Positions 1 through 37,735 of a stretch of 37,735 nt of DNA are shown in pieces. The position numbers and the translations under genes are program-made. The notes below the pieces were generated by a model. The model saw nothing but the letters and a program-made list of their open reading frames with translations, did no database searches and was not told the origin of the DNA. The first letter of the stretch is position 1. Each line of letters starts with the position of its first letter. The stretch is from Sedimentibacter sp. (GTDB lineage: Bacteria; Bacillota; Clostridia; Tissierellales; Sedimentibacteraceae): the NCBI GenBank assembly GCA_018436705.1, contig JAHDLA010000005.1:1-37735 (forward strand), written 5' to 3'.

Positions 1-41
1 CAAGGCGAGGGTCGCGAGTTCGAATCTCGTCTTCCGCTCCA
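1..41 (+). tRNA. tRNA-Gly(GCC), 3' part only
   Basis: The window opens inside the anticodon loop. What remains is the 3' anticodon stem, variable loop, a T arm with GTTCGAATC, the acceptor 3' strand CTTCCGC and an encoded CCA. This 3' half matches the usual bacterial tRNA-Gly(GCC), whose 5' strand is GCGGAAG. The isotype is inferred because the first two anticodon bases lie outside the window. Confidence 0.8.
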
Positions 42-56
42 ATATAAATTTATTTT

Positions 57-130
57 GCGGGTGTAGCTCAATGGTAGAGCCCCAGCCTTCCAAGCTGGTC
101 GCGAGGGTCCGATTCCCTTCACCCGCTCCA
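57..130 (+). tRNA. tRNA-Gly(TCC)
   Basis: Full cloverleaf: acceptor GCGGGTG pairs with CACCCGC, the anticodon stem CCAGC/GCTGG encloses the loop with TCC, the T loop is present and CCA is encoded. It is the second member of a tight five-tRNA array. Confidence 0.96.
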
Positions 131-141
131 AATTATATTTT

Positions 142-219
142 GGTGGATATGGCCTAGTTGGTTAGGGCGCCAGATTGTGGCTCTGGAGGTCGTGGGTTCG
201 AATCCCACTATTCACCCCA
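142..219 (+). tRNA. tRNA-His(GTG)
   Basis: The anticodon loop ATTGTGG carries GTG within the stem CCAGA/TCTGG. The acceptor can be drawn with the extra G(-1) paired to C73 that is the identity element of tRNA-His, followed by encoded CCA. Confidence 0.95.
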
Positions 220-234
220 AAAACTTAATATCAA

Positions 235-308
235 GGCGCTATAGCCAAGTGGTAAGGCACAGGTCTGCAACACCTAGATCTCCAGTTCAAATCTGGATGG
301 CGCCTCCA
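235..308 (+). tRNA. tRNA-Cys(GCA)
   Basis: The acceptor GGCGCT pairs with GGCGCC by Watson-Crick and wobble pairs, the stem AGGT/ACCT encloses anticodon GCA, discriminator T73 is the Cys identity base and CCA is encoded. Confidence 0.94.
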
Positions 309-317
309 AAATATCTT

Positions 318-391
318 GCACCGTTAGCTCAGTTGGATAGAGTGTTCGGCTACGAACCGAAAGGTCGTGGGTTCGAATCCCTCACGGTGCA
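318..391 (+). tRNA. tRNA-Arg(ACG), CCA not encoded
   Basis: The acceptor GCACCGT pairs perfectly with ACGGTGC, the stem TTCGG/CCGAA encloses anticodon ACG, and discriminator A73 lies at 391. The next bases are TTT, so CCA must be added by tRNA nucleotidyltransferase, unlike the four tRNAs before it. The ACG wobble base implies deamination to inosine by TadA. Confidence 0.94.
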
Positions 392-412
392 TTTGATTTT
401 AGTAAATAAAAG

Positions 413-445
413 TAATCCTATATTATAATGATAGGATTTTTTTAT
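413..445 (+). terminator. Terminator of the tRNA array
   Basis: AATCCTAT and ATAGGATT form a hairpin followed directly by a run of T. It lies about 20 bases after tRNA-Arg, so the array ends here. Confidence 0.85.
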
Positions 446-522
446 TTTAAATATTACTGACATAAAAGTTTGTGAGGAAAATAATGGTGAAACAAATATT
501 AAATCATGGTATAATAAAATTA

Positions 523-551
523 TTGACTACACAATATTTTAAGATTATCTA
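523..551 (+). promoter_or_regulatory. Possible SigA promoter of the phzF-like gene
   Basis: TTGACT, 17 bases, TATCTA. The -35 is good and the -10 mediocre. It lies about 20 bases upstream of the start codon, giving a very short leader. Confidence 0.4.
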
Positions 552-570
552 TGCGGAAAGGATGATTTAA

Positions 571-1461
571 ATGAAATTTAGTATTGTTGATGCATTTACA
601 GACAGGCTGTTCGGGGGAAATCCTGCAGGAATTGTGATGTTTCCGGATGGAGCGGATTTTCCTTCAGATGAAATTATGATTAAGACAGCGGCGGAACTTA
701 GATATTCAGAAACGGCATTTATTAAAAAATTGGGAAATGAAACATTTAATATAAGGTATTTTACGCCTGTATCGGAAGTTGATTTATGCGGTCATGCTAC
801 AATAGCTTCCTTTCATGCATTACTCAATCAAGGAATGATCAAGCCGGGTAAATATATAAATATAACTTTGGCAGGGGAATTGGAAATTATGGCAGATAAC
901 GACTTAATATTGATGGATATGGCATATCCTAAAATATTTGATACAATTTTCTCCGAAGAAGATATAAATGAGCTTTACAGCGTTATGGGACTTGATTCAA
1001 GGGCACAGGGAATATGTAGTAGATATTCTGATATTGAATTGATTCCTAAAAAGGTATCTACAGGACTAATAGATATTATGCTGCCTGTAAAAAATGAAAA
1101 TGAACTTGAAAAGATTAATCCTGATTTGGAATCTCTTACCGCGTTGTCTGAAAAGCATAAAGTGGTCGGAGTCCATGCGTTTACAGTTAACTCTGGTGAT
1201 GGAAAAATTCATTCAAGAAATTTTGCACCATTGTATGGAATAGATGAAGAAGCTGCAACCGGTACATCAAATGGGGCATTGACCTATTATTTATATGATT
1301 ATGGTATCATCAGATTAGATAGTTTAAATAACATTGTTCAAGGAGAAAAGCTTGAAAGACCTTCAAAAATAGTTACTCAGTTAATATTGGAAAATGGGAA
1401 TGAAAAGATAAGAGTAGGAGGCTCGGCCGTTATCCTTGCTTCAGGTGAAATAAACATATAA
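571..1461 (+). CDS. PhzF-family isomerase
   Basis: A 296-residue protein of the PhzF/YddE family, which has a diaminopimelate-epimerase-like double-barrel fold and mostly catalyses proton shifts without a cofactor. Visible signatures are the N-terminal FGGNPAGIV (15-23), the RYSETAF stretch with the catalytic-type Glu47, CGHATIA around 73-79, and EEAATGTSNGAL in the second lobe. The length is normal. The start is fixed by GGAAAGGATG just upstream. Known members act on phenazine precursors or on unknown substrates, so the reaction cannot be named. It may share a transcript with the two small redox genes downstream, 42 bases away, but nothing shows a common pathway. No phenazine genes are nearby. 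Family assignment is firm; substrate unknown. Confidence 0.92.
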   Translation: MKFSIVDAFTDRLFGGNPAGIVMFPDGADFPSDEIMIKTAAELRYSETAFIKKLGNETFNIRYFTPVSEVDLCGHATIASFHALLNQGMIKPGKYINITLAGELEIMADNDLILMDMAYPKIFDTIFSEEDINELYSVMGLDSRAQGICSRYSDIELIPKKVSTGLIDIMLPVKNENELEKINPDLESLTALSEKHKVVGVHAFTVNSGDGKIHSRNFAPLYGIDEEAATGTSNGALTYYLYDYGIIRLDSLNNIVQGEKLERPSKIVTQLILENGNEKIRVGGSAVILASGEINI

Positions 1462-1503
1462 ATAGGATACAGTTAAATGTCAGATACCAAAGTGGAGATT
1501 ATT

Positions 1504-1683
1504 ATGAAATATAAGATAAATACGGAAAAATGTAAAATATGCAGGATGTGCTTCAGGACAAGATGTAAGGCACTGAAATTTGAAGGGAAGGTTATTATTG
1601 ATTCAGACAAATGCAATGGATGTGGAATGTGCTATAACTTATGTCCAGCTAATGCAATTATTATGATTGATGAAGGAAAATAA
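1504..1683 (+). CDS. Small 2[4Fe-4S] ferredoxin-like protein
   Basis: About 59 residues and almost nothing but two cysteine motifs. The second is standard (CNGCGMCYNLCP). The first is CKICRMCFRTRC, with four rather than three residues before the last Cys and no following Pro. It probably carries two low-potential clusters and passes electrons between oxidoreductases in the cytoplasm; the partner is unknown. An in-frame ATG at 1477 would add nine residues but has no ribosome site. The ATG at 1504 has GGAG six bases upstream, so I prefer it. The gene is followed at 21 bases by a DUF1858 protein, another small cysteine protein often seen near iron-sulfur redox enzymes. Confidence 0.85.
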   Translation: MKYKINTEKCKICRMCFRTRCKALKFEGKVIIDSDKCNGCGMCYNLCPANAIIMIDEGK

Positions 1684-1704
1684 AATTACTAGGAGGTTGT
1701 ATAA

Positions 1705-1908
1705 ATGATTACCAAAGATATGACAACGTTGGATATAGTTGAAAAGTATCCAAAAACAGAAAAAATTTTTCATGAATATGACAAGATTACTGGAAAATGC
1801 CTGCTTTGCAATAATTTATTTGATACTGTTGAAGTTATTGCTGCGAATTATGAATTGAATTTGGCTGAAATATTAGACAGATTAAATAGTGAAGAGATTA
1901 AAGATTAA
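1705..1908 (+). CDS. DUF1858 domain protein with a CxxC pair
   Basis: A 67-residue protein. The N-terminal MITKDMTTLDIVEKYP and the central GKCLLC (Cys32, Cys35) match the DUF1858 family, which also includes the 'hybrid-cluster-protein-associated redox disulfide' domain. The family is thought to use its cysteines for redox or metal chemistry, but a defined reaction is not known to me. AGGAGG lies just upstream of the ATG. The gene closes a probable three-gene unit ending at a hairpin at 1928-1953. Confidence 0.85.
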   Translation: MITKDMTTLDIVEKYPKTEKIFHEYDKITGKCLLCNNLFDTVEVIAANYELNLAEILDRLNSEEIKD

Positions 1909-1927
1909 ATAGAATAACTATAATACT

Positions 1928-1953
1928 GAGAATCTGTCAAAGGGCAGATTCTC
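1928..1953. terminator. Hairpin between converging genes
   Basis: GAGAATCTG and CAGATTCTC form a 9-bp stem between the DUF1858 gene and the converging lyase gene. The T tract after it is weak (TAGATTTA), so it may serve both strands. Confidence 0.6.
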
Positions 1954-1977
1954 TAGATTTAGAAAATGCTATTATAT

Positions 1978-2919
1978 TTATTGCTTACTTTCTTGAACTG
2001 ACGAAAGTTTTCTAATTAAATCTTTTGATTTTCCGGCTTTGAGGATATATGAATCTGTAGTGTGCTTAAGAATATTAATAAGGTGTTTGGATGTATTGAT
2101 AACCTTGTCTAGATTGATACCGGTTTCTATATTCATTTCGTTAAGCATATGCAGTACATCTTCAGTTGATACGTTTCCTGAAGCGCCAGGGACAAAAGGA
2201 CATCCTCCTACACCTGCAAATGAAGTATCAAACCATGTAATCCCGGCCTGCATTCCGGCAAAAATATTAGCAATTCCCATTCCTCTTGTATTATGAAAAT
2301 GGAGTATCCACTTTACAGCAGGGAAATCAGTTTTCATATCGACACAAAAGTTGTATACCTGGTTCGGAACTGCCATTCCAGATGTATCGGAAAGTGATAT
2401 TTCAGTGATACCTTCGTTTAGGTATGCATTTACAATTTTTTTTACATCTGATATTGGAATTTCATGCTCCCATGGTGAGCCAAATGGCATTGATATTGAT
2501 CCGGATACACTTATATTATTGGATAGTGCAACAGTAACTATTTCCTTAAAGCTTGCAACAGATTCTTCCGGAGTTCTGTTTAGGTTTACAAGATTATGCG
2601 CTTTACTTGCAGAAACGTTGAGTTTTACTTTTTTAGCTCCGCAGCAAACAGCCCTCTCTAGTCCTTTTATGTTAGCTATAAGGGCCCTATACTCAACTCC
2701 GTCAAGCTTTTTGATTTTTTTGAAAACTTCATCTGTAGTTGCCATTTGAGGAACAGCTTTAGGATGCATGAAAGAACCAACTTCAATAACTTTGAAGCCA
2801 GACTCTGATATAGAATTGATTAGGTTTATTTTTTCATCAACATTAAGTGTTTTTATTTCATTTTGCAAGCCGTCTCTAGGGCCGACTTCACAAAGTACTA
2901 CTTTCTTAGGTAAATCCAT
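1978..2919 (-). CDS. HMG-CoA lyase-family enzyme; proposed homocitryl-CoA lyase
   Basis: A 313-residue TIM-barrel retro-Claisen lyase. It keeps every landmark of 3-hydroxy-3-methylglutaryl-CoA lyase: EVGPRDGLQNE (Arg15, Asp16), EVGSFMHPKAVPQMA (47-60), the metal histidines in LHFHNTRG (His207, His209), and GVGGCPFVPGASGN with catalytic-type Cys240 and Asn249. The family splits 3-hydroxy-3-substituted acyl-CoAs into acetyl-CoA plus a keto acid. No leucine-degradation partners are present. Instead the gene follows the LysR gene and has its own promoter and operator matching those of the shikimate-type operon. I therefore infer a substrate such as homocitryl-CoA, giving acetyl-CoA and 2-oxoglutarate. 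HMG-CoA itself, or citramalyl-like CoA esters, remain possible. GGAGGCAAAAT precedes the ATG. Confidence 0.9.
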   Translation of the reverse strand: MDLPKKVVLCEVGPRDGLQNEIKTLNVDEKINLINSISESGFKVIEVGSFMHPKAVPQMATTDEVFKKIKKLDGVEYRALIANIKGLERAVCCGAKKVKLNVSASKAHNLVNLNRTPEESVASFKEIVTVALSNNISVSGSISMPFGSPWEHEIPISDVKKIVNAYLNEGITEISLSDTSGMAVPNQVYNFCVDMKTDFPAVKWILHFHNTRGMGIANIFAGMQAGITWFDTSFAGVGGCPFVPGASGNVSTEDVLHMLNEMNIETGINLDKVINTSKHLINILKHTTDSYILKAGKSKDLIRKLSSVQESKQ

Positions 2920-2969
2920 ATTTTGCCTCCTTATATATTAATAATTAATTTGCTATTTATTTTATTTAT

Positions 2970-2999
2970 ATAATATATATTTTAAATAATAAAGTCCAA
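2970..2999 (-). promoter_or_regulatory. Promoter of the lyase gene
   Basis: On the minus strand: TTGGAC (2999-2994), 18 bases, TATTAT (2975-2970). It is the same -35 hexamer and spacer as the promoter at 4097-4126. The weak -35 suits an activator-dependent promoter. The leader would be about 45 bases. Confidence 0.6.
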
Positions 3000-3019
3000 T
3001 ACAATTATTGTATTGGACT
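2993..3019 (-). terminator. Terminator of the lysR gene
   Basis: AGTCCAATACAA and TTGTATTGGACT form a perfect 12-bp stem with a 3-base loop. On the minus strand it is followed by TTTATTATTT. One arm doubles as the -35 region of the lyase promoter, so ending one transcript and starting the next share these bases. Confidence 0.75.
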
Positions 3020-3036
3020 GATAGAATATTTCTATG
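3020..3036 (-). promoter_or_regulatory. LysR-type operator upstream of the lyase gene
   Basis: Read on the minus strand: CATAGAAATATTCTAT, an ATAG-N7-CTAT dyad containing the T-N11-A core of LysR boxes. Twenty bases separate its CTAT from the ATTGGAC of the lyase promoter, exactly as at 4060-4076. Twelve of its 16 bases are identical to that site. Confidence 0.65.
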
Positions 3037-3056
3037 TATTATTTATAAAAATGATG

Positions 3057-3935
3057 TCAATCTATTGAGTAATTGTTTTTTATGAAGTCATAGACTTCCT
3101 TCAGTGCTGAATCCATTTTCTTTTCCTTGTTTCGGCACATAAATATTGTTCTGGTTAATGCGTCATTACTTATGTTAACTGTTGATATTGTATCAACTTT
3201 TGAAAGTCCTTCTGGTATGATAGAAACACCAAAATTAAGTGAAACAAATGATATTACAGCATTGCATTCTTCCGCTTCAAATACTACATTTGGGTTGATA
3301 TTCATATTTTCAAACAATTCATCACACATTTGCCTAAGTGCACTGTTTTTATTAAGCAAGACAAAAGGCACATCATTCAAATCTTCTATAGAAATACTAT
3401 CTCGTTTTGTGAATGGGTGATTTTTTGGTGCTATTAAAATAAGTTTTTGTTTAAATATGGGAATGCATAATAAATCCTTATCAGTCTTTGCACTGATGAG
3501 CAAATCAATTTTTCCTGTTTTTAAATCTCTGATGAGATAGTCACTTAGATTTTGAACAAAATTAAATTTAATATTTTTTTTAGAAGTATCGTAATAAAAT
3601 TTGTTAATCATCTGAGGTATAAAATTAGAGCTTATGCTGTATATAAATCCGAGATTTATTTTTATGGCATCTGGATTTGCAAGGAGTTCAAGAGATTTTT
3701 TGCCTTCATCCAGCAGATCAAGAGACTTTTCAACATAAGAAAGAAAATGTTTTCCATAATTGCTTAATGATGTTCTTTTACCTTCCTTTTCAAACAAGGG
3801 AACACCAAGCTCTTTTTCAAGATTAGAAATAGAGTAGCTTAAACTGGGTTGAGAAATCAATAATATTTCTGATGCTTTGGTGAAATGCTGAACTTTAGCA
3901 AGGACGCGAAAATATTCTAACTGCTGTAATGTCAT
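3057..3935 (-). CDS. LysR-family transcriptional regulator
   Basis: A 292-residue LTTR. The N-terminal winged helix (about 1-60) contains MTLQQLEYFRVLAKVQHFT and the SQPSLSYSISNLEKELG recognition helix; the rest is the two-lobed effector domain. It is divergent from the aldehyde dehydrogenase operon across 246 bases. A dyad at 4060-4076 overlaps its own likely -35 and sits upstream of the operon's -35, the classic arrangement for autorepression plus activation. A second copy of the dyad lies between the end of this gene and the lyase gene. The inducer is inferred to be shikimate, quinate or a dehydro derivative. The start is the conserved MTLQQLEYF. Confidence 0.93.
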   Translation of the reverse strand: MTLQQLEYFRVLAKVQHFTKASEILLISQPSLSYSISNLEKELGVPLFEKEGKRTSLSNYGKHFLSYVEKSLDLLDEGKKSLELLANPDAIKINLGFIYSISSNFIPQMINKFYYDTSKKNIKFNFVQNLSDYLIRDLKTGKIDLLISAKTDKDLLCIPIFKQKLILIAPKNHPFTKRDSISIEDLNDVPFVLLNKNSALRQMCDELFENMNINPNVVFEAEECNAVISFVSLNFGVSIIPEGLSKVDTISTVNISNDALTRTIFMCRNKEKKMDSALKEVYDFIKNNYSID

Positions 3936-4043
3936 GAATGCCCTCCAAAGTAAATTTTATATTATTTTATAAGTGAAAACTGCTGATTAGTTCACTTAAC
4001 GCTGATACAATAGATACATTTGAGGTTTATTACCTGCTTATTC

Positions 4044-4072
4044 ATTATATCATATTAGTCATAGAATGTCTC
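4044..4072 (-). promoter_or_regulatory. Probable lysR promoter
   Basis: On the minus strand: GAGACA (4072-4067), 17 bases, TATAAT (4049-4044). The -35 lies inside the operator dyad, which predicts repression by bound LysR protein. Confidence 0.5.
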
Positions 4073-4076
4073 TATG
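4060..4076 (+). promoter_or_regulatory. LysR-type operator of the shikimate-type operon
   Basis: CATAGAATGTCTCTATG is an ATAG-N7-CTAT dyad with a T-N11-A core. It is centred 29 bases before the first base of the operon's -35 hexamer. Confidence 0.7.
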
Positions 4077-4096
4077 ATTTTAATTTAATATAAGTA

Positions 4097-4126
4097 TTGG
4101 ACAAATATAATTCAAATAAATATAAT
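4097..4126 (+). promoter_or_regulatory. Promoter of the aldehyde dehydrogenase operon
   Basis: TTGGAC (4097-4102), 18 bases, TATAAT (4121-4126). The poor -35 and perfect -10 suit an activated promoter. The leader would be about 50 bases, with AAAGGAG before the start. Confidence 0.65.
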
Positions 4127-4181
4127 TTAATTATGATAACTACTAAATATAATACGCAGTATTTATAAAGGAGATATGATA

Positions 4182-5594
4182 ATGGCTAAGGAAATTACGC
4201 AGGAGCAAATTAATGAGCTTGATGACTTATTTGCAAAAGCAAAAAAGGCAGCTAAGATAATTGCTGAGTATGATCAGGAGAGGGTTGATCGATTATGTCA
4301 GGCAGTTGCTTGGTCTGTTGCTAACAAAAAAACTTTTTTAAAGCTTGTTGATATGGGAATTAAGGAAAGTAGATTGGGTGATCCCATATCTAGACAGGGA
4401 AAACGATTTAAAATCAGAGGCGTTCTTAGAGATGCACTTAGGGCAAAAAGTGTAGGAATAATAGAAGAAATGCCTGAAAAAGGAATTATGAAAATTGCAA
4501 AGCCAGTAGGAATTATAGGTTCGCTCATACCAACTACAAATCCTGATTTAACCCCTGCAGGACAAGCAATTTATGGAATAAAAGCTAGGGATGTGATTAT
4601 ATTTTCACCGCATCCAAGATCAAAGGAAACCACTTTTGAAACAGTTAGAATTATGAGAGAAGCACTTGAAAAAGAAGGTGCTCCTGCAGATATACTTCAG
4701 TGTGTAACGAATCCAAGCGTTGCAATGACGCAGGAACTTATGTCGAGATCTGATTTGGTTATAGCAACTGGAGGCAGACCTATGGTTAAGGCTGCTTACA
4801 GTTCAGGAACACCTGCATATGGTTCTGGCGCAGGAAATGCAACAATGATTTTTGATGAAACAACTAATGTTGATGAAGCCGCACATAACACTATGCTGAG
4901 TAAAACTTCGGATTACGGTTCGGGATGTTCTGCAGATGGAAATCTTGTAATTCATGAATGCGTTTATGATTCTATGATTGAACAGCTCCAAAATGAAGGA
5001 GGTTATCTGGCAAACGAAAAAGAAAGGGAAATGCTTCGTAAAGTTATGTGGGATAATGAATTTCATAGACTTGCAGATACAGTGGCAATTGCTCCTCAGA
5101 AGCTTGCCAAGGCAGCAGGTTTTACAATTCCGACAGACAAAAAATTTATAATGGTAATTGGAGACGGAATAGGTTCTAAACATTATTTTTGTAGAGAGAA
5201 GTTGACAACATTACTTGCAGTGTTTAAGTATGAAGGTGAATTTGAAAATGCGCTCAATGCTATGAGGGGAATCTATGAGATTGGTGGCAAGGGTCATTCC
5301 TGCGGTATTTATTCATTCAATGACGACCATATATTGAGACTTGGTCTTGCTGCACCTGTCAGCAGAATAATGGTAAGGCAGCCACAGTCAAAAGCAAATG
5401 CCGGTGCATTTAATAATGGGATGCCTATGACTTCATCAATGGGATGCGGCACATGGGGAGGCAACATAGTATCAGAAAATATTGCATTGAGACACTATAT
5501 GAATACAACATGGGTGTCGAGACCTATTTCAGAAGATAGACCTTCTGATGAGGAACTGTTCGGAAAATTTTATGATCCTAAAATGGAAATGTAA
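4182..5594 (+). CDS. CoA-acylating aldehyde dehydrogenase
   Basis: A 470-residue aldehyde dehydrogenase of the acylating branch (EutE/PduP/sulfoacetaldehyde dehydrogenase type), not the hydrolytic branch. It has PVGIIGSLIPTTNP (108-121) in the nucleotide region, GTPAYGSGAGNA (209-220) and the catalytic cysteine in TSDYGSGCSADGN (Cys249). The family converts aldehyde + CoA + NAD(P)+ to acyl-CoA. First gene of the LysR-controlled operon. The ATG at 4182 lies eight bases after AAAGGAG; the ATG at 4176 is too close. I infer that it oxidises the semialdehyde released by the ThDP enzyme (homocitrate semialdehyde) to homocitryl-CoA, parallel to IolA in inositol breakdown. Sulfoacetaldehyde or acetaldehyde are alternatives, but no sulfonate genes are nearby. 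Confidence 0.9.
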   Translation: MAKEITQEQINELDDLFAKAKKAAKIIAEYDQERVDRLCQAVAWSVANKKTFLKLVDMGIKESRLGDPISRQGKRFKIRGVLRDALRAKSVGIIEEMPEKGIMKIAKPVGIIGSLIPTTNPDLTPAGQAIYGIKARDVIIFSPHPRSKETTFETVRIMREALEKEGAPADILQCVTNPSVAMTQELMSRSDLVIATGGRPMVKAAYSSGTPAYGSGAGNATMIFDETTNVDEAAHNTMLSKTSDYGSGCSADGNLVIHECVYDSMIEQLQNEGGYLANEKEREMLRKVMWDNEFHRLADTVAIAPQKLAKAAGFTIPTDKKFIMVIGDGIGSKHYFCREKLTTLLAVFKYEGEFENALNAMRGIYEIGGKGHSCGIYSFNDDHILRLGLAAPVSRIMVRQPQSKANAGAFNNGMPMTSSMGCGTWGGNIVSENIALRHYMNTTWVSRPISEDRPSDEELFGKFYDPKMEM

Positions 5595-5697
5595 TTAGTT
5601 ATTATCAATTTGTGCTAAGAAGCAAAGATCATAAATCTTAGTACGAATTATGAATAATATAATTAGGTTTATAAAACTTTTATCAAGGAGGAGAAAT

Positions 5698-6528
5698 ATG
5701 AGAAGAAAATTTTCACTTGCTCACTTGACTGTCTTAGGATGTGCACCGCCTGAAATGGCTTATATAGCTTCCATGGCAGGATACGACTATATAGGTATAC
5801 GCTCAATATATATGGGATTAAAAAACGAACCAAATTATAATTTAGCAAATAATAAGAAGATGCTTAAACAAACAAAAGAAGCTTTAAGGATTACTGGGAT
5901 AAAGGTTAATGATATAGAGCTTGCAAAAATAGCTGATGATATTGATGTATCACAATATGAGCCAGCATTTGAGGTCTCTGCGGAACTTGGCGCTAAGCAT
6001 GTATTGAGTAGTATATGGACATCAAATAAAGAGTTTTACATTAATCAATTTGCAAAACTTGCAGATCTAGCTAAAAAGTATGGGCTCAAAGTAGATTTGG
6101 AGTTTGTTACTTGGGCAAACGTTAACGACTTACAGACTGCATTAGAAGTTTTGAAAACAGTTAACAGAGATAATACAGGAATAATGATTGATACTTTACA
6201 CTTTAATCGCTCTCGTGTTAAGCTCGAAGAGCTTGATGATATTCCTAAGGAATGGTTCCATTTTGTTCATATATGTGATGGCCCTGCGGAAATACCAAAA
6301 GATAAAGAAGGATTAATATACACAGGGAGAGACGCAAGATTTTATGTTGGAGAAGGTGAAATAAATATAGCTGCAATACTTGAAAGGTGTCCAGAGCTGG
6401 TCTATGCTATTGAGCTTCCTAACATTGAAAGGGTTAAAGAATTAGGGTATGCGGAACATGCCAGACGTTGCTTGCAAACTGCAAAAAATTATTTGGAAAT
6501 TCACTCTTTGGCAGGCTGTATAGTGTAA
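5698..6528 (+). CDS. Xylose-isomerase-like TIM barrel; proposed IolE-type 3-dehydroquinate dehydratase
   Basis: A 276-residue protein of the sugar-phosphate isomerase/epimerase (AP-endonuclease 2-like) family, which includes inosose dehydratase IolE and 3-dehydroshikimate dehydratases. Candidate metal ligands are Glu135 (KVDLEF), Asp165 and His168 (MIDTLHFN), His191 (HFVHICDG) and Glu239 (YAIELPN). The start at 5698 follows AGGAGG; an upstream in-frame ATG at 5650 has no ribosome site. It lies 18 bases before the ThDP enzyme gene, the IolE-IolD pairing. By analogy it would remove the C5 hydroxyl of 3-dehydroquinate to give a cyclic 3,4-dione. The rival reading is dehydration of 3-dehydroshikimate to protocatechuate, but no gene for aromatic degradation follows. 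Fold is firm; reaction inferred. Confidence 0.85.
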   Translation: MRRKFSLAHLTVLGCAPPEMAYIASMAGYDYIGIRSIYMGLKNEPNYNLANNKKMLKQTKEALRITGIKVNDIELAKIADDIDVSQYEPAFEVSAELGAKHVLSSIWTSNKEFYINQFAKLADLAKKYGLKVDLEFVTWANVNDLQTALEVLKTVNRDNTGIMIDTLHFNRSRVKLEELDDIPKEWFHFVHICDGPAEIPKDKEGLIYTGRDARFYVGEGEINIAAILERCPELVYAIELPNIERVKELGYAEHARRCLQTAKNYLEIHSLAGCIV

Positions 6529-6546
6529 ATTTCAGGAGGTAAGACA

Positions 6547-8349
6547 TTGAAAAAATTATTATCGTATCAAATAGTAAATTATCTTGAAAGAAGAGATGTA
6601 AAATATATATTTGGACTTTGTGGTCATACAATCATAGCAATGTTGGATGCATTAAAACAAAGTGAAAAAATAAAATTCATATCAGTTAGGCATGAGCAGA
6701 TAGCTGCAACAGCAGCTGATGGGTACGCAAGAGTGACAAAAAAAGCAGCTGTTGTAATGACTCATTTAGGGCCAGGACTTACTAATGCTGTTACAGGAGT
6801 TGCTAATGCTGCGTTGGATTCTATACCTCTCGTTGTCATTGCAGGTGATGTCCCCAGTTATTATTACGGAAAGCACCCGCACCAGGAAATTAACATGCAC
6901 TGTGATGGATCACAGTATGATATATATAAACCTTTTGTTAAAAGGGCATGGAGATTAGATACTCCTGAACTTATGCCAGAAATACTTGACAAGGCATTTC
7001 GGCTTGCTGAATCGGGAAGACCCGGACCTGTACTTATATCTGTACCAATGGATATGTTTTCGAGAGAAATTGATGAAATATGTTTTCAAAGAACATATAA
7101 GGATTCAAAGTATACTGTCAAGCCATCACTTGCGAAAGAAGCTGCAGAAGAAATAGCAAGGATGCTGATAGAAGCAAAAAATCCTCTTATTCATATAGGT
7201 GGTCAGGCTGTGTATTATGATTCTTCCAAAGAATTGGTGGAACTGGCTGATTTTCTTGATATACCTGTAACAAGGACTTTGATGGGTCAGGGAGGCATAT
7301 CTGACACGCATCCTTTGCTTATAGGAATGACAGGCTTTTGGGGAACGGATTTTGTTAATGGAAAATCATCAGGAGCAGATGTTATTTTAGCAGTGGGAAC
7401 GAGGCTTACGGAAGCAGACAGCAGTTCATGGTATGATGGCATAACATTTAGCAGTAAATCTAAATTTATACAAATAGATATGGATGAGGCTGAAATAGGA
7501 AGAAACTATCCTGTGGAAATAGGTGCAGTTGCAGATCCTAAGCAGGCATTTAAAGCTATATTTGAAGCAGCAAAAAAACTCAAACCGGAAGGGAAAGATA
7601 GGCCAGAAATTAGGGAAGAAATCAAAAAATATAAATCTGATTTCAAAAAATCTAATTTGGAAATATCACTTGACGGAAGATATCCGATGACACCACAGAG
7701 AATACTAAAGGATGTAAGAGAGGTGTTTCCGGATGACGGTCTTATATTTACAGATGTGGGCTGGAATAAAAACGGAGTAGGGCAGCAGTTTGATATAACA
7801 AAGCCTAATACAATTTTCCACCCCGGGGGGATGGCAACTATGGGATTCGGGTCTGCCGCTATACTTGGAGCAAAGCTTGCATCACCCGATAAAAAGGTAA
7901 TGACGCTTATCGGGGACGGAGGGTTTGGAACGAACCCTTCCGTGTTGGCAACTGCGGTAGAGCAAAACATACCTGTCGTATGGATAGTAATGAATAACTT
8001 TGCGTTTGGCACGATTGCAGGATTAGAAGGAAGCGCATTCAATCATTCGTTTGGAACCACATTCTGTACTCCAGACGGCTCAAAATATAATCCTGAATGG
8101 GCAGAAGTTGCAAAAGCTTATGGAGTAAAAGCGAAAAAGATTATGTCAGCTGATGAATTTAAGGAAGGACTCAGAGAAGCTCTTGAATCCAACGAGCCTT
8201 ATCTACTTGATGTTCCGATGGAAAATATTCCTGTGCCTACAGATGGACTATGGAATATCAATGACATATATAAACCGAAAGAAAATGTTATTGATGGAAG
8301 ACTTATGTCAGGAGAAGCTATAAAATCTTATCATAAATCTTTGATTTAG
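6547..8349 (+). CDS. ThDP-dependent enzyme; proposed 1,2-dione ring-opening hydrolase
   Basis: A 600-residue enzyme of the acetolactate-synthase-like ThDP superfamily. The three domains are an N-terminal Pyr domain with activating Glu50 (VRHEQ) and THLGPGLTNAV (72-82), a central domain (about 195-345) with HIGGQAVYY, and a C-terminal PP domain with GDGGFG (456-461) and N483-N484, the expected GDG-to-NN spacing. TTG start at 6547 behind AGGAGG. It is not a clear acetolactate synthase: there is no regulatory subunit gene and no branched-chain pathway nearby. IolD and cyclohexane-1,2-dione hydrolase of this superfamily hydrolyse the bond between two ring carbonyls; the context suggests the same reaction here, opening 1-hydroxy-3,4-dioxocyclohexane-1-carboxylate. 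Superfamily firm; reaction inferred. Confidence 0.88.
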   Translation: MKKLLSYQIVNYLERRDVKYIFGLCGHTIIAMLDALKQSEKIKFISVRHEQIAATAADGYARVTKKAAVVMTHLGPGLTNAVTGVANAALDSIPLVVIAGDVPSYYYGKHPHQEINMHCDGSQYDIYKPFVKRAWRLDTPELMPEILDKAFRLAESGRPGPVLISVPMDMFSREIDEICFQRTYKDSKYTVKPSLAKEAAEEIARMLIEAKNPLIHIGGQAVYYDSSKELVELADFLDIPVTRTLMGQGGISDTHPLLIGMTGFWGTDFVNGKSSGADVILAVGTRLTEADSSSWYDGITFSSKSKFIQIDMDEAEIGRNYPVEIGAVADPKQAFKAIFEAAKKLKPEGKDRPEIREEIKKYKSDFKKSNLEISLDGRYPMTPQRILKDVREVFPDDGLIFTDVGWNKNGVGQQFDITKPNTIFHPGGMATMGFGSAAILGAKLASPDKKVMTLIGDGGFGTNPSVLATAVEQNIPVVWIVMNNFAFGTIAGLEGSAFNHSFGTTFCTPDGSKYNPEWAEVAKAYGVKAKKIMSADEFKEGLREALESNEPYLLDVPMENIPVPTDGLWNINDIYKPKENVIDGRLMSGEAIKSYHKSLI

Positions 8350-8395
8350 TTAGAATAGAATGTAATTAATAAAATTAATTGAAGGAGTTGATTAA

Positions 8396-9256
8396 ATGTC
8401 CAATAGAATACAAGGAACAAGCACATTGGTAGGATTACTTGGATATCCGCTAAAACATAGTAAATCACCTCATATGCATAATACAGCTTTTGAGGAGCTT
8501 GGATTGGATTACGTTTATATGGCTTTTGAAATTCATGACGGTTATATAAAGGAAGGGCTTGATGCTATGAGAATCCTAAACGCAGAAGGATGCAATGTTA
8601 CTATGCCTCACAAAAAAAGTGTTTTGAAATACTTGGATGATATTTCTGAAGATGCAAAAATAATAGGTTCTGTAAATACAGTAAAAAATGATGGTGTAAA
8701 GCTTACAGGATATAATACTGACGGAAGAGGATTTGTCAAAGCTCTGGAAGAAAATGATGTAGAATATAAAGGAAAAAAAATAGTGCTGGCAGGAGCAGGA
8801 GGTGCTGCGAGGGCAGTTGCAACACAGCTTGCATATGAAGGAGCTGCTGAGATTGTTATATTCAATAGGACGTTAAGCTCAGCAGAAGAAATAATAGAAA
8901 ACATTAATATCAATATTCCAGAATGCAAAGGCAGAGCAATTAAGTTAAGCGAGGAAGTCCTTAGAGAAGAGATTCAAGATGCAACAATATTGGTAAACTG
9001 CACATCGCTTGGCATGAAGCCTACAATAGATAAAGCAATAGTATCTTCACCAGATGCATTTCCTAAAAACCTATTTGTTGCTGATATAGTTTATGATCCA
9101 GATAAAACAAAATTTCTTAAAATGGCAGAAGAGGCAGGCTGTAGATATATGAACGGACTAATGATGATGATATGGCAGGGAGCTATTGCATTTAAAATCT
9201 GGACAGGAAAAAATATGCCAATTGAACTGGTGAAAAAAGAAATACTTGGACATTAA
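8396..9256 (+). CDS. aroE: Shikimate (or quinate) dehydrogenase, AroE family
   Basis: A 286-residue shikimate dehydrogenase homologue. The substrate lobe has SKSPHMHN (22-29; Ser22 and Ser24 would hold the carboxylate), NVTMPHK with catalytic Lys73, and NTDGRGF with Asp109. The Rossmann lobe has GAGGAARA (133-140) and NRT (157-159), the motif that usually marks NADP preference. A late Gln in MMMIWQGAIAF completes the site. GGAG precedes the ATG. It sits inside a LysR-controlled operon with a TRAP transporter and without aroA, aroB, aroC or aroK, so I infer a catabolic role: oxidising imported shikimate to 3-dehydroshikimate and perhaps quinate to 3-dehydroquinate. A purely biosynthetic role is possible but fits the neighbours less well. 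Confidence 0.92.
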   Translation: MSNRIQGTSTLVGLLGYPLKHSKSPHMHNTAFEELGLDYVYMAFEIHDGYIKEGLDAMRILNAEGCNVTMPHKKSVLKYLDDISEDAKIIGSVNTVKNDGVKLTGYNTDGRGFVKALEENDVEYKGKKIVLAGAGGAARAVATQLAYEGAAEIVIFNRTLSSAEEIIENININIPECKGRAIKLSEEVLREEIQDATILVNCTSLGMKPTIDKAIVSSPDAFPKNLFVADIVYDPDKTKFLKMAEEAGCRYMNGLMMMIWQGAIAFKIWTGKNMPIELVKKEILGH

Positions 9257-9270
9257 TTAGTATTACTGAT

Positions 9271-9303
9271 GCTGCCATGGCCTTTTAAACAGGCTATGTC
9301 AGC
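9271..9303 (+). other. Intercistronic hairpin between aroE and dctQ
   Basis: GCTGCCATGGCC and GGCTATGTCAGC pair over 12 positions with one mismatch and one G-U, around a 9-base AT loop. There is no T run, so it is more likely an RNA-stability or processing element than a terminator. Confidence 0.55.
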
Positions 9304-9334
9304 TGCTCCGGTTAATAAAGTAGGGAGGTGTAAC

Positions 9335-9811
9335 ATGTCTTTTATTAAATGGATTGATGATCATATTGAGGAAGTTGCTCTTGTAGTATTGCTCATATTT
9401 ATGACTATTGTAATGAGTATTCAGGTAATAGCTAGGTATGTATTTAGTTATTCATTAACATGGTCTGAGGAAATAACACGTTATATGTTTATATGGTCTG
9501 GATTTCTTAGTATAAGTTTTTGCTATAAAAAAGGTATAGTAATAAAGATTGAGCAGGTATTAAGTCTATTGCCAAATCCAGTTAGAAAGATCATAAGTAT
9601 ATTTGAAAAATTGGTAGCGCTTGTTTTTTTTATATATATGGTTCCATTTGGATATAAATTTCTGCTTGCTTCCATTGATAGCGGACAGTTAAGCCCGGCA
9701 ATGAGATTACCTATGCATCTTATTCAATCTGCTCCTATTGTAGGTTTTATATTAACTGCAGCAAGAGTTGCAGAAGGGCTTATTAAAGAATTAACAGTTA
9801 AAACAGATTAA
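9335..9811 (+). CDS. dctQ: TRAP transporter small membrane subunit
   Basis: A 158-residue DctQ-family protein with four hydrophobic segments (about 16-36, 47-66, 88-108 and 125-145 by eye) and the SLTWSEEITRYMFIWSGFLS region typical of the family, a good match for its usual size. An open frame extends upstream to 9269, but GGGAGGTG lies just before the ATG at 9335, which I take as the start. It pairs with the large DctM subunit 21 bases downstream and with the binding protein to form a Na+- or H+-driven importer of organic acids. Because it sits in the shikimate-type operon, the cargo is inferred to be shikimate or quinate. Confidence 0.93.
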   Translation: MSFIKWIDDHIEEVALVVLLIFMTIVMSIQVIARYVFSYSLTWSEEITRYMFIWSGFLSISFCYKKGIVIKIEQVLSLLPNPVRKIISIFEKLVALVFFIYMVPFGYKFLLASIDSGQLSPAMRLPMHLIQSAPIVGFILTAARVAEGLIKELTVKTD

Positions 9812-9832
9812 GTTTACTAGAAAGGAGAAATT

Positions 9833-11125
9833 ATGTCAGCTGGAATTTTATTTGGATTATTCTTTGTATTTTTGGCTTTGGCAATTCCTATATCCACTAC
9901 TTTAGGTATAGTATCAATAGTACCTTCTCTCTTTAACAGCTCATTTCCGGCAAATGCACAGTATATAATAAGAGCGATGTTTGCAGGTATGGATAGCTTT
10001 CCTCTGTTAGCAGTTCCAATGTTTATATTGTCTGGTATTCTTATGGCAAGAGGAGGAGTATCAAAGAAGCTGTTTAATGTATTCTCATTTTTTATAGGGG
10101 ATAAGACAGCCGGAATGCCATGTGCGGTTGTAATAACATGTCTTTTCTATGGAGCTATTTCGGGATCTGCTCCGGCAACTGTTGCAGCAGTTGGAAGCAT
10201 GACAATACCAATACTTATTAATATGGGATATGACAAAGTTTTTACTACGGCACTGGTTGCAGTTTCCGGAGGACTCGGAGTAATAATACCACCGAGCATT
10301 CCATTTATAATTTATGGAATGAGCACAGGAACATCTGTTGGAGAACTGTTTGTTGCAGGAATTGTTCCAGGACTTTTGATAGGCTCCCTTTTAATGGGTT
10401 ATGCGTATTATTATTGCAGGAAAAATGGCGAGGATAAGGAAAAAATAAATGCAAGTGTGAAGGTATTAAGGGACAAAGGATTCATAGAGGTAATAAAAGA
10501 TAGTTCATGGGCTTTGCTTACACCTGTAATTATACTAGGAAGTATTTACAGCGGTATTGCATCTCCTACTGAGGCTGCAGTATTTTCTGTAATATACGCT
10601 CTTATAATAAGCTTGTTTGTATATAAATCTTTAGAGTTGAAAGATTTATGGAAGATATTTATAGAAGCTGTAAGAACATATGCACCGTTATTGTTTATAA
10701 TCTCGGCAGCAATTGCATTTTCAAGAGTATTAACATTGCTTCAGGTTCCTCAGACAGTTGCGGAAACTATAATGTCTACATTTTCTGGTAAAGTGGCAAT
10801 ACTTCTTATAATAAATGTGTTCCTGCTGTTTGTGGGAATGGTTATGGATACAACGCCAGCTATATTGATACTGTCACCTATTTTTATGCCTATTATTAAG
10901 GCCATTGATATGAATCCTATACATTTTGGCGTTGTCATGGTTGTGAATCTTGCAATTGGTTTTGTCACACCTCCTGTTGGCGTAAACTTGTTTGTTGCAG
11001 GGTCGCTTACAGGCGTATCTGTACTTGACATTGCAAAAGAAGCAATACCGCTTATTATTATATTTTTAGTAGCATTATTATTTATAACATTTATTCCAGA
11101 AATAAGTCTTTTGATTGTTTCTTAA
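9833..11125 (+). CDS. dctM: TRAP transporter large permease subunit
   Basis: A 430-residue DctM-family permease with many membrane helices along its length. Typical stretches are PLLAVPMFILSGILMARGG, FYGAISGSAPATVAAVGSMTI, LGVIIPPSIPFIIYG and a late FVTPPVGVNLFV. It forms the translocation path that couples ion flow to uptake of the acid delivered by DctP. AAAGGAG precedes the ATG. Gene order is Q-M-P, with the binding protein last behind a hairpin at 11167-11189. Confidence 0.95.
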   Translation: MSAGILFGLFFVFLALAIPISTTLGIVSIVPSLFNSSFPANAQYIIRAMFAGMDSFPLLAVPMFILSGILMARGGVSKKLFNVFSFFIGDKTAGMPCAVVITCLFYGAISGSAPATVAAVGSMTIPILINMGYDKVFTTALVAVSGGLGVIIPPSIPFIIYGMSTGTSVGELFVAGIVPGLLIGSLLMGYAYYYCRKNGEDKEKINASVKVLRDKGFIEVIKDSSWALLTPVIILGSIYSGIASPTEAAVFSVIYALIISLFVYKSLELKDLWKIFIEAVRTYAPLLFIISAAIAFSRVLTLLQVPQTVAETIMSTFSGKVAILLIINVFLLFVGMVMDTTPAILILSPIFMPIIKAIDMNPIHFGVVMVVNLAIGFVTPPVGVNLFVAGSLTGVSVLDIAKEAIPLIIIFLVALLFITFIPEISLLIVS

Positions 11126-11166
11126 AATTAATGAAGATTAATGAAATAAATAATAGAGATATAAAT

Positions 11167-11189
11167 TTCTGATTATTTAAAAATCAGAA
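11167..11189 (+). other. Hairpin between dctM and dctP
   Basis: TTCTGATT and AATCAGAA form an 8-bp stem around ATTTAAA, with no T run after it. Such hairpins often protect the 5' end of a binding-protein message and allow higher expression of dctP; that role is inferred. Confidence 0.55.
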
Positions 11190-11222
11190 TTATATAAAAT
11201 AATTGAAAGGTGGATGTATAAA

Positions 11223-12272
11223 GTGAAAGATATGAAAAAATTTTTAAGTATTCTTATGATACTAGCTATGATTTTTACAATGACGGCATGCAGTCAACAG
11301 ACTACAGAAGATAACCCTGTTGAACCAGAAAATGAAACACCTACACCATCCTCAGATATAGGAGAATATTCTTGGTCACTAGGAACTGACAGCCCTGAGG
11401 ATACTGTAACGCAGAAATATGCCGAAAAATTTGCAGAAGAAGTTGGAGCGCTCAGTGGTGGAAAAATGAAAATTCAGGTTTATTCAAACGGAACTCTGGG
11501 CGGAGACAGAGAAATGCTTGAAAGCATTAAAGGCGGCAACATACAGTTTGTAGTCCAGACAACTGCACCTCAGGTTAATTTCATGCCTAAGCTTGCTGTA
11601 TTTGATGTACCAAATGCATATGCTACAATAGAAGAAGTTAGAAAAGCAGTTGATAATGAAAGTTTTATGAAAACTATAAATAATGTTTATAAAGATGCCG
11701 GGTATCATCTTATGGCATATGCGGATCAAGGATTTAGAGTAATGTCAACAAATAAGAAGATAGAGACTATCGATGATTTTAAAGGACAAAAGATCAGAAC
11801 AATGGAAAATGCAAACCATATAGCTTATTGGAAAGCACTTGGAGCGAACCCAACACCTATGGCATTTGCAGAAGTTTACATAGGATTGCAGCAGGGAACG
11901 ATAGATGCACAGGAAAACCCATATGAAGTTATTGTTTCTTCTAAATTCTATGAACAGCAGAAATATGTAATAAAAACAAACCATATACCGCACCTTCTTT
12001 CACTAATAACAAGCAGCGACTTATATAGTGGACTTAGTGATGCTGAAAAAGCTATATTGGACGAAGCTGCATTAAATGCGAAATCATATGCACGTGAACA
12101 AGCAGATTCTCGTGTTTCTGACAGAGTAAGTATAATAGAATCGAACGGCGCTGAAATAATTGAAATCAATGCTGATGTATTTACTGCAATGCAAGAGGCT
12201 GTACAATCTGTATACGAAAGTATAAAGGAGCAGGTAGGAGAAGAACTGTTGAATGCATATCTTGGGCACTAA
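11223..12272 (+). CDS. dctP: TRAP substrate-binding lipoprotein
   Basis: A DctP-family extracellular binding protein of about 349 residues. It opens with a hydrophobic signal (MKKFLSILMILAMIFTMTAC), ending in a lipobox-like MTAC, and a Ser/Thr/Pro/Glu-rich linker; the mature part contains the family's GTLGGDREMLESIKGG and QQGTIDAQENP. The arginine in FKGQKIRTMENA is the conserved residue that usually grips the ligand carboxylate. Start choice: the ATG at 11214 abuts the ribosome site GGTGG, so the in-frame GTG at 11223 (spacing nine) is likelier. The cargo is inferred to be a hydroaromatic carboxylate from the operon. Two hairpins follow. Confidence 0.93.
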   Translation: MKDMKKFLSILMILAMIFTMTACSQQTTEDNPVEPENETPTPSSDIGEYSWSLGTDSPEDTVTQKYAEKFAEEVGALSGGKMKIQVYSNGTLGGDREMLESIKGGNIQFVVQTTAPQVNFMPKLAVFDVPNAYATIEEVRKAVDNESFMKTINNVYKDAGYHLMAYADQGFRVMSTNKKIETIDDFKGQKIRTMENANHIAYWKALGANPTPMAFAEVYIGLQQGTIDAQENPYEVIVSSKFYEQQKYVIKTNHIPHLLSLITSSDLYSGLSDAEKAILDEAALNAKSYAREQADSRVSDRVSIIESNGAEIIEINADVFTAMQEAVQSVYESIKEQVGEELLNAYLGH

Positions 12273-12323
12273 TGCCAATAGTATAAAGCATTAATCATGT
12301 AAAAACTAATAAATTGTTTGAAT

Positions 12324-12362
12324 GAAACATAAAGCAGATATAAATATTTTGCTTTATGTTTC
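12324..12362 (+). terminator. First hairpin after dctP
   Basis: GAAACATAAAGCA and TGCTTTATGTTTC form a perfect 13-bp stem. No T run follows, so it may be an mRNA 3'-end stabiliser rather than the terminator itself. Confidence 0.5.
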
Positions 12363-12386
12363 ACATGTTTAAAAGAACTTATTGGT

Positions 12387-12425
12387 AAACAAGTGTCGCA
12401 GTTGCAATAGGCGACACTTGTTTAT
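12387..12425 (+). terminator. Second hairpin after dctP, probable operon terminator
   Basis: AAACAAGTGTCGC and GCGACACTTGTTT form a 13-bp stem with an 11-base loop, followed by TTATAC. The U tract is short but the stem is strong. With the hairpin at 12324 it occupies much of the 320-base gap before aroD. Confidence 0.65.
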
Positions 12426-12455
12426 ACAAAAATTTAGTAATTGGTAAATTAAGAA

Positions 12456-12484
12456 TTGTTTCTATAGGTAAACAGAATTATAAT
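12456..12484 (+). promoter_or_regulatory. Probable aroD promoter
   Basis: TTGTTT, 17 bases, TATAAT, just downstream of the tandem hairpins. It implies that aroD has its own transcript with a leader of about 100 bases. No copy of the CATAGAA operator is visible here. Confidence 0.55.
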
Positions 12485-12592
12485 AGATAGAAAAGAATAT
12501 TTATATCATATCTTTGGTGAAAATTTCATTAGGATGTCATGAAAGTGACAAATAGAGATAACTAGACTTCATTGTAAAAGGAGATGGACTTA

Positions 12593-13366
12593 TTGAAAAA
12601 CATTGAAATTAGAGGCATTAAAATAGGTGAAGGAATGCCTAAAATAATAATACCATTGGTTGAAAGTACAGAAGCGGAAATAATTCAAAAGGTAAAGAGA
12701 TTTAAAGGCTTAAAGTATGATGCTGTTGAATGGAGAGCTGATTTTTTTGACGATGTTTTGAGTTTTGAAAAAGTAACAGAAGTGTTAAAAAAAGTTAGAA
12801 ATTTGATACCAGATAAAATTGTACTTTTTACATATAGGACGAAAAAAGAAGGCGGTAACAAAGAAATATCTTATGAGGATTACTGCGCACTAAATAAAGC
12901 AGTGGCTGAAACAGGTGATGCAGATATTATAGATGTGGAAATTTTTTTGGGAGATAAAGGGGCAGAAAGAATTATAAATAATATTCATTCCTGCAATGTA
13001 CTTGTGGTTGCTTCAAACCATGATTTTCACAAGACACCAGATAAGAAAGATATAATTTCACGAATGTGCAAAATGCAGGATGCTGGTGCTGATATATTAA
13101 AAATTGCTGTAATGCCTCAAAATATAGAGGATTTGTTAATATTGATGTCTGCTACATACGAAATGAAAGAAAAATATACAAATCGACCCATAATAACTAT
13201 GTCAATGGGAACCATGGGAATGATGAGCAGACTGGCTGGAGAAATTTTTGGTTCTGCATTTACATTTGGAGCTGTAGGTGAAACATCAGCTCCGGGGCAG
13301 ATACCCGCTGATCAGCTTCATACGGTTCTTAGCATTATACATCAAAATATAAAAAGCAAAGGCTAA
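12593..13366 (+). CDS. aroD: 3-dehydroquinate dehydratase, type I
   Basis: Type I (Schiff-base) dehydroquinase interconverting 3-dehydroquinate and 3-dehydroshikimate. With the TTG start at 12593 (nine bases after AGGAG) the protein has 257 residues and its active-site residues fall on the numbers used for the Salmonella enzyme: Glu46, Arg48, Arg82, His143, Lys170, Arg213, Ser232 and Gln236. The ATG at 12584 overlaps the ribosome site and is unlikely. It follows the aroE-TRAP operon but has its own promoter. In a catabolic reading it would hydrate 3-dehydroshikimate to 3-dehydroquinate, since the reaction is reversible; it could also serve chorismate synthesis, and a separate promoter would allow both. 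Confidence 0.95.
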   Translation: MKNIEIRGIKIGEGMPKIIIPLVESTEAEIIQKVKRFKGLKYDAVEWRADFFDDVLSFEKVTEVLKKVRNLIPDKIVLFTYRTKKEGGNKEISYEDYCALNKAVAETGDADIIDVEIFLGDKGAERIINNIHSCNVLVVASNHDFHKTPDKKDIISRMCKMQDAGADILKIAVMPQNIEDLLILMSATYEMKEKYTNRPIITMSMGTMGMMSRLAGEIFGSAFTFGAVGETSAPGQIPADQLHTVLSIIHQNIKSKG

Positions 13367-13477
13367 TGCATATTTTAAATGAGGTAGATATTTCATTTAG
13401 AGAATTAAGAAATTTAGTTTGAAAAAACAAATTTAGTGCTATATAATTGAGACAATTACAAAATTTAGGAGATTTAT

Positions 13478-13900
13478 ATGAAAAAGACGAAAATAAATGC
13501 TAATTTAAAAGGAAACATGGCTTTTGAAATGCAGATAGATGGTCACACTTTAATAACAGATACAGTTATTGAAAATGGGGGAAATGATCTAGGTCCCAGT
13601 CCAAAATCACTATTATTAGCAGGCCTTATTGGCTGTTCAGGAATTGATATAATGACTATTGTTAAAAAAATGAGACTCGATGTTAAGGATGTTCAGGTTG
13701 AAATTGAGGCTGAATCCAGAGATGAAGATCCGAAAATATATAATTATATTAAGATTATTTATAAATTTATAGGAACTAATCTTGAATATAACAAACTAGA
13801 AAGGGCTGTTAAGCTTTCACTTGAAAAGTATTGTGGTGTGGCAGCTATGCTTGAAAAAGCTGTTCCTATTTCACATGAAATACAAATTGTTGAGAAATAA
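13478..13900 (+). CDS. OsmC-family protein
   Basis: A 140-residue OsmC/Ohr-fold protein. It keeps the two cysteines of the family's peroxide site, in GLIGCSGIDI and EKYCGVAAM, and the GPSPKSLLLAGLIGC helix. Family members reduce organic hydroperoxides with thiols or have unknown roles. AGGAG lies before the ATG, and a terminator follows at 13934. It stands alone between aroD and prmA, so no pathway can be inferred. Confidence 0.9.
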   Translation: MKKTKINANLKGNMAFEMQIDGHTLITDTVIENGGNDLGPSPKSLLLAGLIGCSGIDIMTIVKKMRLDVKDVQVEIEAESRDEDPKIYNYIKIIYKFIGTNLEYNKLERAVKLSLEKYCGVAAMLEKAVPISHEIQIVEK

Positions 13901-13933
13901 ATTAGAATATGAATATTGACACATAAGTAATTG

Positions 13934-13967
13934 TAAAGGCACTGTATCCGTTAAACGGTGCTTTTTC
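13934..13967 (+). terminator. Terminator after the OsmC gene
   Basis: AAAGGCAC and GGTGCTTTTT pair imperfectly around an inner CCGTT/AACGG stem, followed by a T run. Confidence 0.75.
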
Positions 13968-14035
13968 ATTGATAAAATAGCAGTATTAGATTATAATAAA
14001 TAGTACTGTAAAATTTTGTTTATTTGGGAGGAATA

Positions 14036-15010
14036 ATGAACTGGGCTGAGGTTTCTATATATACGACAACAAATGGAATAGAAATAATAAACGGAGCTTT
14101 GCTGAAATTTGGAATAAATGATGCAGTTATAGAGGATGCAGGAGTTTTTGAAGATTTTTTAAATAGTGATACATTAAATTGGGACTATTATGATGAAGAA
14201 CTTGCAGGAATGAAAAATTGTGAAAGCTGCATAAAGATATATTTAGCAGATAATAGTCAGGGAATGGAGCTTTTTAGGAAAGTAGAGAAATACATTGAAG
14301 ATTTAAAGAAAGAAAACAATGAAATCGATATGGGCAGACTGGAAATATCTACGAGAATTTTAAATGATGAAGACTGGGCAAACAACTGGAAAAAGTATTT
14401 TAAACCTTTTTCTGTTTCAAATAAAATAATTATAAAACCTTCATGGGAAGAACTTGAGAACTCTGCAGAAGGAAAAATTATTCTTAATATTGATCCTGGC
14501 ATGAGCTTTGGGACAGGTCAGCATCATACTACAAGGCTTTGTATTGAACAGATAATTAAACATCTTAATGCTGGTGATGAGGTGCTAGATATGGGGTGCG
14601 GAAGCGGAATACTTTCTATAGCATCTTTACTGCTTGGAGCTGTTAAGGCAACAGGTGTGGATATAGATGAAAATGCAGTCAGAATTGCTAAAGAAAATGC
14701 TGAACTAAATAACATTTATGAAGACAGGTTAAGTGTTTTTTGCGGAGATGTAACCGATGATAAAAATTTGCAGGATTCAATAGGATATAACAAGTATGAT
14801 ATTCTGGAAATAAATATTATTGCCCAGATTATAATGGGTATGAGTGCTACATTCCCGAAATTTTTGAAAAATGGAGGTCTTGTAATAGCCTCTGGTATAA
14901 TAAAAAAATACGTTGATGATGTTGTAGAAAACTTTAAATCTTTAGGATTTGAAATACTAGAGATTAATGATAGTGAAGAATGGGTCTGTGTAACAGCTCA
15001 ACTAAAATAG
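14036..15010 (+). CDS. prmA: Ribosomal protein L11 methyltransferase
   Basis: A 324-residue PrmA, which trimethylates ribosomal protein L11 using S-adenosylmethionine. The N-terminal half is the L11-recognition region (EDWANNWKKYFKPF near 122-135). The C-terminal Rossmann methyltransferase has FGTGQHHTTRL and DMGCGSGILSIA. The ATG at 14036 follows GGGAGG, while the upstream in-frame TTG at 14024 lies before that ribosome site. rsmE starts ten bases after the stop. In many Firmicutes this pair follows dnaJ; here it lies about 16 kb upstream of hrcA. Confidence 0.95.
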   Translation: MNWAEVSIYTTTNGIEIINGALLKFGINDAVIEDAGVFEDFLNSDTLNWDYYDEELAGMKNCESCIKIYLADNSQGMELFRKVEKYIEDLKKENNEIDMGRLEISTRILNDEDWANNWKKYFKPFSVSNKIIIKPSWEELENSAEGKIILNIDPGMSFGTGQHHTTRLCIEQIIKHLNAGDEVLDMGCGSGILSIASLLLGAVKATGVDIDENAVRIAKENAELNNIYEDRLSVFCGDVTDDKNLQDSIGYNKYDILEINIIAQIIMGMSATFPKFLKNGGLVIASGIIKKYVDDVVENFKSLGFEILEINDSEEWVCVTAQLK

Positions 15011-15020
15011 CGAGGTAAAT

Positions 15021-15758
15021 ATGTTCAGATATTTTTGTGCTGATGATAATATAAAAAATAATACTGTCAAAGTAACAGGAGGAGATGCTAGACATTTAAA
15101 AACCATACTTCGTGCAAAAGAGGGGGATAATATATCCATAGTTACTGAAAGCAGTGAGTATAATGCGGAAATAATTGAAATTAATAAGGAAAACATAATT
15201 TGTGAAATTATAGAAGAAAAAGAAACAAATAATGAAACAAAAATCAATGTTACTTTGTGCCAGGGGATACCAAAGCAAACCAAAATGGAAGATATTATTC
15301 AGCAGAATGTTGAACTGGGAGTAAAAGGTTTCATACCTTTGATGACAGAAAGGACAGTTGTAAAGCTTAATGACAAAGATAGAGAACAAAAAAAGCTTGA
15401 AAGATGGCGAAAAATTGCTAAAGAGTCTTCTAAGCAGAGCAAGCGCAATATAATTCCTACAGTAGAAGATATAGTTAATGTCAAGGAGCTGATTGAAAGG
15501 TTAAAAGAAGAAAATGCTGAGATAATTGTTCCATATGAGCTTGAAGACATGAAACTATTGAAGGATGTATTGTCTGTGCCTAAAGAAAATTATTACATAA
15601 TAATAGGCCCGGAAGGGGGATTTGATATTAAGGAAATAGAAATGTTCAAGGAAGCAGGTGCGCATATAGTTACTCTTGGAAAAAGAATACTGAGAACAGA
15701 AACCGCAGGAATTGCTACCGCTTCAGTTATAATGTATGCATGTAATGAAATGTCTTAG
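15021..15758 (+). CDS. rsmE: 16S rRNA (uracil-1498-N3)-methyltransferase
   Basis: A 245-residue SPOUT-family enzyme with an N-terminal PUA-like domain (about 1-70) and a C-terminal knotted methyltransferase domain. Diagnostic stretches are ITLCQGIPK-like VTLCQGIPKQTKMEDII, IIGPEGGF near 194-201 and LGKRILRTETAGIA near the C-terminus. It methylates U1498 in the decoding region of 16S rRNA. It is co-transcribed with prmA and followed by a terminator overlapping its stop region. Confidence 0.95.
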   Translation: MFRYFCADDNIKNNTVKVTGGDARHLKTILRAKEGDNISIVTESSEYNAEIIEINKENIICEIIEEKETNNETKINVTLCQGIPKQTKMEDIIQQNVELGVKGFIPLMTERTVVKLNDKDREQKKLERWRKIAKESSKQSKRNIIPTVEDIVNVKELIERLKEENAEIIVPYELEDMKLLKDVLSVPKENYYIIIGPEGGFDIKEIEMFKEAGAHIVTLGKRILRTETAGIATASVIMYACNEMS

Positions 15759-15784
15759 CTGCCATCACAGGTAGCTTTTTTTAA
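15757..15784 (+). terminator. Terminator of prmA-rsmE
   Basis: AGCTGCC and GGTAGCT (one G-U pair) form a stem followed by seven T. It begins at the rsmE stop codon. Confidence 0.85.
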
Positions 15785-15915
15785 TAGAATTAGGAGAATT
15801 AGAGAAAATTCATTACTGGTAAATGGAATTTAATTAAAGTATAACGCATTTAATATTAAGTGTGGTATATATATGTAATACAAAGAAAAAAACATGTACT
15901 TGTTAAAAATACAGA

Positions 15916-15944
15916 GAGACAAAATGAAGAAACTAATGTATAAT
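15916..15944 (+). promoter_or_regulatory. Probable promoter of the symporter gene
   Basis: GAGACA, 17 bases, TATAAT, ending about 34 bases before the start codon. Strong -10, modest -35. Confidence 0.5.
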
Positions 15945-15977
15945 ATAAATATATTTTATTAAAAGGAGGAAATTAGA

Positions 15978-17201
15978 ATGAAAAAAATGCAGTTAACAAC
16001 CAAGATTTTCATTGGCTTGGCTTTGGGTATACTTGCAGGAATTATTTTTCAATCAAATCCCGAAATCGCTAATTCATACATCAAGCCTTTCGGTACATTA
16101 TTTTTAAATCTTATTAAACTTTCAATAGTACCGCTGGTGTTTTCTTCACTTGTAGTCGGTGCATGCAGCATGGATGATGTCAGAAAACTTGGTAGAATAG
16201 GCGGAAAGACTGTTGCATTTTATATGTTAACCACCGCGTTTGCTGTTACAATCGGACTTATTTTAGCAAATATTTCGAACGTAGGCGGAGATTTTAGCAT
16301 ACCGGCAGATCTTGAATTTGAAATTACTGCAGCTCCAAGCGTTATTGAAACATTATTGAACATTATTCCTTCCAATCCTTTAAAGGCTTTAGTAGAAGGA
16401 AAGATGCTTCAAATTATAGCATTTGCATTGATTATTGGTGCTGGAATTATAGGTATTGGTGAAAAAGGTAAAGTTTTATTTAATTTCTTTGATGCATTTG
16501 CTGAAGTAATGTATAAAATAATTGGCAAAATAATGGAGTTTGCTCCTATAGGTGTTTTTGCGCTTATTACTCCCGTAGTTGCTGAAAACGGGCCTGCGGT
16601 ACTACTTCCGCTGCTTAAACTGATTATTGCTGTGTATATTGGGTGTGCTTTGCATGCGTTGCTTACATATTCATCGTTGGTAAGTATTTTTGCAAAGATC
16701 AGTCCTTTGAAATTTTTCAAGGGAGCTGCTCCTGCGATGATGTTTTCTTATTCAACTGCAAGCAGTTCAGGAACACTTCCAATTACGATGAAGTCTGTGG
16801 AAGAAAACTTGGGTGTTTCAAAGTCAATATCAAGCTTTGTTTTGCCTTTGGGAGCTACAATTAATATGGATGGAACGGCTATATACCAAGGTATATGTGC
16901 AATTTTTATAGCAAACATTTATGGACTTGATTTGTCAATCAGCGCTCAGCTTACAATAATTTTAACAGCCACACTTGCGTCAATAGGAACAGCCGGAGTT
17001 CCAGGAGCAGGCATGATAATGCTTGGCATGGTTCTTCAATCTGTTGGGCTTCCTATTGAAGGAGTTGCGTTGATAGCAGGAGTAGACAGAATTCTTGATA
17101 TGATGAGAACAATGATTAACGTTACAGGAGATGCTGCGTGTTCAGTAGTTATTGCTTCCTCAGAAGGAGAATTGAACAAGGAAGTTGTTACAAGTAAATA
17201 A
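15978..17201 (+). CDS. Dicarboxylate/amino acid:cation symporter (DAACS family)
   Basis: A 407-residue Na+- or H+-coupled symporter of the GltP/DctA family. It shows the family's re-entrant and helix motifs: SSSGTLPITMKSVEENLGV, INMDGTAIYQG, GTAGVPGAGMIM and GVDRILDMMRTMINVTGD. The Asp and Arg positions in the last motif contact the substrate carboxylate and amino groups in characterised members. The cargo could be glutamate, aspartate, a C4-dicarboxylate or a neutral amino acid and cannot be settled from the sequence. AAAGGAGG precedes the ATG. It is a monocistronic gene bounded by terminators, inserted between rsmE and hemW. Confidence 0.93.
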   Translation: MKKMQLTTKIFIGLALGILAGIIFQSNPEIANSYIKPFGTLFLNLIKLSIVPLVFSSLVVGACSMDDVRKLGRIGGKTVAFYMLTTAFAVTIGLILANISNVGGDFSIPADLEFEITAAPSVIETLLNIIPSNPLKALVEGKMLQIIAFALIIGAGIIGIGEKGKVLFNFFDAFAEVMYKIIGKIMEFAPIGVFALITPVVAENGPAVLLPLLKLIIAVYIGCALHALLTYSSLVSIFAKISPLKFFKGAAPAMMFSYSTASSSGTLPITMKSVEENLGVSKSISSFVLPLGATINMDGTAIYQGICAIFIANIYGLDLSISAQLTIILTATLASIGTAGVPGAGMIMLGMVLQSVGLPIEGVALIAGVDRILDMMRTMINVTGDAACSVVIASSEGELNKEVVTSK

Positions 17202-17246
17202 TCAATATCAAAAAAATTGAACAAACATGTAAATAATGATATAATC

Positions 17247-17276
17247 GGAGCTGGAAACAGCTCCTTTATATTTTTA
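17247..17276 (+). terminator. Terminator of the symporter gene
   Basis: GGAGCTG-GAAA-CAGCTCC, a perfect 7-bp stem with a GAAA loop, followed by TTTATATTTTTA. Confidence 0.88.
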
Positions 17277-17309
17277 TAAAGGTGCAAAAAAATTATGATA
17301 TGAGGCAGT

Positions 17310-18449
17310 ATGAAAAAACTAGGAATATATATACATATTCCATTTTGCAGACAAAAATGTAATTATTGCGATTTTTACTCTATGAAATGGAATGATGGGT
17401 CAGAAAAGAAATATATAGAAGCGTTAGCTAACGAAATAAAAACTCAAAGTAAGGAATTGAAAGGCAACTATGTTGCAGACACTATTTACTTTGGAGGTGG
17501 AACGCCTACTATAATTAAACATGATAATATAAAAAGAATAATTGACTGCATACGCGATGCAGTAGAAGTTGACAAATGCGCTGAAATTAGCATGGAGGCA
17601 AATCCTAACACCTTGACATTGGAGAACCTTAATGCATATAAGGACATGGGGATAAATAGGCTTAGCATTGGAATTCAGTCGCTGAATGATGAAATTTTAA
17701 GACAAATAGGAAGAATACATAACAGCGCAGATGCATTAGGTGCTATTAACAGAGCGTTAGAAAGCGGATTTGAAAACATAAATGCTGATGTTATGTTCAA
17801 TATCCCTGGTCAGAATGTTTGTGACATAGAAGAAGCTATCACAAAAATAATAAGCAGAGGTGTGAAGCATATTTCATTTTATTCTCTAAAACTTGAAAAA
17901 GGCACATCTATGTACAACATGGAAAAAATAAATAAAATCATAATGCCTGATGAGGAATCAGAGCGTGAAATGTATTATGCAGGAAGAAAAATTATGGAAA
18001 GAAATAATATGTTTCAATATGAAATTTCAAATTTTTCCAATATGGGTTATGAATGCAGGCACAACCTAAAATACTGGAAGCAGGAGGAATATGTAGGTTT
18101 TGGACCGTCAGCTCATTCATTTATTAACAGTATAAGGTACAGCAATCCTCCAGATTTGAAATCATATTGTGAAAACGGACTTATAAATAATTATGAACGA
18201 ACAATTCACGAAAAATTAAGTGAGCAGGATCGGATGTTTGAATATATTATGCTTAGTCTAAGATTAACGGAAGGTTTAAATTTAGATGAATTCAACAATA
18301 AGTTTGATATAAGCTTTGAAAAAACTTTTAAAGCTCAGACAGAAAGCATGTTAAAGAATCTATTAATGGAATACAGCGGAAGAAATGTGCGGCTTACAAA
18401 GAAAGGAATGGATATTTCAAACTATGTAATTGAAAAATTTTTGCCTTAG
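17310..18449 (+). CDS. hemW: HemW-type radical SAM protein
   Basis: A 379-residue radical SAM protein with the cluster motif CRQKCNYCDF (Cys13, Cys17, Cys20) and the GGGTPT glycine motif near residue 60. The length, the HIPFC opening and the YEISNFSNMGYECRHNLKYW stretch match HemW, the heme chaperone often mis-called coproporphyrinogen oxidase HemN. In many Firmicutes hemW lies directly upstream of hrcA. Here it is followed by a bidirectional hairpin and by 11 kb of unrelated genes before hrcA, a sign of rearrangement. True HemN activity is unlikely because the longer HemN N-terminus is missing. Confidence 0.92.
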   Translation: MKKLGIYIHIPFCRQKCNYCDFYSMKWNDGSEKKYIEALANEIKTQSKELKGNYVADTIYFGGGTPTIIKHDNIKRIIDCIRDAVEVDKCAEISMEANPNTLTLENLNAYKDMGINRLSIGIQSLNDEILRQIGRIHNSADALGAINRALESGFENINADVMFNIPGQNVCDIEEAITKIISRGVKHISFYSLKLEKGTSMYNMEKINKIIMPDEESEREMYYAGRKIMERNNMFQYEISNFSNMGYECRHNLKYWKQEEYVGFGPSAHSFINSIRYSNPPDLKSYCENGLINNYERTIHEKLSEQDRMFEYIMLSLRLTEGLNLDEFNNKFDISFEKTFKAQTESMLKNLLMEYSGRNVRLTKKGMDISNYVIEKFLP

Positions 18450-18516
18450 ACAATTACAATGTATATTTTGTTATGGATAGGAAGTAGTCCATTCTATAAA
18501 ACTTTATTTTTATAAC

Positions 18517-18564
18517 AAGGGACATTTTGAAGCTCGCTTATAGATAGGTTTAAAATGTCCCTTT
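18517..18564. terminator. Bidirectional terminator between hemW and the creatininase-family gene
   Basis: AAGGGACATTTT and AAAATGTCCCTT form a perfect 12-bp stem around a 23-base loop, followed by TTATTAT on the plus strand and by a T-rich stretch on the minus strand. The two flanking genes converge. Confidence 0.8.
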
Positions 18565-18568
18565 ATTA

Positions 18569-19321
18569 TCATAATATTATATTTTCAATCATTTCAGATA
18601 ATCTTTCAATTACTAAGTCGGTAATTTCTTTTCCCAGCTCTATATTTGATTTAGTTGCATCTCCAAGTGCTCCGTTTTCTGTAATTTCATGGAAATCCCA
18701 GAATGCACCTCCATCCCTTACTATCTCTTTAATTCTGTACTTGGTATTTTTTCTTAATTTACCTTTTTCGAGCGCATCTTCTTTAACTAACCAAGGAGCT
18801 AAATACATGCTTTGGGATGTTTCAGCTTCACATGCATGGCCTCTGATAGCAGAACATTTATTTTTGTCCAATAAATCCTTAACCAGGCCAGAACCTGTGC
18901 CCGCCCAGAATGCATCTATATTATATTCCATTTTTATTTTTGTTATAGCTGTTCCCAATGCAAATCTATTTCCACCATGGCCTGTTAGAAAAAATATTTT
19001 TTTGATGCCATGTTGCTTTAAACTCCATGCAATATCCATCAGAATAGATACATATGTATCTATTCTTAGTGTTATGGTTCCGACAAATTTCATATGATGA
19101 GGTGATATACCATATCCAACAGGAGGACAGATTAATAAGTCATCACCGTACTTAGACCCTAATAATTTTGCGATTTCATAAGCCCTGACTGTATCTGTAG
19201 CAAAGGTTGTATTAGGCCCGTGTTGCTCATATGAACCTGTTGGTACAATTGCAATCTTAATATTATCAATATGTTTTTCCAATTCTGAAGTTGTAATTTC
19301 CTCAAGTATTAATGCTTTCAT
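18569..19321 (-). CDS. Creatininase-family amidohydrolase
   Basis: A 250-residue metal-dependent hydrolase. The metal-site motifs are in order: GSYEQHGP, TDTVRA, GYGISPHHMKFVGTITL, GHGGN and HACEAETSQSMYLAP. The family cleaves amide bonds, as in creatininase, formamide deformylases and the MftE peptidase, so the family does not fix the substrate. It is the last gene of the ABC transporter operon, 30 bases after dppF, so I infer that it hydrolyses a small amide or cyclic amide taken up by that transporter. AGAAAGGAC precedes the ATG. The neighbouring amidase-type genes (PuuD-like and C45-like) point to an amide-degrading regulon. Confidence 0.9.
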   Translation of the reverse strand: MKALILEEITTSELEKHIDNIKIAIVPTGSYEQHGPNTTFATDTVRAYEIAKLLGSKYGDDLLICPPVGYGISPHHMKFVGTITLRIDTYVSILMDIAWSLKQHGIKKIFFLTGHGGNRFALGTAITKIKMEYNIDAFWAGTGSGLVKDLLDKNKCSAIRGHACEAETSQSMYLAPWLVKEDALEKGKLRKNTKYRIKEIVRDGGAFWDFHEITENGALGDATKSNIELGKEITDLVIERLSEMIENIIL

Positions 19322-19351
19322 TTTTAAAGTCCTTTCTAATAAGATTATAAA

Positions 19352-20356
19352 TTATCTACTATACAAATGACATAATACATAATGTCCCTTTTCAATTTCA
19401 ATTTCCTGCGGTTGTTTTTCTTTACATATATCCATACACTTTACACATCTTGGGTGAAACCGACATCCACTAGGAATATTAACAGGATTTGGTGCTTCAC
19501 CTTTAATTTTAGTTAAATTTATTTTATAATCGGGGTCAGGATTTGGTACTGCTTCCAATAGTGCATCTGTGTAGGGATGATATCTTTTTTCGATCAGTTT
19601 TTCTGTCGGCGCTTTTTCAACAATTTTGCCTAAGTACATTACTGCTGTATAGTCAGTTAAATATCTTATCAGTGATATATCATGAGAGATGCAAATTGAA
19701 GCTAAATTTCTTTCTTTAATCATTTTAGTCAATAAATTCATTATGCCTGCCCTTATGGATACATCAAGCATAGAAACAGGTTCGTCTGCAATCAAAAGTG
19801 AGGGATTAAGTATTAGTGCCCTGGCTATTGATACTCTTTGTCTTTGACCACCACTCATTTCATGAGGATATCTTTCTAAATAAGTTTTTGGCGGTTTTAA
19901 TCCTACCTCATATAAAACTGTTTCTGCTAAATCATATCTTTCTTTATAGTTGCTGCCTATTTTATGTATTCTTAGAGGTTCCATCAATATTTCTTTAATC
20001 TTAAACCTTGGATTTAAAGATTCATATGGATCTTGAAATATCATCTGTGCTTTTCTTCTAAAATCTTTTAGCTTTTTTCCCTTAAATTCTGATATATTTT
20101 CACCTTTAAATTTTACTTTTCCCTCGTTTGGTTTGTATAAGCCCAAAAGTAATTTAGCAGCTGTAGTTTTTCCGCATCCTGATTCTCCCACTAATCCTAA
20201 AGTCTCCCCCGGCTTTATTTTTACTCCTATGCCATCAATGGCTCTTAATATTTTTTCTTCAGAAATAATAATATTATCTTTTTTTACTTTTACTAGGAAT
20301 TCTTTTTTTATATTAATAGCCTCTATTATATATTGGTTTTCATGCGAAATATTCAT
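19352..20356 (-). CDS. Dipeptide/oligopeptide ABC transporter ATP-binding protein, DppF/OppF type
   Basis: A 334-residue ABC ATPase with Walker A GESGCGKTT, signature MSGGQRQR, Walker B LLIADEP and a switch histidine in SHDISL. The C-terminal extension with CRFHPRCVKCMDIC is the oligopeptide-transporter domain; such cysteines can hold an iron-sulfur cluster in some relatives. Its start overlaps the end of the DppD-type gene by four bases, implying translational coupling and equal amounts of the two ATPases. Confidence 0.95.
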   Translation of the reverse strand: MNISHENQYIIEAINIKKEFLVKVKKDNIIISEEKILRAIDGIGVKIKPGETLGLVGESGCGKTTAAKLLLGLYKPNEGKVKFKGENISEFKGKKLKDFRRKAQMIFQDPYESLNPRFKIKEILMEPLRIHKIGSNYKERYDLAETVLYEVGLKPPKTYLERYPHEMSGGQRQRVSIARALILNPSLLIADEPVSMLDVSIRAGIMNLLTKMIKERNLASICISHDISLIRYLTDYTAVMYLGKIVEKAPTEKLIEKRYHPYTDALLEAVPNPDPDYKINLTKIKGEAPNPVNIPSGCRFHPRCVKCMDICKEKQPQEIEIEKGHYVLCHLYSR

Positions 20357-21378
20357 ATTGACACTTCCTTAACGATATCTTCAAGCCATGTTTCCTGTTT
20401 TTTTGCTTGGTCTCTCAACATTTCTGATTCGTTTTCCCTGTGACAATAAAAAAATCCATTGCTTACGTTATTTTTTTTAGGTTGTTCAACAAAACATTTT
20501 TCAATGGCAAAGGGGCATCTATCTTTAAATCTGCAGCCATCCAAATCATTTAATAGATTTGGTGGGGCACCAGGTATAGAGATTAGCTGCCTTTTCTCCC
20601 CGGTTATACTTGGAAATGCATTTTTTAATCCCATGGTGTATGGATGATTCGGATGCTTTAAAATTTGATTTACAGCTCCATATTCAACTATCTTACCCCC
20701 ATACATAACTGCTATCATTGTACAAGTTTGAGCAATAACCGATATATCATGAGTTACAAGTATCATGGAACCATTATAATTATTTAATAATATATTTATT
20801 TTTTCTAATATTTGCGATTGTACTACCACATCTAAGGCAGTTGTCGGTTCATCGGCGATTATTAGTTTGGGGTTGAGAGCCAATGCCATGGCAATAATAG
20901 CTCTTTGTTTCATTCCGCCGCTATATTGGTGTGGATAATCATTTATTCTTCCTTTTTCTATTCCGACTAGTTCAAATAATTTTTCTACCGTTTTGTATGC
21001 CTCTTCTTTTGATACAACTTTATGGGCTTGTATAGCTTCAACTATTTGCCACCCTACGCTATACACCGGATTTAGAGAATTCATTGCACTTTGGGTAATC
21101 ATAGATATATCGTTCCATCTTTTTTGTCTCATTTCCTCCTTTGATAAACTTAAAAGATTTTTATCCATAAAATAGATCTCGCCCTCAGTAATTTTTCCGT
21201 TATAAGGCAAAAGCCCCATTAAGCCTTTAATAAGCGTTGTTTTTCCACATCCGGATTCTCCAACTATTCCTAATATTTCCCCATCATCAATAGATAAAGA
21301 CACTTTGTCAACTGCTTGTATATTCCCTTCAATAGTTTTATAGACAATGCTCAAATTTTTTATATTTAATAATTTCAT
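20353..21378 (-). CDS. Dipeptide/oligopeptide ABC transporter ATP-binding protein, DppD/OppD type
   Basis: A 341-residue ABC ATPase with Walker A GESGCGKTT, signature YSGGMKQR, Walker B LIIADEP and switch histidine in THDISV. The C-terminal peptide-transporter domain carries CRFKDRCPFAIEKC. It forms the heterodimeric motor with the DppF-type partner. GAAAGGG lies upstream of the ATG. Substrate specificity comes from the permuted binding protein in the same operon, not from this subunit. Confidence 0.95.
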   Translation of the reverse strand: MKLLNIKNLSIVYKTIEGNIQAVDKVSLSIDDGEILGIVGESGCGKTTLIKGLMGLLPYNGKITEGEIYFMDKNLLSLSKEEMRQKRWNDISMITQSAMNSLNPVYSVGWQIVEAIQAHKVVSKEEAYKTVEKLFELVGIEKGRINDYPHQYSGGMKQRAIIAMALALNPKLIIADEPTTALDVVVQSQILEKINILLNNYNGSMILVTHDISVIAQTCTMIAVMYGGKIVEYGAVNQILKHPNHPYTMGLKNAFPSITGEKRQLISIPGAPPNLLNDLDGCRFKDRCPFAIEKCFVEQPKKNNVSNGFFYCHRENESEMLRDQAKKQETWLEDIVKEVSI

Positions 21379-21417
21379 ATCTCACAAACCCTTTCGAAGT
21401 TATAATCTTATTAAAAT

Positions 21418-22278
21418 TTATCTTTCTCTCAATTTTGGGTTAGCAATTTCTTCAAAGGCTCTTCCCATCAGATATCCTGATAATACCAATATCGCTATAG
21501 CAATGCCCGGTGGAACCATCCACCACCATGCTTTAAACATGGCTTGGGATGAATAACATGAAAACAAAATTCTTCCCCAACTCATCTGCGTCGGATCACC
21601 AAAACCAAGAAAACTTAAGCTTGACTCTGTCATTATTGCTGATGCCATTGTTGTAGAAACATAAACCATTGATAAAGGCATGACATTTGGTGCAATATGC
21701 TTGTAAATAATCATCACATGTCCGGCTCCGCTTAATCTTGCTGCTTCTATAAATGTTCTGTTTTTTAAAGATAGCACTTGAGACCTGATAACTCTTGAAG
21801 AATTTCTCCATGTAATCAGCACTATTGCTAGTATAATATTTTTTACTCCAGGTCCCAGTATGGCAACCAGTATAAGTGCAAATGGGAGAAAAGGAATTCC
21901 ATATATAATATCTACCAAACGCATAGTTATGTTGTCAACGGCTCCGCCAAAATAACCTGCAATGAGCCCAATGTTGGTTCCAATAAAAGTAACGCATATA
22001 GCAGAGATTACTCCGACTAGTACTGCTATTCTCGATCCTATGATTAATTGTGAAAAAACATCTCTGCCCATCCATGTAGTTCCAAGTAAATGCTCATTTG
22101 AAGGCGGTTGCAGCCTTTTGACTATACCACTTTCATCATATTGAATTTCCATTGGGTCATAAGGAGCCAAAAAATCTGCTAATATGGCAACTAATACAAA
22201 AAAGATAAATATTATAAGTCCAACAGAGCCTGCTTTATTTTTTTTAAACAATCTTATAATAATATTAGATTTTTTCAT
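21418..22278 (-). CDS. Peptide ABC transporter permease, DppC/OppC type
   Basis: A 286-residue inner permease with an N-terminal hydrophobic segment (about 17-38), a periplasmic-type loop including LGTTWMGRDVFSQLIIGSR, and the EAA motif EAARLSGAGHVMIIYKHIAPN that docks with the ATPases. Length and motifs are normal for DppC. AAGGAGGAATT precedes the ATG; 13 bases separate it from the DppB gene. Confidence 0.94.
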   Translation of the reverse strand: MKKSNIIIRLFKKNKAGSVGLIIFIFFVLVAILADFLAPYDPMEIQYDESGIVKRLQPPSNEHLLGTTWMGRDVFSQLIIGSRIAVLVGVISAICVTFIGTNIGLIAGYFGGAVDNITMRLVDIIYGIPFLPFALILVAILGPGVKNIILAIVLITWRNSSRVIRSQVLSLKNRTFIEAARLSGAGHVMIIYKHIAPNVMPLSMVYVSTTMASAIMTESSLSFLGFGDPTQMSWGRILFSCYSSQAMFKAWWWMVPPGIAIAILVLSGYLMGRAFEEIANPKLRER

Positions 22279-22291
22279 GAATAATTCCTCC

Positions 22292-23269
22292 TTAACTAAG
22301 TGCTACTCTTGGATCTAGGTATGCATATAGTATGTCCGCTATCAGATTGAACATAGCTGTCATAACACCAATTAGAAGAAATGAAGCTTGTGCCAACGGA
22401 TAATCTCTGTATGATACTGCCAGTACTATTTCCCTTCCCATTCCTGGCCATCTGAAGACTGTTTCTATGAGGACAGCTCCACCTATGGCAAAACCAGCCT
22501 GAACCGCAAATATTGTAATAACAGGAAGCAACGCTGTTCTTACAGCATGTTTTTTTATAATGCGTTTTTCTCTAAGTCCTTTTGCATAAGCCATTTCAAT
22601 ATAATCTTCTTTGACCACTTCCAACATTGACGTACGCATAACTAACAATGGTGTAGCAACTGAGTAAAATGCTGAAGTAATAGCAGGAAGTATTAAATGT
22701 TTCAAAAAATCTAAATTAAAATATTTTTGTGCGTAATTTTCAAAGTCCATTCCGGGGGTATACATGCCGCCTAAAGGTAAAATATTTAACTTATATGAAA
22801 ATATAGACAGTAATATCATTCCCGTCCAAAAAGCAGGGACACATCTAACAATTAAAGCTATTAAAGTTCCGATCAAGTCAAATTTCGTATTTCTTCTCCA
22901 TGCTAATGCTGCTCCTAGTGTTATGCCTATGGCAAAAGCTATAATGATTGAAGTGATCATAAGAACCATAGTATTCCAAAATCTTTCATAAATTATCTCG
23001 ATTGCCGGCTTGCCATATTGAAATGAATTGCCTAGATCTCCTTGAAGCAAATTTTTTAAATATATAAAATATTGCTGCCCGATTGGTTTATCCAATCCGT
23101 AATGTTTAAGTAACAATTCTTGAGATTCCCTGTCTAAACCAGAGTCTATATACATACTTACAGGATCGCCAGGCAATATTCTAAAAAGGAAGAATAGAAT
23201 TGTTATAAGAACAAACAGCGTTATTACAAGCATAAATATTCGTTTAGATATGTACTTCAATATTCTCAT
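22292..23269 (-). CDS. Peptide ABC transporter permease, DppB/OppB type
   Basis: A 325-residue permease with an N-terminal helix at about 10-31, the typical LGLDKPIGQQYFIYL-like segment (YGLDKPIGQQYFIYLKNLL), and the EAA loop YIEMAYAKGLREKRIIKKHAVR. The ending YLDPRVAL is the usual DppB C-terminus. It pairs with the DppC-type subunit. GGAG lies eight bases before the ATG. An RNA hairpin at 23308-23326 separates it from the binding-protein gene, which would let the binding protein be made in excess. Confidence 0.95.
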   Translation of the reverse strand: MRILKYISKRIFMLVITLFVLITILFFLFRILPGDPVSMYIDSGLDRESQELLLKHYGLDKPIGQQYFIYLKNLLQGDLGNSFQYGKPAIEIIYERFWNTMVLMITSIIIAFAIGITLGAALAWRRNTKFDLIGTLIALIVRCVPAFWTGMILLSIFSYKLNILPLGGMYTPGMDFENYAQKYFNLDFLKHLILPAITSAFYSVATPLLVMRTSMLEVVKEDYIEMAYAKGLREKRIIKKHAVRTALLPVITIFAVQAGFAIGGAVLIETVFRWPGMGREIVLAVSYRDYPLAQASFLLIGVMTAMFNLIADILYAYLDPRVALS

Positions 23270-23307
23270 TTCAACAACTCCAATATGTATTTTTTCGATT
23301 TAGGAGA

Positions 23308-23326
23308 GAGCTGGAATAACCAGCTC
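23308..23326 (-). other. Intercistronic hairpin after the binding-protein gene
   Basis: GAGCTGG and CCAGCTC with a 5-base loop, no T run. It lies just after the stop of the binding-protein gene in the direction of transcription, where hairpins commonly protect the upstream message and thin read-through to the permease genes. Confidence 0.55.
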
Positions 23327-23330
23327 CTAA

Positions 23331-25025
23331 TTAATCCAAATATTCTTGGGGGATATAATCTTCAGGATAATATATACTTCCGTTTTCGTCCCATCTGAAT
23401 CCTGCATCTTCCAATTCTTTCTTTGCTTGTTCCATATTGTAATCTATTTTTTCTATATTTGGATTATGCCAAGCTTCATTTATTTCTGCTACCACAGAGT
23501 ATGATTTTAATGCTCTGCCGCCAAATATTACATCGACTATAGTTTGCTTTGGTATTGCAAATGTCAATGCTCTCCTGACATGAACATCATTATAAGGCTC
23601 TTTTCTCATGTTATAGTGCAGTATATAACTGCCTTGATCTGCAATTTCTACGGTTTGAAGAAAATCAACATTCTCAATTTCTTCCAAGTCCAGCGGGAGC
23701 ATATTCTGTCCTGTTATATCGATTTCACCAGCTATTAGAGATTGAACCAGTCCATATGATTGTGCATACGGTATTCTCAATATTCCATCTACCTTAGGAT
23801 TTGAAAAATGTTCTTTATATGCATCTAACATCATCTCTTCGTTTGGTCTCCAGTAATTAAACTTAAATGGTCCGCTGCCTATTGCAGGTATGTTTTCCCA
23901 TGACAGAATTCCTTCAGCACCTAGTTTTTGATATTCGTTTTCCCAAATATGCTTTGGAAGTATTCCTACCAATGCTAATCCATTAGTCATAAATGGTGCA
24001 AAAGGAGTTGACAGTTTAAATGTCAATTGGTTATCGCCTGTAATCTCTACTGATTCTAGTGCTTTTATTTTGGACAGGTAGTAGGGTGATTTCACTTCCT
24101 TAGCAAAATCAAAAGTAAATTTTACATCTTCAGCAGTAAGCGGAGTTCCATCATGAAATTTAACATCGTCTCTTAAGGTAATTTCAATTGTCGTATCATC
24201 TATAACGCTATATGATTCTGCAAGCCAAGGTACTATTTGTCCCTTTGTATCTACCTTTATAAGGGTATCATAAATAAGATTCAAAATATAAATATCCTGA
24301 CCTGTTGTAGTAGTAAGCGGGTTAAGAAGCTTAATATCATTTACAGCACCAAATTTTATTATGGTGTCATCTGTCATAGGCTTTATATTTATCCAGTTCC
24401 AAAAGCTGTATAATCCTTCTCCCATTGATGGCGTAATATTTGAAAATTTATTTTTATTGTAAACTTGCGTAAGCATTCTGTGTACTATAGGAGGCTGAGG
24501 AACATCGAAAGCAAGTATTTTTTGCAGCTCATCTGCTTTTTCTTTTCTTACAGTAGTATCCATTGTAGCTATAAACTCATCTGCTAATTTGTCATATTTC
24601 GGGTTTTTATAACCGGCTATATTATAGCCGCCTTCGGCGCTTTCTTCGGAATAGTGCATAGTATACAGCCAATGGAAAGGATCAATACGCTCAGCTTTAC
24701 CGCCCCACTGAACCATAAATGCACCATGATTGTGCGCTTTCATTCCTTCAGCAGACATCGTAGTCCACTCCATAGTTTTGACATCGACATCAAAACCTAA
24801 TTTTTTCCATGCATCTGCTATCATAAGGCCGGCTTCATATCTTATTGAATCATATGTCTGCGAAGTAATCCAAAACTCTAGAGTAGGTACCTTGTCTTCA
24901 GTTTTTATGTCAACATGTTTTTCTGATTCAGTTATTTCATTTGTCTGCTCTGTTTTTGAGCATGCTGAAAGATTGAATACCATTAAAAATACTAAGAACA
25001 GTACTAATGATCTAATTTTTGTCAT
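23331..25025 (-). CDS. Family 5 (peptide) substrate-binding lipoprotein, apparently circularly permuted
   Basis: A 564-residue binding lipoprotein: signal 1-21, lipobox LSAC with Cys22, acidic linker to about 46. The order of the mature domain is unusual. Residues 47-216 look like the normal C-terminal part of an SBP_bac_5 protein: IADAWKKLGFDVDVKTMEW (69-87), YKNPKYDKLADEF, KADELQKILAFDVPQPP and TQVYNKNKF. Residues 219-557 then read like a normal mature N-terminus and middle: DTLIKVDTKGQIVPWLAESY (253-272), VKFHDGTPLTAEDVKFTFDF (288-307), IGSGPFKF, and finally YNMEQAKKELEDAGFRWDENG (529-549), which in ordinary members comes just before the segment found here at residue 47. The normal ends would be joined near 217. 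It should still bind peptide-like ligands for the DppBCDF-type importer. The start has GGAGGAAT and overlaps the PuuD-like gene by 14 bases. Confidence 0.93.
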   Translation of the reverse strand: MTKIRSLVLFLVFLMVFNLSACSKTEQTNEITESEKHVDIKTEDKVPTLEFWITSQTYDSIRYEAGLMIADAWKKLGFDVDVKTMEWTTMSAEGMKAHNHGAFMVQWGGKAERIDPFHWLYTMHYSEESAEGGYNIAGYKNPKYDKLADEFIATMDTTVRKEKADELQKILAFDVPQPPIVHRMLTQVYNKNKFSNITPSMGEGLYSFWNWINIKPMTDDTIIKFGAVNDIKLLNPLTTTTGQDIYILNLIYDTLIKVDTKGQIVPWLAESYSVIDDTTIEITLRDDVKFHDGTPLTAEDVKFTFDFAKEVKSPYYLSKIKALESVEITGDNQLTFKLSTPFAPFMTNGLALVGILPKHIWENEYQKLGAEGILSWENIPAIGSGPFKFNYWRPNEEMMLDAYKEHFSNPKVDGILRIPYAQSYGLVQSLIAGEIDITGQNMLPLDLEEIENVDFLQTVEIADQGSYILHYNMRKEPYNDVHVRRALTFAIPKQTIVDVIFGGRALKSYSVVAEINEAWHNPNIEKIDYNMEQAKKELEDAGFRWDENGSIYYPEDYIPQEYLD

Positions 25026-25779
25026 ATTTATTCCTCCTTATAATTAAATTTATAAAATATTTAAATAACTTCAATTGCTCTTCATCATGGCAGGTCATCA
25101 TTTCAGGATGCCACTGTACACCTAATATAAAATCATTATTACTATGAACAATTGCTTCAATCAAGTTATCCTCTGATGACCAACCTGCTGCTTTTAGTTC
25201 AGAACCAAGGTTTTTTATTGCTTGATGATGATAACTGTTTACACATAATGGTTTATTATATATTTTTTTGAAAACGCTATCCTCTTCAAAATAAACAGTG
25301 TGACTTGGTTCATATGTTGATGCTTTGCTTCCGGAATGAGCTATATTAGTCTTGCACTCTTTATATATATCTTGGTATAAAGTACCGCCAAAATATATAT
25401 TGAGCATATGAAGTCCTTTGCAAATACCAAAAACTGCTTTATCTAACTCTAGAGTTTTTTTTAATAATTCAAGTTCAAATCGGTCTCTTTCGGCCACAAT
25501 ATTTTTACAGCCAACATGTATGCTGGAATCATATAATAGTGGATATACATCCGGCCCTCCAGATAGTATAAGTCCGTCTATTTTTTTTACAACACCTTCT
25601 ATAAATTCTAAACTGTTGATTAAAGGTATTATTAAGGGTATGCCGCCGGCTTTTTCAACAGACCTTGAATAATCTATTGTTGACATAACCATATCTTGAC
25701 CTCTTGTTCCTCTGGTCCTGCATTCTTCAATTTCATATGCCTTTACATAGTATGATGTTATACCTATTACAGGTTTCAT
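25012..25779 (-). CDS. PuuD-like class I glutamine-amidotransferase-type hydrolase
   Basis: A 255-residue peptidase C26 family protein related to gamma-glutamyl-GABA hydrolase. The catalytic triad is visible: the nucleophile Cys in FGICKGLHMLN and the His/Glu of VQWHPE; SGGPDVYP forms the oxyanion region. Such enzymes release glutamate from gamma-glutamyl amides in the cytoplasm. It is the first gene of the ABC operon, about 28 bases after the predicted sigma-54 start point, and overlaps the binding-protein gene by 14 bases. I infer that it hydrolyses a gamma-glutamyl or similar amide imported by the transporter; the exact compound is open. Confidence 0.92.
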   Translation of the reverse strand: MKPVIGITSYYVKAYEIEECRTRGTRGQDMVMSTIDYSRSVEKAGGIPLIIPLINSLEFIEGVVKKIDGLILSGGPDVYPLLYDSSIHVGCKNIVAERDRFELELLKKTLELDKAVFGICKGLHMLNIYFGGTLYQDIYKECKTNIAHSGSKASTYEPSHTVYFEEDSVFKKIYNKPLCVNSYHHQAIKNLGSELKAAGWSSEDNLIEAIVHSNNDFILGVQWHPEMMTCHDEEQLKLFKYFINLIIRRNKYDKN

Positions 25780-25816
25780 ATTTCCTCCTCTCGTATTATA
25801 ACTTTACTATAATATT

Positions 25817-25834
25817 GTGCAAATTCTATGCCAA
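25817..25834 (-). promoter_or_regulatory. Sigma-54 promoter of the amidase-ABC operon
   Basis: On the minus strand: TTGGCAT-AGAAT-TTGCAC. The GG at -24 and GC at -12 are separated by exactly ten bases, as sigma-54 requires. It lies just upstream of the PuuD-like gene and is paired with a sigma-54 activator gene immediately beyond. Confidence 0.85.
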
Positions 25835-25903
25835 CTAAAATTGATATTTGCTAATGATTTTTAAAGGTATAACAGAAAGAAGAAACTTATAATTATAAAA
25901 TAA

Positions 25904-25950
25904 ACTGTAATAACTGTTATTATTGTTTCAATTGTTACAGTTGTTACAGT
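25904..25950. promoter_or_regulatory. Likely activator-binding inverted repeat (UAS)
   Basis: ACTGTAATAACTGTTA on the left is mirrored by TGTTACAGTTGTTACAGT on the right, so each arm holds two ACTGT-type half-sites. It is 70-115 bases upstream of the -24 element at 25831, a usual distance for a sigma-54 enhancer. It overlaps the end of the activator gene and could also fold as that gene's terminator (T-rich DNA follows on the minus strand). Confidence 0.6.
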
Positions 25951-27977
25951 TTTTTTAATCGTTCAATTCCATTTTTAGTTATTTGTGTTCCGCCCCTGCC
26001 ATTTCCTATTATGACATAATTATATTGTTCAAGTAATTTAAAATAATTTCTGACTTCTTGTTCGCTTTTATATATGTTCTGTTTTTCTAATTCTAAAGAC
26101 ATTTGTTTTCTGCCTATCTTTTTCTTTTGTTTATAATAGTCATATAATATTTTCAATATTATTATATATATTTCTTCATCAGAATTTATAATTTTCTCAC
26201 ATTCAATTAGTTTATCAGTATGATTTGCCGTAATAGGGTAATTTTGTATATTAGTTATAGGAATATCATCTATTCCTATAACTAATTTGTCCAAATTTGC
26301 AAAGTATTTAATATAATTTTTAAGCTGTCTTATATTTCCGTCCCAATTACAATTAGAAAAAAAATATTTTACTTCATCGGACAGAGTGAATTTACCTTTA
26401 TATTTCTTTTTATAATATTCAAGGATTTCAAAAACATCATCTGTTCTTTCTCTTAATGGAGGTATGTTTAGTGGAAGCACATTTAATCTATAATACAAAT
26501 CTTTCCTAAACTTATCCTGTTTTATTCGGCTTTCAATGTCGATATTAGTAGCTGTAATTATTCTTACATCTATATTAATAACACTATTTCCGCCAATTCT
26601 CATTACTTCATGTTCTTGCAAAACTCTTAATAATCTATTTTGCAAATGCATTGGCATTTCACCAATTTCATCAAGAAAAAGACTGCCTCCGTGAGCAATT
26701 TCAAATAAACCTGGTTTCCCGCCTTTTCTGGAACCGGTAAAAGCTCCGTCTTCATAGCCAAATAACTCACTCTCAAGTAAATTTTCCGGAAAGGAGGAAC
26801 AGTTAACAGCAACGAATTGATTATCTTTTCTGCTTGAATTATTATGTATAACATGGGCAAATAGTTCTTTGCCTGTACCACTTTCTCCAGTTATTAAAAT
26901 TGCCGAATCTGATTTTGCCATCCTAATGGCTGTTTGCTTACACTTTTTTATTTCTTGGCTGCTTCCGATAATATCATTAATAGTATATTTAGTTTTATGT
27001 CCTTTTCCAATTACAGTTTTTCTATGCTCATGCATTTTCTTTTCTACGTCACTAAACTTTTTCAATATTATAATGCCTCCATCATTTAAACCGACATTTT
27101 TTGCGGGAATAATGGTAACTATAATATCGTTACCTTTTATTTTTAATATTCTTTCTACAGCGTCAGATAAAAACAATTCACTTTCATTTATTGTGAATAC
27201 ATCTTTAACATTTTTCCCAATGAGGCTTTGTGAATCCTTGTTAATTTTTTTGCTGACACTGTTGCTGCTATCTTTTATTATGCCATTTTCATCATATGTA
27301 ATTATACCCTCGTTTAAATTTTCAAATAACATGTCTAATTGGTTTTCTAATTTATAATTTTCTGTTACTATATGATTTATGCCATAATTAGCAGGAATAG
27401 TTTTATTATAATAGTTTAAAACTTTCTGTTTATATTTCTCTTTGTTTAGACTTAAGTTAGAAATAATATTTAATAGGGTGCTGACATCTGAAACTCTATT
27501 GCCAATATCAATTATATGTTTTACATTATTTGGAATGATTTCTGTTTCTCCGGGAGTAATTGCTAAATCCAATTTAGGATATTCCTTAATACCTGGATAG
27601 TAGGGATATAGTTCAATATCTTTTCTTGCAATATTATATAGAAGTAGTATTGTTTCAGCAGCGGTATAAGGTCCTACATTTACCAAAAGCGCATTTGTGC
27701 CCGCAGGTAATTTCTTTATTTTTTCGAAACCACTTTTGCTTAATGTTCTATTTATTATGATAATTTCACAATCTGCAGGGGCATATTGCTTAACAATTCT
27801 AAATATGGAGTAGGTTGATATTAGGATAAGATCCGTTATATAAATTTTTTTGAGTTTATATTTTTCTATACTCATAGCTTCAACTTCTATGGTACCTTCA
27901 AAAAAATTATCAATGTCTTTTTTATATCCCTCGGCTATATTTTCTACGACTGCTATAATTGTAATCTTCTTTTTCAT
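25944..27977 (-). CDS. Sigma-54-dependent transcriptional activator with PAS domain
   Basis: A 677-residue enhancer-binding protein. Residues 1-200 form an N-terminal sensor-like region I cannot place firmly. A PAS-like domain spans about 215-310. The AAA+ core (about 335-570) has Walker A GESGTGKE, the sigma-54 loop GAFTGS in place of GAFTGA, Walker B GGSLFLDEIGE and the R-finger region PPLRERTDDV. The C-terminus (about 600-677) lacks an obvious Fis-type helix and instead resembles a winged helix ending in GRGGTQITKNGIERL. The ATG at 27977 has GAGGG five bases upstream; a GTG at 27989 is the longer option. It lies between two sigma-54 promoters, which it presumably activates in response to a peptide or amide ligand. 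Confidence 0.92.
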   Translation of the reverse strand: MKKKITIIAVVENIAEGYKKDIDNFFEGTIEVEAMSIEKYKLKKIYITDLILISTYSIFRIVKQYAPADCEIIIINRTLSKSGFEKIKKLPAGTNALLVNVGPYTAAETILLLYNIARKDIELYPYYPGIKEYPKLDLAITPGETEIIPNNVKHIIDIGNRVSDVSTLLNIISNLSLNKEKYKQKVLNYYNKTIPANYGINHIVTENYKLENQLDMLFENLNEGIITYDENGIIKDSSNSVSKKINKDSQSLIGKNVKDVFTINESELFLSDAVERILKIKGNDIIVTIIPAKNVGLNDGGIIILKKFSDVEKKMHEHRKTVIGKGHKTKYTINDIIGSSQEIKKCKQTAIRMAKSDSAILITGESGTGKELFAHVIHNNSSRKDNQFVAVNCSSFPENLLESELFGYEDGAFTGSRKGGKPGLFEIAHGGSLFLDEIGEMPMHLQNRLLRVLQEHEVMRIGGNSVINIDVRIITATNIDIESRIKQDKFRKDLYYRLNVLPLNIPPLRERTDDVFEILEYYKKKYKGKFTLSDEVKYFFSNCNWDGNIRQLKNYIKYFANLDKLVIGIDDIPITNIQNYPITANHTDKLIECEKIINSDEEIYIIILKILYDYYKQKKKIGRKQMSLELEKQNIYKSEQEVRNYFKLLEQYNYVIIGNGRGGTQITKNGIERLKKL

Positions 27978-28165
27978 TATAACCCTCACTATAATTGTAT
28001 TTAATTTATAAATAATTCTGTAGAATTTCTATAGCAATATAAATTTAATAATTTTAATAGTTCTTAATATAAAGTATAAAACACCGGCAAAGTAAACTCA
28101 ATAATTAATTCCATAATTATATAATGTATGTATTTTTTAGACTAGAAAATATTATTGGAATACAT

Positions 28166-28182
28166 TGGCATAATTATTGCAT
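28166..28182 (+). promoter_or_regulatory. Sigma-54 promoter of the secreted hydrolase gene
   Basis: TGGCAT-AATTA-TTGCAT, with GG (28167-28168) and GC (28179-28180) ten bases apart. It predicts a leader of about 37 bases before the ATG at 28229, and matches the minus-strand promoter at 25817-25834 in the -24 and -12 cores. Confidence 0.85.
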
Positions 28183-28228
28183 AATACGCATTTAGATCAA
28201 ATAATAAATAAAAGTGGGAGGGACAAAA

Positions 28229-29896
28229 ATGATTAAGGGAAAAAAATTACTAGCTTTTTCATTAATACTTATGTTTTTGTATTGCTGTACTTTTAATGCC
28301 TATGCATGCAGTATAGCAGGAGCAATCGGCGACTATACAACTGACGGAAGACCTGTTATTTGGAAAAACAGAGATTCTTGGGGGACAGAAGATTGCTGGA
28401 AAGTTTATCCTTATTATTATGAAGCACCAAATTCAAATTTTATAAGCTATATAGGAATTACCGATCCTGATTCAAAATTTACTTATATTCCAAGTAATAT
28501 CAGGTCTTCGGGTGAATTAAAAGCATCTGACGAAGAAGATGTTAAAAGCACCGTCCCAGATATAGGTATACCTGGAGTACCTATTAACAGTACATATAAA
28601 ACCCCTTGGGCAGGAGCAAACGAAAAAGGCTTGGGAGTAGTACAAACGGCTGCTCATACATTAAGCAATGACTTTCAGCAGTCTCAAGGTTATACACCTG
28701 ATCAGGACATAAGCGATATTACTAATGGTATGCTAAACCATCTTATATTGAGTAGATGTGAAACCGTTGAGGATGTAGAGCAGCTTCTTAGGGACAGCAA
28801 TGATGGTTGGTATGCTGAAAATTATGCAAGAAATACAAATTCTATAATTATGGTTTTTGACAGCAATGGCAGCATGGCAACATTTGAAGTCAGTGGGTCT
28901 GATTTTACAAGAGACAATGTTACATCTGCAGATTATGGAACAGCAATAAATAATACTAAGTATTATAACAGTGTTCATAATGATGACAAAGATATAATAG
29001 GCCCAGTTTATTATAATGGTATAGATTGGAGAACTAACTTTGCAAAAGTAAACTATACCAGATCTGATGGCTTTGAGTTTTTTACGGATAATTACGAAAC
29101 ACTAGTTGTAAATGATGATGTGACAAATGGCTCATTACTTTCTGACGGAATAGATGATAGAGAGTATTCTTCAAGTTCAGTAAAACGATGGACAAGAGTA
29201 GGGGCGAGAATGGATGATAATGCTCATTTCATGAATGGAGATGATGATGATTTATCCATTGATTACAGATACTTTATACAAAAATATGTTGGCGGTTACG
29301 GTATGCCTTATGATGGTGGCTATAATTATAGAGAAAGTTTAGCCAGATTTATAGGAGATATGCCAGATACAGATGGTGAAAGGTCTACCGGTTATTACCC
29401 TAACAGGTTTTGTACTACATTTAGTGTTGTTATAGTCGGTTCTAAATATAGTGATGTCGATGATGGTGCACTTACAACTATTTGGTTAGCTCAAGGTGAA
29501 CCGGGAAACACAATTTTTTTGCCGCTGTTTCCTTCAATAGGATATATTCCTGATGAATTTGATGATATGTATGAAATCAGCAATGATGCTCGTCATATGT
29601 TTTATGACTATAGTGATGATGACTGTACCGGCTATAGTTCAGGCAGAAATATGGATCACACAATAGATGTACAGGCTTTAATGGGTAATTATTATGGACA
29701 GTCTAACTTCCAGCACAGCCTTTTCAATTGTGAGAATTCAATGTTTGATAGTTATGATAATATTATGAATGCTGCAAGAAATAATATTAGTAATAATACT
29801 TGGAGTGTTGAACAAGCTATAACATATATTGAAAATTATATCTATAATGTTAATTTATCATACTGGAAAAACAGTTATTCAAATTTAGTTAATTAG
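28229..29896 (+). CDS. Secreted N-terminal-nucleophile amide hydrolase (C45/AAT-like)
   Basis: A 555-residue exported protein. Signal peptide 1-26 ends in AYA, so signal peptidase I would expose Cys27 (CSIAGAIGDYTTDGRPVIWK) as the N-terminal nucleophile of an Ntn hydrolase. DGRPVIWKNRDSW and GANEKGLGVVQTAAH, with the later NHLILSRCETVEDVEQLLR, match the acyltransferase/linear amide hydrolase family (peptidase C45-like, including carcinine hydrolase and isopenicillin N acyltransferase). It is longer than usual, with about 200 extra, Asp/Tyr/Asn-rich residues. GGGAGGG precedes the ATG; an upstream GTG at 28214 is less likely. Driven by a sigma-54 promoter and divergent from the activator, it probably frees amines or amino acids outside the cell for the ABC importer. 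A C69-type dipeptidase is the alternative. Confidence 0.85.
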   Translation: MIKGKKLLAFSLILMFLYCCTFNAYACSIAGAIGDYTTDGRPVIWKNRDSWGTEDCWKVYPYYYEAPNSNFISYIGITDPDSKFTYIPSNIRSSGELKASDEEDVKSTVPDIGIPGVPINSTYKTPWAGANEKGLGVVQTAAHTLSNDFQQSQGYTPDQDISDITNGMLNHLILSRCETVEDVEQLLRDSNDGWYAENYARNTNSIIMVFDSNGSMATFEVSGSDFTRDNVTSADYGTAINNTKYYNSVHNDDKDIIGPVYYNGIDWRTNFAKVNYTRSDGFEFFTDNYETLVVNDDVTNGSLLSDGIDDREYSSSSVKRWTRVGARMDDNAHFMNGDDDDLSIDYRYFIQKYVGGYGMPYDGGYNYRESLARFIGDMPDTDGERSTGYYPNRFCTTFSVVIVGSKYSDVDDGALTTIWLAQGEPGNTIFLPLFPSIGYIPDEFDDMYEISNDARHMFYDYSDDDCTGYSSGRNMDHTIDVQALMGNYYGQSNFQHSLFNCENSMFDSYDNIMNAARNNISNNTWSVEQAITYIENYIYNVNLSYWKNSYSNLVN

Positions 29897-29905
29897 ATTT
29901 GGCTA

Positions 29906-29935
29906 GAGACAATTGGGGTTAACCCCAATTGTCTC
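29906..29935. repeat. Perfect 30-bp palindrome
   Basis: GAGACAATTGGGGTT followed directly by its exact reverse complement. It lies ten bases after the stop of the secreted hydrolase. Neither side has a T run, so it is not a textbook terminator; it may be a factor-assisted terminator or a protein site. Confidence 0.8.
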
Positions 29936-30089
29936 ATCATAGCACTTGAAGAAAGTTATTTATACAATTTCTTAATTTATTAAAAATAGCATAGTTTTAT
30001 ACAATAAGGAAGGCCATTTGGGCAATTCTTTTTTTTGTTTTGTTACAGATACTAATGGAAGTTACATAAAACTTTTTTAATAATATCTA

Positions 30090-30118
30090 TTGACAAAATA
30101 ATTTTAAAGTAGTAAATT
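30090..30118 (+). promoter_or_regulatory. SigA promoter of the hrcA operon
   Basis: TTGACA, 17 bases, TAAATT. Perfect -35 and acceptable -10, ending 12 bases before the CIRCE operator. Confidence 0.8.
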
Positions 30119-30130
30119 ATATCTATAGAT

Positions 30131-30157
30131 TTAGCACTCAATCAAAGAGAGTGCTAA
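30131..30157 (+). promoter_or_regulatory. CIRCE operator
   Basis: TTAGCACTC-N9-GAGTGCTAA, a perfect match to the HrcA-binding element. HrcA with GroEL represses the downstream chaperone operon until heat shock. Confidence 0.98.
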
Positions 30158-30173
30158 CAAAGAGGTGAACGAA

Positions 30174-31232
30174 ATGTCTTTGGATAAGAGAAAAGTAAAA
30201 ATTTTAAAAGCTATTATCTCAAGCTATATTGATAATGCGGAAGCAGTCGGCTCAAGGACAATTTCAAAAAAATATGAGCTTGGCGTAAGCCCGGCTACAA
30301 TCAGAAACGAAATGTCTGATCTGGAAGAAATGGGCTTTTTAATTCAGCCCCATGCTTCGGCAGGAAGAATACCGACAGATAAGGCATACAGATATTATGT
30401 TGACAGCCTTTGGAAGAAAGTCCTGGGCTCTGCAAATACAAATATAAATGAATTAAGAAGTATAATTGAGGATAAAGCCAGTGAGATGGATTCCGTATTT
30501 AAAAATTCTGTCAGAATTTTGTCTCAGTTTACAAAGTACACATCGTTTATAGTGTCGCCACATCTGAAACAATCAGAAATTAAGAGAATTCAGCTTGTAC
30601 CTATAACCGATAGAAAAATTCTTCTTGTTTTAATATTGCAGAGCAATATTGTAAAACAGGTTGTTCTGAGGCTTAACAGTCCTATACCTTTAGATCAGAT
30701 GGACAGAATATCGGTATCGCTGTCAGAAAAACTTAACGGATACAAGTTGGAAGATATTGAAACAATTAAGGATAGCTTGATAGAGCAGCTTTATCATTTA
30801 AGAGAAAGCAGCAGCGACTCACTGTTAGAGCTATTACCGTTCTTGGTTGATCAAATAAGCAAATTGGAAGACTTCAACGTCTACTCAGACGGTTTGACAA
30901 GTATTCTTGATTTGCCTGAATATAATGATGTTGTCAAAGCAAGGGAATTTATTTCATTTGTTGAAGACAAGGACAGCATGGCAAAGCTGTTCCAATATAC
31001 CGGCGAAAATGATTTTGACATATGTATTGGCCGTGAAAATGAATATGAAGAGCTTAGGGATTGCAGCTTAATAACAGCAACCTACAGGCTTAACGGCAGA
31101 TTGATTGGGAAAATTGGCGTTATAGGCCCTATGAGAATGGATTACAGCAAGGTTATTTCAACGGTTAAGTCAATGTCGGAAGCAGTAAATGAAATAATAA
31201 GTCGGAACTTTGACGATGAAAATAAGGAGTGA
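30174..31232 (+). CDS. hrcA: Heat-inducible transcription repressor
   Basis: A 352-residue HrcA. The N-terminal winged helix has VSPATIRNEMSDLEEMGFL and PHASAGRIPTDKAYRYYVD, both hallmarks. The central and C-terminal parts form the GAF-like dimer domain. It binds the CIRCE element just upstream and represses its own operon. Start: the ATG at 30174 has GAGGTG at normal spacing; the GTG at 30165 lies within that ribosome site. The grpE start follows four bases after its stop. Confidence 0.97.
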   Translation: MSLDKRKVKILKAIISSYIDNAEAVGSRTISKKYELGVSPATIRNEMSDLEEMGFLIQPHASAGRIPTDKAYRYYVDSLWKKVLGSANTNINELRSIIEDKASEMDSVFKNSVRILSQFTKYTSFIVSPHLKQSEIKRIQLVPITDRKILLVLILQSNIVKQVVLRLNSPIPLDQMDRISVSLSEKLNGYKLEDIETIKDSLIEQLYHLRESSSDSLLELLPFLVDQISKLEDFNVYSDGLTSILDLPEYNDVVKAREFISFVEDKDSMAKLFQYTGENDFDICIGRENEYEELRDCSLITATYRLNGRLIGKIGVIGPMRMDYSKVISTVKSMSEAVNEIISRNFDDENKE

Positions 31233-31236
31233 AGAA

Positions 31237-31836
31237 ATGGCTAAGGCAAAAAAACATGATGAAGAAAAACTGAAGGAAGAAGAGCTTAAGCTAAAAGAGG
31301 AAGAAAAAGAAATAGAAGCTTCAGAAGAGTCTGAAGAACAGGTTTCTGAAGAAAGTTTAAAGAAAAATAAAGCAGACAATTCAGAAGATACACAGAAACA
31401 AGATGATTTACATGCAGAAATAAAAAACCTTAATGACAGGTTACTTAGGCTTCAAGCAGATTTTCTGAACTACAAAACAAGGAATGAAAAGGAAAGAGTA
31501 TCTGCATACGGAAATGCTATTTCAGATTTTATGTTAGATTTGCTGCCGGTTATAGACAATTTTGACAGAGCGCTGGCATCAGACTGCGGGGACAGCAGTT
31601 CCTATAAAGAAGGGATTCAGATGGTTTACACTCAATTGATGGGAATACTTGATAAAAAGGGCTTAAAGGAAATTGATGCTCTTAATAAACCGTTTGATCA
31701 CAATTTTCACTATGGTGTCGGATTTGAAGCAAGTGATGAGCATGAAGACGGAACAGTAATCGATGTGCTCCAAAAAGGTTATACTGTTAACGACAAATGT
31801 ATAAGACCTGCAATGGTAAGAATTTGCCGTAAATAA
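31237..31836 (+). CDS. grpE: Nucleotide exchange factor GrpE
   Basis: A 199-residue GrpE. The first 60 residues are a highly charged Lys/Glu tail, then a coiled coil (about 65-110), then the beta domain ending GYTVNDKCIRPAMVRICRK, close to the family's usual GY-x6-RPA-x-V ending. It drives ADP release from DnaK. The start at 31237 follows AAGGAG; upstream in-frame codons inside hrcA are not needed. Confidence 0.96.
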   Translation: MAKAKKHDEEKLKEEELKLKEEEKEIEASEESEEQVSEESLKKNKADNSEDTQKQDDLHAEIKNLNDRLLRLQADFLNYKTRNEKERVSAYGNAISDFMLDLLPVIDNFDRALASDCGDSSSYKEGIQMVYTQLMGILDKKGLKEIDALNKPFDHNFHYGVGFEASDEHEDGTVIDVLQKGYTVNDKCIRPAMVRICRK

Positions 31837-31839
31837 TAA

Positions 31840-33720
<1,881 letters not shown>

Positions 33721-33777
33721 AATTACCGGAAATTTTGAAAAATGTTGAAAAAGCATTGAATAAAATATATAATAGCT

Positions 33778-33824
33778 ACGTTAAGTCCAAGCTAAATCCT
33801 GTTGGGGTTTAGCTTGGTTAACGT
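33778..33824 (+). other. Long hairpin after dnaK
   Basis: ACGTTAA/TTAACGT and CCAAGCTAAA/TTTAGCTTGG stack into a 17-bp stem with a 2-base bulge and an 11-base loop. No T run follows, so it is more likely a processing or stability element that uncouples dnaK from dnaJ than a terminator. Confidence 0.7.
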
Positions 33825-33836
33825 ATGAGAATCCCT

Positions 33837-33933
33837 ATACCTGTTTTTCAGAAAAACAGCGGCGGGTATTTCGCAAAGAGTTTCTGATTTATTGAGAGTG
33901 CGTGAGCGAATGAATGGAGAAATGGACTGCGAA
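33837..33933 (+). ncRNA. Candidate structured leader RNA upstream of dnaJ
   Basis: Two folds can be drawn. CTGTTTTT/AAAAACAG forms a short hairpin at 33841-33859. Then three nested helices: TTCGCA (33870-33875) with TGCGAA (33928-33933), GTTTCT (33880-33885) with AGAAAT (33918-33923), and ATTTATT (33887-33893) with AATGAAT (33909-33915), around a GAGAGTGCGTGAGCG loop. I do not recognise a known family. The structure ends 27 bases before the dnaJ start. Confidence 0.45.
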
Positions 33934-33960
33934 CATATAATGTAACAAGGTGGTGAAAGA

Positions 33961-35106
33961 GTGGCAAAGCGAGATTATTATGAAATACTAGGAGTAAGTA
34001 AAGATGCTGACGATAAAACAATTAAATCGGCATTTAGAAAACTGGCAAAACAATACCATCCTGACTTAAATCCTGACAATAAAGAGGCAGAAGCAAAGTT
34101 TAAAGAAATAAATGAAGCTTATGAAGTGCTGAGTAACCCTGAAAAGAAGGCAAAGTATGATCAGTTTGGTCATGCCGCATTTGATCAAAATGCCGGATTC
34201 GGAGGAGGCGGTGCCGGTTTCAGCGATTTTGGAGATATATTTGGAGACATATTCGGTGATTTCTTCGGCGGCGGTTTCGGCGGTACTGGTGCAAGAGCAC
34301 AAAGATCAGGGCCGAAAGCGGGTTCGGACCTTAAGATTAAGCTGGATATATCATTTGAAGAAGCAGCATTTGGTACCAAGAAGGAAATAAAAATAAATCG
34401 TGTCGAAAAATGTCATGTATGCGACGGGTCAGGAGCAAAAAAAGGAACCAGCAAAAAAACGTGCCCTACGTGTCATGGATCAGGAAGCGTAAGAACGGTT
34501 CAGAGAACTCCGTTCGGTCAATTTGCTAGTACAAAAATATGTTCAACATGCGGTGGTACAGGCGAGGTTGTAGAAGAGCCATGTACATCGTGCGGAGGAA
34601 CGGGTAAAGAAAAAAAATCAAGAAAACTTTCTATCAACATTCCGGCAGGGGTTGATACGGGTTCGGTAATTCCTTTGAGAGGTGAAGGAAATCACGGTGA
34701 GAAGGGCGGACCATCAGGAGATTTATACGTATATATAAACGTCTTGTCTCATGAAATATTTGAGAGGGACGGAAATGATGTCTGGTGCGAAATTCCCATT
34801 TCATTTGCAAAAGCTACATTGGGCGGACCAATTCAGGTGCCAACCATAGAGGGCAAAGTTAAATATGAGGTTCCTGAAGGAACGCAGACAGGAACGGTAT
34901 TCAGACTTAAAAATAAGGGAATAAAAAATTTGCGTGGAGCAGGTAAGGGTGACCAGTACGTAAGAGTAAAAGTAGAGGTTCCTAAGAAACTTACTGAAAA
35001 ACAAAAAGCAATACTTCAGGAGTTCGCCCAAGAAATGGGAGAACATAACGATAAGGATGATAAAAAAGGCTTTTTCGGAAAGATGAAAGATGCTTTTAAA
35101 GATTGA
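33961..35106 (+). CDS. dnaJ: Chaperone DnaJ (Hsp40)
   Basis: A 381-residue type I DnaJ. The J domain has YHPDLN with the HPD motif, then a Gly/Phe-rich linker (about 77-112) and four zinc-finger repeats: [24 protein letters not shown] and CTSCGGTG. The C-terminal substrate domains are normal. GTG start behind AAGGTGG. It delivers clients to DnaK and stimulates its ATPase. In many relatives prmA and rsmE follow; here a terminator and an unrelated membrane protein follow instead. Confidence 0.97.
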
Positions 35107-35162
35107 GTGCATATTAATATTTTGAAGACTAAGCTAACAAGAGACAGGTTTATTGCAGTATG

Positions 35163-35188
35163 AGGCGCCTTTAATAGGGCGTCTTTTT
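35163..35188 (+). terminator. Terminator of the hrcA-dnaJ operon
   Basis: AGGCGCC and GGCGTCT form a 7-bp stem (one G-U) followed by TTTTTG. Confidence 0.85.
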
Positions 35189-35260
35189 GTATTAATTGCA
35201 GCAGCAATTGACAATTTATGATATTTTTTTTATAATTTATTCATACTATCGGAGGATATT

Positions 35261-37063
35261 ATGGAAGAAAATGAGAAGAAAATATCGCTGAAATATTACA
35301 TGCCTGTTTTATTTATTATAGTAATTATACCACTTATAACGTACGGCAAAATTATTGAACTTCCTCTTGAAGAGGCAAATTTCTGGAAGGGCGGTACTTT
35401 CCATGTGGATTTCTTCAGTTACTATAAGTCAACCTTTCTTATAATAACGTCATGTGCAGCGCTGTTATCATTTGCTGTCTTGTTTTTGAAGCATAAGTTG
35501 CCAGTGCATAACTATAGGGAATACTATGTACCAATGATACTTTATTCTGCTTTTGTAATCATATCAACGATGCTGTCGCCATACAGGAATGTTGCGCTTC
35601 TTGGCTTTATGGATATGTTTCAAGGTATGTCCGTATTGCTATGCTATATTCTTCTTACCTTTATAATGATGAATATCATTAATTCTGAAAAAGCTCTTAA
35701 GAAAATAATATACGCATTTGTTTTGATCACTGCTGTTGTAGGTTTTTTAGGTCTCAGCCAGTATTTCGGATACGATTTTTTTCAGACAGACTTTGGAAAA
35801 AATCTCATAACGCCAGAATCACTTGAAAATTCAGATTTTAAATTTTCTTTTGGAAAGTATACAATCTATGCAACCATGTATAACACAAATTTTGTAGGAA
35901 GTTTCAGTGCTTTGGTAATGCCGGTTTGTACATTTTTGTTTCTCCATGAGCATGAAAAGAAAAAAGAATTGATGTTTTTTACGGCATTTATTTTGTCATA
36001 TACTACATGGCTTGGATGCAACTCGAGAGCTGGGTATTTTGGGATAATGGTGGCTGTGTTTATATGCGTGGTATTATTTATAAAGTTGTTACGAGAAAAA
36101 TTCAAAAAAATAATTTTTTTGGCAATTATTTGTACCATAATAGCACTTGTATTTAACATGGCATCGAACGGTAGAGTGTTGAGACAGTTTTCAAGGCTCA
36201 GCCCATTGAACGAGGCAGATAAGATTAAAAAAATTCAACAGAATACGATTGTGCGGTTTGAAGAAATATCTGTTAGAAACAGTAAATTTACTATTAGGAC
36301 AAGTACAGAGGAATTAATTATCACAGCAGAAGATTATGAATTACAGTTCATGGATGGCAATGGAAAAATATTGAAAACACAAATTGATAAAAATAATGTA
36401 ATTACTTTTGAAAATAAAAAATATTCGGGATATATTTTTAGTAAAGCTGAAAATTCGCCATTCATTAGACTATCTGCATACGAAAGACCATTGCGGCTTT
36501 ATATTACTGAAGAAGGTGGTATTAAGGTTGTTTCAATGAACTACAAACTTGCAGAACCGGTTTTGGCACCGCATATAAGTATATTTGACGGTATGGAAAC
36601 ATTAGCTTCCAACAGGGGATATATATGGTCCAGATCAATACCGATGATGAAAAGTACAATTTTAATAGGATATGGACCTGATAATTTCTGTCTTATGTTT
36701 CCTCAAGAGGACTATGTAGGAAGATTTAATACAGGCAAAGGCATGACAAATATAGTTGTAGATAAGCCGCATAACATGTACATTCAGACAGCAATAAATA
36801 CAGGAGTAATATCTATGCTTTCTCTTATGTTTATGTGGGGGATATACTTCGTAGACAGTGTAAGGCTTTTTAAAGGAAGAGAACTAATGAGTTTTAGCGA
36901 ATACGTTGGAGCTGGTTCTTTTCTTGGTATAACCGCATACCTTGCTGCAGGATTATTTAATGACAGCATAGTTTCAGTAGCTCCTTTGTTTTGGATTATG
37001 CTCGGCCTTGGTATAGCTGTTAATAAAATGATTGAAATTGACAATTTTGCAAATCGGTGCTAG
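35261..37063 (+). CDS. O-antigen ligase/Wzy-like polytopic membrane protein
   Basis: A 600-residue membrane protein of the O-antigen ligase (Wzy_C) family. About nine hydrophobic segments lie before residue 300, then a long soluble stretch (about 300-460), then about three more segments at roughly 513-531, 549-565 and 572-590. The soluble part has a beta-rich insert (about 330-435) before the catalytic-loop-like [18 protein letters not shown] and [17 protein letters not shown]. Family members join or polymerise glycans on lipid carriers on the outer face of the membrane. No polysaccharide genes are near, so the acceptor is unknown; it could act on a cell-wall glycan or glycoprotein. GGAGG lies before the ATG. 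Confidence 0.85.
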
Positions 37064-37118
37064 AATAAGCTTGTCACAGGGCATAAGACAGAGGAAAGCA
37101 AAAAATTCGGAGGTAGGA

Positions 37119-37505
37119 ATGAAATCATTAATCAGAATGAGAATGAGTGCGCATGATGCGCATTACGGCGGAGATTTGGTTGACGGAGCAAGGATGCTGG
37201 GACTTTTTGGAGATGTGGCTACAGAACTTCTTATTAGAAATGATGGAGATGAAGGTTTGTTTGTAGCGTATGATGACGTTGAATTCTTGGCGCCTGTTTA
37301 CGCAGGTGACTATATTGAAGCAGAGGGAGAAATTACTTCTGTGGGGAATTCATCCAGAAAGATGAAGTTCGAAGCAAGAAAGGTTATAGTTCCAAGGAAG
37401 GATATAAACGATTCTGCGTGCGATTTTCTTGATGAACCTATAATTGTGTGCAAAGCAAGCGGAACATGCGTGGTAACTAAGGATAAACAAAGAAAAAATA
37501 AATAA
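37119..37505 (+). CDS. kal: 3-aminobutyryl-CoA ammonia-lyase
   Basis: A 128-residue hot-dog-fold protein that I recognise by length and by [30 protein letters not shown] and [19 protein letters not shown]. Kal removes ammonia from 3-aminobutyryl-CoA to give crotonyl-CoA in lysine fermentation. An open frame runs upstream to 37032, but GGAGGTAGG lies just before the ATG at 37119. The other lysine-fermentation genes (kamA, kamDE, kdd, kce) are not in the window. It could be a lone copy, the end of a rearranged cluster, or part of a cluster continuing past the insertion element. A related hot-dog thioesterase or dehydratase is the alternative. Confidence 0.85.
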
Positions 37506-37526
37506 TTAAATATAAATATTATGATT

Positions 37527-37558
37527 AAGAACAGATGTTGAAGCATCTGTTCTTATTT
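37527..37558 (+). terminator. Terminator after kal
   Basis: AAGAACAGATG and CATCTGTTCTT form a perfect 11-bp stem with a 6-base loop, followed by ATTTTA. Confidence 0.8.
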
Positions 37559-37596
37559 TAGTTAATGTAATTAAAATGTAATTAAAATAAAATTAT

Positions 37597-37735
37597 TGGA
37601 CTTGTGTCAATAGAGTAGACACAAAAAGTTTAACTTTTTTTACACCACTCAGGCAGCTTCATGAGCAGCCTGTGGAGTCATATAATTTATAGCACCATGA
37701 ATCCTTTTACGGTTGTACCAGGATTCGATATATTC
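37597..37735 (-). mobile_element. End of an IS3-family insertion sequence, running off the window
   Basis: A TG-starting end (TGGACTTGTGTCAATAGAG, with TGTGTC/GACACA inside) is followed by the C-terminal coding end of an IS3-type transposase on the minus strand. The exact terminus at 37597 is my estimate; the other end and the target duplication are outside the window. Confidence 0.75.
37649..37735 (-). CDS. IS3-family transposase OrfB, C-terminal fragment (partial at window edge)
   Basis: The last 28 codons read EYIESWYNRKRIHGAINYMT and then PQAAHEAA before a TGA at 37651-37649. The YN-RKRIHGAINYMTP pattern is the usual end of IS3/IS150-group DDE transposases, just after the catalytic Glu region. 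The rest of the gene lies beyond the window, so intactness cannot be judged. Confidence 0.85.
   Translation of the reverse strand, partial: EYIESWYNRKRIHGAINYMTPQAAHEAA

Follow-up and report, generated by a model that had tools for sequence, protein, structure and literature searches.

Whether quinate and shikimate, two abundant plant acids, can be degraded by a gene-encoded route without aromatic intermediates is the question raised by a gene cluster of Sedimentibacter sp. on contig JAHDLA010000005.1, analysed here within a stretch of 37,735 nucleotides (the window). The only gene-level route of quinate and shikimate degradation known to us goes through protocatechuate. Specialist bacteria that ferment hydroaromatic compounds have been on record since 2002 or earlier, Brune and co-workers reportedly having worked on Ilyobacter insuetus and Propionivibrio limicola in that year, and we know of no genes assigned to the trait; a search of open-licence literature found no publication or gene set for a non-aromatic route.

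A ten-gene cluster predicted to degrade quinate and shikimate

Ten intact genes occupy positions 1978 to 13366, and comparison with Pfam and NCBIfam models recovered together every family that a first-pass annotation of the sequence had named, each where it had been placed (Table 1). We consider it likely that this cluster encodes a complete non-aromatic pathway by which quinate and shikimate would end as acetyl-CoA and 2-oxoglutarate, the individual reactions of which we infer as follows. The TRAP system would import both acids, with DctP as their likely binding protein, and AroE would oxidise them, yielding 3-dehydroquinate from quinate and 3-dehydroshikimate from shikimate, while AroD would interconvert these two products and thus connect shikimate to dehydroquinate. 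The TIM barrel would strip the C4 proton and the C5 hydroxyl from dehydroquinate by the chemistry of IolE and dehydroshikimate dehydratase, giving the cyclic 1,2-dione 1-hydroxy-3,4-dioxocyclohexane-1-carboxylate, whose C3-C4 bond would be hydrolysed by the ThDP enzyme, in the manner of IolD and cyclohexane-1,2-dione hydrolase, to homocitrate semialdehyde. The acylating dehydrogenase would turn the semialdehyde into homocitryl-CoA, and the HMGL-family lyase would release acetyl-CoA and 2-oxoglutarate by retro-Claisen cleavage. The LysR gene is oriented divergently from the catabolic genes, and its product is probably an inducer-responsive regulator.

Table 1. Genes of the cluster, with positions in the window
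Predicted product	Position	Strand	Model or domain evidence
HMGL-family (DRE-TIM) lyase, proposed homocitryl-CoA lyase	1978..2919	-	PF00682 172 bits; NF004283 331.6
LysR-family regulator	3057..3935	-	Pfam PF03466/PF00126
Acylating-type aldehyde dehydrogenase	4176..5594	+	SauS/AdhE/EutE-type models
Xylose-isomerase-like TIM barrel	5650..6528 (likely start about 5698)	+	PF01261
ThDP-dependent enzyme, proposed ring-opening hydrolase	6547..8349	+	Three TPP domains
AroE-family shikimate/quinate dehydrogenase, catabolic copy	8396..9256	+	TIGR00507
TRAP transporter small permease DctQ	9269..9811	+	PF04290
TRAP transporter large permease DctM	9833..11125	+	PF06808
TRAP solute-binding protein DctP	11214..12272	+	PF03480
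Type I 3-dehydroquinate dehydratase AroD	12584..13366	+	TIGR01093

The balance from quinate, already claimed in the first-pass annotation, closes for both elements and redox (quinate + H2O -> acetate + 2-oxoglutarate + 4 H). By stereochemical reasoning, 3-dehydroquinate would yield (R)-homocitryl-CoA, since C1 of dehydroquinate is R, in the relative configuration that we assume for it, and the product keeps the priority order. This would be the intermediate of homocitrate synthase, which forms the thioester proposed here out of acetyl-CoA and 2-oxoglutarate.

Two degradation pathways are among the known systems closest to this scheme. In myo-inositol catabolism, the metal-dependent TIM barrel IolE dehydrates a ketone with alpha- and beta-hydroxyls to a 1,2-dione, the ThDP enzyme IolD opens the ring hydrolytically, and the CoA-acylating dehydrogenase IolA acts later. 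These three features would be shared, but the ThDP enzyme lies far below the IolD cut-off, the curated IolE model is absent among the three NCBIfam matches of the TIM barrel, AroE and AroD stand in the cluster rather than IolG, and the predicted end is a retro-Claisen cleavage whereas the inositol route ends with an aldolase. The protocatechuate route (QuiA/QuiB/QuiC, QsuB, fungal qa/qut) has in common the dehydrogenase, the dehydroquinase and a QuiC-like TIM barrel; the proposed pathway would instead branch at dehydroquinate, stay non-aromatic and add the ThDP enzyme, CoA-acylation and the lyase.

The TIM barrel and the proposed branch point at dehydroquinate

The likely start of the TIM barrel agrees with its relatives, 19 of 22 others in the alignment beginning at most two residues from about 5698 and three being longer. 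Its AF2 model (pLDDT 91.6) is closest in fold to Lmo2234, IolI and QuiC, the last a true dehydroshikimate dehydratase. Ten active-site residues are listed for the QuiC/QsuB enzyme in PMC7442255 (Arg64, Leu97, Glu134, Leu136, Asp165, His168, Gln191, Ser206, Arg210 and Glu239), and among those covered by the QuiC piece used for alignment, which stops short of Arg64 and Glu239, Glu134, Asp165, His168 and Arg210 correspond to E135, D165, H168 and R214 of the family in 82, 82, 80 and 82 of 82 barrels (81 distinct). Within the same piece, the metal ligand Gln191 is replaced by His in 81 of the 82. Val fills the position aligned to Leu136 in 79 of them, and in the 23 relatives aligned for the start, the residue opposite Ser206 is Gly or Ala. 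A Glu is invariant at family residue 239 and matches QuiC Glu239 by number only, outside the aligned piece. We propose that the TIM barrel is a 3-dehydroquinate dehydratase, with an active site that would suit dehydroshikimate too. Source annotations name it a sugar phosphate isomerase/epimerase.

The kinship with QuiC and the matched residues would also fit a dehydroshikimate dehydratase that makes protocatechuate, as QuiC, AsbF and QsuB do, with the ThDP enzyme, dehydrogenase and lyase as mere neighbours acting on another substrate. We hold this to be very unlikely: besides the Gln191 exchange, the three supposed neighbours follow the TIM barrel in presence, absence and position, the cluster in the window contains no recognised gene for protocatechuate ring cleavage, a decarboxylase or a CoA ligase, and we see no chemistry that a ThDP enzyme and lyase of this kind would perform on protocatechuate.

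The enzymes proposed to act after dehydration

For the proposed ring-opening hydrolase, the earlier label of an IolD-superfamily member is right in the loose sense; by the curated model TIGR04377 it is not IolD itself (241.4 bits vs a cut-off of 715). An ordinary acetolactate synthase in this place would have told against the pathway, but the enzyme misses the cut-off of TIGR00118 (402.3 vs 538.35) and those of all others among the 25 best-scoring of 55 models matched. The position of the FDDR-motif Arg, which we take to be an acetolactate synthase feature, is Ala in all 61 pathway orthologues (60 distinct), while G, D and N of the GDG...N cofactor motif are kept in 61/61 and the ThDP catalytic Glu in 56 (the other five being truncated or gapped). 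Cyclohexane-1,2-dione hydrolase (PDB 2pgn), presumably a ThDP enzyme that opens a cyclic 1,2-dione by hydrolysis and leaves a semialdehyde acid, is among the PDB matches at 167 bits, with BbmA and acetolactate synthases outscoring it as solved relatives; its substrate differs from the proposed one in having no hydroxyl and carboxyl groups.

The aldehyde dehydrogenase is best matched by the model for acylating sulfoacetaldehyde dehydrogenase SauS (443.8 vs 600), followed by AdhE (360) and EutH_ACDH (337), each under its own cut-off, which suggests an enzyme of the acylating type other than SauS. All 35 pathway dehydrogenases examined retain the catalytic Cys, that of DYGSGCSADGN.

The HMGL-family lyase passes the HMG-CoA lyase model NF004283 (331.6 vs 246). 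Among 39 pathway members (38 distinct sequences, a count that leaves out six lower-scoring neighbours resembling classical HMG-CoA lyases), residues to which we assign catalytic roles in HMG-CoA lyase are retained, namely Arg41 and Asp42 in 38 (one gapped) and His233, His235, Cys266 and Asn275 in all 39. Trp81, Tyr167 and Asp236 of the human enzyme, which its B. subtilis and P. aeruginosa counterparts share, give way to Ala/Ser (39 members), Ala/Ser (39) and Asn (38), and this sets the lyase apart from HMG-CoA lyase within the DRE-TIM enzymes, to which homocitrate synthase also belongs.

Co-occurrence of the enzymes across genomes

Absence of the set from other genomes would also have told against the pathway, but the core families do occur together in bacteria of several phyla, among them Propionivibrio soli (L060). 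Presence and absence were compared in 61 genomes, the genome of the window and 60 relatives, 11 of which have the TIM barrel. Orthologues of the ThDP enzyme (67-100% identity, next best 36%) were found in 10 of the 11 vs 1 of 50 genomes without the barrel, those of the dehydrogenase (about 60% or more, next 51%) in 10 vs 2, and those of the lyase (62% or more) in 9 vs 3, with Fisher p values of about 1e-9, 8e-9 and 6e-7, respectively, uncorrected for relatedness, and the grouping exceeds chance. Lyase orthologues in the TIM-barrel genomes are 62-79% identical, and other homologues reach at most 43%, with two exceptions at 53% and 67%. Contigs end in or just past the cluster in G001, G002 and G013; G011 has TIM barrel and ThDP enzyme with no HMGL match, and G058 has the lyase with neither.

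In 19 genomes no full ThDP gene adjoins the TIM barrel, and 13 of these carry a full-length orthologue elsewhere; five such separate loci were read, and all five hold further pathway genes. The TIM barrel stands without a ThDP orthologue in 5 of the 19 (three Acidobacteria, L043 and L045), so the TIM-barrel family may have other jobs too.

Enzyme replacement around the TIM barrel

Neighbourhoods were compared for 81 TIM-barrel loci, 39 of them flanked by 9 kb or more on each side, in counts that treat related genomes as independent. The ThDP gene is present in 30 of the 39 well-flanked loci, and these 30 hold either aldehyde dehydrogenase in 25 (neither in 5), either lyase in 26, AroE or a Zn-alcohol dehydrogenase in 28, and either dehydroquinase in 21 (none in 9). 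The chemistry is kept around these loci while the enzymes are swapped.

The lyase slot is filled by HMGL in 37 of the 81 loci and by a citryl-CoA-lyase-family protein in 10, never by both; all three of the latter that were scanned pass NF004864 (425, 452.4 and 347.5 vs 261), and one exceeds the cut-off of PF00285. Such a lyase in this slot is what a homocitryl-CoA intermediate would predict, the proposed substrate being one methylene longer than that of citryl-CoA lyase (PDB 6hxp). The exchange also bears on whether the ring, once opened as proposed, is processed otherwise, through another regiochemistry or an HMGL acting on another beta-hydroxyacyl-CoA. This appears hardly credible: no lyase of either kind lies near the ThDP gene in four of the 30 well-flanked loci, as it might allow, but only an aldehyde on the C2 arm would give a beta-hydroxyacyl-CoA cleavable by a retro-Claisen lyase, and the two lyases replace each other with zero overlap.

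In 13 loci, an ordinary aldehyde dehydrogenase substitutes for the acylating enzyme, and 10 of these also carry a CoA-transferase. The CaiB-type CoA-transferase occurs in 10 of the 81 loci, in each case with the non-acylating enzyme and never with the acylating one; 4 of 14 loci with a non-acylating dehydrogenase have no CoA-transferase in reach, and one locus (L084) carries both dehydrogenase types. All four combinations of dehydrogenase module and lyase occur.

Dehydroquinase is likewise exchanged, with type I alone in 34 loci, type II alone in 8 and both in 3, and because type II stands in for type I, the step between dehydroquinate and dehydroshikimate is itself conserved. In the window, AroE passes TIGR00507 for shikimate dehydrogenase (259.2 vs 200.2), a second AroE lying in a biosynthetic operon of the same genome, and AroD passes TIGR01093 (234.2 vs 139.3); AroD is the sole type I copy in the assembly, and a search there for type II found none, leaving it the only dehydroquinase found. 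Both scores and the dehydroquinase exchange speak against the same enzyme logic serving another cyclic polyol acid, such as a quinate epimer or derivative, through AroE and AroD homologues of altered specificity. Such a substrate, which we regard as highly improbable for this cluster, would suit another type of operon found in the genus, in which HMGL, ALDH and ThDP genes are kept, the TIM barrel stands at 46-48% identity, the AroE homologue is weaker and no AroD was found in the stretches read.

Implications for hydroaromatic metabolism

The replacements of lyase, dehydrogenase with CoA-transferase, and dehydroquinase fit the predicted intermediates of quinate and shikimate breakdown and lie outside the original argument, and the first-pass interpretation of the cluster as a pathway is supported by these sequence comparisons. 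It is probable that a route not described before spans several phyla, in fermenters and aerobes alike, and amounts to homocitrate synthesis in reverse: 3-dehydroquinate would become a 1,2-dione, a ThDP hydrolase of a new class would open its ring, and the (R)-homocitryl-CoA made from the product would be split into acetyl-CoA and 2-oxoglutarate. Either of two activation modules could serve in this route, as could either of two unrelated lyases, and it would be the first gene-level answer to non-aromatic fermentation of quinate and shikimate. If so, homocitrate semialdehyde and 1-hydroxy-3,4-dioxocyclohexane-1-carboxylate would join metabolism as intermediates, alongside a new ThDP ring-opening enzyme and homocitryl-CoA lyases of two folds that are unrelated to each other. 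Annotations would be corrected where curated models now point to acetolactate synthase-like, sulfoacetaldehyde dehydrogenase-like, HMG-CoA lyase or citryl-CoA lyase proteins, as would the name given to the TIM barrel. The fermentation of hydroaromatic compounds would thereby gain its genes, and these would serve as markers with which to find the trait in sediment, gut and soil.

Composition and predicted chemistry of the cluster

The window is the entire contig C15 of a 3.77 Mb assembly, and the ten genes that the first-pass annotation had named in the cluster were borne out as intact and contiguous. From their sequences, the cluster is predicted to encode a non-aromatic conversion of quinate or shikimate to acetyl-CoA and 2-oxoglutarate, a route that is built from known enzyme families and follows the logic of inositol catabolism.

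Features of the window and of other contigs in its genome (G000)
Feature	Location	Strand	Assigned by
Ten-gene cluster	1978-13366		
HMGL-family lyase		minus	Pfam/NCBIfam
LysR regulator		minus	Pfam/NCBIfam
Acylating-type aldehyde dehydrogenase (ALDH)		plus	Pfam/NCBIfam
TIM barrel (PF01261)		plus	Pfam/NCBIfam
ThDP-dependent enzyme (ThDP)		plus	Pfam/NCBIfam
AroE		plus	Pfam/NCBIfam
TRAP transporter DctQ, DctM, DctP		plus	Pfam/NCBIfam
Type I AroD	12584-13366	plus	Pfam/NCBIfam
Creatininase-family protein, oligopeptide ABC transporter, solute-binding protein, peptidase C26 and sigma-54 activator	18569-27989		
560-aa open frame, no Pfam match	28214-29896		
aro operon	G000:C12:248000-267900 (L109)		
Second, more distant HMGL-family lyase	G000:C31:9491-10372 (L110:4477-5376)		

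In the proposed sequence, quinate would be oxidized to dehydroquinate (-2H) and dehydrated to a dione (-H2O), whose hydrolysis to homocitrate semialdehyde (+H2O) and further oxidation to homocitryl-CoA (-2H) would precede cleavage to acetyl-CoA and 2-oxoglutarate. The balance claimed for this route in the first reading is correct, with quinate plus H2O, or shikimate plus 2 H2O, releasing 4 H, equivalent to two NAD(P)H. IolD turns the carbonyl adjoining the newly formed CH2 into the acid; ring opening here would run in the same direction, the only one that would give a cleavable beta-hydroxyacyl-CoA. A geometric check, for which we assumed the relative configuration of quinate, placed C1 of dehydroquinate as R, and because the priority order (OH, COOH, C2 arm, C6 arm) is unchanged in the product, (R)-homocitryl-CoA would be formed. 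Homocitrate synthase makes the (R) enantiomer of homocitryl-CoA.

Other assignments were considered for the same genes. For the ThDP enzyme, acetolactate synthase was rejected by curated-model scores (best 25 of 55 matching models) and by residue comparison with pathway orthologues, and IolD by its curated-model score; inositol catabolism was rejected because the TIM barrel has no IolE match and the window genome holds nothing above the IolD cut-off. A protocatechuate route was weighed as a rival and set aside. The alignments contained 82 barrels (81 distinct) and 61 ThDP proteins (60 distinct, including five truncated ones from the second operon type described below), while the HMGL residue count covers 39 of 45 neighbours (38 distinct, L019 and L099 being the same place); the other six, scoring <=240 and listed apart, resemble classical HMG-CoA lyase at some positions. 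Elsewhere in the window, the genes grouped around the oligopeptide transporter look like a regulated uptake operon for a peptide or gamma-glutamyl compound.

Co-inheritance among related genomes

The expectation that these gene families would co-occur was confirmed both in a sample comprising the own genome and 60 relatives and by recurrent neighbourhoods in several bacterial groups. The TIM barrel was found in 11 of the 61 genomes (E 1e-20), and a ThDP orthologue (67-100% identity, paralogues <=36%) accompanied it in 10/11, against 1/50 of the others, that one (G013) being a piece at a contig end. The ALDH, counted from roughly 60% identity upwards (next best 51%), was present in 10/11 versus 2/50, and the HMGL, at >=62% identity, in 9/11 versus 3/50, with one other HMGL homologue at 53% and the remainder <=43%; association p values for these comparisons treat related genomes as independent. 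Three exceptions are explained by assembly breaks, as the HMGL-ALDH pairs of G013 and G002 lie on contigs ending within or just past the cluster (L111 in the case of G002) and the TIM contig of G001 spans only 4.9 kb. Two exceptions have no such explanation: in G011 a search at E 1e-40 gave no HMGL, and G058 carries HMGL alone.

Recurrent neighbourhoods of the TIM barrel

In GTDB r220, sampled at a single genome for each species, 303 TIM barrel relatives were confirmed, and the best 80 of these together with the window make up the 81 loci; as the relatives were found by two exact peptide patterns, their distribution is a lower bound biased to closer relatives. By record title, the best 80 of 303 belong to clostridia, Negativicutes, Bacilli, beta-, alpha- and gammaproteobacteria, Acidobacteria, Synergistales, one spirochaete and one Phycisphaerales MAG; many come from MAGs, and gene calls are rough in high-GC loci. 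Neighbours were counted with profiles built from first-round hits, over loci that were often short and excluding five second-type loci of the genus, which gave ThDP in 58/81, acylating ALDH in 38/81, non-acylating ALDH in 14/81, HMGL in 37/81, a citryl-CoA-lyase family in 10/81, AroE in 39/81, Zn-alcohol dehydrogenase in 17/81, type I AroD in 37/81, type II dehydroquinase in 11/81 and a CaiB-type CoA-transferase in 10/81. Where at least 9 kb was available on both sides (n=39), ThDP was present in 30 and absent in 9, and these 30 loci carried either ALDH in 25 cases, either lyase in 26, AroE or Zn-dehydrogenase in 28 and either dehydroquinase in 21.

A full ThDP gene was missing from 23 loci, 19 of which were traced to whole genomes (L055, L058, L063 and L086 were left out). 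A full-length ThDP orthologue (51-78% identity) lay elsewhere in 13 of the 19, and one (L074) had only a contig-end fragment, 56% identical and apparently that beside its TIM barrel. No orthologue was found genome-wide in the remaining five (Acidobacteria L033, L050 and L051, with L043 and L045), where either the barrel has another role or the genomes are incomplete. Among five distant ThDP loci that were read (L112-L116), two are HMGL-ALDH-ThDP-AroE-TRAP operons lacking a TIM barrel, another joins ThDP to non-acylating ALDH, HMGL and CoA-transferase, another reads Zn-ADH-ThDP-ALDH-TRAP-AroD, and the last is the cluster already counted as L031.

Seven loci (L021, L024, L029, L035, L038, L048 and L071) have a tripartite tricarboxylate transporter (TctC/TctA, the families having been verified in proteins of L066 and L094) among the pathway genes, and no TRAP genes were found in several of these. 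A defence-library scan of one neighbour gave no match.

Exchange of enzymes between loci

An acylating ALDH would convert the aldehyde directly to the CoA thioester; an ordinary ALDH would yield free homocitrate, so that a CoA-transferase would be needed. All 10 loci with the CaiB-type transferase carry a non-acylating ALDH and none an acylating one. The transferase belongs to CoA-transferase family III, its best model being succinate-glutarate CoA-transferase, under the cut-off in the one member scanned. Non-acylating ALDH with no transferase in reach was seen in four loci (L061, L062, L073 and L084, the last with both ALDH types). HMGL and the citryl-CoA-lyase family never occur together in the 81 loci (chance 0.0013 if loci are independent), and all four ALDH/lyase combinations exist.

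ALDH and lyase combinations among the 81 loci
Combination	Loci
Acylating ALDH + HMGL	26 loci including the window
Acylating ALDH + citryl-type lyase	L048, L064, L083; L084 (both ALDH types)
Plain ALDH + transferase + HMGL	L049, L052, L072, L081, L094
Plain ALDH + transferase + citryl-type lyase	L053, L069, L070, L077, L078

The citryl-type enzyme scored above the cut-off of NF004864 in 3/3 members scanned, and its nearest solved structure is citryl-CoA lyase 6hxp. Because two unrelated folds, both splitting beta-hydroxyacyl-CoA esters to acetyl-CoA and one named for citryl-CoA, thus replace one another, the lyase swap points to homocitryl-CoA as a likely intermediate. Type I and type II dehydroquinase likewise substitute for each other (34 loci have type I only, 8 have type II only and 3 have both), which points to dehydroquinate and dehydroshikimate as probable intermediates. 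The pathway predicted in the first reading survives the comparative tests and gains unforeseen support from these replacements.

Relation to aromatic biosynthesis

A purely biosynthetic role for the window AroD and AroE was rejected. The aro operon on contig C12 encodes DAHP synthase, prephenate dehydrogenase, AroB, AroA, AroC, AroE and shikimate kinase, with no dehydroquinase found in it; since it has its own AroE, the cluster AroE is presumably an additional, catabolic copy. The cluster AroD is the only type I dehydroquinase found in the assembly, where no type II enzyme was found, so it may serve both biosynthesis and catabolism, or a second dehydroquinase may be absent from the assembly. 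In four Bacilli loci (L049, L052, L072 and L081), a shikimate kinase (scanned in L072) and a membrane-protein-like family, C11, with no Pfam match, are divergent from the pathway genes, which suggests that some of the shikimate taken up there is also used to make aromatic amino acids.

Related operons and lyases

A second operon type in the same genus (L095-L098 and L101) keeps HMGL-ALDH-ThDP at 61-69% identity alongside a TIM barrel just 46-48% identical, a weaker AroE homologue and, in some stretches, TRAP genes and LysR; no AroD was found in the stretches read. This type may be a variant that takes only quinate, or some other substrate, and leads to the same dione. Another TIM barrel relative (P0094, about 65% identical) has an N-terminal extension, SRRSFLR, resembling a twin-arginine (Tat) signal, which suggests an exported version. 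The second lyase of the window genome adjoins a family III CoA-transferase and a sodium:sulfate/citrate-type transporter, and these genes resemble an uptake-and-cleavage unit for a hydroxy-acid, e.g. hydroxymethylglutarate or citramalate.

Occurrence and physiology

Degradation of hydroaromatic compounds is reportedly the speciality of Ilyobacter insuetus and Propionivibrio limicola; neither was among the named proteins in the matches listed (120 of 3392, most nameless) or the best 80 of 303 loci. Propionivibrio soli (L060) has ThDP, TIM, TRAP, AroE, ALDH and HMGL in a single stretch, and the TIM barrel of this species has a 75% relative in P. dicarboxylicus. PMC10054779 predicts that a rumen bacterium uses quinate, though solely to supply chorismate. 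No description of the present route was found by title or abstract start in the open-licence literature (preprints outside scope), and within that literature it appears undescribed as a pathway. Many holders, judged by record title, belong to genera that ferment amino acids, in which 2-oxoglutarate would enter metabolism naturally.
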